Shown: one piece after another, positions 1 through 43,167 of the stretch
Layout of the letters: each line of letters opens with the position of its first letter
Position numbering within the stretch: position 1 is the first letter of the stretch
NCBI GenBank assembly: GCA_017481725.1
Contig: JAFUOX010000098.1
Coordinates: 1-43,167, forward strand
Source: Kiritimatiellia bacterium
Lineage (GTDB): Bacteria; Verrucomicrobiota; Kiritimatiellia; RFP12; UBA3636
DNA length: 43,167 bases
Reading direction: 5' to 3'
The notes under the pieces: model-generated
Database searches by the model: none
Seen by the model: only the letters and a program-made list of their open reading frames with translations
What the model was told of the DNA's origin: nothing
Translations under genes and position numbers: made by a program

Positions 1-2
1 AT

Positions 3-1202
3 GGCCTAGCACGCTTTGACGGCACTGATTACCTCTATTTCCATGGAGGAGAGCGCGGACATCACCCCGTGTGGGATTCCTCATGCTTTGATTATGGAAG
101 ACTTCCCACACTTCACCTATTACTTTCAAATTGCCGTTATTGGCTTGATGAATTTCATTTTGACGGCTTCCGTTTTGATGGTGTAACAAGTATGCTTTAC
201 TTACACCACGGACTTGGTGTTGATTTTCTTAGCTACGAACAGTATTTCGATAATCAAGTAGACGAGGATGCTTACACATACCTTGCACTTGCAAATCAAG
301 TGATTCATGAAGTACGCCCTGATGCAATTACGATTGCGGAGGACGTTAGCGGAATGCCGGGCTTGGGTGCACCTCAAAAGGATGGAGGAGCCGGATTTGA
401 TTATCGCTTGGCAATGGGAATAACTGAGGCATGGGGCAAGCTTGCTCGCGAAGTAAAGGATGAGGATTGGTATATTCCATGGCTATGGCATGAGCTAACA
501 AATCGCCGTGCAGATGAAAAAACAATAAGCTATGTGGAATGCCATGACCAAGCCCTTGTCGGAGGTAAAACTTTATTCTTTGAGATGGCAGGTCCTGCAA
601 TCTACGACTCAATGCACAACCGTTCAGGAAACCTTGCTGTTGAGCGAGCAGTTGCATTGCATAAGCTCGCTCGATTGGCAACGCTTGCAACCTCTGGCAA
701 TGGCTATTTAAATTTGATGGGTAATGAATTTGGGCATCCAGAGTGGATTGATTTTCCAAGAGAGGGCAATGGCTTCTCCTATCAGCATGCACGCCGCCTT
801 TGGAGTGTTCGTGATAATACATCGCTTCAATTTTCGGCATTGGGAGATTTTGATGAGGCAATGCTAAAGCTATTTAATGAAAATAGCGAGGCATTAACCG
901 AATACCCACGCCAGCTATATGCAAGCGGAGAAGAAAAGCTACTTGCATTTTCACGCGGAGAGCTATTCTTTATTTTTAATTTCCACCCAACGCAATCCTA
1001 CACCGATTGGAAGCTTATGGTTCCTCCAGGAGATTATAAGCTAGTGCTTACAACTGATTCAGTAAGATTTGGTGGCCACGAAAGAGTTTCTCTCCCGCAG
1101 ACATATTTTACAATGCCATCTATTTGGGGTAAAGAACAGGTGCTACACATAAGCCTGTATGTCCCATCACGCTGTGCATTGGTATTAAAGCGTAATGATT
1201 AA
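3..1202 (+). CDS. glgB: 1,4-alpha-glucan branching enzyme, C-terminal part (5' end outside window)
   Basis: Makes alpha-1,6 branches in glycogen by cutting an alpha-1,4 chain and transferring it. The frame is open from the window edge, before the first ATG at 69, so the N-terminus is missing. The upstream frame reads HGGERGHHPVWDS, as in branching enzymes. GH13 motifs are visible: DGFRFDGVTSM with the nucleophile Asp, AEDVSGMP with the acid/base Glu, and YVECHDQ (the usual form is YVESHDQ) with the third carboxylate. The C-terminal all-beta domain ends LVLKRND. The wording is that of the eukaryote-like GBE group (GH13_8), not the common bacterial GlgB. Family is certain; which glycogen genes lie upstream cannot be seen. 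Confidence 0.93.
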   Translation, partial: GLARFDGTDYLYFHGGERGHHPVWDSSCFDYGRLPTLHLLLSNCRYWLDEFHFDGFRFDGVTSMLYLHHGLGVDFLSYEQYFDNQVDEDAYTYLALANQVIHEVRPDAITIAEDVSGMPGLGAPQKDGGAGFDYRLAMGITEAWGKLAREVKDEDWYIPWLWHELTNRRADEKTISYVECHDQALVGGKTLFFEMAGPAIYDSMHNRSGNLAVERAVALHKLARLATLATSGNGYLNLMGNEFGHPEWIDFPREGNGFSYQHARRLWSVRDNTSLQFSALGDFDEAMLKLFNENSEALTEYPRQLYASGEEKLLAFSRGELFFIFNFHPTQSYTDWKLMVPPGDYKLVLTTDSVRFGGHERVSLPQTYFTMPSIWGKEQVLHISLYVPSRCALVLKRND

Positions 1203-1786
1203 GCTAATATAAGTACGATCACTAAAAGAGCGAAGGGATGGGACGCAGAGAGCGTAAAGGCCGCAAAGGTGCACTGAGCTTGTATGGTGGTTTTGCGTAA
1301 TTCGCCAGTGCTATTGCTAGTTAATGTTTTTTCTCTGGAGTGCACGCTTAACTATGGTGCAGTACGTCCTCGTGCTGCACAAATGTTTAATCCCACCATA
1401 CATATTGTGTAGCAATGCTTTCGCGTTGGAAACAATATAATGGCTAGAAGTGCGAAGATAGGGGCTTAGGATTTCATAATTTTGCATGAGGGCAGAATTT
1501 CTAGGTGCTGCGTTGTGTGGGGCTTTTGTTTGTGCGATATTTTCTTTGATTAGAAGAGCTTGTGTGGTTTTTGTGGAAGGATGTTGACAGAAGAATAAGG
1601 TGTCATTCAAGTGAGTAAAACACCTTGAGTTACTTTTATAAAGTATGATATATTTTAATAAAAGTTATTCTTTGAGATGCAGTTTAATTCGTGCAAATAA
1701 AATGGAACTCGCATGAGGTTTATTGTCTGAATTTTGGTGTTTTGATAGAGTTATTCTGTAAATAGGAAATATAAGATAAGGAAAAT
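1203..1786. other. Intergenic region with repeat fragments and a stem-loop
   Basis: 584 bases without a convincing gene. A fragment of the GGGACGCAGAG repeat family lies at about 1228-1269; the same family is abundant at 28.3-28.6 and 34.7 kb. A stem-loop follows at 1281-1402. The rest is AT-rich and leads to the leader of the leucine-rich-repeat gene. A 97-codon open frame on the - strand (1317-1610) has no recognisable protein character and was not called. Confidence 0.6.
1281..1402. repeat. Nested stem-loop (10-bp outer arms, inner hairpin)
   Basis: TGTATGGTGG at 1281-1290 is perfectly complementary to CCACCATACA at 1393-1402. Inside sits a second hairpin at 1357-1380, whose arms GTGCAGTACG and CGTGCTGCAC pair over 10 bp with one G-U pair around the loop TCCT. 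The outer-arm sequence recurs at 34.76 kb inside the long direct repeat, so this is probably a degenerate member of that repeat family. A structured RNA is possible but not shown. Confidence 0.45.
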
Positions 1787-1789
1787 GTG

Positions 1790-2632
1790 ATGAAAAAGAT
1801 ATTAATAACTTGTTTTGCAGTGATAATGGCAATTAGTTCGTTTGCGTCAAGTAAAAATATAAACGGCATAGAAGTCGAATATGAAGTTTCTGAGGGACAA
1901 GTAACTATAAAAAAAATTTATACAACTTTAGAAAATGTTGCGATACCTTCTGAAATTGACGGCTATCCTGTGACGAGTATTGGAGATTTCGCGTTTGAAG
2001 ATTGCTTCGGTTTAACAAGTATCACAATACCTAATAGCGTGACGCGTATTGGGGATGGTGCGTTTACGAGTTGCTCAAGTTTAACAAGTATCACAATACC
2101 TAATAGCGTGACGCGTATTGGGGATGGTGCGTTTACGAGTTGCTCAAGTTTAATAAGTATCACAATACCTAATAGCGTGACGGATATTGGGGATAGTGCG
2201 TTTAATTTTTGCTCCGGTTTAACAAGTATCACAATACCTAATAACGTGACGCGTATTGGAGATAGCGCGTTTTGGGGTTGCTCAAGTTTAACAAGCATCA
2301 CAATACCTAATAGCGTGACGCGTATTGGGTATTGTGCGTTTAGTGGTTGCTCAAGTTTAACAAGCATCACAATACCTAATAGCGTGACGAGTATTGGAGA
2401 TCGCGCGTTTGAAGATTGCTCAGGTTTAACAAGTATCACAATTCCCGATGGTGTGACGAGCGTTGGAAATGGCGCGTTTAATCGTTGCTCAAGACTTGTG
2501 ATAATATACTTGGATGAAGACTCAAAACTAACTGATGTTGATTTCTATGAAAAGGCGAATTTAAATAAAGATTGTAAGATTATTCGCACAAAATTCCAGG
2601 ATGGTCGTCCTGTAAATGACCTTTTACCATAG
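1790..2632 (+). CDS. BspA-type leucine-rich-repeat surface or secreted protein
   Basis: A 280-residue protein with a signal peptide ([20 protein letters not shown]) followed by about eight copies of a 23-residue repeat of the pattern [23 protein letters not shown]. This is the LRR_5 (BspA/Treponema) type found in adhesins and host-interaction proteins of gut and oral bacteria. The ATG at 1790 fits the AAGG ribosome site at 1778-1781 better than the GTG one codon upstream. No anchoring domain follows; the protein ends with a short acidic, non-repeated tail. It stands alone, with AT-rich gaps on both sides. The ligand is unknown. Confidence 0.85.
1970..2496 (+). repeat. 69-nt in-gene tandem repeats of the LRR gene
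   Basis: The 23-residue repeats are encoded by 69-nt units that are nearly identical in DNA as well as protein. ATCACAATACCTAATAGCGT recurs almost unchanged in several consecutive units, and the second and third full units differ by very few bases. This suggests recent unequal recombination or slippage, so copy number may vary between strains. Confidence 0.85.
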
Positions 2633-2869
2633 AGTGAAATCAATAATCAAGTTGGGGCACAATCATAACGATATATTGCCACTCTGAGATAATTAATCAT
2701 GCATCACGTACTTGTCAAAAATTTTGTGTTTTTATGCACTACGCTTAATTAATTTGTTGTTTTTAGAATAAGTATTTTTTGTGCAGATTTTAAATTTAAC
2801 TTGAAATTTATACAAAAAATTAAATATATTATTCATATATAAATTTTCAATAATGGAATTTAGAATAGA

Positions 2870-3631
2870 ATGACAAAACTAATAATTTTTGATTTGGATG
2901 GCACCGTTTATTTAGGAGAAAAAGAGGTATTTGGTGCCGCTGATTATATTAAAGAATGCCATGCAAAGGGCATTCGCACGATGTTTGTTACAAATCGCTC
3001 TAATCGTGTGCCAGAACTGGTTGTTGAGCAGCTCTGTGGATATGGGATACCTTGCGAATTAGAGGACGTTATGACTACTGCACTTGCTTCTGCGGCATAT
3101 ATACAAAAGCCCTCAAAGGTATATATTATTGGAGAGGAGGGCTTACGCATTGCTTTGGAAAATGCAGGACACACTGTCGTTGAGGATGAACAGCCCGACT
3201 ATGTGGTCGTAAGCATAGACCGAGAATTTACTTATGCAAAGCTTGCTAAGGCAGCAAAGTATATCCTAAACGGAGCTAAATTTATTGCGACAAACCCAGA
3301 CCATCGCTTGCATTTGAATGGGCGCGTATGCCCAGGCTCAGGTACAATCGTTGCAGCAGTCGAGACAGCAACAGATGTTAAACCAATTATGCTTGGCAAA
3401 CCAGAGCGTGCTTTAATTGATGCAGCACTTGAGGCTGCTGGAGTTTCTTCAGATGAGGCGATTGCAATTGGAGACAATTTAGAGACAGATATTCCAGCTG
3501 CAGCTGCTGCAGGTGTTCGCAGTGTGCTTATCCTAACTGGCTATTCAAAGCGTGAGGACTGTGCCACAGCAAAAGTAAAGCCTGACTTTGTTGTTGCTGA
3601 TTATGCAGAGCTATCGCAACTTGTTTTATAG
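2870..3631 (+). CDS. HAD-superfamily sugar-phosphate/nucleotide phosphatase, NagD type (class IIA)
   Basis: A 253-residue cytosolic hydrolase with the HAD motifs in order: nucleophile DLDGT (Asp8, Asp10), motif II in FVTNRS near residue 42, the Lys of MLGKPE, and GDNLETDI with the Mg-binding acids. The large C2a-type cap between motifs II and III (TTALASAAY to NPDHRLHLNGR) is that of the NagD/4-nitrophenylphosphatase/phosphoglycolate phosphatase group. The substrate is not readable from sequence. The next gene is pyrimidine-nucleoside phosphorylase, which suggests a role in nucleotide or sugar-phosphate turnover; that link is only inferred from position. Confidence 0.85.
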   Translation: MTKLIIFDLDGTVYLGEKEVFGAADYIKECHAKGIRTMFVTNRSNRVPELVVEQLCGYGIPCELEDVMTTALASAAYIQKPSKVYIIGEEGLRIALENAGHTVVEDEQPDYVVVSIDREFTYAKLAKAAKYILNGAKFIATNPDHRLHLNGRVCPGSGTIVAAVETATDVKPIMLGKPERALIDAALEAAGVSSDEAIAIGDNLETDIPAAAAAGVRSVLILTGYSKREDCATAKVKPDFVVADYAELSQLVL

Positions 3632-3729
3632 CTGTGTGCTTACGAAACAGGTGATGGTTATGTTTTATTTTAATGGTAAAGATGTTGTAAAAATTGTATA
3701 ATACAATTATTAACAAAGGAGGCTTAACT

Positions 3730-5031
3730 ATGGTACCACAGTGGATTATTGAAAAGAAACGAGATGGTGGGCAAATTTCAGAGGCCGATATTCGTGAGCT
3801 AATTGATTTATACGCAAAAGGAGAAATCCCAGATTATCAAATGTCCGCATTCTTAATGGCTGTTTATTTTAAAGGGATGACATTTGATGAGGTTACAGCT
3901 CTTACTGATGCGATGATGCGATCAGGTGACGTTTTGGACTTTTCTTCTTATGGGTGCCTAACCGCAGACAAGCATTCAACAGGAGGAGTTGGTGATAAGC
4001 TTTCCATACCGCTTGCACCATTGGTTGCTGCTGTAGGTGTGGTGGTTCCAATGATATCTGGGCGTGGGCTTGGCATTACAGGTGGTACGCTTGATAAGCT
4101 TGAGTCTATTCCAGGCTATAACACACAGCTTACAACGGAGCAGTTCAGTGAGGTTCTTGCAAAGGTGGGATGCTCAATTATTGGTCAAACTGCACGCCTT
4201 GCTCCTGCAGATAAAAAGCTTTATGCCTTGCGAGATGTTACTGGCACAGTTCCATCCATCCCACTCATTTCTGCAAGCATTATGTCAAAGAAGCTTGCAG
4301 AGGGTGCGGCTGGGCTTGTGCTTGATGTAAAATGCGGGCGTGGTGCTTTTATGAAGAACCGGGATGATGCACGCACTCTTGCAAAGACAATGCAGGCAAT
4401 AGGTCGCGGAATGGGCAGAAATGTTGTTGCTCTTTTAACAAATATGGATTCACCTCTTGGTGAAAAGATTGGTAATACCTTGGAGATAGAGGAATCTATT
4501 GACGTACTTAAGGGTAAGGGACCTGCAGATATTTGCGAGCTAACAATGGCGTTGGCTGTAGAGATGGTGCTTCTTGCAAAGCTTGCTGAAACGCCTGAAG
4601 AGGCTCGCGCAAAGCTTGAGATTGCCTTAAAGAGTGGTGCCGCATTAAATAAATTTAGAGATATGGTTATAGCTCATGGTGGTGACCCACGTGTGATAGA
4701 TGATTATTCGCTTATGCCACAGGCACCAGTAAAGCTTGATGTTTGTGCAGCTGCCGCTGGTTATGTAGAGACAATTGATGCAGATGCAATAGGGCGCATG
4801 GTGCTTCTTCTAGGGGGAGGTCGCCGTCAGGTGACAGATTCTATTAATTATGGTGTTGGTGTAAGCAATTTGATTAAGCTAGGTGCAGAGGTTAAGCCAG
4901 GAGATAGGCTTATGACAATACATGCGGCGTCAGAGCCAGAAGCAAATGCTCTTATTGCTTCTGCGTGTGATGCTGTTAAGCTTTCTTCAACACCTATATC
5001 TGCTCCAACACTAATCTACGAGCGAATCTAA
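3730..5031 (+). CDS. pdp: Pyrimidine-nucleoside phosphorylase
   Basis: Cleaves uridine/thymidine-type nucleosides with phosphate to free base and (deoxy)ribose-1-phosphate. It is 433 residues, the usual length. Diagnostic stretches are DKHSTGGVGDKLS (phosphate binding), SGRGLGITGGTLDKLESIPG (family signature), YALRDVTGTVPSIPLI and the C-terminal PTLIYE, all close to Bacillus PyNP. The ATG at 3730 is chosen because AAAGGAGG lies 7 nt upstream (3715-3722); an in-frame ATG at 3694 has no such site. It could equally be called thymidine phosphorylase (DeoA), as the families share these motifs. The stop codon runs directly into a tandem repeat. Confidence 0.9.
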   Translation: MVPQWIIEKKRDGGQISEADIRELIDLYAKGEIPDYQMSAFLMAVYFKGMTFDEVTALTDAMMRSGDVLDFSSYGCLTADKHSTGGVGDKLSIPLAPLVAAVGVVVPMISGRGLGITGGTLDKLESIPGYNTQLTTEQFSEVLAKVGCSIIGQTARLAPADKKLYALRDVTGTVPSIPLISASIMSKKLAEGAAGLVLDVKCGRGAFMKNRDDARTLAKTMQAIGRGMGRNVVALLTNMDSPLGEKIGNTLEIEESIDVLKGKGPADICELTMALAVEMVLLAKLAETPEEARAKLEIALKSGAALNKFRDMVIAHGGDPRVIDDYSLMPQAPVKLDVCAAAAGYVETIDADAIGRMVLLLGGGRRQVTDSINYGVGVSNLIKLGAEVKPGDRLMTIHAASEPEANALIASACDAVKLSSTPISAPTLIYERI

Positions 5032-5142
5032 CCTTTTTAATATCGGAGAAGCGGACCTTTTAAATATCGGAGAAGCGGATTTTTTTAAATAATATCGGAG
5101 AAGCGGACCTATTTAATATCGGAGAAGCGGACTTTAGTCCGC
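5031..5142 (+). repeat. Four tandem copies of a ~24-nt unit, the last carrying a full hairpin, ending at the uvrA start
   Basis: The unit (A-CCTTTTTAATATCGGAGAAGCGG, 24-28 nt) occurs four times in a row, starting on the last base of the upstream stop codon. The first three copies carry only one arm of a palindrome. The fourth (5115-5142) has both arms, GCGGAC (5127-5132) and GTCCGC (5137-5142), with loop TTTA, ending 4 nt before the ATG at 5147. The head AATATCGGAGAA recurs at 28307 joined to a different palindrome. Each unit contains a GGAG, which could mimic a ribosome site. Confidence 0.8.
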
Positions 5143-5146
5143 AATT

Positions 5147-7591
5147 ATGGGAAAAATAATCATTCGTGGTGCTAGAGAGCACAATTTAAAAAATATTTCT
5201 GTAGAAATACCTCAGAATGCAATTACCATCATAACGGGCGTTTCAGGCTCTGGTAAGTCAACACTTGCATTTGATACAATTTTTGCAGAGGGTCGCCGCC
5301 GCTATCTAGAGAGCCTTCCTGCGGCTGCTCGCCAGTACATTGATACATTGTCGCGCCCAGATGTTGATTCTGTAGATGGACTTGCTCCTGCGATTGCTAT
5401 TGAGCAGAATTCTGTTCAACCAACAGCCCGTGCCACATTGGCAACAATTACAGAGCTTGCTGATTATTTTGAGGTTTTATTTGCAAAGCTTGGTGAGGTG
5501 CATTGTCCAGAGTGTGGGCAGTTGCTCAAAAGCACAAGCCCAGAGCTTGTAGTAGAGGAGTTGCTTTCAAAGCCAGAGGGCACCCGACTAACAATCCTTG
5601 CTCCATTGTTAAAAAATGGCTCCAAGGGAGCCGCTAGTGAGGCACTACACTATGCAGAGTTATTAGGCTTTGTTCGTATTCGCCTAAATGGAGAGCTATG
5701 TGAATTAGATCAGAATTTAGAGCTACCAGATGGCAATTTAACAATAGAGGCGGTTGTTGACCGAATTGTTGTTAGAGAGGGTGCACGGCACCGCATAACA
5801 GATTCTGTTGAGCTTGCTATGCGTATAGGGAAGGGTACAATGCGGTGTATTTGTGCTTCAAAAGGGGAGCAAGAGCATGAGCTATGCTATTCTGAGCACA
5901 ATAAATGCTTCCATTGTGATTCTCCTGGCTTTGAGCTGTTAACAGCAAAAGCTTTTTCAAGCAATAGTGCTGTTGGTGCATGCCTACACTGCCACGGATT
6001 AGGAAAATGTATCCAAGAAGGAAAAAAGCAAATCCCTATAACCTCTGCCAAGCAAGCTGAGGGAGCAACGCTTGTTCCATGCAAGGAATGTCATGGGACG
6101 CGTTTTTCTCCGCAAATTCTTGCATGCACCCTGCCACATCCTGCTGGAGCAAAGAATATTGCAGAGGTTTATGCTATGCGCATTGATGAACTTAAGCAGT
6201 GGCTAGAGCGGATGGCATTGCCGTCAGAGCAGGCTCAGCTTGTTGCTCCAGTTCTTGAGGGAATATATTGTCGTTTAGAATTACTTTGTCAATTAAGAGT
6301 AGGGTATCTAACACTTGCACGAGAGGGGCGAACCCTTTCTAGGGGAGAATTGCAACGTATTCGCTTGGCATCGCATTTGGGTGGTAATCTAACAGGAGTT
6401 CTCTATGTGCTTGATGAGCCCACAATAGGGCTACATTCTTCGGATACGCAGCTTTTGGCTGAGCTATTGCGTAAGCTCCAGCAGCAAGGAAATACGGTTG
6501 TTGTCGTGGAGCATGACCCAATTATCATTCGGGCAGCAGATTATATCGTAGATTTAGGTCCAGGTGCTGGTGTAAAGGGAGGAGAGGTGCTTGCGATTGG
6601 CACACCAAACGAAATTGAGGCAAATCCTAATTCAATTACTGGAGCATTTTTGTCTGGACGCGAGCAGCCTTTGATCCCACCCAAAGCAAAGCAGAATTTT
6701 GGGTCAATTAAGGTTATTGGGGCTCAAAAATATTGCTTACCCAAGCTTAATGCAGAATTTCCATTAGGTAAGTTTACAGTTGTGACGGGGCGTTCAGGCG
6801 TAGGCAAATCAACGCTTGTTAATGAGGTGCTTTGTGAGAATATTGACAGATATTTAACACATCGCCACTCGTTACCAAATGGATTTATAGATTGCGAGAG
6901 GGTTGAAGGCCTTGAGCAAGTGGATAAGCTTATAGCAATTGATGCAAACCCATTTGGCCGCTCAGACAGGAGCAATTTGCTCACATATATGGGTGTATTT
7001 GGCATTATTCGAGATTTGTTTTCTGCAACACCTGCGGCAAAGGCAAGAGGATACTCTGCCACACGCTTTAGCTTTAATGTGAAGGGTGGACGCTGTGAGG
7101 TATGCAAGGGAACTGGTGTAAAAGAGCTGGAGATGAGCTTCTTGCCAGATGTAACCATTGTGTGTGAGCAATGTGGAGGCACTCGTTACAATCGTGAGAC
7201 ACTTGAGGTGCATTATGCGGGACGCTCAATTGCCCAAATTTTAGATTTAACAGTTGTGGAAGCACTTGAGGTTTTTGATGCTATTCCTCAGCTTAAATCA
7301 AAGCTACAAATACTTGCAGAAGTGGGGCTTGGCTATTTAAAGCTTGGTCAAGCCGGAGCAACGCTTTCAGGTGGTGAAGCACAGCGCTTAAAGCTTGCAG
7401 CAGAGCTTGCTCGTCCAGCAGATAAGCATACTCTTTATGTATTAGATGAGCCAACAATTGGGCTGCATTTTGCCGATGTTCGCCGATTGATTGAGTGCTT
7501 TATCAAGCTGCGTGATAAAGGGCACACAATTATTGTGATAGAGCACAATGAGGATGTTATTGCAGCAGCGGATTGTTGTATAGAACTATAA
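5147..7591 (+). CDS. uvrA: UvrA-type excinuclease ATPase, shortened and with an altered first ABC signature
   Basis: UvrA scans DNA for lesions and loads UvrB. At 814 residues this protein is about 120 shorter than usual. Present: Walker A GVSGSGKST (31-39), a UvrB-binding-like region around 115-235, a CxxC...CxxC zinc module (CFHCD...CLHCHGLG), a second Walker A (GRSGVGKST), the second zinc module (CEVCKGTG...CEQCGGTR) and an intact second signature LSGGEAQRLKLA. Unusual: about 90 residues are missing between CHGLG and CKECHGTRF in the first insertion domain; the first ABC signature reads LSRGELQ instead of LSGGEAQ (Arg399); and the protein stops at DCCIEL, where UvrA normally continues with DLGPEGG and some 40 more residues. 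It may be a divergent paralogue beside a standard UvrA elsewhere. Confidence 0.88.
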   Translation: MGKIIIRGAREHNLKNISVEIPQNAITIITGVSGSGKSTLAFDTIFAEGRRRYLESLPAAARQYIDTLSRPDVDSVDGLAPAIAIEQNSVQPTARATLATITELADYFEVLFAKLGEVHCPECGQLLKSTSPELVVEELLSKPEGTRLTILAPLLKNGSKGAASEALHYAELLGFVRIRLNGELCELDQNLELPDGNLTIEAVVDRIVVREGARHRITDSVELAMRIGKGTMRCICASKGEQEHELCYSEHNKCFHCDSPGFELLTAKAFSSNSAVGACLHCHGLGKCIQEGKKQIPITSAKQAEGATLVPCKECHGTRFSPQILACTLPHPAGAKNIAEVYAMRIDELKQWLERMALPSEQAQLVAPVLEGIYCRLELLCQLRVGYLTLAREGRTLSRGELQRIRLASHLGGNLTGVLYVLDEPTIGLHSSDTQLLAELLRKLQQQGNTVVVVEHDPIIIRAADYIVDLGPGAGVKGGEVLAIGTPNEIEANPNSITGAFLSGREQPLIPPKAKQNFGSIKVIGAQKYCLPKLNAEFPLGKFTVVTGRSGVGKSTLVNEVLCENIDRYLTHRHSLPNGFIDCERVEGLEQVDKLIAIDANPFGRSDRSNLLTYMGVFGIIRDLFSATPAAKARGYSATRFSFNVKGGRCEVCKGTGVKELEMSFLPDVTIVCEQCGGTRYNRETLEVHYAGRSIAQILDLTVVEALEVFDAIPQLKSKLQILAEVGLGYLKLGQAGATLSGGEAQRLKLAAELARPADKHTLYVLDEPTIGLHFADVRRLIECFIKLRDKGHTIIVIEHNEDVIAAADCCIEL

Positions 7592-7741
7592 TTTGCCTTA
7601 TTTCTGTGAGTTTTGCTTTTGTGAGGTCATTGGTGGGCTTCTTTTTGGTTGACTTTATTACATAATTATAGCAAAATATTTAAATAAAGATTTTGCATTG
7701 AAATAATACTCATCTGAAGCTTACTTTTTAAGGAAAATATT

Positions 7742-9193
7742 ATGAGTTCTATAGATAATTCGCAGGTAAATGAGGCTGCTGTTGTAAATATTCCACAAAA
7801 GGTTAAACAGCAGCATAGTAAGGCAGTGGCAGCAATGGAGCGTGGTAATTTTGATACTGCTATCGCTTTGTTTTCATATTGTATTCAGCAGTGTCCTGGA
7901 TTTTCAGCTGCACGTCGTAATTTAAGAATGGCGGAGATTGCATCATTTAAGCAGAAAAATCCTGGGAAAAAGGCAGCAACTGCTCATCAAATGGCAACAC
8001 TTGGTGCAATGTTTACAACAATGAAGCTGCCAGGCTTGCTTAAGAGTGGCAAGGCTTTAGAGGCATTGAACATTGTTGAAGAACTTCTAAAGAAGGATCC
8101 ACTCAATGTTGCATTCCTTAAAAACTACACAAAGGTTGCTGTAGCTGCGGGTTATGGTGATGCAGCAGTAATGTCTCTTGAGCTTGCTAAAGAGCATGTA
8201 GATGTTAAGGATATTGGCTCGATTGTTGAAATGCTTGGTCGCCTTTTGTTTGATCTTAAGCAATATAAAGAGGCTGGTGCATATATTGAGCAAGCAGCAC
8301 GCTTAAAGCCAAATAATTCAGAACTAGTGAAGATGGCAAAGGACTGTGCCACACTAGCAACAATCAATAAGGGCTGGGATGCCTCTGAAAAGGATAAGGA
8401 TTGGCGTACTGCTCTTGGCAATAAGGAAGAGGCAGTTAAGCTTGAACAGCAGAATAAGATGGTTAAAACAGCAGATGATGCAGATGCTCTTATTGCTGAA
8501 ACAATGCAAAAGCTTGAAGCAGAGCCTCGCAATATGAATTACTATTTCGCATTAGCAAACCTTTATTCACAGCAGAAGCGCTATGATGAGGCATTAGGTG
8601 TGTTCAATAAGGCTCGTGAGTTTGCTCCAGCAGATCCAGAGCTTGATCGCCGTACAGCTGCTTTGACAATTGAGAAATATAACTTTGAAATTGCTCAGCT
8701 TCAAGCTGCAGGTGATGAGCAGGCTGTTGTTGATAAGATGACAGAGCGTGATCAGTTTGAGTTTGATGATATTTCTGCACGTGTTGGCCGTTATCCAAAC
8801 GATTATCATTTGCGCTATGAGCTTGGCATGCAATATCACAAGCATGGCTATTATGATGAGGCAATCGGTCAGCTACAGCTTGCAATTAAGAGCCCTAAGG
8901 ATAAGGTTTCCGCATTGTATCACTTAGGTCTTTGCTTCCGCTATAAGGGTCTTCTTGATATGGCAGTTAGCCAGTTAGAGCAAGCAATTGAGTTGCTTCC
9001 TTCTATGAATGAAGAAAAGATGAATATCTTCTATCTCATGGGTGAAATTAGTGAGGAAGAGGGTAATATTGATGAAGCAGCGAAGTACTTTAAGGAAATC
9101 TATCGCGTTGATGTTCGCTTCCGTGATATTTCACAACGCATTGATAAAATTTATGCAGCACAGAGAGCTGCAAAGGAAAAGGCAAACCAATAA
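7742..9193 (+). CDS. Tetratricopeptide-repeat protein
   Basis: A 483-residue protein with no signal peptide or membrane segment, so probably cytosolic. TPR-like helical pairs run throughout, for example AVAAMERGNFDTAIALFSYCIQQCP (about 28-52) and, in the C-terminal half, YYFALANLYSQQKRYDEALGVFNKA, LRYELGMQYHKHGYYDEAIGQL, ALYHLGLCFRYKGLLDMAVSQLEQA and FYLMGEISEEEGNIDEAAKYF. A charged segment near 210-255 separates two TPR blocks. A ribosome site AAGG lies ahead of the ATG. Its stop overlaps the next start by 1 nt (TAATG), so it is translationally coupled to the LysM lipoprotein; the pair may act in envelope assembly. The partner is unknown. Confidence 0.8.
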   Translation: MSSIDNSQVNEAAVVNIPQKVKQQHSKAVAAMERGNFDTAIALFSYCIQQCPGFSAARRNLRMAEIASFKQKNPGKKAATAHQMATLGAMFTTMKLPGLLKSGKALEALNIVEELLKKDPLNVAFLKNYTKVAVAAGYGDAAVMSLELAKEHVDVKDIGSIVEMLGRLLFDLKQYKEAGAYIEQAARLKPNNSELVKMAKDCATLATINKGWDASEKDKDWRTALGNKEEAVKLEQQNKMVKTADDADALIAETMQKLEAEPRNMNYYFALANLYSQQKRYDEALGVFNKAREFAPADPELDRRTAALTIEKYNFEIAQLQAAGDEQAVVDKMTERDQFEFDDISARVGRYPNDYHLRYELGMQYHKHGYYDEAIGQLQLAIKSPKDKVSALYHLGLCFRYKGLLDMAVSQLEQAIELLPSMNEEKMNIFYLMGEISEEEGNIDEAAKYFKEIYRVDVRFRDISQRIDKIYAAQRAAKEKANQ

Positions 9194-9852
9194 TGAATTT
9201 ATTTTTGAAGCATTTGCTTTTAGTTTCAGCTACAGCAGTGCTTGCTACAGGTTGTGTTAGTGACGGCACCTTCTTTGGGCAGAGTAAGGAGCAAAAACAA
9301 AAACAGCAGCTTGAGCAGCGTAAACAACAAATCGCTGTGATTAATCGCGATAATAGAATTACAGAGCTAGAAAATGCTGTTTCAATGCTACGCTCTGAAT
9401 ATGATTCAATTAGTGCTGCAATTGCTATGCAAAATCAGCGTATAGCTGAATTGGAGTCTAGCATTGCCCGAGAAAGCAATACTCACTCAAGTGATATGGT
9501 TGCAACAAGCCGCGAGCTTGAAGCTATTCGTGCTACTCAAAAGCAATTGAGTAACAGTGTAGATGCAATTCCTCAAAATATTTCAAAGCTTTTAGGAGAG
9601 CAAGAAAAGCAAATCATGTCTCAAGTGGATAAGAAGATTGCTTCAGTAAAAAGCTCTCGCTCTACTAGCTCATCAACCGCAAGGGTAAATTATGATGGTC
9701 CATGCTATGAGCATGTTGTTGAGGCTGGTCAAACAATTTCTGAAATTGCACAAGCATATAAGGTTTCACAGCGAGAAATTATGGATGTTAATAACATCAA
9801 GGATGCATCCCGCATACGTGTTGGGCAGAAGCTTTATATTCCAAAGCATTAA
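9193..9852 (+). CDS. LysM-domain lipoprotein with a coiled-coil stalk
   Basis: 219 residues. The N-terminus has a short hydrophobic segment and lipobox LATGC (Cys21), predicting a lipid-anchored envelope protein. Residues about 33-150 are Gln/Glu/Lys-rich and look coiled-coil (EQKQKQQLEQRKQQ, then AMQNQRIAELESSIARE). A Ser-rich linker leads to a C-terminal LysM domain (YEHVVEAGQTISEIAQAYKV...IRVGQKLYIPKH), which binds peptidoglycan glycan strands. The layout therefore bridges membrane and cell wall. It is coupled to the TPR gene by the overlapping TAATG. Confidence 0.88.
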   Translation: MNLFLKHLLLVSATAVLATGCVSDGTFFGQSKEQKQKQQLEQRKQQIAVINRDNRITELENAVSMLRSEYDSISAAIAMQNQRIAELESSIARESNTHSSDMVATSRELEAIRATQKQLSNSVDAIPQNISKLLGEQEKQIMSQVDKKIASVKSSRSTSSSTARVNYDGPCYEHVVEAGQTISEIAQAYKVSQREIMDVNNIKDASRIRVGQKLYIPKH

Positions 9853-9887
9853 TTGATTTTATTCGAAAATTTAACAAAGGAGAAAAA

Positions 9888-10745
9888 ATGAGTGTTCCAT
9901 TCAATATTGATTTAAATGGTAAGGTTGCAGCTGTTACAGGTGGCGGTGGTGTGCTATGTAGCTGTATGGCAAAGTCTCTTGCAGAGTGCGGAGCAAAGGT
10001 TGCAATTCTTGATTTACGCTTGGAGGCAGCAGAGAAGGTTGCTAGTGAAATTACAGCTGCTGGTTATGTTGCAAAGGGTTATGCTTGCAATGTTCTTGAA
10101 AAGGCAAGCCTAGAGGAAGCAAATGCTGCTATCGAGGCAGATTTTGGTGCTATTGATATTCTTGTAAATGGAGCTGGCGGAAATCATCCAAAAGGAACCA
10201 CATCAAATGAGTTTATGACACCTGAGGATTTGGAAACAATCAAGGAAGGCTTCACAACCTTCTATGAGCTAGATCCATCTGGTGTACAGTTTGTGTTTAA
10301 CTTGAACTTTATTGGTACACTTCTTCCAACACAGGTCTTCTCAAAGGCTATGGCTAAGAAGGGCGAGGGTACAATTATTAATATTTCCTCAATGAATGCA
10401 TTTACACCACTAACAAAGATTCCTGCTTACAGTGCAGCAAAGGCAGCAGTAAGCAACTTTACTCAGTGGCTTGCTGTACATATGGCAAAGGTTGGCATTC
10501 GTGTTAATGCAATTGCTCCTGGTTTCTTCCTAACAGACCAGAACCGCACACTTCTAACAAATCCAGATGGAAGTCTAACTCCTCGTGCAAATAAGATTAT
10601 TACAAATACACCTATGGGTAAATTTGGTAAGCCAGAGGATTTGACAGGTGCATTGCTATGGTTGGCAGATTCAAAGGGTGCTGCTTTCGTAACAGGTATT
10701 GTGGTTCCTGTTGATGGTGGTTTTAGCTCCTACTCTGGAGTTTAA
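9888..10745 (+). CDS. SDR-family reductase, probably D-mannonate oxidoreductase (UxuB/YjmF-like)
   Basis: A 285-residue NAD(P)-dependent short-chain dehydrogenase. The Rossmann start is VTGGGGVLCS, where the last Gly of the usual TGxxxGxG is Cys. NGAGG follows, then the catalytic Ser in ISSMNAF and the YxxxK pair in PAYSAAKAA, and a C-terminal PVDGGFSSYSGV. The inserted segment NHPKGTTSNEF and overall wording match the SDR-type fructuronate reductases (interconverting fructuronate and mannonate, hexuronate catabolism). A strong AAAGGAGAAAAAATG ribosome site sets the start. No other uronate genes flank it, so the substrate is a family-based inference; another sugar-acid or polyol reductase is possible. 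Confidence 0.78.
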   Translation: MSVPFNIDLNGKVAAVTGGGGVLCSCMAKSLAECGAKVAILDLRLEAAEKVASEITAAGYVAKGYACNVLEKASLEEANAAIEADFGAIDILVNGAGGNHPKGTTSNEFMTPEDLETIKEGFTTFYELDPSGVQFVFNLNFIGTLLPTQVFSKAMAKKGEGTIINISSMNAFTPLTKIPAYSAAKAAVSNFTQWLAVHMAKVGIRVNAIAPGFFLTDQNRTLLTNPDGSLTPRANKIITNTPMGKFGKPEDLTGALLWLADSKGAAFVTGIVVPVDGGFSSYSGV

Positions 10746-10812
10746 TCCCGTAGAACAAAATTTTAGGTTGTAATAAAAATATTTAAATAAAATTAAGCTT
10801 AGGTAGAGCAAA

Positions 10813-12090
10813 ATGTTAGATATTAAGTTAATTAGAGAAAATACAGAGGCAGTATGCAAGGGCTTGGAGAGCCGCGGAGCTGATACTGCTGCAATTGAGA
10901 AGATTCTTGCACTTGATGTGCGTCGTCGTGAGCTTCTTGCACAGTCTGAGGAGCTAAAGAGTAAGCGTAATGCTGTTTCAAAGGAAATTGGCATGCGCAA
11001 AAAGGCAGGCGAGGATACCACAGAGATTCAGGCAGAAATGCGTGCTGTAGGTGAGAAGATTGCTGAATTTGATAAGGAATTAGCAGATGTTGAGCTAGAG
11101 CAGCGCAATCTTCTATTGTGCTTGCCAAACCTTCCTGCACCTGGTGTTGTTCCAGGTGGTAAGGAAGCAAATGAGGTTGTCTCTGTATATGGAGAAAAGC
11201 CAACCTTTGATTTTACACCAAAAAATCATGTTGACCTTTGCACAGACTTGGGTCTTATCGATTATGAGCGTGGTGTAAAGATGGGTGGTAATGGCTTTTG
11301 GCTATACCAAGGCGATGGTGCTCGCTTGGAGTGGGCTCTTTTGACATACTTTATCCAAGAGCATATTAAGGATGGCTACACATTTATCTTGCCTCCTCAC
11401 ATGCTAACCTATGAGTGTGGTTTGACAGCTGGTCAGTTCCCTAAGTTTGAAGAGGATGTTTATCGTCTAACAGAGGAAGGCTTCCACTTTATGCTTCCAA
11501 CAGCTGAGACAGCTCTTATCAATATGTATCGCGATGAGATTTTGAATGAGGCTGATTTGCCAAAGCGCCTATTCGCTTATACACCATGCTACCGCCGTGA
11601 GGCTGGTACATATCGTGCAAGTGAGCGTGGTATGATCCGTGGTCATCAGTTTAATAAGGTTGAGATGTTCGGCTACACAAAGCCAGAGGATAGTGAGGCA
11701 ATGCTTCAGGAACTTATCCGCAAGGCTTGCAAGCTAGTTGAGGGTCTTGGCATCCATCACCGTCTAGCAAAGCTTGCTGCTGGTGATTGCTCTGCTTCTA
11801 TGGCAACAACCTACGATGTTGAGCTATGGCTTCCAAGTATGAACGAGTATAAAGAGTGTTCTTCTGTTTCAAATGCTATGGATTATCAGGCTCGTCGCGG
11901 TAATATCCGTTTCCGCCGTGAAGCAACAAAGAAAACAGAGTTTGTTCACACACTTAATGGCTCTGGTTTGGCAACAAGCCGCCTAATGCCAGCAATTGTT
12001 GAGCAATATCAGCAGGCAGATGGTTCTATCAAGATACCTGATGTTCTTGTTCCTCTAATGGGTGGTCAAACAGTTATTACAAAGAAGTAA
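10813..12090 (+). CDS. serS: Seryl-tRNA synthetase
   Basis: Charges tRNA-Ser (and tRNA-Sec where present) with serine. 425 residues, the normal length. The N-terminal MLDIKLIRENTEAV and the long helical arm (about 30-100, LLAQSEELKSKRNAVSKEIG) form the tRNA-binding coiled coil. The class II core shows motif 2 (CYRREAGTYRASERGMIRGHQF) split across FAYTP and FNKVEMF, and motif 3 in LNGSGLATSRLMPAIVEQ. It is complete. No clear ribosome site precedes the ATG. It is followed by a stem-loop at 12119, so it is probably the last gene of its transcript. Confidence 0.96.
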   Translation: MLDIKLIRENTEAVCKGLESRGADTAAIEKILALDVRRRELLAQSEELKSKRNAVSKEIGMRKKAGEDTTEIQAEMRAVGEKIAEFDKELADVELEQRNLLLCLPNLPAPGVVPGGKEANEVVSVYGEKPTFDFTPKNHVDLCTDLGLIDYERGVKMGGNGFWLYQGDGARLEWALLTYFIQEHIKDGYTFILPPHMLTYECGLTAGQFPKFEEDVYRLTEEGFHFMLPTAETALINMYRDEILNEADLPKRLFAYTPCYRREAGTYRASERGMIRGHQFNKVEMFGYTKPEDSEAMLQELIRKACKLVEGLGIHHRLAKLAAGDCSASMATTYDVELWLPSMNEYKECSSVSNAMDYQARRGNIRFRREATKKTEFVHTLNGSGLATSRLMPAIVEQYQQADGSIKIPDVLVPLMGGQTVITKK

Positions 12091-12118
12091 TTGCTTCAAG
12101 GATTACTCGCAAATATTG

Positions 12119-12163
12119 ATGGCGGTGGTGAGCGAAAAGGCTTTGCCGCCGCCATTCGCTTTT
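12119..12163 (+). terminator. Stem-loop terminator after serS
   Basis: ATGGCGGTGG (12119-12128) pairs with CCGCCGCCAT (12146-12155) over 10 bp with one G-U pair. It lies 29 nt past the serS stop and is followed by the short T-run TCGCTTTTG. A GC-rich stem of this kind is rare in this AT-rich DNA. The T-tract is weak, so termination may be partial. Confidence 0.6.
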
Positions 12164-12265
12164 GATTAGGTAATAGGTTATAGGGAATAACGAATAGATT
12201 AGGTAAAGATAAAATATATTTGTGTTTTATCTAGATTGTTTTAAAACCGATTTTTGCTTTGTAAT

Positions 12266-13429
12266 ATGATTGAAATAGAAGTATTAGAAAATAGAATTGC
12301 CACACTAAAAAAAGGTGTTAGTGAGATGCTTGTTTATCTTGAGATAGAGAAGCGTCGTAAAATTCTTGCAGCCCTTGAAGAAGAGGCTGCCTCTCCTGAA
12401 TTTTGGAATAATCAGGCAAAGGCAAAGGAGAATATTGATGCCTCTAATGTGCAGAAGGCAGTGCTAAGACCATATGCTGAGTTAGAGGGCTTTGTTTCTG
12501 ATGCTTCTGTTATGCTTGAACTTGCTGAATTAGAAGAGAGCGATGCTGCTAAGGACGCTGCGTACACAGAGGTGGGGGAGCTGCTAAATAAAGGCGAGCA
12601 GGCATATGAAAGACTAAAGCTTCAATCTCTATTGACAGGTCCGTTGGATCGTAGCAATGCATATCTTTCTCTTCATGCTGGTGCCGGCGGCACAGAGTCC
12701 TGCGATTGGGCAAGCATGCTTATGCGTATGTATCAGCGCTACTGCGAAAATGTCGGCTACAGCGTTGAAGTTGTTGATGTGTCTCCTGGTGAAGAGGCTG
12801 GTATTAATGCTTGCACTCTCTACATTCAAGGACCAAATGCTTATGGCTTTATGAAGGCAGAGCGTGGTGTGCATCGTCTTGTTCGCATTAGCCCATTTGA
12901 CTCAAATAGCCGCCGCCATACATCCTTTGTTTCATGTGATGTTATCGCAGAGCTAAATGATGATATTGATGTTGATATTAAGGAAGAGGATTTGGAGGTC
13001 TCTACCTTCCGCTCTGGTGGAGCTGGTGGTCAGCACGTTAATAAAACAGACTCTGCAATTCGTATTCGTCATATCCCAACTGGTATTGTAGTTTCATGCC
13101 AAGCAGAGCGTTCTCAGCATAAGAATCGTGCAAAAGCAATGAGTGTCTTGAAGGCTAAGATTTATGAGCTGGAGCAGGATAAGAAGCGCGAGGCTATGGA
13201 AAAATTCTATGGTGACAAAGGCTCTATTGCTTGGGGTAGTCAAATTCGCTCCTATGTTCTCCAGCCATATACAATGGCAAAGGATTTGCGCACTGGTATT
13301 CAAACAGGAAACACACAGGCGGTCCTTGATGGTGATATCGGTAAATTTATTGAGGGGTGGCTAAAGTGGAAGAGTGCTGGTTGTGTTCCGGTTAAGGGTA
13401 ATGTAGCAGATGATGATGTTGGAGAATAA
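12266..13429 (+). CDS. prfB: Peptide chain release factor 2, without the programmed frameshift
   Basis: Recognises UAA and UGA stops and releases the peptide at the ribosome. 387 residues from the ATG at 12266; an in-frame TTG at 12254 is less likely. The GGQ loop (SGGAGGQHVNKTDSAIRIRH) triggers hydrolysis, and the RF2-type SPF tripeptide occurs in RISPFDSNSRRHTSF. In most RF2 genes an in-frame UGA after about 25 codons forces a +1 shift. Here the matching segment reads MLVYLEIEKRRKIL with CTTGAG and no break, so the gene is read in one frame. It ends 2 nt before yicC, so the two form an operon. Confidence 0.95.
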   Translation: MIEIEVLENRIATLKKGVSEMLVYLEIEKRRKILAALEEEAASPEFWNNQAKAKENIDASNVQKAVLRPYAELEGFVSDASVMLELAELEESDAAKDAAYTEVGELLNKGEQAYERLKLQSLLTGPLDRSNAYLSLHAGAGGTESCDWASMLMRMYQRYCENVGYSVEVVDVSPGEEAGINACTLYIQGPNAYGFMKAERGVHRLVRISPFDSNSRRHTSFVSCDVIAELNDDIDVDIKEEDLEVSTFRSGGAGGQHVNKTDSAIRIRHIPTGIVVSCQAERSQHKNRAKAMSVLKAKIYELEQDKKREAMEKFYGDKGSIAWGSQIRSYVLQPYTMAKDLRTGIQTGNTQAVLDGDIGKFIEGWLKWKSAGCVPVKGNVADDDVGE

Positions 13430-13431
13430 TT

Positions 13432-14310
13432 ATGGCATATAATAGCATGACTGGCTTTGGTGCAGGCACAGCCAATGGTGTTGGCTTTGTTGTTACTGTT
13501 GAGCTTTCTTCTGTTAACCGTAAGCAGCTCGATTTGTCTATTTCTATGCCTTCAGCATATACAACCCTTGAGGGCGTGTGTAAGGATATATTGAAGGATG
13601 CATTTTTGCGTGGACGCATAAATTGCAAGGTGCAGGTGCAGCAGCTTTCTGATGCTACTGCCTCTACAGATATACCAGAGGAATTTATAACTTACCTAAA
13701 TTCCCTACGACAAACAGCTGCAAAGCTAGGTGTTGAAGACGATATTACTCTCTCCACAATCGTAAAGAGCCCTTTTCTAGCAAATATGCTTTCTCCTGCG
13801 ATTAAATTAGAGGATTTGGAGCCTGTTCTTATAGAAGCAACAAAGCAAGCAGCAGCAGCCCTCAAGCAAATGCGAGAAACCGAGGGTGCTTCTCTAGCAA
13901 AGGATCTTCTAGCAAGAGTTGATGAGCTAGAGCAGTGTAGAGCAGAAATTGTACGACTCGCACCTACTGTGCCACAGCTTTACAAAGAGCAGCTGCTAAA
14001 GCGACTCAAGGAGCTGGAGGTTGAGGTGGCTGTTGATGATGCTTCTCTTGCTCGCGAGCTAGCGTTTTTTGCTGATCGCTGTGATATTTCTGAGGAATAT
14101 ACACGCCTAGCAACACATTTTGCACATTTTGCAAAGCTTTTGGATGCCCCAGACCCTGCAGGCCGTAAGCTTGATTTCCTTTGCCAAGAAATGAACCGCG
14201 AAATAAATACAATCGGCTCAAAGGCAAATAATTCAGATATTTCTCTTATTGTGATAGATATGAAATCAAAGCTCGAGGCAATCCGCGAGCAGGTTCAAAA
14301 TTTGGAGTAA
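13432..14310 (+). CDS. yicC: YicC-family endoribonuclease-like protein
   Basis: 292 residues, the family's usual size. It starts with the conserved YNSMTGFGAG and continues VTVELSSVNRKQLDLSISMPSAY; the C-terminal half holds the conserved KLDFLCQEMNREINTIGSKANN with acidic residues typical of the family. E. coli YicC is reported to act on small RNAs; the precise role here is not visible. The gene starts 2 nt after prfB and is probably co-transcribed. In many bacteria yicC lies near gmk and rpoZ; here rpoZ follows but gmk is absent. Confidence 0.92.
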   Translation: MAYNSMTGFGAGTANGVGFVVTVELSSVNRKQLDLSISMPSAYTTLEGVCKDILKDAFLRGRINCKVQVQQLSDATASTDIPEEFITYLNSLRQTAAKLGVEDDITLSTIVKSPFLANMLSPAIKLEDLEPVLIEATKQAAAALKQMRETEGASLAKDLLARVDELEQCRAEIVRLAPTVPQLYKEQLLKRLKELEVEVAVDDASLARELAFFADRCDISEEYTRLATHFAHFAKLLDAPDPAGRKLDFLCQEMNREINTIGSKANNSDISLIVIDMKSKLEAIREQVQNLE

Positions 14311-14375
14311 TCCAAATAACCTTGGAGCAATTAGAGCATCCTACTGATTTATGTTTTTTGCAAAAAAAACTTCTA

Positions 14376-14404
14376 TTGCAAAAATATAAGAAAAATGCTA
14401 ATAT
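14376..14404 (+). promoter_or_regulatory. Candidate promoter for rpoZ-smpB-ribF
   Basis: TTGCAA (14376-14381) and TAATAT (14399-14404) are separated by 17 nt, in a 144-nt gap that is otherwise very AT-rich. Transcription would start about 45 nt before the rpoZ ATG at 14455. Chance matches are common in such DNA. Confidence 0.35.
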
Positions 14405-14454
14405 TATAAGTCAATTTTACCAACAAAAGTGCACAATAAAGGTACAATTATAAA

Positions 14455-14682
14455 ATGAATGTTAAACTTCTAGAAGCAGCAAAGGCTAAACAGCCAAGTA
14501 TCCCAGTACTAGTAAACATGGTTTCTATCCGCGTTAAGCAGCTTGCAGCTGATTTTCGCCCATTGGTAAAGCCAGATTCTCCAGATTACGACTTGCTTGA
14601 TATTGCACTAAGAGAAATCGCTGAAGGTAAGCTAATCGCTCAGGTTGATTTTGACGCATTGGAGCGTAAGGGTAATAAGTAA
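14455..14682 (+). CDS. rpoZ: RNA polymerase omega subunit, PVC type
   Basis: A 75-residue protein helping RNA polymerase assembly. The core reads VLVNMVSIRVKQLAADFRPLVKPDS, followed by DLLDIALREIAEGKLIA. This matches the short omega variant I associate with Verrucomicrobiota/Lentisphaerota, with VNMVS-RV-QL in place of the proteobacterial VPNRFELVL. It ends 3 nt before smpB, forming a tight rpoZ-smpB-ribF run. It is one of the better lineage hints in the window. Confidence 0.85.
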   Translation: MNVKLLEAAKAKQPSIPVLVNMVSIRVKQLAADFRPLVKPDSPDYDLLDIALREIAEGKLIAQVDFDALERKGNK

Positions 14683-14685
14683 TTT

Positions 14686-15171
14686 ATGGCAGCCAGTGAT
14701 AAAAGCGCTGGCGGCCGTATATATCTTGCCCGGAACCGCAAAGCGCTACACGACTATAATGTTGTCGAAAAAATAGAGGCAGGTATTCAGCTTCTTGGTA
14801 CTGAGGTCAAGGTCGTTAGGGCAGGAGAAACAAGTCTAAGTGGATCATATGCACAAATAGACAAGGATAATCAGGTCTATGTGTGCCATATTACAATTCC
14901 ACCATATGATTTTGGGAATCGTTTTAATCACGATTCTCTACGAACTCGTAAACTTTTGCTTCACAAAAATGAGATTCGCCGTCTAAAAGCATTTGTGGAG
15001 CAAAAGGGTAATACACTTATTCCTTTGTCAATATATCTAGTTCGTGGCAAGGTTAAAATTGAATTAGGTGTATGTAAAGGTAAAAATCAGGTTGATAAGC
15101 GCGAGACAATACGCCGCCGCGATGCAGATCGTGAGGCTTCTCGTGCAATGAGTAATGCCTATAAACGCTAA
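14686..15171 (+). CDS. smpB: SsrA-binding protein SmpB
   Basis: Binds tmRNA and delivers it to stalled ribosomes. 161 residues. Conserved stretches are LARNRKALHDYNVVEKIEAG, LLGTEVKVVRAGETSLSGSYA, RKLLLHKNEIRRL and LIPLSIYLVRGKVKIELGVCKGK; the basic C-terminal tail (DKRETIRRRDADREASRAM) enters the mRNA channel. The start at 14686 lies 3 nt after rpoZ. The tmRNA gene (ssrA) was not found in this window. Confidence 0.95.
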   Translation: MAASDKSAGGRIYLARNRKALHDYNVVEKIEAGIQLLGTEVKVVRAGETSLSGSYAQIDKDNQVYVCHITIPPYDFGNRFNHDSLRTRKLLLHKNEIRRLKAFVEQKGNTLIPLSIYLVRGKVKIELGVCKGKNQVDKRETIRRRDADREASRAMSNAYKR

Positions 15172-15175
15172 GCGT

Positions 15176-16156
15176 ATGAATATTCTATCCAAACCATCAG
15201 AATTAGCAGCAATAACAAAAAATGTTGTTTTTGCAGCTGGTTTTTTTGATGGTGTTCATATTGGTCATAGAAAGCTCATTCAAGAAGCTAAAGCAATTGC
15301 GTTACAAAGTGGTGCAGAGATCTGGGTGTTATCCTTTGAACCTCATCCTCTCTTTGTGGTTAAACCAGAATTTTGCCCTAAGCTAATTACTCCATTAAAT
15401 TTGAGACTTGAGCTATTAGAGGCTTGTGGGGTAGATGGATGCTTACTTCTCCCTTTTACTAAAGAATTAGCACAAACCTCACCTGAAGCATTTTGTGAAC
15501 AATGTTTTTCTTATTGGTATAATGAGGGGATGCATTGCACTATCGTATCTGGTCCTAATTGGAGATTTGGGCATAACCAATCTGCTTCAATTCGAGATGT
15601 TGAAGGGCTTACACGTAATCAGGTTTCTGCTCATATAGTTGAAGGGGTTGAGTATAATTCTGAGCTTGTTTCAAGCAGTCGCATTAGACAATCATTGCTT
15701 GGAGGTGATTTGCAAAACGCAAATGCAATGCTTGGGTATTATTATACGATTTGTAAAAAATCAATTCCAGAACGTGGCGTAGGTACAAAAATAGGTTTTC
15801 CCACAGCAAATATAATATTTTCAGGGGAGCTAATGCCACCAAATGGTGTGTATGTAACGCGAGTGACCCTGCCACGTGAAGCTATCCCAGAGAATAGTAA
15901 AAATACATTTTTTGCGGTGGCAAATTTAGGCTTTCGTCCAACCTTCCCAAATGCACGCCCCGACGCACCTGTGCTTGAGTTGCATCTACTGGATTTTGAT
16001 TTGCCAATCCCGCTTCATGGGCTTGAGCTATATGTTGAGTATATTAAGTTTATTCGTAGGGAGCGAAAATTTGATTCTCCAGAGAAGCTAGTGCGGCAAA
16101 TTAAAGAGGATATTATAATGGCAAGAGAGGCTGCGGCTAGTTTGTCAGATAAATAA
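15176..16156 (+). CDS. ribF: Bifunctional riboflavin kinase / FAD synthetase
   Basis: Makes FMN and then FAD from riboflavin. 326 residues. The N-terminal nucleotidyltransferase domain has GFFDGVHIGHRKLI (HxGH) and GPNWRFGHNQ, and ends with SSSRIRQSLLGGDL. The C-terminal kinase domain has GVGTKIGFPTANI, PNGVYVTRV, ANLGFRPTF and LELHLLDFD. I chose the ATG at 15176, directly after the smpB stop; an in-frame ATG at 15155 would overlap smpB by 17 nt. Neither has a clear ribosome site, so expression probably depends on coupling to smpB. Confidence 0.93.
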   Translation: MNILSKPSELAAITKNVVFAAGFFDGVHIGHRKLIQEAKAIALQSGAEIWVLSFEPHPLFVVKPEFCPKLITPLNLRLELLEACGVDGCLLLPFTKELAQTSPEAFCEQCFSYWYNEGMHCTIVSGPNWRFGHNQSASIRDVEGLTRNQVSAHIVEGVEYNSELVSSSRIRQSLLGGDLQNANAMLGYYYTICKKSIPERGVGTKIGFPTANIIFSGELMPPNGVYVTRVTLPREAIPENSKNTFFAVANLGFRPTFPNARPDAPVLELHLLDFDLPIPLHGLELYVEYIKFIRRERKFDSPEKLVRQIKEDIIMAREAAASLSDK

Positions 16157-16166
16157 GGAGGTTATT

Positions 16167-16964
16167 ATGAAATCACCGAAAGAAATAGCTTTAGATAAAA
16201 AGATAATTAAGCTTGTTACATCATATCCTCAGGCATGTAAATTTGTAAAGGCTTTAATGGCAGATGCAGAGCTACATGAGCTTCAGGAATATGCAAATAT
16301 TGTTTCCATCCGCAGATTGGGCTTTAATGATCATGGCCCTGTACATATGCGTGAGGTAGCTGTTAATGCATTGACAATGCTTGAGCTATTGCGTAAGGCA
16401 GGTGTAAGAACAAGCCTTGAAGAGAATGAGGCTGGCACTTACGAAATGAGCGTTTGTGCAGTATTCGCAGCAGCTTTTATGCATGATTTAGGTATGTCTG
16501 TGGGTCGTGCAGATCATGAAAAGATGTCATGTATTCTTGCAATGCCAATTTTGGAGAGAATTCTTTCTGAACAATTTTCAGTTCATGACCGAGCAGTAAT
16601 CAAGGCTTTGACCATAGAGGGAATTTCAGGTCATATGGCAACCCAGCGTATTCACTCTGTTGAGGCAGGGTTGATTTTGATTGCTGATGGCTGCGATATG
16701 GAAAGGGGTAGGGCTCGTATTCCTTTGGCTATTAATACAGAGCCAAAAGTTGGCGATATTCATAAATATTCTGCAAATTCTATTTTGTGCGTAACAATCT
16801 CTGAGGGAAAAGAAAAGCCTATAAAGATTGATGTTAATATGGATGCGGATGTGGGCTTTTTCCAAATCGAAGAGGTGCTAATCCCTAAGGTGAACTCAAG
16901 CCCAGTAAAATGCCATGTTGAGCTATATGCCGGTGTAAATGGCGATCGTAAGCGCTATATGTAA
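16167..16964 (+). CDS. HD-domain metal-dependent phosphohydrolase
   Basis: 265 residues with HD-superfamily metal ligands: a His in NDHGPVHMREV (about 55-62), the HD pair in FMHDLGMSVG, and later His/Asp in ISGHMATQRIHS and LIADGCDMERGRARI. The protein is soluble. A strong ribosome site AAGGAGG lies 10 nt after the ribF stop. Related proteins occur in archaea and bacteria as uncharacterised HD phosphohydrolases; the substrate (often a nucleotide) is not known. It is the last + strand gene before a bidirectional terminator. Confidence 0.8.
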   Translation: MKSPKEIALDKKIIKLVTSYPQACKFVKALMADAELHELQEYANIVSIRRLGFNDHGPVHMREVAVNALTMLELLRKAGVRTSLEENEAGTYEMSVCAVFAAAFMHDLGMSVGRADHEKMSCILAMPILERILSEQFSVHDRAVIKALTIEGISGHMATQRIHSVEAGLILIADGCDMERGRARIPLAINTEPKVGDIHKYSANSILCVTISEGKEKPIKIDVNMDADVGFFQIEEVLIPKVNSSPVKCHVELYAGVNGDRKRYM

Positions 16965-17049
16965 GTAAGCACTAAATCTAAATTTGGTAGTATAATATCA
17001 AAGAAATCAAGCTCATTCGTTTTTGTTGGTGAGCTTTGAATATCAAAGA

Positions 17050-17083
17050 AAAAAGGTGTGGGCATCGCTACCCACACCTTTTT
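17050..17083. terminator. Bidirectional Rho-independent terminator
   Basis: AAAAAGGTGTGGG pairs perfectly with CCCACACCTTTTT (13 bp, 8-nt loop), with A-run and T-run on the two flanks so it works in both directions. It lies between the converging HD-domain gene and the glycoside hydrolase, whose stop is at 17089. Confidence 0.9.
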
Positions 17084-17088
17084 ATATT

Positions 17089-20000
17089 TTACTCAGTTAG
17101 AGTTATTTCACCAAATGAGGTTGGCATCCAATTTGGATTTATTCCTCCACCCCAAATCATCTTACCAGTAGGTCCATTTGGTGTGTCACAGTCATATAGA
17201 CCAATTGATAAACCAAACTTTGAGCCAAGAACATGGTTTGGTATTGCTGTTTCTACCCATGGAATCTTAACCTCATAGGTTGTGATCTTACCATTGCGTG
17301 TAACTGCAATATCATATAGTGAAGAGTCCTTAGCTAGCTGACCCGTAGTTAAACCACCAGAACGCTTTGGATTACGGTAAATTGTGTGCTTGCCAGATCC
17401 GCCACCAGGAGAAGCAGCACTGATAAACCACTCAAATGCACGTGCATCCTCTCCATCAATGCGATTTAATGGATGTAGTGCTAGCTCAATTGCATCACAC
17501 TTTAGAGCATTATCGCCTGTTTGGTCAGCAACATGTTTGTCATCCTGAACCTGAACAGCAAGATATAATGCTGTGTTATCCCAACGAAGGTAGCCAACAC
17601 CGGCTAGGCTATCCTCATTCCAATTATATCCAGCACCTCTGATAATTTGGTTATCGCAAAGTAGTGGAATTGGCTCTAGCTTATCAAGCTCCCATTCGTT
17701 TAGATTGCCATCAACCTTGATGCTATTGTTCTGTGCAACCTTGAGTGCCTCAGAGCAGAATTCTGTTCCGCTATATTGAGTTACACGAATGTTATCGTAA
17801 TAAACCTTACCCTTACCACGACCAACAGGTGTTGGAGAAACCTGCTTAATATTAGCTGGTGTGTCCATAACCTTTGTCATAAATCTCCAACCATCTGTAA
17901 TTCTACCGGCAGAGAAAACAGCTGGCATGTAGAAGGTTGTTGCTGGCTTTCCATCAGAATATTCGTAGGACAAGTTACTTCCTGCGTCATAATCCATATT
18001 CTTTACCCATGCAGTATAAAGATACTTTTTGCCAGGAATCTTTATATCAACCTTTTGAATAGCGTGCTGCCAGTTCTCGCCAGTTAGCTTCATTGCTGTA
18101 CCTAAGCAGAAACCAGGAGCAACTTCAACAATGCCATTACCACCCCAGTTTGATGGCTTTTGTCCTACATTTCCATTCATTGCTCCATTCTTGATCATAT
18201 TGCCCAACTGAGAAGGATCAATAGTAACAATATTTATTTTAGCTGTAGTTGTAATTTCTTTTGCCGCAGCTGTTGTTGAACGGAGTGCAACAATTGCCTT
18301 GTCTGTGCCCATTGGTAGTGGGATTTCAATGCGTGAGCTTTCACCAGCGGCTATGCTAAAGCGCTCTGTCTTAATAGCCTTCTTTGTGGTAGGGTCAAGC
18401 ATTGAAATTGTGCCAGAGAAATTGGTGGTGTATGGATTATTTACCTTGATAGAGGTCTGAGCCTCTCTGCCTGCAATTACCACAGCAGAGATTTGTGGTG
18501 TTGTTGAATCCTGTCCATCAATTTCTAGTGTGGTTCTATTTGCATGAATTGCTAGAGGAACGTTTTCTATAATTATAGCCATACCATTTGTTAGCTTATA
18601 GCGTGCTTTGCCTGCAGCTATAGCGATAGGCTTAACTGTGCGTCCCTGATAGTCTGTTGCCTTTGCCTTTGAAGCAACGCAATCTATTTCCATAACTGTG
18701 TCTTCAAGGCTTGCTGGCTGTAGAGCAATAACTCCCTTGCCATTCTTCTCAAATACATGAATATAGCCCTTGCTACCATAAGCGTATGTTCCAATTGGAC
18801 GGGCAGTGCCGAGCTTTTCAATGACTGTTGCAATAGATGCAATAACAGGGCGTGGGGTATTTATATCCAATAGATATGACCAGTTACCACAAGCATCACC
18901 TCTGCCTCCAAAGTAAACAATCATTTCGCATCCAGCAGCTAGCTCAGAAGGCCAAAGTGCCATAACGTGGCGACATTGGTTAAGGCTATTGGTCATAGCG
19001 ACTAACTGTGGCATATTAAATACAGTCATACCAGATGCTGTTTCATCATCTATTACGCTATTTTTTAAGCCACGTGCAGCAAGATCTTTCTTAACAGAGA
19101 TGATGCTGTTGCGTGAGCCATAGTGAACAGGAATAATATCAACATGCTCGCCAAGTCCAGCGTCTAGTAGGTCTAGTAGATAATTTCGTGGCCATAAACC
19201 ACCTGCTGCCATTGTTTTCATTTCAGGAGCATATTTACGTACTTGCTCAGTACCGATACGACAAAAATCAAGATAGTCAGCAACTGGGTTATCACATAGT
19301 GAGCCAGGAACGATTTCGTTTAGCCACTCAAAGCCATAAATCTTTCCTCTATAGTGCTTGGCAAGATGAGCAGCAGTCTGTTTCCATGCCTCACGATCAA
19401 ATGGGAATGGAGTATACCCTGCTCCGAATTGATCTGGCTTTGTCATAACCCATTTAGGTGGACCAATAAGCATAATCCATGGAAGGATGCCACCATCGTT
19501 GTTTGCTTTAACTATTCTATCTAAACCATCAAGTGTGTATTCGCCGCGGATTGCTTCTAGTCCATTCCAGCCAATGAAATGGCGGCAATATGAGAAGCCT
19601 AGCATATAAGCCAAGGTGGATACATCCTTTGTATAAACGTCTGTTACACCAAAGACAGAGCGGCCTGTGCCGATAGCTTTGCGAACATCTGGTAGGTTTG
19701 CGATTGTTGATTCACGAACATTCCCATTTTGGTCTGTTGCTTCAATAAGGAACACACCTGGTGTTGTTAGTCCATCAAGGGAAACCATAATTTCGTCTGA
19801 ATTAGCAAAGGAAACCTCCTTTGAACCAGTCCAAACTACCTGTCCTTCTACATTTGTTGCTTTTAGTTTTAGAGACAAAGCAGAAGCAGGCTTAGTTGTT
19901 CCTTTTCTTATAGCCACTTGAGGTGTTGCTCCTCCCCAAGTTACACCACCTAGCTCCTTTGATTTAATGGAGAATATTTCGTATGTTTGGTTGATTGTTG

Positions 20001-20841
20001 GTCCACCGGCACGTGTGTCCCATGGCCAGTTTTTATTATTTGTGTCAACGAATGTGACAACATATAGTAGGGAGTTGAAAGCATATCCCTTAGTAACCTT
20101 TTGTGGAAATCTTAGCTCTGCAACCTTTCCAACCTCAGCCTGCTTTGTTTGAACCCAAAGCCCTGGATATGGAACATGATGGCGATGCTTGTTATATACA
20201 CCATCTGGATTGTCAATCCAAGGTCCATATGGAGATACGCGAATAGAAGTGCCATTGCCCCAGCTGTCTGTTGGGTCAATATAATATTTTACAATACATT
20301 CATAATCTTCACCAACATCAACAACATTTTTGTTGAATGAAACCTTTATCCAGCTTTTCTTGAAGGATACAGTATCTGGCTTTGAAAAAACTTTAGGCTC
20401 AGCCTTTGCAGCTTGAACTTTTTTAGCAGAAGCCATCATCTTGCCACCATTCGCATTGGCAATTCTATTATTGAAATTACCATCATTGGAATAGAAAACA
20501 TAAGGATAGACGTGGTCAGCCTTTTCATCTAGGACTATTTTTGTGCGGAATGTGTATTTGTTTACACCAGCCTTAATTTCCTGAGGGAAAACATAGCCAG
20601 TAACGCCACCCCAGCCATCAACCTTCATCCAATGAAAGTCGCAGGAGAGCTTCATTCCAGGTTTAACATCTTTAGATTTAATCGTGATGTTAACCTCAAC
20701 GGTGTCGCCAGATTTAATGTTGTCTGGTGTCTCAATAGAGCACCAGCTGTGTTCAGTTATAGCGGCATAGCTACTAGCACTAAATAATATAGCGAGCATA
20801 GCTATTGTAACGCTTTTTTTGAATAATTTTTTTATTTTCAT
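17089..20841 (-). CDS. Secreted multidomain clan GH-A glycoside hydrolase with carbohydrate-binding modules
   Basis: 1250 residues with a signal peptide (1-26, ending SASSYA). Two beta-rich N-terminal domains (about 28-135 and 160-305) precede a TIM barrel starting near residue 392 (VFGVTDVYTKD). In the barrel the acid/base is the NE pair of FEWLNEI (Glu509) and the likely nucleophile is Glu600 in VIDDETASG, the spacing expected of clan GH-A (GH5/GH39 relatives). A beta-sandwich follows, then a CBM4/9-like module from about 880 (MIKNGAMNGN...PSNWGG) and a CBM9-like C-terminal module from about 1039 (IKVDGNLNEWELDK...LYLAVQVQDD). It would cut an extracellular polysaccharide; the linkage cannot be assigned. 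The LacI gene lies 36 nt upstream; a GGAG ribosome site precedes the ATG. Confidence 0.82.
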   Translation of the reverse strand: MKIKKLFKKSVTIAMLAILFSASSYAAITEHSWCSIETPDNIKSGDTVEVNITIKSKDVKPGMKLSCDFHWMKVDGWGGVTGYVFPQEIKAGVNKYTFRTKIVLDEKADHVYPYVFYSNDGNFNNRIANANGGKMMASAKKVQAAKAEPKVFSKPDTVSFKKSWIKVSFNKNVVDVGEDYECIVKYYIDPTDSWGNGTSIRVSPYGPWIDNPDGVYNKHRHHVPYPGLWVQTKQAEVGKVAELRFPQKVTKGYAFNSLLYVVTFVDTNNKNWPWDTRAGGPTINQTYEIFSIKSKELGGVTWGGATPQVAIRKGTTKPASALSLKLKATNVEGQVVWTGSKEVSFANSDEIMVSLDGLTTPGVFLIEATDQNGNVRESTIANLPDVRKAIGTGRSVFGVTDVYTKDVSTLAYMLGFSYCRHFIGWNGLEAIRGEYTLDGLDRIVKANNDGGILPWIMLIGPPKWVMTKPDQFGAGYTPFPFDREAWKQTAAHLAKHYRGKIYGFEWLNEIVPGSLCDNPVADYLDFCRIGTEQVRKYAPEMKTMAAGGLWPRNYLLDLLDAGLGEHVDIIPVHYGSRNSIISVKKDLAARGLKNSVIDDETASGMTVFNMPQLVAMTNSLNQCRHVMALWPSELAAGCEMIVYFGGRGDACGNWSYLLDINTPRPVIASIATVIEKLGTARPIGTYAYGSKGYIHVFEKNGKGVIALQPASLEDTVMEIDCVASKAKATDYQGRTVKPIAIAAGKARYKLTNGMAIIIENVPLAIHANRTTLEIDGQDSTTPQISAVVIAGREAQTSIKVNNPYTTNFSGTISMLDPTTKKAIKTERFSIAAGESSRIEIPLPMGTDKAIVALRSTTAAAKEITTTAKINIVTIDPSQLGNMIKNGAMNGNVGQKPSNWGGNGIVEVAPGFCLGTAMKLTGENWQHAIQKVDIKIPGKKYLYTAWVKNMDYDAGSNLSYEYSDGKPATTFYMPAVFSAGRITDGWRFMTKVMDTPANIKQVSPTPVGRGKGKVYYDNIRVTQYSGTEFCSEALKVAQNNSIKVDGNLNEWELDKLEPIPLLCDNQIIRGAGYNWNEDSLAGVGYLRWDNTALYLAVQVQDDKHVADQTGDNALKCDAIELALHPLNRIDGEDARAFEWFISAASPGGGSGKHTIYRNPKRSGGLTTGQLAKDSSLYDIAVTRNGKITTYEVKIPWVETAIPNHVLGSKFGLSIGLYDCDTPNGPTGKMIWGGGINPNWMPTSFGEITLTE

Positions 20842-20877
20842 GTATTTGCTCCTTTATAGAAAATGATTGACTATGAG

Positions 20878-21903
20878 TTATTCCTTGCATGTAGAAGAGC
20901 GAACCACTAGCTTTGGCTCAAAGGTTTTGCTTTTTACTTCACTTTTTGGGTCGTCTATCAGTTTTAGAAGACTATTGGCAGCCCAAACTGCTCGATCAAA
21001 AGTGCAACCATAGACTGATGAGAGAGGTATTATTCCATAGCGTGCAAAAGGTGAATCATCAACACCTATTACCTTTACATCCTCAGGGATCTTTTTCCCA
21101 AGTGCTAAAAGTGTGCGCATAGCAGCAATTCCTTGTATATCAGAATTGCATACAATGCCATCAAAATCAATTTTCTCAGAATATAAGTGTTTTATGTATG
21201 ACGGAATGTTTTCTGGAGAAAAGCTGTTTTCATTTATGGTTAGCTTTTCATCTATAGGTAATTTTGCATCTACGTGAGCTTGTATATAGCCTTCATATCT
21301 GCTTGTCATATCTATGTTTTTAAATGTAACAATTCTCTTGCACCCAGTGTCTATTAGGTGCTTTGTTGCGATATATCCTACGGAATTTTGTGATATATCT
21401 GCATAAGTAATCCCTTTGTCTAAATTTGTGAATGAAACAGTTGGGATACCGTCTGATATTAGTTTTTCTATGTAAAAATCAGACCCAATGGTGCGGCTAT
21501 ATGAACGATTAATGATAACACCATCAACATCATCAAGATTTTTTATTTGGTTGACAAATTCTGCTTCATTTGAGAAAAATAGCCAATGTAGGTGAAAATG
21601 TGTGTTGTTAATAACCTTAGTAACTCCGTCAATAAGGCTCTCAACATTTTCGCTACCAGGCTGACCATCATGTCGATATACAATAACACCAATAGTATTA
21701 GAGTTGCCACGACGTAGGGCAGAGGCAATAGGATTAGATTTGTAGCCTAATTTAAGAGCTCTTTCCTTAATCTCTAGCCCAAGACTAAGGCTAACGGAGC
21801 TTTTGCCCATTCGGCCAGAAAGAACTTTTGATACAAGAGAAGTGGAGCATCCAACTTCTTTTGCAATCATTTTAAGAGTTACCTTTTGTTTTTTATGTTG
21901 CAT
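20878..21903 (-). CDS. LacI-family transcriptional regulator
   Basis: 341 residues. The N-terminal helix-turn-helix reads VTLKMIAKEVGCSTSLVSKVLSGR with hinge KLGYKSNPIASALRRG, typical of LacI. The periplasmic-binding-like effector domain follows (NTIGVIVYRHDG, VDGVIINRSYS, VIGVDDSPFARYG). It probably senses a sugar released by the flanking glycosidases. It shares a transcript with the secreted hydrolase immediately downstream and may control it together with the GH106-like and aldolase genes. A 10-bp palindrome 2 nt from the start codon is a candidate autoregulatory site. Confidence 0.93.
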   Translation of the reverse strand: MQHKKQKVTLKMIAKEVGCSTSLVSKVLSGRMGKSSVSLSLGLEIKERALKLGYKSNPIASALRRGNSNTIGVIVYRHDGQPGSENVESLIDGVTKVINNTHFHLHWLFFSNEAEFVNQIKNLDDVDGVIINRSYSRTIGSDFYIEKLISDGIPTVSFTNLDKGITYADISQNSVGYIATKHLIDTGCKRIVTFKNIDMTSRYEGYIQAHVDAKLPIDEKLTINENSFSPENIPSYIKHLYSEKIDFDGIVCNSDIQGIAAMRTLLALGKKIPEDVKVIGVDDSPFARYGIIPLSSVYGCTFDRAVWAANSLLKLIDDPKSEVKSKTFEPKLVVRSSTCKE

Positions 21904-21905
21904 AG

Positions 21906-21915
21906 CACTTAAGTG
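21906..21915. promoter_or_regulatory. Candidate operator palindrome at the lacI-type gene
   Basis: CACTTAAGTG is a perfect 10-bp palindrome ending 2 nt before the regulator's start codon, where binding would block its transcript. LacI sites are typically even-spaced palindromes of greater length (14-20 bp), so this could be only a half-conserved site. No second copy was seen near the neighbouring operons. Confidence 0.3.
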
Positions 21916-21973
21916 TTTGTATTTTATGACTTAGGTTGCCAAATTTTACAGAATTTTTATAAGGCACAATCAT

Positions 21974-22003
21974 AATTTATCAAAAAAAAAGGCTATAAGT
22001 CAA
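21974..22003 (-). promoter_or_regulatory. Candidate promoter for the LacI-hydrolase pair
   Basis: On the - strand, TTGACT (22003-21998) is followed after 18 nt by TAAATT (21979-21974). This is the best sigma-70-like match upstream of the regulator and places the start about 65 nt before its ATG. Confidence 0.35.
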
Positions 22004-22308
22004 CAAAATAGTCAAACGATTGATAAAAGCTAGAAAACATTCAGCTTTTCACCTTTAACTTACGTGATATATGTGATGTAATGCACCCCAAAAAGATGAC
22101 CTAACCTTTTTACGATTGTTTAAATATTAAACTTAAAATTTTAGTAATTTTTCGCTTAACCAGATAAATTTAAGCAAAAATCACAAAATTCAGATTTTTG
22201 ACGAATCATGAGTCTTTATAATGGCTATAATTTTTTGCTTTAATTTATATTAGAACAAGCTTGTTATGGAGCAAATAATCTGTACTATGCGTTTAAAATC
22301 ATAATAGT
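22004..22308. other. AT-rich intergenic stretch
   Basis: About 300 bases with no open frame of protein character. One weak inverted repeat is present: GTTTAA (22118-22123) and TTAAAC (22127-22132) with a 3-nt spacer, a possible operator but also likely by chance in AT-rich DNA. Confidence 0.4.
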
Positions 22309-22347
22309 AAATGCGTGTGATGATAACCTTATCAAGCACACGCATTT
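22309..22347. terminator. Long two-part stem-loop downstream of the GH106-like gene
   Basis: AAATGCGTGTG (22309-22319) pairs with CACACGCATTT (22337-22347), and the enclosed bases continue as TGATAA/TTATCA around CC, giving about 17 bp with one small bulge. It lies about 110 nt past the stop of the GH106-like gene (- strand). No T-run follows, so it may be a processing or mRNA-end structure instead of a classical terminator. Confidence 0.55.
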
Positions 22348-22454
22348 CTCCAAAATCTATCGTTCTAATTGAAGAATAACACTAGCACATAAGCCCCATT
22401 CGCTAGGTAAAGTAATGGATGCTAAAGCACTTGGCGTTTTTATAGAATTTTGTT

Positions 22455-25400
22455 TTACTTTACTTTTACAATGGTTAGGTTTGTTAATAAACCTATTGGC
22501 TGGTATTCACGGATATTTGTTTTGTGGCGCTTCATCTCGCCAGGACCATACCATATTGTCTTAGCTGTATTTTCATAGTAGAATGGGCCAAGAAGGTTTC
22601 TTCTATTGCCATAAACTGTTATGTCAAGAGTTGTCTTCTTGCCTTTTTCTATATCGATAATAAGCTCATACGGTGGCCAAGCTATAAACTCACCATCATT
22701 GCCATTAACTCCTACTCGCAAAGCAAAGCCCTTCCATTCGCCTAGCTTTATCTTGTATGTGCCGCCAGCCTTGCATAGCTCTGCTGGAACTGGAATGTGA
22801 TATGTCAAATTGCCTGTGTATTGGAGTAAGCCTTGCTTTGACCAATCACCAATGCTTAGCTTTTTGATTGGTTTTACAATTTGACCTTGTAGATTTACTC
22901 CGAAATTTCCTTGGATGTACATTGCCTCAATAGATGAGCACTTGTCATTGAAGTCTCCATAAATTGTAATTGTGTTCTTACCCTTTACGAAATGCTCCTT
23001 TGGAAGTACAAATTGCTTTACACATGGATCCATGAAGTATCCAATTGATTTTCGGCTTATGGCTTTGCCATTTATCTTTACCTTAAATATCTCAGATTGC
23101 TCGTACGAAATTATGCAATCTTTAGCAGGGGTGCTCTTGCATTCAAAATCAAAGTTAGCACTGAAGCTGCAGCTCTTTGATGGTGGGTCCTCACGTGTTA
23201 CCCAAGGCTGACACATGCCTCCACCAAATGGGCGTAGCCCAATCTCGGCACGCAATTTATCAGCAAAGCTTAGAACAAAAATCTCTTCGTTTGTTGTTTT
23301 GCCGTTGATTGTGTAGCTGGAGATGTGGTCTAGTGCTATTGCATTCGGCTCATCTGTTGTAAAGGAAAGCTTTTCTGTTGGAAGTGTCTTTTCTTCGCCC
23401 TTGCATTCCTTATAAACTTTTTGTTCTACAAGAACATCGGCATCAGGTTTTGTCTCTGTGATGAAGAATAGATGTGAGGATAGACGGAGTAGAGGAGCAT
23501 CAAACTTGTATGTGCCATCCTCATAACGGTAGTTTATCTTTATGATTTTTCCGTTCTCTGGATTTAACTCATAAACATCACCTGATTTTTCATGCTTTAA
23601 AGCCACCTTTGCCTTTGGATAAGCTAAATGCCTGTCACGAACCTTCTCTTGGTTTGTAATGTTTTCTGCATCAGTAAAGTCTGATGATGTGTTGCAGATA
23701 AATAGTGCAGTGCCGTCTTCTCTCTCGTTGAGAAGATATAAAGCAGGTGCTATTTCGCCATTCTTATCGTAAATAGAGATGCGGCGATGCTTTTTGCCAA
23801 CGGTGTCAGCTAGCTTAGCAACACTTGTCTTTGTGAATAGCTTATAGGCAGCTGCTGCCTTTTTGGATGGCTTCCCATCAATGTATTCAGGAATCTTGTT
23901 TATGTAATAGACGCTGCCACCTTTTTTAGCAAACTCACTTAGTAGCTTTAAGGTTGTGCTTCTAATGGTCGTAAGCTCAGGAATTACAACAGCCTTATAG
24001 CTCGCCTGACCAATATGCAGTACTTCCTTTTCAATGCTATAGTGGCGAGCCATGATGTCTTCATCGCCATAGTCAAATGCTAGGTTTGCTCCAAGGAGGC
24101 TATTGCGAGTGGAGATAAGCATATTGTCAAGAGCAAGATTTGACTTGCTTGTGTCGTGCTGGAAGTGGTCCTTAATTCCCCACATTGACTCAACTGGGTG
24201 AACAACAAGAATATCAATCTGCTCCTTGCCATTATACATCAATGCACCAATTCTTGCGTATGTATCTTCAATCATTTTGTATTGCTTGTACCATGGGGAT
24301 TGAATAAAGATACTTGCAGGATAGTCACGCTTGTTCTCTCCACGCATTGTGTACCACACAAGATGGTGGCAGCGTAGTGTAATGCCAAGAGCAAGCTGCC
24401 AATCTGCTAGTGCTTTATGGCCCTCTGCTGGGAAATCCCACCCAGTGCAACCATAGGTCTCTGTAATGCGATGGCGGTAGCCCATTTGGCGAGCAACTGA
24501 GCAGCATTGAATAGGTGTGTCATACACTTGCCAAGCCTCAGTTAGTAAATCCATTCCAGGTAGTTGCATATATTCGTAGCAACGCATTGTTGAGCCAACC
24601 TGACGTGTTTGCTTGGAAAGAGTGTCCTCTTCAAGCATGTGTCCAGTAAGCTTTATGTTATGCTCCTTACACCAGTCTCCAATCTGCTTTACAAAGTTTT
24701 TTGTGAAGAGATTTGTTATGGTTTTATAATAATCATATCGGTATGAGTAAAACTTTTTGCCTTGTACATTTAATAAAATTTCAGGAAGTGCTTTTATGAC
24801 ATCGTATCCATTGTCCTCTTCGAAATACTTCTCAAAACCATCTGTCCATGGAACACCACAGAAGTTTGGCTCATCAAAGAAAATGCCAGGAATTGCTTTG
24901 CCAAAATCTTTTCCAAATCTCTCAAAGTATTCTTTGTGAGTTATGTTTATAAAATATGCAACAGCCTCTTTGTTTAGTACATCAATATATGTGGCATTAT
25001 TATACCATGTGTTTGGTGTTTGAAATATTCTGAAGAAGCAAAGTAATTGCTCATCCTTTGATAATTTCGCTTTCGATGGGTCGCTCACACGGCGATATTT
25101 TTTGATGCCAGAGATAAGATTTGGATTCTTTCTGAAAAGCCACGAAACACCAAACTCTGCAGCTTCATTCCCAATAACCTCTTTTTTGTTTACTGGAACC
25201 ACAGCATAGTATGCAAGTATTTCATGCTCTGGTAGGGATGCAGGATGCTTTTCATCATAGAAGCACCAATTTATTGCAGAGCAGCGATAACGAGGGTTGT
25301 CTCGAGTTACAAAACCACCAGCAGCACCACTTGGCCAGCGATCCTCATCGTATAGCCAAGCATCCATGCCAAGCTTCTTTGCCTCGTCGATGCAATCCTT

Positions 25401-25607
25401 GATTCTATCAAACCATTCATCTGAAAGGTATGGAACATTCATTCCTACGCGTGAGTGCATAAAGAAACCACCAAAGCCCATTTCCTTCATGGCAGCGATT
25501 TCTTCTTTTACGCCCTTCTTTGTTATAATTGAATTCCATGCCCAGAATGGTGCTGCTCGAAGTGAATTTGCAGGGGATGCAAAGCTTTTAAAAGAATTAT
25601 TTGTCAT
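22455..25607 (-). CDS. GH106-like glycoside hydrolase (alpha-L-rhamnosidase-type), cytoplasmic
   Basis: 1050 residues without a signal peptide. The N-terminal third matches the GH106-type barrel start: APFWAWNSIITKKGVKEEI, MKEMGFGGFFMHSRVGMN, LSDEWFDRI and AWLYDEDRWPSGAAGG. Later come GIFFDEPNF and YHLVWY-type segments of the catalytic domain, with acidic candidates in DEPNF and TGHMLEEDT. The C-terminal 350 residues are beta-rich (galactose-binding-like folds, ending GLLTNLTIVKVK). Family members release terminal L-rhamnose; the exact sugar is not certain. A GGAA ribosome site precedes the ATG. It lies 23 nt after the M14-like gene, in one operon. With no secretion signal it probably acts on imported oligosaccharides. 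Confidence 0.72.
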   Translation of the reverse strand: MTNNSFKSFASPANSLRAAPFWAWNSIITKKGVKEEIAAMKEMGFGGFFMHSRVGMNVPYLSDEWFDRIKDCIDEAKKLGMDAWLYDEDRWPSGAAGGFVTRDNPRYRCSAINWCFYDEKHPASLPEHEILAYYAVVPVNKKEVIGNEAAEFGVSWLFRKNPNLISGIKKYRRVSDPSKAKLSKDEQLLCFFRIFQTPNTWYNNATYIDVLNKEAVAYFINITHKEYFERFGKDFGKAIPGIFFDEPNFCGVPWTDGFEKYFEEDNGYDVIKALPEILLNVQGKKFYSYRYDYYKTITNLFTKNFVKQIGDWCKEHNIKLTGHMLEEDTLSKQTRQVGSTMRCYEYMQLPGMDLLTEAWQVYDTPIQCCSVARQMGYRHRITETYGCTGWDFPAEGHKALADWQLALGITLRCHHLVWYTMRGENKRDYPASIFIQSPWYKQYKMIEDTYARIGALMYNGKEQIDILVVHPVESMWGIKDHFQHDTSKSNLALDNMLISTRNSLLGANLAFDYGDEDIMARHYSIEKEVLHIGQASYKAVVIPELTTIRSTTLKLLSEFAKKGGSVYYINKIPEYIDGKPSKKAAAAYKLFTKTSVAKLADTVGKKHRRISIYDKNGEIAPALYLLNEREDGTALFICNTSSDFTDAENITNQEKVRDRHLAYPKAKVALKHEKSGDVYELNPENGKIIKINYRYEDGTYKFDAPLLRLSSHLFFITETKPDADVLVEQKVYKECKGEEKTLPTEKLSFTTDEPNAIALDHISSYTINGKTTNEEIFVLSFADKLRAEIGLRPFGGGMCQPWVTREDPPSKSCSFSANFDFECKSTPAKDCIISYEQSEIFKVKINGKAISRKSIGYFMDPCVKQFVLPKEHFVKGKNTITIYGDFNDKCSSIEAMYIQGNFGVNLQGQIVKPIKKLSIGDWSKQGLLQYTGNLTYHIPVPAELCKAGGTYKIKLGEWKGFALRVGVNGNDGEFIAWPPYELIIDIEKGKKTTLDITVYGNRRNLLGPFYYENTAKTIWYGPGEMKRHKTNIREYQPIGLLTNLTIVKVK

Positions 25608-25630
25608 AGTGGTTCCTTTTTTTTAGAATT

Positions 25631-26719
25631 TTATGAAAGAGATTTTACGATTGATCTACCAAGTGCTCTGCCTAGAAGAGGAATAGATTCCTGTGTGGCT
25701 TTGTTGCCCTCTGTACCATAGTATGCAGTTTCAAGTGTAAACGCAAATTTACAATTTGGTACTCGCTTAACAACAGATGTAATACATTTTGGACCCAAAT
25801 CACTATTCCATTGAGTATTAGCAGGGAAGAAGTCTTCTTCATGATGGCGGAATGGAAGCTCCTTTGATTCCTCAACAAATAGTTTTGAGAAATTTACTAT
25901 CTTGTCGCCAACATCATCGCGGTGTATTACGAAAACTTTATCGTTGATGCCACTAAAAATCCAAGGGGAATGGCAGTCGATAACTCCTAAAATGTTTTCT
26001 GAATTTGATTCAAAACGCTTTTGCATTTTATCACAAGCGTCATAGAATGGCTTATCGATGTAATCTCGATTATGGTCATGTACAACATCAAAACCATCAG
26101 GTACTCTTCCCTTGCCCTGATCTCCATCAACAACACCATCAAAATCCATAAAAGGAACAGTAAATATTTTGCACTTCTTTAGAAAATCCTGATGCTTTTC
26201 ACTTAGCTCTCTAAGCACACCCTCAATTATGTATGTGCCTGTAGCTTCACAAGCATGATGGCGGCTAGTAAGTATAACTTCTTTTTCTCCTGTTCCAAGT
26301 GTATAGGAATACATTTGGCGACCCTTTAGGCTTAAAGAAAACTTTTCTTTAACAAGTCCAATTTCTTCAGCTAGAGCATCAAAGCGTTCTGGCATATATT
26401 GAATGCCTTGGGAAAAATAAACCTTGCTTTCATCTGGACCAAAGGTATAGGTAAAGCTAAATGGGGTAGAGGCGCCAGGAATGTCAAGCCAGTGCCATGC
26501 TTTATAGTCATAGCTGATTGCAGGACCCCAGTAGCCGATTCTGTTTCTTCCGTTTATGAAGTTAAAGGTAAGTGTTTTTCCTTCTGCACCTTCAACGCAA
26601 AAAGAGAAATAGAACCAATCTTCCTTAGTTGTTCTTAGCTCATTCTCAACATTAACTGTATCGCCATCAATACTAATTACTTTGATGTTGCCACCAGGAT
26701 AATCTGCATGAATTTTCAT
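25631..26719 (-). CDS. M14-family zinc carboxypeptidase-like protein
   Basis: 362 residues, no signal peptide. An N-terminal beta domain (1-125) precedes the M14 fold. Zinc ligands are visible as His155 and Glu158 (HHACE) and His250 (DCHSPW); the general-base Glu is Glu330 in FTLETAYY. All four key residues are therefore present, so an active enzyme is expected. M14 enzymes trim C-terminal residues or cell-wall peptides; some relatives cleave other amide bonds. Its position directly ahead of a glycosidase and near an aldolase suggests it removes an amino-acid or amide substituent from the glycan, which is inference only. Confidence 0.82.
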   Translation of the reverse strand: MKIHADYPGGNIKVISIDGDTVNVENELRTTKEDWFYFSFCVEGAEGKTLTFNFINGRNRIGYWGPAISYDYKAWHWLDIPGASTPFSFTYTFGPDESKVYFSQGIQYMPERFDALAEEIGLVKEKFSLSLKGRQMYSYTLGTGEKEVILTSRHHACEATGTYIIEGVLRELSEKHQDFLKKCKIFTVPFMDFDGVVDGDQGKGRVPDGFDVVHDHNRDYIDKPFYDACDKMQKRFESNSENILGVIDCHSPWIFSGINDKVFVIHRDDVGDKIVNFSKLFVEESKELPFRHHEEDFFPANTQWNSDLGPKCITSVVKRVPNCKFAFTLETAYYGTEGNKATQESIPLLGRALGRSIVKSLS

Positions 26720-26749
26720 AGCTTAATTTTCGTTTGTTTTTGTTGTTAA

Positions 26750-26795
26750 AAACCTCTATATAACAATGTTCAAAAGCTTTGCTATATAGAGGTTT
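26750..26795 (-). terminator. Terminator after the class II aldolase
   Basis: AAACCTCTATATA (26750-26762) and TATATAGAGGTTT (26783-26795) form a 13-bp stem. Read on the - strand the stem is followed by a T-run (GGTTTTTAAC). It lies 34 nt past the aldolase stop, so aldolase and the M14/GH106 pair are probably at least partly separate transcripts. Confidence 0.7.
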
Positions 26796-26828
26796 AATTT
26801 TAAGAATACTATGTTTTGAAAATTAAAT

Positions 26829-28121
26829 TTATGGAATTAGGTTGAATGCCTTAACTAGGTCAGCAACCTGCTTCTCATTGATTGGTGTCATACCACCAAA
26901 TGCCTGAGCAGCAATTGTTGCCTTTGCGCTATATTCAGCAACCTCCATGCGGTCAAATGTCTGAAGAATGTTATTGCCGATTGTAATCATGCAATCATTG
27001 TTAAACATAACAACTGGGTTGCGCTGAGAGATAGTGTTAAGCACCTGCTTTGTCTTTGTGTATTGAGCACCAAATGGGAAGGTTGGCATTTCACGAAGCT
27101 GTAGGTAGCTTTCAGGAATTACACGTGGATCAAATGGAGCATTAGCTACAGCATAGCCCATGATGTATGGAGGAGATGACATTGAGATTGCACTGATGTC
27201 AGGGCGCTTCTCAAAAATCTCCTTAAAGAACCATGTGAAGCGGTCAGGTGTCTTACCTTCTTCGATTGCATTCTTCTTAACAAGAACAAAATCTGCTGCT
27301 GTTGCATTTGCGCGGTCAAGACAAGCAGGAGTTACTAGGAAGCTGTCGTCATCAACGCGAACAGCAAATGTTCCACTTGTTGATGTGAATAGGAACTGCT
27401 CATAAGCGCGCTTTGTGAATGCCTCTAGCTGGCGGCGTGCATCCTGCTCAGCAGAAGAAACAACGTGCTTCTTAAGTGTTGTGAAGCCTGTGTTTCTATT
27501 TTCAAAATACTTGTCTAGCTTTGCTGGTGCAAGCTTTGCTGGCTTACCTAGAGCAATTGCATTGCTGATTGTGCGAGCAGCAAAGTCAAGAGTTTCAAAG
27601 CGTTTAAAAGCTTCTTCCATAGATGCAGCAGCACAGCATGTGCCGTGGTTCTCAAGAAGAATTGTGTTGTGTCCCTTAGCAAATTCTGCTGCAACCTTAT
27701 CACCTAGCTCTAAGCTACCAGGAATATCATAGATAGCAAAACCTACAGAACCACAAATTTCCTTAAATAGTGGCATTGTTGCAAGCTCAGGTGTCTTTGC
27801 TGCAATACTAAAGGAAACAAGTGCTGGTGGGTGAGCATGTAGAACAGCCTTTACATCTGGACGTAATTTGTAAACAGCCAAGTGGAATGGATATTCGCAT
27901 GAAGGCTTGTGGCAGCCACAAATATTGCCGTCCTTCTTTACGCAAACAATATCCTCGCGACGTAGTGTGCCTTTATCAATGCTGCCTGGGCTAATCCACA
28001 TATTGCCATCAGAGTCAATGATAGAGAGGTTACCACCAGATGTGGTTGTCATGCCATGAGTATAAATGCGGTTCATATACTCAACGATAATGTCTGCAGG
28101 ATGCTTAAACTGTTTTTTCAT
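26829..28121 (-). CDS. Tandem class II aldolase/adducin protein with an inactive second half
   Basis: 430 residues made of two aldolase-II domains. The first (1-205) looks active: SGGNLSI, catalytic Glu76 in KPSCEYPFH, zinc ligands His95 and His97 (LHAHPP) and His159 (LLENHG), as in FucA/RhaD-type sugar-phosphate aldolases. The second (about 220-430) aligns with the first but its matching positions are Arg294, Met314, Ser316 and Asp376, so all catalytic and zinc residues are lost. The first half probably cleaves fuculose- or rhamnulose-1-phosphate to DHAP and lactaldehyde, which would fit the rhamnosidase-like neighbour; the second may serve assembly. Single-domain members are about 215 residues. 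Confidence 0.85.
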   Translation of the reverse strand: MKKQFKHPADIIVEYMNRIYTHGMTTTSGGNLSIIDSDGNMWISPGSIDKGTLRREDIVCVKKDGNICGCHKPSCEYPFHLAVYKLRPDVKAVLHAHPPALVSFSIAAKTPELATMPLFKEICGSVGFAIYDIPGSLELGDKVAAEFAKGHNTILLENHGTCCAAASMEEAFKRFETLDFAARTISNAIALGKPAKLAPAKLDKYFENRNTGFTTLKKHVVSSAEQDARRQLEAFTKRAYEQFLFTSTSGTFAVRVDDDSFLVTPACLDRANATAADFVLVKKNAIEEGKTPDRFTWFFKEIFEKRPDISAISMSSPPYIMGYAVANAPFDPRVIPESYLQLREMPTFPFGAQYTKTKQVLNTISQRNPVVMFNNDCMITIGNNILQTFDRMEVAEYSAKATIAAQAFGGMTPINEKQVADLVKAFNLIP

Positions 28122-28180
28122 GTATGTATAGTTCCTAATATTAAATTTAAAAACACGAATACCAAATAAATATATATAAT

Positions 28181-28209
28181 ATATTACTCTTTATTATCTA
28201 GCATTTCAA
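28181..28209 (-). promoter_or_regulatory. Candidate promoter for the aldolase
   Basis: On the - strand TTGAAA (28209-28204) and TAATAT (28186-28181) have a 17-nt spacer, about 60 nt ahead of the aldolase start. The left edge of the repeat-rich region begins just beyond it. Confidence 0.4.
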
Positions 28210-28237
28210 TTGTTTTCGCACGGATATGTGATTTAAA

Positions 28238-28296
28238 CGCTAACGCTTGAGCCTTCGGCGAAACACGGAGGATAAAGAGAACGGAGACACGGAGAG
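28238..28296 (+). repeat. Dispersed repeat A, copy 1
   Basis: Contains the core GCCTTCGGCGAAACACGGAG followed by an ATAAAGAGAACGGAGACACGG-like stretch. Copies 2 and 3 are nearby on the same strand and copy 4 lies inverted at 34567-34619. The sequence resembles the dispersed extragenic ACGGAGACACGGAG repeats of several bacterial phyla. Confidence 0.8.
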
Positions 28297-28306
28297 TTTT
28301 CTGGAA

Positions 28307-28336
28307 AATATCGGAGAAAGGGGCTTCAGCCCCTTT
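28307..28336 (+). repeat. AATATCGGAGAA-headed hairpin
   Basis: The head AATATCGGAGAA (28307-28318) leads into the palindrome AAGGGGCT-TC-AGCCCCTT (28318-28335). The same head occurs in all four units before uvrA (5031-5142), with a different palindrome in the last of them. The arms differ in sequence but keep pairing, which suggests the hairpin itself matters. Confidence 0.7.
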
Positions 28337-28402
28337 GCGTGCACCAGCACGCTTCAAAAGTGCGAAAAAGGGACGCAGAGCTGCTGCACGTGGTGACTAA
28401 TA

Positions 28403-28572
28403 GTGCGAAGAAGGGACGCAGAGACGCAGAGGACGCAGAGGTCGCAGAGGCTTGCGTGGTGGTGTCGATGATAACACTACCGCTTGTCGTTGCCTTGTTT
28501 TGCTCCTTTTATCGCAAAGGCAACTTCCAAGCGCTAGTGTGTTCGCCCACAAGAATGCAAAGACGCGGAGCT
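28403..28572 (+). repeat. Long direct repeat B, left copy
   Basis: 170 bp matching the copy at 34704-34884 in the same orientation. From 28465 to 28572 the match is 108 bp with only three differences, while the GGGACGCAGAGACG-rich head is more variable. Short partial copies flank it (28381-28402 and 28571-28614). It has no protein character. Together the two long copies enclose a 6-kb block of foreign-looking genes. Confidence 0.85.
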
Positions 28573-28636
28573 GCTGCACGTGGTGGCTAAAAGTGCGAAG
28601 AAGGGACGCAGATAACTGATTGTCGCTTGCATTCCA

Positions 28637-28684
28637 GCCTTCGGCGAAACACGGAGAATAAAGAGAACGGAGACACGGAGGGAT
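28637..28684 (+). repeat. Dispersed repeat A, copy 2
   Basis: GCCTTCGGCGAAACACGGAG, then a stretch like copy 1. It is followed at 28727-28752 by TGCTTGTACAATTCTCCCTT-type sequence that recurs after copy 3 near 28868-28903, so copies 2 and 3 belong to a larger imperfect tandem duplication of about 170 bp. Confidence 0.75.
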
Positions 28685-28799
28685 TGTTGGGTTTTTTGTT
28701 AATGATTGCTTTGGTGTTATTGTTGCTTGTACAATTCTCCCTTGTCCTCCGTATTCCGTGTTAAGCGTAAGCAATGAGCAACGCGACTAGAATTAAATA

Positions 28800-28860
28800 C
28801 GCTAACGTTGTGGCCTTCGGCGAAACGCGGAGAATAAAGAGGTAAGGAGACACGGAGAGG
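28800..28860 (+). repeat. Dispersed repeat A, copy 3
   Basis: CGCTAACG and GGCCTTCGGCGAAACGCGGA, then AATAAAGAG and ACACGGAGAGG. More diverged than copies 1 and 2. The surrounding 28122-29095 interval holds no convincing gene apart from these repeats; several short open frames cross it only because of the repeat composition. Confidence 0.75.
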
Positions 28861-29050
28861 TTCTGGGGTTATTATTGCTTGCACAATTCTCCCTTGTCCT
28901 CTGTACGCTGTACTTCTTTTTTGTTTGGGAGAAAATGTTTGTATCACCTTAGCGAACAGACTGTTCATACTCCGGCTTTCGTAAAATAGTACTCGTTAGG
29001 GGTACCCTAATACCCGTCTGCAATTTTCAAAATCGCACATTCGCAAAAAT

Positions 29051-29089
29051 AAACCTCCTCTGGTACAATCAAAGCATCAAAGGAGGTTT
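29051..29089 (+). promoter_or_regulatory. Hairpin that would hide the tnpV ribosome site
   Basis: AAACCTCCT (29051-29059) is perfectly complementary to AGGAGGTTT (29081-29089), and the second arm is the Shine-Dalgarno sequence of the tnpV gene starting at 29096. In an mRNA starting upstream the stem would block translation, a known style of control in mobile elements. Confidence 0.6.
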
Positions 29090-29095
29090 TACTAA

Positions 29096-29467
29096 ATGAA
29101 AACATTATTCGAACAACTCGGCGGAACGTTCACAATGCAGGGCGATTACTACTTACCGAACCTAACTGTAGAAGAAACTGACACCCACCCGATCGGTGTG
29201 TGGGGACAGCGCCGCATGCACTACTTGAAGCACCACCGCAAAGTCTTGTATTATAATCTGCTTACTTCCTGCAAGCTCCACTCCCACCTCGCAGATATCG
29301 AAGAACAAGCCCAAGACCTCTTTTTTCGAATCGTAAAATAATACGCCGAAAAAGAAGGTATTACCGAACAACTCAAGGTCACCGACCAAATGAAGTGGGT
29401 GCAGAGGATGAATAACATCCGTAGTAGCGCTATCGAGATGGTTTTGAAAAGATTAATATCTTTATAA
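29096..29467 (+). pseudogene. tnpV: TnpV-type transposon protein, broken by an in-frame stop
   Basis: The frame encodes the small TnpV protein of Firmicutes mobile elements: LFEQLGGTFTMQGDYYLPNL, PIGVWGQRRMHYLKHHR, LHSHLADIEEQAQDLFFRIVK. A TAA at 29339-29341 (codon 82) interrupts it. The same frame goes on for 41 codons with YAEKEGITEQLK and MKWVQRMNNIRSSAIEMV, which is the family's normal C-terminus, and stops at 29465-29467. Hence a nonsense mutation in an otherwise full-length gene of about 123 codons. It has a strong AAAGGAGG ribosome site. No transposase is next to it. It indicates that this region came from a Firmicutes-type mobile element. Confidence 0.85.
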
Positions 29468-29546
29468 ATACCACTTGTACTGACATTAAAAAATAGAATT
29501 AAATTATTGCGGTAATATATAATATTAAAAAGGGAGAATGTTGCAA

Positions 29547-29765
29547 ATGGATAAGTTATACGCACTCGTAATAGGTGGCAAAATGTATTATTGTTTAGGT
29601 GTGATAACAGATTCTTTGCTTGAATCTGTTGATTTACTGGCTAAACAAATGAAAATTAAATTCCAAAATAGCGAGAATCTATGTGATGATTTTTGTTTGT
29701 TGATAAAGGAAAAGTACGGAATAGTCTTAACTCCAATCAGCATTTCCTATGTATTTAGGAATTAA
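29547..29765 (+). CDS. Small protein of unknown function
   Basis: 72 residues beginning MDKLYALVIGGKMYYCLGV and rich in leucine with one acid/lysine-rich stretch. I choose the ATG at 29547, 10 nt after GGGAG; the in-frame ATG at 29538 leaves only 1 nt. No family recognised. It follows the tnpV remnant and its stop codon lies inside the strong hairpin shared with the converging DGQHR gene. It may be cargo of the same element. Confidence 0.5.
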   Translation: MDKLYALVIGGKMYYCLGVITDSLLESVDLLAKQMKIKFQNSENLCDDFCLLIKEKYGIVLTPISISYVFRN

Positions 29766-29802
29766 GCAGAAAGCCTGTCAAATATGACAGGCTTTCTGCT
29801 TA
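29763..29802. terminator. Perfect 18-bp bidirectional terminator overlapping two stop codons
   Basis: TAAGCAGAAAGCCTGTCA (29763-29780) and TGACAGGCTTTCTGCTTA (29785-29802) are perfectly complementary with a 4-nt loop AATA. The left arm starts on the stop of the small + strand gene and the right arm ends on the stop of the - strand DGQHR gene, so one structure ends both converging transcripts. Confidence 0.88.
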
Positions 29803-31542
29803 TAATAGTTCTATTGTTTCTTTGGGTAATTTAAATGCCGTTTCCAAAATATCAGTAGAAAATTTTCTGTATTGGCTGGATGTATATGGGAAACCATCTT
29901 TTGAAAAATCAAAGTTCCATTCAGTGAAAACTTTGTTGTAAAATTTAAAATCCTTAACACCAATTACACTTAATTGACGTGTAAACGCAATAATGAAACC
30001 GTTAAGGGCTATAACAGTCAACAATTTAGATTCAGGATCATCCCAATAAGCTTTGAGATTTTTATTGATTGCTCCAAAGTATTCACGAATAGCAGAAGCA
30101 CAGAACGCCACATAATCTTGGATTGCTGCATCATTAGAGGATAACAAAGCATCTTTATCACCCGTCCAATGATCAAAAAGACTTTGTTTTCCCTCTACTG
30201 GTGTTATAGTAACCAAATATCGAAGGGCAAAACGCACAATTGATGCAGTTTTTATCTTGCCCTTATCGAGCGAAGATATTTGTAGCATATTTTTAAATAT
30301 ACCCTCTTTGTTTAATTTCTCAATTACAAATTGAGCTAAACTCTCATCTGCTATAGGATTTTTAATTCGTTTGATTTGTAGCAGGATATTTTGCGGTACG
30401 GCTTTTGCGTTCGAATTAATATCATCGAATATTTTGCTTTGTATTTTTGCTCTCTCTTCCAATTTCATATCTTTAGGAAAAACTAAGCCGGTAACTAAGA
30501 GATGAAGCTGTTTGCGCAATTCGGCTATCTTTTGTTCTTGCTTACTATCTATTCCACTTTCGTAATGTGCATAAATACGATGCTGTCCGTCAATTACGCA
30601 AATAGAATTCAATTCTTTTGGTAATATAAGTTGGCAATTTCCCTCTAAAGCACTTATCTCTTCTATAGATTTAAAGTGTCCAGAAGCATCTTTAAAAGCA
30701 ACATCATCAGGCAAAGCAACAATTATATTATTATAAAACGCTTCACCTTTTGTCTCTATAAAACTTCGTACTTTTTTAAGGCGATTATTATCGATAAGTC
30801 TTTGGTACAACCAAATAGATTCTTCCCAATTGTCTTTTCGAAGAACGTAACATGTATTTAACAAATCTTCTGCAGACATCATAAAAGAAACTACTCTTAC
30901 TTTATTTTTTAGTCCTGTAAATTCTCTTGGGTAAATAATCGGTGCTGTGATTTCAGAATTTCCACTAGAACTTGAAATTCTTCCAATATCTTTAGCCTTT
31001 AAGTCTAAAAACCTAAAGATTTCATTTCGTGCCGAAAGCTTTATACCTTTTACAGTCCATTGGAAATAATCAAGCGTTTGTGGTTCAACGAATTTTAAGT
31101 TGTTAAACAACTCATAATCTGTTTTAGACAGAGATAGTTCATTTTTAGATATGTATAATCCAAAAATTTTAATACGCTCGATATCGTATTTATTAAGTAT
31201 TTTGTTGTGTTCGGGAAATAATTCCGTTAACTTGTTAATAAATTCACCTAGATTTTTCTTTATTTCACCAAACGCCTCATTTTTAGTACGAATATGATCA
31301 CGAAATTCGCTGGTTTTTTTCGTATCTTCACACACTAGCCAAATATTCTCATGAATAAACAGAGAGTCGATTTCTACTTTGCGTAAACCTATTGTCATTT
31401 CATGATCATTTGTCGGAATATATTTAAAACCTGCACCTGTAAAGATATTCCTTATTTTTGTTTTAAAGGTCTTTTTTTCTCGCTTTAATAATTGTTCTGG
31501 AGTAAGCTGTTTTCTTTTTTTTGTTTTTTTATTCGTTTTCAT
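29800..31542 (-). CDS. DGQHR-domain protein with a PD-(D/E)XK-like N-terminus (probable defence component)
   Basis: 580 residues, very basic at the N-terminus (MKTNKKTKKRKQ). The DGQHR motif (318-322, VIDGQHRIYAH) is the ParB/DndB-like signature seen in DNA phosphorothioation and 7-deazaguanine modification systems. Residues 52-76 read GLRKVEID followed by LVCEDTKK: Glu57, Asp59, Glu72 and the D-T-K at 73-75 resemble the acid and (D/E)XK core of restriction-type nucleases; this is my own reading and not a confirmed hit. It overlaps the methyltransferase gene by 14 bp, so the two are translationally coupled. The pair could be a restriction-modification unit in which this protein is the nuclease; a regulator role, as for DndB, is the alternative. 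Confidence 0.72.
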   Translation of the reverse strand: MKTNKKTKKRKQLTPEQLLKREKKTFKTKIRNIFTGAGFKYIPTNDHEMTIGLRKVEIDSLFIHENIWLVCEDTKKTSEFRDHIRTKNEAFGEIKKNLGEFINKLTELFPEHNKILNKYDIERIKIFGLYISKNELSLSKTDYELFNNLKFVEPQTLDYFQWTVKGIKLSARNEIFRFLDLKAKDIGRISSSSGNSEITAPIIYPREFTGLKNKVRVVSFMMSAEDLLNTCYVLRKDNWEESIWLYQRLIDNNRLKKVRSFIETKGEAFYNNIIVALPDDVAFKDASGHFKSIEEISALEGNCQLILPKELNSICVIDGQHRIYAHYESGIDSKQEQKIAELRKQLHLLVTGLVFPKDMKLEERAKIQSKIFDDINSNAKAVPQNILLQIKRIKNPIADESLAQFVIEKLNKEGIFKNMLQISSLDKGKIKTASIVRFALRYLVTITPVEGKQSLFDHWTGDKDALLSSNDAAIQDYVAFCASAIREYFGAINKNLKAYWDDPESKLLTVIALNGFIIAFTRQLSVIGVKDFKFYNKVFTEWNFDFSKDGFPYTSSQYRKFSTDILETAFKLPKETIELL

Positions 31543-32455
31543 TTTTTTCCTCCCGCACTAAGCGAAACTCTTCTGGTAGTTTAGCAACAGACATATTTGT
31601 ATTTGGTGTCATTACTGGAATATCATCTCTAATTTTAATATCACCTTTGATGGCATTTTTGATTCTTTGTGTAGTTAAGTTGTAATAATCTTGTTTTATC
31701 TCTGCACCGATAAATTTTCTTTTTTCAACAAAAGTTGCTAGTGCAGTTGTACCAGAACCCATAAATGGGTCTAAAATTATATCCGCTTCATTCGTCAAAG
31801 CTCTAATAAGTCGTTGTGGAATTGCAACAGGAAACTGGCAAGGGTGCTCAGTTTTTTCGATATGATTTGCTTTTACATTAGGTATATCCCAAACATCGGA
31901 CGGATTTTTTCCATAGGGATTTCCGCTTAACTCGCCCTTATGTTCGCCCTTATAATGCCTTTTCCCTGGATATTTTTGAGGTACTCGAACACAATCTAAA
32001 TTGAAATTATAGGCTTCACCTTTAGTAAACCACATAATCATTTCGTGCCTACCGCTAAAACGCTGAGTGCTATTTAACCCATGACCGAAAGTCCATATTA
32101 TTCGATTTCTAAGTATCAATGGGTATTCCAAATGATCATTTTTTGATGTGAATATTTCATATACCAAATAATCCAAGGGAATAATCGAAGAATTAGATAC
32201 ATGATAACCTATCTGCCAACATATACTTCCGCCGGGTTTTAATATTCTATAAATATCATCAAAAATGTTTGTATGAAGTTCTTTAAAGGTTTCTGTATCT
32301 GCCTTAGGATCTTCATACGCTTTTTTCATACAATACGGAGGAGATGTTATTATCAAATCCACCGTTTCATTTGGAATTTCCTTTAAAAGTTTTTGACAAT
32401 CACCGTTAAATAATGTCATTAAACTTTTAGCATTATAATGCTTATATATTTTCAT
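31529..32455 (-). CDS. Site-specific DNA methyltransferase (N4-cytosine/N6-adenine type)
   Basis: 308 residues. The catalytic motif is TSPPYC (SPPY at 38-41), followed much later by the AdoMet-binding motif DPFMGSGTT (229-237): the beta-class order of amino-methyltransferases. SPPY favours N4-cytosine methylation, but N6-adenine enzymes with SPPY exist. The middle (about 120-200, FGHGLNSTQRFSGRHEMIMWF...PGKRHYKGEHKGELSGNPYG) is the likely target-recognition region. Its 3' end overlaps the DGQHR gene by 14 bp. It would protect host sites in the proposed two-gene unit. A GAGAG ribosome site precedes the ATG. Confidence 0.88.
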   Translation of the reverse strand: MKIYKHYNAKSLMTLFNGDCQKLLKEIPNETVDLIITSPPYCMKKAYEDPKADTETFKELHTNIFDDIYRILKPGGSICWQIGYHVSNSSIIPLDYLVYEIFTSKNDHLEYPLILRNRIIWTFGHGLNSTQRFSGRHEMIMWFTKGEAYNFNLDCVRVPQKYPGKRHYKGEHKGELSGNPYGKNPSDVWDIPNVKANHIEKTEHPCQFPVAIPQRLIRALTNEADIILDPFMGSGTTALATFVEKRKFIGAEIKQDYYNLTTQRIKNAIKGDIKIRDDIPVMTPNTNMSVAKLPEEFRLVREEKNENE

Positions 32456-32553
32456 TGTTGTTCACTCTCTTTGGGAAATTTATTTTTGTGTCATAAACCG
32501 ATAATCGATAATAAAAGAACACAAAATAAACAGTATAATTCAGTAATAATCAT

Positions 32554-32775
32554 TTAACGATAAACACTCATTACGTTTTCTGCAATTCTTTTAATTACAG
32601 GCACAACAACGCTATTACCGCATTGTTTATATGCTTTGTCAAGTGGAGTTTTAGGGGCGAATTTATAATCATTAGGAAAGCCTTGTAATGCCAAACATTC
32701 ATAAGGCGTGATTCTCCTTATCCCATAATCATCTAGGATTACAGGAATATCTTTATTCCAAATATTTGATGCCAT
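32554..32775 (-). pseudogene. C-terminal fragment of a cytosine-5 DNA methyltransferase
   Basis: 73 codons holding only the last conserved blocks of Dcm-type enzymes: IRRITPYECLALQGFPNDY (motif IX) and AYKQCGNSVVVPVIKRI (motif X). The catalytic PCQ loop and AdoMet motifs are absent. Upstream sequence cannot supply them because the two-TM gene ends 39 nt away. Unusually the fragment keeps an ATG and a good AAGGGAG ribosome site. So it may be a leftover cut by rearrangement, or a separately translated half of a split methyltransferase whose other half is elsewhere; I favour a remnant. Confidence 0.8.
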
Positions 32776-32814
32776 TTTGTTCGCTCCCTTATTTCGTTAT
32801 ATAGTCAAGTAATT

Positions 32815-33564
32815 TTAAGACTCAAAAAAAGCGTTATTCTGCTTTTCTCTTTCTTTTAGGTCAAATTTGAGCGAGTCAATGATTTCTTTATCTTTTTTCC
32901 AGTTAAAACGATTTGGAAATTCCGAAACAATTGCGTTTATTAAGCCTTCAACTGATTTTTTCTGTATTTCGGCATCTGATTTGATTTTAGTCAAGGCTGT
33001 TTCAACAAGTTTGTCCGAAGCCGTAGGATTATAAGCATGCAGGCCTTTGCCCATAATACTTATTTGAGTAAGATTGATAGCTTGATGTAAATAGTTAAAG
33101 TTAATAATATGGCGATCTATTTTGGTGGCCTCATTTTGTTTAAATAGTGTTAAGTTGTTGTATAATGCGGTTTTATTAAAAGGCTCATAATCCACATTCC
33201 TAATCATCGAATTAAGGTTGGAAATTACAGGTGCTCTCATATCGAAAAGAGCACTTGGTACGATTTCGTTTTTATTTTTAAGATACACAGATGAGTTGCC
33301 AATTTCATTAGTAAATTCAACATATAAACTAAAAAAATTAGCGTATAGCAAATCCTCAGCGCTTTTCTTATTATCAAGATATTTTTTTATTTCTGATAAC
33401 AGCATTACGCAAAAACTAGCAAACATTCCTCCAAACAAAGTAAGGAGAAAGTTGTTGTTTAAAAATGTATAATCAAAAACAAAAACACATGATACATATG
33501 AAAGTATTAGTGATATTCCTGTACACCAAGATAAAAACTTGATAAATTTTTTATTGTTACTCAT
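32815..33564 (-). CDS. Membrane protein with two N-terminal TM helices, unknown function
   Basis: 249 residues. Hydrophobic helices at about 9-31 (FLSWCTGISLILSYVSCVFVF) and 36-57 (NNFLLTLFGGMFASFCVMLL) are followed by a long, charged, mostly helical cytosolic part (ending KEREKQNNAFFES). No enzyme motif is visible. It lies 39 nt downstream of the AbiEi-type gene in the same orientation, where the toxin AbiEii would normally be. Small two-TM proteins are common effectors in defence and toxin systems, so a toxin role is a reasonable guess and nothing more. Confidence 0.6.
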   Translation of the reverse strand: MSNNKKFIKFLSWCTGISLILSYVSCVFVFDYTFLNNNFLLTLFGGMFASFCVMLLSEIKKYLDNKKSAEDLLYANFFSLYVEFTNEIGNSSVYLKNKNEIVPSALFDMRAPVISNLNSMIRNVDYEPFNKTALYNNLTLFKQNEATKIDRHIINFNYLHQAINLTQISIMGKGLHAYNPTASDKLVETALTKIKSDAEIQKKSVEGLINAIVSEFPNRFNWKKDKEIIDSLKFDLKEREKQNNAFFES

Positions 33565-33603
33565 ATATTCTCCGTTCTATAACTTTTCGATAGTGTTATA
33601 TAG

Positions 33604-34203
33604 TTAGTTGTGTAGCAGTATCTCCATAATGTCCATTACTTTATTATAAACCCTCAGCTTCTTTGCATAATTGGAAAGGGCGATGAGGTTTTTGTTTGTA
33701 TCGTTTGCATAGGCGTTTACTGCCTTGCTGAACATTTCGTTATCGACCTTGCCACGATGCTTGAACATATCGCAAATGGTGCGCTCACGGTCGTAAATGG
33801 CAAAGGTAACGCCGTTCTCGGTGATTGTAGTCTTGCCGAGGTCATAAATATCGTCTTTAACGTAATAGACCTTCATCGGCACGGAGGTATTAAGCCTGCG
33901 TGATGCACTTCTTGGAACGGTAACAGACCAAACCCTCGGCATAAAATCGCTGTAGCCATAGCGGAACAGAGCCGACTCCATACTGATGATCGCTTCGGGA
34001 ATGGTAGAAGCGATTACCTGCTCATCGGAGAGGTTTAGCTCGTCGGCAAGCAGATAATAGCCTTGGCGGACACGCTGAAGAAAGCCGTCTGCACAAAGCT
34101 TATATATTTTCTCCTTTGGTACACCGGCAGATGTGAGAGCAGACAGCTTTGCGATTCCACCGCTTTGGCTAATTATGTTTTTTATAATTTTTTTATGTTC
34201 CAA
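33604..34203 (-). CDS. AbiEi-family antitoxin/transcriptional repressor (orphan of AbiEii)
   Basis: 199 residues from a TTG start at 34203. A ribosome site GGAGGC (34215-34210) sits 6 nt ahead of it, and from there the protein begins MEHKKIIKNIISQSGG like other AbiEi proteins; a longer reading from an ATG at 34305 adds an unrelated hydrophobic leader. The N-terminal winged HTH (LSALTSAGVPKEKIYKLCADGFLQRVRQGYYLL) and the C-terminal domain (VPMKVYYVKDDIYDLG, AIYDRERTICDMFKHRG, NLIALSNYAKKLRVYNKV) are diagnostic. AbiEi represses its own operon and with the nucleotidyltransferase AbiEii forms an abortive-infection system. No AbiEii follows; the next gene is a two-TM protein. Confidence 0.88.
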   Translation of the reverse strand: MEHKKIIKNIISQSGGIAKLSALTSAGVPKEKIYKLCADGFLQRVRQGYYLLADELNLSDEQVIASTIPEAIISMESALFRYGYSDFMPRVWSVTVPRSASRRLNTSVPMKVYYVKDDIYDLGKTTITENGVTFAIYDRERTICDMFKHRGKVDNEMFSKAVNAYANDTNKNLIALSNYAKKLRVYNKVMDIMEILLHN

Positions 34204-34222
34204 TGTCCTGCCTCCAACAAAC

Positions 34223-34316
34223 GATAACACATTGTGTTTAATGTTTTCGTTTGTATAATAGCACAAGGGTGTGAATATAGCAATAAAAAACGAAACAAAA
34301 GTCAATTTGTGTTATC
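34223..34316. promoter_or_regulatory. Paired inverted boxes around the AbiEi promoter
   Basis: GATAACACA at 34223-34231 is repeated inverted as TGTGTTATC at 34308-34316, 76 nt apart, bracketing the promoter. The left box also lies in a 13-nt palindrome AACACATTGTGTT (34226-34238). AbiEi proteins are known to bind inverted repeats and shut off their own promoter, so this is a likely operator. Confidence 0.55.
34255..34283 (-). promoter_or_regulatory. Promoter for the AbiEi cluster
   Basis: On the - strand TTGCTA (34283-34278) and TATTAT (34260-34255) with a 17-nt spacer, about 52 nt ahead of the TTG start. It lies between the two inverted boxes. The + strand also reads TATAAT at 34254-34259, so the site may work in both directions. 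Confidence 0.5.
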
Positions 34317-34343
34317 ATTTTTTTGAAATTTAACCAATCATCT

Positions 34344-34373
34344 GACGCTTATCGAAAGATAGGCGTCTTTTTT
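34344..34373 (+). terminator. Rho-independent terminator on the + strand with no gene before it
   Basis: GACGCTTATC (34344-34353) pairs with GATAGGCGTC (34358-34367) over 10 bp with one G-U pair around the loop GAAA, followed by six T. It is a strong, one-way terminator. No + strand reading frame lies upstream back to the small gene ending at 29765, only the AbiEi promoter region. Confidence 0.85.
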
Positions 34374-34566
34374 GTTAGACATGAAGTGCGTACACGGGAG
34401 AGTGTTGTGTAGGTGGTAAATCGCTCCTACTCATTTAATTATGCAATTTTCCATTTTACTTTTTTAGTGCAATTTGCTACATTGCTAATTGTGAAGTTTA
34501 AAGTATTATTTTTGCTTATTACGGTATGTTCTATTTGTAAGGCTGACATCATTCAGTTTGATGCCC

Positions 34567-34619
34567 CCCTCCGTGTCTCCGTTCTCTTTATCCTCCGTGT
34601 TTCGCCGAAGGCTAGAGCG
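34567..34619 (-). repeat. Dispersed repeat A, copy 4 (inverted)
   Basis: The complement of copy 1 near 28.25 kb: CTCCGTGTTTCGCCGAAGGC and its flanks. The inverted orientation relative to the other copies places it just left of the right-hand long repeat B. Confidence 0.8.
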
Positions 34620-34703
34620 ACAGCGACAAATCACTCATCCGTGTTGTTGGATTTTATTTCCCGCAGAGACGCAGAGATGCAGAGGATTGTGTGATGGCTA
34701 AAA

Positions 34704-34884
34704 GTGCGAAGAAGGGACGCAGAGACGTAAAGGTCGCAGAGGACGCAGGGCTTACGTGGTGGCTTGTATGGTGGTATCGATGATAACACTACCGCTTGTC
34801 GTTGCCTTGTTTTGCTCCTGTTATCGCGAAGGCAACTTCCAAGCGCTAGTGTGTTCGCCCACAAGAAGGCAAAGACGCGGAGCT
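34704..34884 (+). repeat. Long direct repeat B, right copy
   Basis: Matches 28403-28572. The stretch 34777-34884 differs from 28465-28572 at three positions: CCTG against CCTT, CGCG against CGCA, and AAGG against AATG. The upstream part has a small extra segment CTTGTATGGTGGT compared with the left copy. Confidence 0.85.
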
Positions 34885-35810
34885 TATGCACGAGGGATTC
34901 TTAAAAAAAAGATTGGAAAGTTTGACAGTTTGCAAGTTTGACAGTTTGACAGTGGGGATGAGGGTGGCTTTGCCGCCCGGTGTTGCTGTGGCGAGAGGTG
35001 GCAAGGTGATAACCCTTTGCCTCCTTGAGCATAGACAACAATCGTCAGCCCACCACCACATAGCATTTACATGCAAGCTTCTCGTCCGCCCTCGCGCGGA
35101 CGCGCGTGAAGGATTTTGAGAATTATGGTTCAAGACCTTCACGAGCCCCCTTATTTTGCGATAAATGCAGTGGGTTTGCACTTTTGTTATGATAGTTGGC
35201 ATAAAAGGCAGGTCATTTGTACGGGGAAAGTTCGGCTTTATTCTATATTTATGCCTGTGTGCAGCTTATACATAGCTAGCACTCCCGATTGTACTTTTGG
35301 TGGCTTTCAGTGTGATTTTCAGCCAAAAGAAGTAGTGGGGAAGTAGAAAATGGGGTAAAGACGAAGTATTAGTGTTAAAGTGTTGCAATCAGGCAGTGTT
35401 TTTGCCATGGTTTTTCAAAATAGATTGAATTTTCACCCTATAATATGGTAATATAACGATGTTGTTGATGCCATGCGTGGCGTCACTTAAAAATAGAATA
35501 ATTTTGCGTAACTGCAAACACGACTGTTCATACGAAAACCACCACTTTTCATATAGCGAACAGCATGTATGTGGGAACGTGTCCATTTGTCATGGCGCGT
35601 TCTCTCTACTTGTTTCGCTATGGCCTGTGGTAGGGCTTCATATGAGACAAGTTAGAGAGGGCTCGTTTTTTTTTGTTTGCTGTTATGCTTGGTATAAATA
35701 AAATAGCATAGTAAAACAAAAGACAGAACAAATTCTATAAATACTTTAGATAAGAACAATGGCTAGAAAATAAGTTAATATTGAGTTTGTTTTGTATTTA
35801 AAAGGCACAA
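34885..35810. other. Non-coding stretch before the helicase operon
   Basis: About 925 bases without a convincing gene. A short direct-repeat patch at 34919-34953 has AGTTTGACAGT three times. Elsewhere the sequence is mixed and ends in an AT-rich leader; a TATAAT at 35439-35444 has no well-spaced -35 partner. The same applies to 34374-34703, which holds only repeat A copy 4. Several 60-80-codon open frames here look random. Confidence 0.5.
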
Positions 35811-38800
35811 ATGAAGATATTTAATAATATTTCCGATATCGTTAGAGATGATATGGTTAAAACAATATCCGTTAGTGATAGAGTGTCTATAGCAGCTGCT
35901 TGTTTTTCAATTTATGCCTATAAAGAATTAAAAGAACAGTTAGAAAATATAAAAGAATTTCGTTTTATTTTTACATCTCCAACATTTATCGCTGAAAAAG
36001 AAAAAAAACAAAATCGTGAGTTTTATATCCCAAAGCGAGAACGAGAGCAAAGCTTGTATGGGACAGAATTTGAAATCAAACTTCGTAATGAGATGACCCA
36101 AAAGGCAATCGCCAAGGAATGTGCTGACTGGATTCGTAGAAAGGCAAAGTTCAAGTCCAATACGACTGGCGAGAATATGGGTGGTTTTATAACTGTTGAA
36201 GGGCAAGTAGATGATTATACTTATATGCCTATAAATGGTTTTACTACTGTAGACATCGGTTGTGAGCGAGGAAATAACGCTTATAATATCGTGAACCGCT
36301 TTGAAAATCCAGTGACCAAGGAATACCTCAAAACATTTGAAGCAATCTGGTCTGATAAGGACAAGTTGCATGATGTTACCGAAACAGTTATTGAAAATAT
36401 TGCGACAGCTTGTAATGAGAATTCCCCTGAATTGATTTACTTTATCACCTTGTTCAATGTGTTCAGCGAATTTCTTGAAGACATTTCAGAAGATGTTCTT
36501 CCAAATGAGGCAACAGGCTTTAAAAATAGTAAAATCTGGGGAATGCTTTATGATTTTCAAAAAGATGCAGCACTGGCAATTATCAATAAATTAGAGAAAT
36601 ATAGTGGTTGCATCCTTGCTGACAGTGTCGGACTAGGTAAGACTTTTACGGCACTCGCAGTTATTAAGTACTACGAAAACCGTAATAAAAATGTTCTTGT
36701 TCTTTGTCCAAAGAAATTAGCAGGAAACTGGAATACATATAATGATAATTATATCAATAATCCTATTGCTCAGGATAAATTAAGGTATAAAGTTTTATTT
36801 CATACAGATTTATCTAGGACTAGTGGAAAATCTAATGGAACAGATTTAGATAGGCTAAATTGGGGTAATTATGATCTTGTTGTAATAGATGAGTCTCACA
36901 ATTTTCGTAATGGTGGAGAATTCGAAGACGAGGAATTAGAAGAAAATCGTTATGGACAACTTGTAAAAAAGGTTATTAAAGCAGGCGTAAAAACAAAAGT
37001 TTTAATGTTGTCTGCCACGCCAGTTAATAACCGATTTAATGATTTAAAAAATCAGTTAAATATAGCCTATAGTTCTAATGATGTAGAGATAGATGATTTA
37101 TTAAATATTTCAACAAAATTTGATAATGTTTTTCGTAATGCTCAAAAAGTGTTTAATTCTTGGAGTAAATTACCACCAGAGGAAAGAACAACAAATAATC
37201 TATTAAAGAAATTAGACTTTGATTTTTTTGAAGTGTTGGATTGCGTGACAATTGCTCGTTCAAGAAAACATATTGAAAGGTACTATAATTCTCAACAAAT
37301 TGGTAAATTCCCAGAAAGAAACAAACCTATTTCTTTGCGTCCTAAATTAACAGATTTAACTGGCTACATTAGTTATGATGAAATTTACTCACAGTTAGAA
37401 AAGTTAAATTTGGAAGTCTATACTCCTTCTATCCATATTTTTGATAGCAAAAAAGAGAAATATGAAGAAAACAATGGGGTAAATGAAAGTGGTTTAACAC
37501 TATCAGGACGTGAAGAGGGCATCCGTAGATTGATGCGAGTAAATCTATTAAAAAGATTAGAAAGTTCAGTGTACTCATTCCGTCTAACATTAAATAGAAT
37601 TTTAGATTTAATTGTGCAAACAATTTCTGATATTGATTCTTATAATCAAAATAGAGCAAATAGAATAGAAGAATATTCAAAAAATTATGATTATAATTAC
37701 TCATCGGAAGATATAGACTTAGACTCTTCCTTAGTAGACAAAAAGGTTAAGGTCGATTTTGCAGATATTGATTTAACAACATGGAGAAAGTCTCTAGATA
37801 GCGATGTTAAAATCCTAAAATCTTTAATTGATGGTGTTTCCAAAATAACACCAGAACATGATGCAAAACTACAAGAACTTTTAGGAATAATCTCTCAAAA
37901 AATAGATAACCCAATTAACGAAAATAATAAAAAAGTCCTCATTTTCTCTGCTTTTGCAGACACAGTAAACTATTTGTATGAACATGTAAGTCCGATTATA
38001 AAAGAAAAATACGGATTAGATACTGCGATTGTGACAGGCGGTATCGAAGGGAAATCTACTGTCAATAATTTGAAAAATTCACTAAACAACATTTTAACTT
38101 GTTTTTCTCCTGTTTCAAAAGGTAAAGACATCTTAATGCCTGATAGCAAACAAGAAATTGATATTCTTATTGCCACAGATTGTATATCTGAAGGACAAAA
38201 TCTTCAGGATTGTGATTATGTTGTAAACTACGATATTCATTGGAATCCTGTTAGGATTATTCAGAGATTTGGTCGAGTTGATCGAATAGGTAGTAAAAAT
38301 CAGTGTATTCAATTAGTAAACTTCTGGCCAGATATTGATCTAGATGAATATATCAATTTGAGGGCGAGAGTTGAAACACGAATGAAAATCACGGTTTTAA
38401 CTTCTACTGGTGATGATAACTTAATCAATCCAGAAGAAAAAGGAGATTTGGAGTATCGTAAACAACAGCTTAAGAAATTACAGGAAGAAGTTGTTGATAT
38501 AGAGGAAATGTCCAGTGGTATTTCAATCATGGATTTGGGGCTAAATGAGTTTAGACTCGATTTACTTGACTATATTAAAAAACATGCTGACATAGATAAA
38601 AAGCCTAAGGGACTTCATTCTGTTGTTCCTGCAAATAAAGATTTAAAGTCAGGTGTTATATATGTTCTTAAAAATAGGGATAATGGTGTAAATATCGATA
38701 ATCAAAATCGAATCCACCCATTTTACATGGTCTATATTGGCGATGATGGTGAAATTATTTGTGATTATTTGAATCCTAAAAAATTACTAGACATCATGAG

Positions 38801-39047
38801 ATTTTTATGCAAGGGACAGAGTGAACCAATTAAATCTGTTTATGAAGAATTTAATAAAGAAACTGAAGATGGCAAAAATATGGGAAAATTGTCTTCATTA
38901 TTGTCTGATGTTGTAGCTTCTATTATTAAAACAAAAGAAGGAAATGAGATAGATAGTTTGTTTCAATATGGTGGAACTTCAGCTTTGATGTCAACCATAT
39001 CAGGGTTGGATGATTTTGAACTCATTTGTTTTTTAGTTATTAGGTAA
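35811..39047 (+). CDS. SNF2-type DNA helicase/translocase with an extended N-terminal domain
   Basis: 1078 residues. The N-terminal 240 residues resemble the phospholipase D-like module found in related defence helicases, though no HKD catalytic motif is visible. The ATPase core has Walker A GLGKT (274-278), Walker B DESH (360-363), motif III SATP (401-404), and motif VI QRFGRVDRIG (from 818). Residues about 600-700 are a charged helical insertion. It likely moves along DNA for the restriction or defence operon that follows: DUF4391 starts 5 nt downstream, then Mod. It could supply the translocation function of a type III-like system in place of a classical Res subunit. The start is set by the AAAGGCAC ribosome region. 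Confidence 0.88.
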   Translation: MKIFNNISDIVRDDMVKTISVSDRVSIAAACFSIYAYKELKEQLENIKEFRFIFTSPTFIAEKEKKQNREFYIPKREREQSLYGTEFEIKLRNEMTQKAIAKECADWIRRKAKFKSNTTGENMGGFITVEGQVDDYTYMPINGFTTVDIGCERGNNAYNIVNRFENPVTKEYLKTFEAIWSDKDKLHDVTETVIENIATACNENSPELIYFITLFNVFSEFLEDISEDVLPNEATGFKNSKIWGMLYDFQKDAALAIINKLEKYSGCILADSVGLGKTFTALAVIKYYENRNKNVLVLCPKKLAGNWNTYNDNYINNPIAQDKLRYKVLFHTDLSRTSGKSNGTDLDRLNWGNYDLVVIDESHNFRNGGEFEDEELEENRYGQLVKKVIKAGVKTKVLMLSATPVNNRFNDLKNQLNIAYSSNDVEIDDLLNISTKFDNVFRNAQKVFNSWSKLPPEERTTNNLLKKLDFDFFEVLDCVTIARSRKHIERYYNSQQIGKFPERNKPISLRPKLTDLTGYISYDEIYSQLEKLNLEVYTPSIHIFDSKKEKYEENNGVNESGLTLSGREEGIRRLMRVNLLKRLESSVYSFRLTLNRILDLIVQTISDIDSYNQNRANRIEEYSKNYDYNYSSEDIDLDSSLVDKKVKVDFADIDLTTWRKSLDSDVKILKSLIDGVSKITPEHDAKLQELLGIISQKIDNPINENNKKVLIFSAFADTVNYLYEHVSPIIKEKYGLDTAIVTGGIEGKSTVNNLKNSLNNILTCFSPVSKGKDILMPDSKQEIDILIATDCISEGQNLQDCDYVVNYDIHWNPVRIIQRFGRVDRIGSKNQCIQLVNFWPDIDLDEYINLRARVETRMKITVLTSTGDDNLINPEEKGDLEYRKQQLKKLQEEVVDIEEMSSGISIMDLGLNEFRLDLLDYIKKHADIDKKPKGLHSVVPANKDLKSGVIYVLKNRDNGVNIDNQNRIHPFYMVYIGDDGEIICDYLNPKKLLDIMRFLCKGQSEPIKSVYEEFNKETEDGKNMGKLSSLLSDVVASIIKTKEGNEIDSLFQYGGTSALMSTISGLDDFELICFLVIR

Positions 39048-39052
39048 GCATT

Positions 39053-39709
39053 ATGTTTAATTTACCAGAAAATACATTTTATAACAAAAAAATACCAAAA
39101 GAGACCTTTTATTCTAAAGAGGGATTTTCTTCTTCTTTGAAAAGATTGTTTATAGACCAAGTTAAAACTATTTATTGGAGAAATAAAATAGCTACAACCA
39201 CAACAAATTTAAGTGAAGGCAAAATAGTAAAAGAAATTGAGATTATAGAAATTAGATTAAAGACTAACATATTAAATGAAGATGTTTTGCGAGTTATAGA
39301 TAAAGGAATACCTTATCACACAATATTCCTTCTTGAAAATGAAGGGAAATGTCAAGCTAGTGTTTCCTATAAAGAAATAATAGAGAATAAGGGTGTGATA
39401 AGTTTAGGTGAATATTATCACTCTAAATTTGTAGGTATGGAAGAATTTTTATTAGAAATGGATGGTCTAAACTTAGATAAAGTATATGAAAATTTATTCT
39501 GCCAAATTGCGGGAGATTTATTGCTAGTGCGTAAAAACGAACCATTAAAAGACGCAATTGTTCGTAATTTAGAGATTAAGAAATTGGGAAAACAAATCAA
39601 CGCATTGGAAAACAAGATACGCAAAGAAAAGCAGCTTAATGTTCAAGTTAAATTGAATGACAATTTAAAAGAATTAAGTAAAGAGTTAAAAAAACTTTCA
39701 ATGATTTAA
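39053..39709 (+). CDS. DUF4391 protein
   Basis: 218 residues. MFNLPENTFYNKKIPKETFY, LKRLFIDQVKTIYWRNKI, IIEIRLKTNILNEDVLRVIDKGIPYHTIFLL and the Lys-rich coiled C-terminus are those of the DUF4391 family, usually located between a helicase and a type III-like methyltransferase. Molecular role unknown. It is tightly spaced to the helicase and Mod genes. Confidence 0.8.
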   Translation: MFNLPENTFYNKKIPKETFYSKEGFSSSLKRLFIDQVKTIYWRNKIATTTTNLSEGKIVKEIEIIEIRLKTNILNEDVLRVIDKGIPYHTIFLLENEGKCQASVSYKEIIENKGVISLGEYYHSKFVGMEEFLLEMDGLNLDKVYENLFCQIAGDLLLVRKNEPLKDAIVRNLEIKKLGKQINALENKIRKEKQLNVQVKLNDNLKELSKELKKLSMI

Positions 39710-39729
39710 ACGAGATAGGAGATGAAGCA

Positions 39730-41595
39730 ATGTTGGAAAAAATGAGAATGGAGTCGTTGGATATGACGACACAAAACATTGAGAAGATTGGCGCATTGTT
39801 CCCGAATTGCATCACAGAGACCATTGACGAAAATGGCAAACCGAAAAAGGCAATTAACTTTGAAATTTTGAAACAGATGCTTTCTGGTGATGTGATTGAA
39901 GGAAGCGAAGCATACGAATTTACATGGGTAGGGAAAAAGGCTGCCATTGTAGAAGCAAATAAACCTATCCGTAAGACTCTTCGTCCTTGTAAGGAAGAGA
40001 GTGTGAACTGGGATACGACTGAGAATCTTTACATCGAGGGTGATAACCTTGAAGTATTGAAACTTTTGCAAGAAAGTTATCTTGGGGCAGTTAAGTTGAT
40101 TTACATTGACCCTCCATACAATACAGGTAGTGATTTTGTGTATGCAGATGATTTTCGTATGGATAACAAAGATTATGCAGAAGAAATAGGTCAATTTAAT
40201 GATGAAGGAGAGAGGCTGTTTGCCAATACGGATTCTAATGGTAGATTCCATTCAGATTGGTGCTCAATGATATATTCCAGACTGCTCGTTGCACATACTA
40301 TGCTTAGAGATGACGGCGTCATGTTCATAAGCATTGATGATAACGAAGTTGAAAACTTAATAAAGATTGCTGACGAAGTATTTGGAAGACGAAATAGGCT
40401 CGCGGTGTTAGTTTGGAAGAAAAAGTATACTGGTGGAAAAGGAACAAGTACTTTTGTTGATTACCACGAATATATTCTTGCCTATGCAAAAGAGATTAAT
40501 AGTGTAGGCGAAATAGCAATGGCTCGCCCAGATGAGGAAAAAGGTAAATTTACACAAAAAGATGAGTATTTTGAAGAGAGAGGTATGTATTACACTCGTC
40601 CTCTAAAATCCAATCTTGACCCCCGTCCTACTCTTGTTTATCCTATTGAACTGCCAGATGGTGGCACGGTCACTACACAATGGATTTGTGCAAAGGATAC
40701 TTATGAAGAATTACTTAGAGATGGTAGAATCGAATTTAAGAGTTCGCAATCAAGTAAGTATCCAGTTTATAAAAAATTCTACGAAAAAGATGGGGGTGGA
40801 AATGTAAAAATACCTTCCTTCTTAGAAATATCTAACAATAACGAGGCAAAAGAAGAATTGAAATCTTTGTTTGATATTGTACAAACAAGAGATTTACCTT
40901 TCCAAACTCCAAAGCCCACAAAGTTGCTTGAAGTTTTTGTTGAAAATCTTTCGGGCGAAAATGATATTGTAATGGACTTTTTCTCTGGTTCTGCATCTAC
41001 TGCTCATGCAGTGTTCAATGTTAATGCAAGAGACGGAAAACAAAGAAAGTTTATTATGGTGCAACTAAACGAAAATAAAGAAATTCGTGGAAATGAGTTT
41101 AATAGCATCTGTGAAATTGGCAAAGAGAGAATAAGACGAGCAGGTATGAAAATAAAAGCAGAAAATCCTTTAATTTCTACTGTTTTGGATATTGGCTTCC
41201 GCGTTCTTAAAGTTGATGATACCAATATGAACGATGTGTATTACTCTGCTGGTGAGTACTCTCAGGACTTGCTTTCCATGCTGGAATCTAATGTTAAGGC
41301 AGACCGTACAGACCTTGATCTTCTGTTTGGTTGCTTGCTTGAATGGGGACTTCCTCTCTCGTTGCCTTATACCTCCGAGACCATTGAAGGATGCACCGTG
41401 CATACCTACAATGATGGTGACCTGATTGCTTGCTTTGACGAGAATATTCCTGACAGTGTCATCAAGACCATTGCAAAGAGACGACCTCTTCGTGCAGTGT
41501 TCCGTGACAGCAGCTTTGCGGATAGCCCCTCCAAAATCAATGTGGGCGAGGTGTTCAAGCTGTTGGCACCTGAGACTAGAGTGAAGGTTATTTGA
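39730..41595 (+). CDS. Type III-like adenine DNA methyltransferase (Mod)
   Basis: 621 residues. The catalytic motif DPPYNTG (Asp127) precedes the AdoMet-binding DFFSGSAST (416-424), the beta-class order of type III Mod subunits, with KLIYIDPPYN and HSDWCSMIYSRLLVA as in Mod. The likely target-recognition region is between them (about 215-400). The start has a good AGGAGA ribosome site 8 nt upstream. In a normal type III system the next gene is Res; here the next gene is a nuclease-like protein of another kind. So methylation here may mark host DNA for that enzyme and the helicase. Confidence 0.92.
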   Translation: MLEKMRMESLDMTTQNIEKIGALFPNCITETIDENGKPKKAINFEILKQMLSGDVIEGSEAYEFTWVGKKAAIVEANKPIRKTLRPCKEESVNWDTTENLYIEGDNLEVLKLLQESYLGAVKLIYIDPPYNTGSDFVYADDFRMDNKDYAEEIGQFNDEGERLFANTDSNGRFHSDWCSMIYSRLLVAHTMLRDDGVMFISIDDNEVENLIKIADEVFGRRNRLAVLVWKKKYTGGKGTSTFVDYHEYILAYAKEINSVGEIAMARPDEEKGKFTQKDEYFEERGMYYTRPLKSNLDPRPTLVYPIELPDGGTVTTQWICAKDTYEELLRDGRIEFKSSQSSKYPVYKKFYEKDGGGNVKIPSFLEISNNNEAKEELKSLFDIVQTRDLPFQTPKPTKLLEVFVENLSGENDIVMDFFSGSASTAHAVFNVNARDGKQRKFIMVQLNENKEIRGNEFNSICEIGKERIRRAGMKIKAENPLISTVLDIGFRVLKVDDTNMNDVYYSAGEYSQDLLSMLESNVKADRTDLDLLFGCLLEWGLPLSLPYTSETIEGCTVHTYNDGDLIACFDENIPDSVIKTIAKRRPLRAVFRDSSFADSPSKINVGEVFKLLAPETRVKVI

Positions 41596-41606
41596 GGAGA
41601 TGCAGA

Positions 41607-43076
41607 ATGTATTTTTCTGATTATTTCAATGTTTCTGAAGAAGTATTAGAATCATATGGAGCATTAAATATTTCTCTTATAAATGATTTACCTCTTTTTA
41701 TAGACCCTTTTTTATTATTTAATAGTAAAAAAGAAGAATATCAGAAGTTGCATAAAGATATTATTTCGTATGTAGTTTTCCTAAGAAATAAGTCTTTATG
41801 TACGAATGTTAATAGTGGTTTGTTAAAAAGCTGGTATAATTTCCCAGAGGTTAAACAAAATTGGTTAGGTTTTTCTTTAAATGGCAATTCTGGTCGTGGT
41901 TTGGGAAATGATTTTGCAAAAACTTTGAATCATAACTTCTCAACTGTTTTATCCGATTTTGGAGAAGAAAAAGAGACACATTCTCATTTGGAAAAACTCT
42001 GCTTGTTTAAAGATGGTGTTGGAAGAGACTCAATAAGTGATTTTACAACAAATTTGATAAAAGAGTTTTTGCTTGAATATACAGAAACTTTCGCAAAACA
42101 ATACATTGACAAAAAGTTTTGTAAGAACTATGCTATAAATAAAGTTTCTTTTAACTATGAAACAGAAAGCTGGAATTCTAAGAGCTATTATCTTCCAAGT
42201 TTTAATGGGGATTATGTTTTACTGACTCCAATGGATATACTTACAAAAGATGATACTTGGATTAATAAAGATTCTATGTACCATGAATTTGATGCCATAA
42301 TCTTTTCAATGGAAAACGAACAACTTAGGGCTCAATTGAATAATTATTTTAGGAAGTTGTTACCTAAAAATGCAAAACAAAAAGATATTAATTATGCAAA
42401 AACAAGAACTATTTATGACTTTCCAGAATTTATTCCTGCTTATATTAAATATAAGGAAGAAAATGGGGAGAAGGCAACAGCAATAAGTTCTCAAAAAGTT
42501 ACAAAGGTTAAGAAACAATGTATCGAGGGTGTTCGAAGGTTTCAATCACTTTTATCTGAGCAGATAGATTTCTATAAAGAAGCAAACGATTCTTATGAAG
42601 AATCATTAAGAAGAGTAAATTATCTCAAACAAGTTATAGAGAATAATGATGGGTATAAACTATTTTATGATAACAGAAAGCAAGTTGTCGGTACAGAAAA
42701 AGACTTACAATTATTGTTTAGGCTGGTATGGTTTGGAACTGAATACTCCGTAGATAGTGAAGTAAATAATGGACGAGGTCCTGTAGATTATAAAATATCA
42801 AAAGGAGCTAGTCATTCTACCTTAATAGAATTTAAATTAGCATCAAATGCTAAATTAAAACAAAACTTAGAACATCAAGTTGAAGTATATAAAAAAGCAA
42901 ACCAAAGTAAAAATTCAATAAAGGTTATCTTATACTTCAATAGAGAAGAAAAACGTAAAGTCGAAAAAATACTTAAAGACTTAAAGATTGAAACTGTTGA
43001 AAATATAATCTTAATAGATGCTTCATTGCAGACAAAGGCAAGCGCATCTAATGTGCGAGATAGGAGTGAATATTAG
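41607..43076 (+). CDS. Protein with C-terminal PD-(D/E)XK-like nuclease motif
   Basis: 489 residues from ATG 41607, chosen for the GAGGAG ribosome site 41593-41600; the TTG upstream is not needed. The N-terminal part (FSDYFNVSEEVLESYGALNISLI) is conserved in uncharacterised proteins next to such methyltransferases. Near the C-terminus, GRGPVDYKI (Asp394) and LIEFKLAS (Glu408-Phe-Lys410) form the acid and ExK pattern of restriction-type nucleases, with Glu in SEVNNGRG ahead of it. It is likely the DNA-cutting subunit of the operon. The Mod stop overlaps its ribosome site, so translation is coupled. This motif reading is mine. Confidence 0.68.
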   Translation: MYFSDYFNVSEEVLESYGALNISLINDLPLFIDPFLLFNSKKEEYQKLHKDIISYVVFLRNKSLCTNVNSGLLKSWYNFPEVKQNWLGFSLNGNSGRGLGNDFAKTLNHNFSTVLSDFGEEKETHSHLEKLCLFKDGVGRDSISDFTTNLIKEFLLEYTETFAKQYIDKKFCKNYAINKVSFNYETESWNSKSYYLPSFNGDYVLLTPMDILTKDDTWINKDSMYHEFDAIIFSMENEQLRAQLNNYFRKLLPKNAKQKDINYAKTRTIYDFPEFIPAYIKYKEENGEKATAISSQKVTKVKKQCIEGVRRFQSLLSEQIDFYKEANDSYEESLRRVNYLKQVIENNDGYKLFYDNRKQVVGTEKDLQLLFRLVWFGTEYSVDSEVNNGRGPVDYKISKGASHSTLIEFKLASNAKLKQNLEHQVEVYKKANQSKNSIKVILYFNREEKRKVEKILKDLKIETVENIILIDASLQTKASASNVRDRSEY

Positions 43077-43077
43077 T

Positions 43078-43167
43078 ATGGCAGAACTTACAGTAAGTAG
43101 AAAAACAATTTTAGCAACTTTTACTGAATTGATAAAAGATGTAAAAGTAAAAAAATTTACAATACCA
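43078..43167 (+). CDS. Start of a gene, possibly GmrSD/DUF262-like (cut by window end)
   Basis: Thirty codons are visible, MAELTVSRKTILATFTELIK then a segment ending KKFTIP at the edge. The start lies 1 nt after the upstream stop, so it belongs to the same operon. GmrSD-type DUF262 proteins often begin with such a short helix and then continue IPxYQRxYxW; the visible end would fit. With so few residues this is a weak call; a different ATPase or Res-type subunit is possible. Confidence 0.3.
   Translation, partial: MAELTVSRKTILATFTELIKDVKVKKFTIP

Follow-up and report, generated by a model that had tools for sequence, protein, structure and literature searches.

A nuclease-like DGQHR protein paired with a DNA methyltransferase: a probable two-gene restriction-modification system

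Introduction

DGQHR proteins have been described in DNA-marking systems based on sulfur and deazaguanine. In the locus analyzed here, a DGQHR domain shares a chain with a nuclease-like domain, and the gene has an ordinary methyltransferase as its partner, two genes making up the whole unit. The pair lies in the window, by which we mean the whole stretch of 43,167 nucleotides analyzed from a Kiritimatiellia bacterium. A first-pass annotation, made from the letters of this DNA, had proposed a restriction-modification type in which one chain carries recognition or regulation together with cleavage. We consider it probable, at roughly 70%, that the pair is a two-gene restriction-modification system, with the PD-(D/E)XK-like domain of the effector likely gated by its ParB/Srx-fold DGQHR domain.

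Results

Organization of the gene pair

31529–32455, minus strand: methyltransferase gene, 308 aa, ATG start, predicted beta-class DNA methyltransferase
32333–32344, minus strand: SPPY catalytic motif, methyltransferase residues 38–41, invariant in 14/14 aligned rows
29800–31542, minus strand: effector gene (nuclease-like–DGQHR fusion protein), 580 aa, ATG start
31003–31500, minus strand: predicted PD-(D/E)XK-like N-terminal domain, residues about 15–180, from AlphaFold2, structural matches and hhalign to a sister clade
31282–31368, minus strand: candidate active site Asp59, Glu72, Thr74, His83 and Lys87, from conservation in 146 sequences
30349–30906, minus strand: DGQHR (ParB/Srx-like) domain, residues about 213–398
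30577–30591, minus strand: DGQHR motif, predicted to bind NTP phosphate, residues 318–322, present in 146/146
29803–30225, minus strand: helical C-terminal part with possible DNA contact, residues 440–580, from AlphaFold2 secondary structure
29763–29802, minus strand: 18-bp hairpin at the stop codon of the effector gene, likely transcript end

Both frames were recovered exactly where the first-pass annotation had placed them, together with their overlap of 14 bp (31529–31542). The hairpin at the stop codon of the effector gene has a stability of −31.7 kcal/mol (z −10.5; none of 200 shuffles equally stable), suggesting that the pair may be transcribed as one complete unit. In 29500–32900, a terminator scan that requires a T run listed none against 1.4 expected, and promoters showed no excess (13 against 15.5 expected). 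The GC content is 33–34% over 30–34 kb and 37–45% in the 30 kb that precede it.

The methyltransferase and the DGQHR domain

The methyltransferase passes PF01555 with 187.9 bits (cut-off 26.7), and its nearest solved structure by sequence is M.RsrI (E 1.9e-31). The SPPY motif (38–41) stands before DPFMGSG (229–235), an order that we take to mark the beta class, so that the class assigned earlier is borne out. Beta-class enzymes with SPPY instead of DPPY usually methylate cytosine at N4, and the motif suggests that cytosine-N4 methylation is to be predicted here as well.

The effector passes the NCBIfam DGQHR domain TIGR03187 with 95.3 bits (cut-off 58.85) and stays below the cut-off of PF14072 (26.8 < 29.1). 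The DGQHR residues had been correctly located at 318–322, and these, Gln247-Arg248 and Phe372/Asn376 are each present in all 146 aligned effectors, corresponding to the motifs DGQxR, QR and FxxxN named for the ParB/Srx-type domain in PMC4619093. As modeled, the domain looks like a ParB/Srx NTP-binding fold, which would imply NTP use; between the two roles offered earlier for this chain beside cleavage, regulation in the form of an NTP gate is therefore better grounded than recognition.

A predicted nuclease fold at the N-terminus of the effector

The AlphaFold2 model of the full-length effector (pLDDT 92.7; residues 1–185 alone 90.7) divides into a PD-(D/E)XK-like fold at the N-terminus, a DGQHR domain resembling ParB/Srx and a C-terminal part made of helices, and the alpha-beta-beta-beta-alpha-beta core of PD-(D/E)XK proteins is present in the N-terminal model. 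The best structural matches of this fold are mostly PD-(D/E)XK proteins, and with the full-length model every Foldseek E-value was above 0.001. Residues 1–210 are matched by none of the nuclease models in Pfam, PADLOC or NCBIfam; the sole Pfam row there is the uncharacterized PF23067, below its cut-off (14.3 < 27.4), and a search of the PDB by sequence with the effector gave no significant match.

The N-termini of the window's clade (clade A) and of its sister, clade B, were compared by hhalign, which gave a probability of 95.7% (E 9.5e-9), while nine controls (one reversed and eight column-shuffled) reached at most 0.7%. Clade-B proteins have about 760–810 residues, and in most of them the N-terminus reads QID-VF...ECK; in the alignment Asp59 falls on the D of QID, and Glu72 and Thr74 fall on the E and the K of ECK. 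What we claim is therefore homology of a PD-(D/E)XK-like fold with that of clade B, with catalysis as a prediction. The earlier proposal of a nuclease-like N-terminus is thus supported: the result named in advance as speaking against it, a confident structure lacking a nuclease fold, did not appear, and the structural matches and the sister-clade alignment point to PD-(D/E)XK.

The candidate active site

The effector alignment holds 146 sequences, consisting of the window protein, 37 sequences at 68–78% identity and 108 at 26–34%. Asp59, Glu72, His83 and DGQHR are invariant in 146/146, so the metal-site Asp and Glu of PD-(D/E)XK enzymes are both conserved, and this invariance rules out a chance pattern of N-terminal acids. 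Position 57 is Glu in 86 and Asp in 60 sequences, Thr74 is kept in 144/146 and Lys87 in 140/146. The motif proposed earlier (Glu57/Asp59/Glu72/Asp73-Thr-Lys75) holds as to residue positions and conserved acids and fails at Lys75, which occurs in 1/146, the window protein itself, and is ruled out as the catalytic lysine; Lys87 and His83 are conserved instead. The canonical E-x-K lysine is absent from clade A, its position being Thr74. The hhalign pairing indicates that the clade-A site is divergent, and Lys87 on the next helix may be a substitute for the usual lysine. Lysine migration may occur within PD-(D/E)XK-type nuclease sites; a search of open-licence PMC found no literature on it in such nucleases.

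In clade B, 13 loci were considered (L022–L026, L043, L044 and L087–L092), leaving out the plasmid hits H10, H12 and H13, whose identity and coverage are as in H9 or H11. A Dam-like DPPY methyltransferase adjoins the clade-B gene in nine of them, identified by Pfam for L025 only and by DPPY and sequence in the other eight. In L043 (Novosphingobium pNL1), L044 (Agrobacterium) and L090 the immediate cluster holds a radical-SAM gene instead, annotated in the former two and called by eye in L090, and the contig of L026 is too short to judge the partner. The QxD...ECK site occurs in 9/9 methyltransferase-linked and 0/3 radical-SAM-linked members, a small sample in which kinship is ignored; the latter read ECR, ECT, and ECR with D changed to N, the ECK lysine being lost in all three. 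Within the limits of this sample, the association fits a nuclease that would retain its activity in those cells whose DNA is shielded by a methyltransferase.

Linkage and joint divergence of the two genes

Sixteen clade-A loci were readable (the window, L003, L004, L005, L013, which is the same as L027, L018, L019, L020, L035–L040, L042 and L045), where L018, L019 and L045 are Rhizobium, Phyllobacterium and Spirosoma plasmids, and L041, encoding a protein identical to that of L020 (Akkermansia phage Chantilly), was counted once with it. The survey for the same pair that had been proposed earlier shows that it recurs: an SPPY methyltransferase stands at the DGQHR gene in 15 of these 16 distinct loci, from Clostridia to Alphaproteobacteria and prophages, which is the adjacency of methyltransferase and nuclease genes by which type II restriction-modification is recognized, with the nuclease assigned by predicted fold only. 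Unconserved acids and unlinked genes had been named as counting against the proposal; the acids are conserved in the 146 sequences and the genes are linked. The exception, L039, carries Asn at residue 59, and the methyltransferase downstream of its gene is a different, DPPY enzyme of 733 aa (PF01555); the 5′ side is cut by the contig end.

Thirteen partner methyltransferases are of one close family and two (L020, L042) are of a second kind, 26% identical, and the DGQHR partners of these two are likewise distant (27%); in L020 the two genes are convergent. Eleven aligned same-family relatives are 43–82% identical to the window methyltransferase, and L003, which shows the C-terminal part without the SPPY stretch, was left out of the alignment. 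Methyltransferase and effector distances were correlated over 13 loci (r = 0.64; 0/20000 permutations), over 11 loci without the most divergent L020 and L042 (r = 0.90; 0/20000) and over nine loci without L004 and L005 as well (r = 0.87; 2/20000), and this joint divergence indicates that the genes move as a unit. Comparison of 575 neighboring frames around 13 loci, reaching 4 kb and less in six loci ending at contig edges, disclosed no third gene in more than two loci; one neighbor is common to L038 and L040 (31% over 211 residues).

In the Spirosoma locus, a BglII-family endonuclease (PF09195, 66.8 bits) lies between the methyltransferase and the DGQHR gene, the frame of which runs past the record end (a continuation was looked for and not found), so the restriction role there may belong to BglII. 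The Spirosoma methyltransferase is 43% identical to that of the window and 73% to that of L035, where no gene separates the methyltransferase from the DGQHR protein. The BglII site is AGATCT, and by analogy this neighbor of a 43%-identical methyltransferase hints at a GATC-centered target site. The rhizobial records L018 and L019 have no other restriction gene annotated within 7 kb on each side. Toxin-antitoxin-like and SIR2-family genes were observed near the Rhizobium copy.

Distribution and genomic setting

Three effector copies in genome records come from MAGs labelled Clostridia (83%), Christensenella (81%) and Oscillospiraceae (69%), and the gene pair has likely moved between phyla. Among 345 genomes of the same class there was no second full-length clade-A copy, with matches to the DGQHR region in only five other genomes; 387 genomes of the phylum yielded one clade-A copy (G458), and 286 genomes of the class of G458 yielded this genome again and no other copy. 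Viral contigs scanned for close effector relatives gave none, and a broad profile found eight clade-A copies on IMG/VR contigs, including L041; six clade-B copies lie on such contigs as well. Related proteins are frequent: of 7996 candidates of similar length that were scored, 1468 pass E 0.001, and the full architecture is not necessarily common to all of these.

A 135-bp repeat flanks the island on both sides (28449–28583 and 34761–34895) and has at least 40 matches on many contigs of the same genome, the two flanking copies included (40 of 71 candidates scored); the contig thus belongs to its genome, and a contaminant contig is ruled out. The closest matches of a seryl-tRNA synthetase on the same contig, among the named matches listed, are from Kiritimatiellia (78, 74%), then Clostridia (73%), which makes a host of the former class likely, if not certain.

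Discussion

Comparison with known systems

DndI (PMC11662687) and SspE (PMC9646914) are precedents in which one protein unites a DGQQR NTPase with a nuclease and works alongside a DNA mark. In DndI, phosphorothioate stimulates both ATP turnover and dissociation from self DNA, and the nuclease is otherwise active; in SspE, the mark stimulates GTP turnover and is the licence for nicking. Both combine a DUF262 DGQQR NTPase and a DUF1524 HNH nuclease with a phosphorothioation partner, and NTP turnover is the switch. In the window effector, as in these, one chain carries a ParB/Srx-type DGQ(Q/H)R domain and a nuclease, here both as predicted folds, and a DNA-marking module is its partner; unlike them, its nuclease-like domain is PD-(D/E)XK and N-terminal rather than HNH and C-terminal, and the mark would be base methylation by one small gene. 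Neither DUF262 (PF03235) nor HNH DUF1524 (PF07510) was among the Pfam rows of the effector at E 0.1. The type IV enzymes GmrSD and BrxU also combine a ParB/Srx-fold NTP-binding domain (DGQxR, QR, FxxxN) with a nuclease; however, GmrSD attacks modified DNA and has HNH, whereas the window effector has a recurrent methyltransferase partner and gave no match to GmrSD models.

DndB and DpdB share the DGQHR domain itself (TIGR03187), but they are shorter (profiles of 338–381 positions) and have other partners. The effector scores 51.6 of 450 bits against DGQHR_dnd_1 and 38.5 of 300 bits against DpdB, and no dnd or dpd genes were present near the pair among the neighboring frames scanned; these low equivalog scores and the neighborhood rule out membership in a Dnd or Dpd cluster. 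A separate DndB is located on another contig of the same genome, with DndC- and DndD-like neighbors judged by eye. With type II pairs of the BglII/BstYI type the locus shares an adjacent methyltransferase and PD-(D/E)XK-like protein, differing in that a predicted ParB-fold NTP domain is part of the same chain as the nuclease-like domain; textbook enzymes of type II, to our knowledge, lack such a domain.

Proposed mechanism and alternative explanations

In the restriction-modification reading, the 308-residue methyltransferase would mark host DNA sites, presumably as N4-methylcytosine given its SPPY motif, and the 580-residue effector would bind DNA and cut it where the mark is missing, through its N-terminal PD-(D/E)XK-like domain, and so might restrict phage. 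The ParB/Srx-fold DGQHR domain would bind and hydrolyze NTP and decide between release (marked) and cutting (unmarked). By analogy with DndI, NTP turnover would rise when the effector meets a marked site, and self DNA would be let go, while the effector would remain on unmarked DNA and cut it; equally, the methyl group may simply block effector binding. The nuclease fold, the ParB fold and the active site Asp59/Glu72/Lys87 are predictions based on models and alignments. In other proteins, ParB domains are reported to have nicking activity of their own (PMC5512222), so the cutting need not come from the N-terminal domain of the effector; a Bacillus ParB-methylase fusion that nicks DNA, mentioned in the same paper, is a looser precedent.

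The DGQHR protein might instead serve the methyltransferase as a regulator or accessory, in the way of DndB or DpdB, with a dead nuclease-like domain left for DNA binding only. DndB is described as an ATP-dependent repressor in PMC12704722 and PMC10853773, the latter of which also presents its role as disputed, and E-x-K is E-x-T in clade A, which would suit such a role; yet Asp59, Glu72 and His83 are invariant in 146/146, which a dead site would not need, and the sister-clade site is textbook in 9/9 methyltransferase-linked members, so that we hold this explanation to be unlikely. Quite unlikely, too, is a mark-dependent enzyme like SspE, in which host methylation would switch on the NTPase and license the nuclease against foreign DNA. 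It draws on the requirement of SspE restriction for a mark in self DNA (PMC9646914) and on the resemblance of the GmrSD DUF262 domain to the DGQHR domain (PMC4619093), SspE having DUF262 (PMC9646914); this is an analogy, however, and the nuclease domain is PD-(D/E)XK-like and not HNH, so coupling of the SspE type need not carry over.

The viral-contig copies of both clades, with L041 among the eight of clade A, and the two clade-A copies on rhizobial plasmids would suit a prophage or plasmid maintenance or counter-defence unit, where the methyltransferase shields the element and its partner causes post-segregational killing. On its 139-kb contig, however, the window copy is accompanied by other defence genes and has repeats of the same genome on both sides, and as any restriction-modification pair can behave in this way, maintenance would be a use and not another mechanism; as a rival to the restriction-modification reading we regard it as very improbable.

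Significance

In excerpts of open-licence PMC literature, no description was found of a PD-(D/E)XK-like–DGQHR fusion paired with a methyltransferase, and no Pfam, PADLOC or NCBIfam model names the effector a nuclease. Judged from its sequence, the known part of the locus would be restriction-modification, while the new part would be this pairing of a PD-(D/E)XK-like/ParB-fold DGQHR fusion with a methyltransferase. A broader proposal, to which we give rather less than an even chance, is that a ParB-fold NTP switch with a PD-(D/E)XK nuclease forms a general self/non-self gate coupled to at least two unrelated methyltransferases (beta SPPY and Dam-like) and possibly also to a radical-SAM DNA mark, which would make it a restriction type outside types I–IV that is gated by NTP and reads modifications. 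If the effector cuts DNA, it adds a class of restriction enzymes with unmined specificities, and so small a unit would allow the part played by the ParB-fold switch to be tested with a single methyltransferase and a single effector.

Genes around the pair and elsewhere in the genome

The low-GC defence segment of the window is bordered on both sides by a dispersed repeat with 40 matches across the host genome, and further defence-related genes were detected near the methyltransferase–DGQHR pair and beyond it:

28449–28583 and 34761–34895, 135-bp dispersed repeat
32554–32775, minus strand, C5-cytosine methyltransferase-like frame of 73 residues (PF00145)
33604–34305, minus strand, AbiEi-like antitoxin (PADLOC, 204 bits)
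35811–43076, continuing along contig C73 to about 49500 (L086), type III-like restriction island

The PF00145 match of the short frame is limited to positions 270–322 of 324, and the frame looks like a leftover of an earlier modification gene. No AbiEii toxin partner for the antitoxin was found among the scanned neighbouring frames. The island encodes an HKD-Snf2-like helicase, DUF4391, a type III methyltransferase and a PDC-M36A-like protein, then a GmrSD protein with PF03235 and PF07510 domains and other frames with nuclease-like motifs. On a separate contig of the same genome (G000:C3, L085), DndB was identified by PF14072 (372.6 bits) together with DndC- and DndD-like genes assigned by eye, which look like a canonical Dnd cluster.

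Related loci

In the Spirosoma plasmid NZ_CP056033.1 (L045, 2398–4496), a methyltransferase, a BglII-family endonuclease and the start of a clade-A protein lie in a row. The first 194 residues of the latter are present, its frame runs past the record end, and no continuation was found at the record's start.

A three-gene cluster, comprising a short DGQHR protein (about 330–435 aa), an HSP90/gyrase-type ATPase and a B12-binding radical-SAM enzyme or look-alike, recurs in five loci:

L043 (Novosphingobium pNL1), 6212–10064
L044 (Agrobacterium), 6347–10055
L079, 4560–9440
L083, 4010–8129
L084, 4091–8269

The radical-SAM enzyme is annotated as such in L043 and L044, where a nuclease-DGQHR protein of clade B that lacks the lysine of ECK lies next to the cluster; in L079, L083 and L084 the third gene only resembles it, with a weak or absent Pfam match. 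We regard this cluster as a candidate DNA-modification module of unknown kind.
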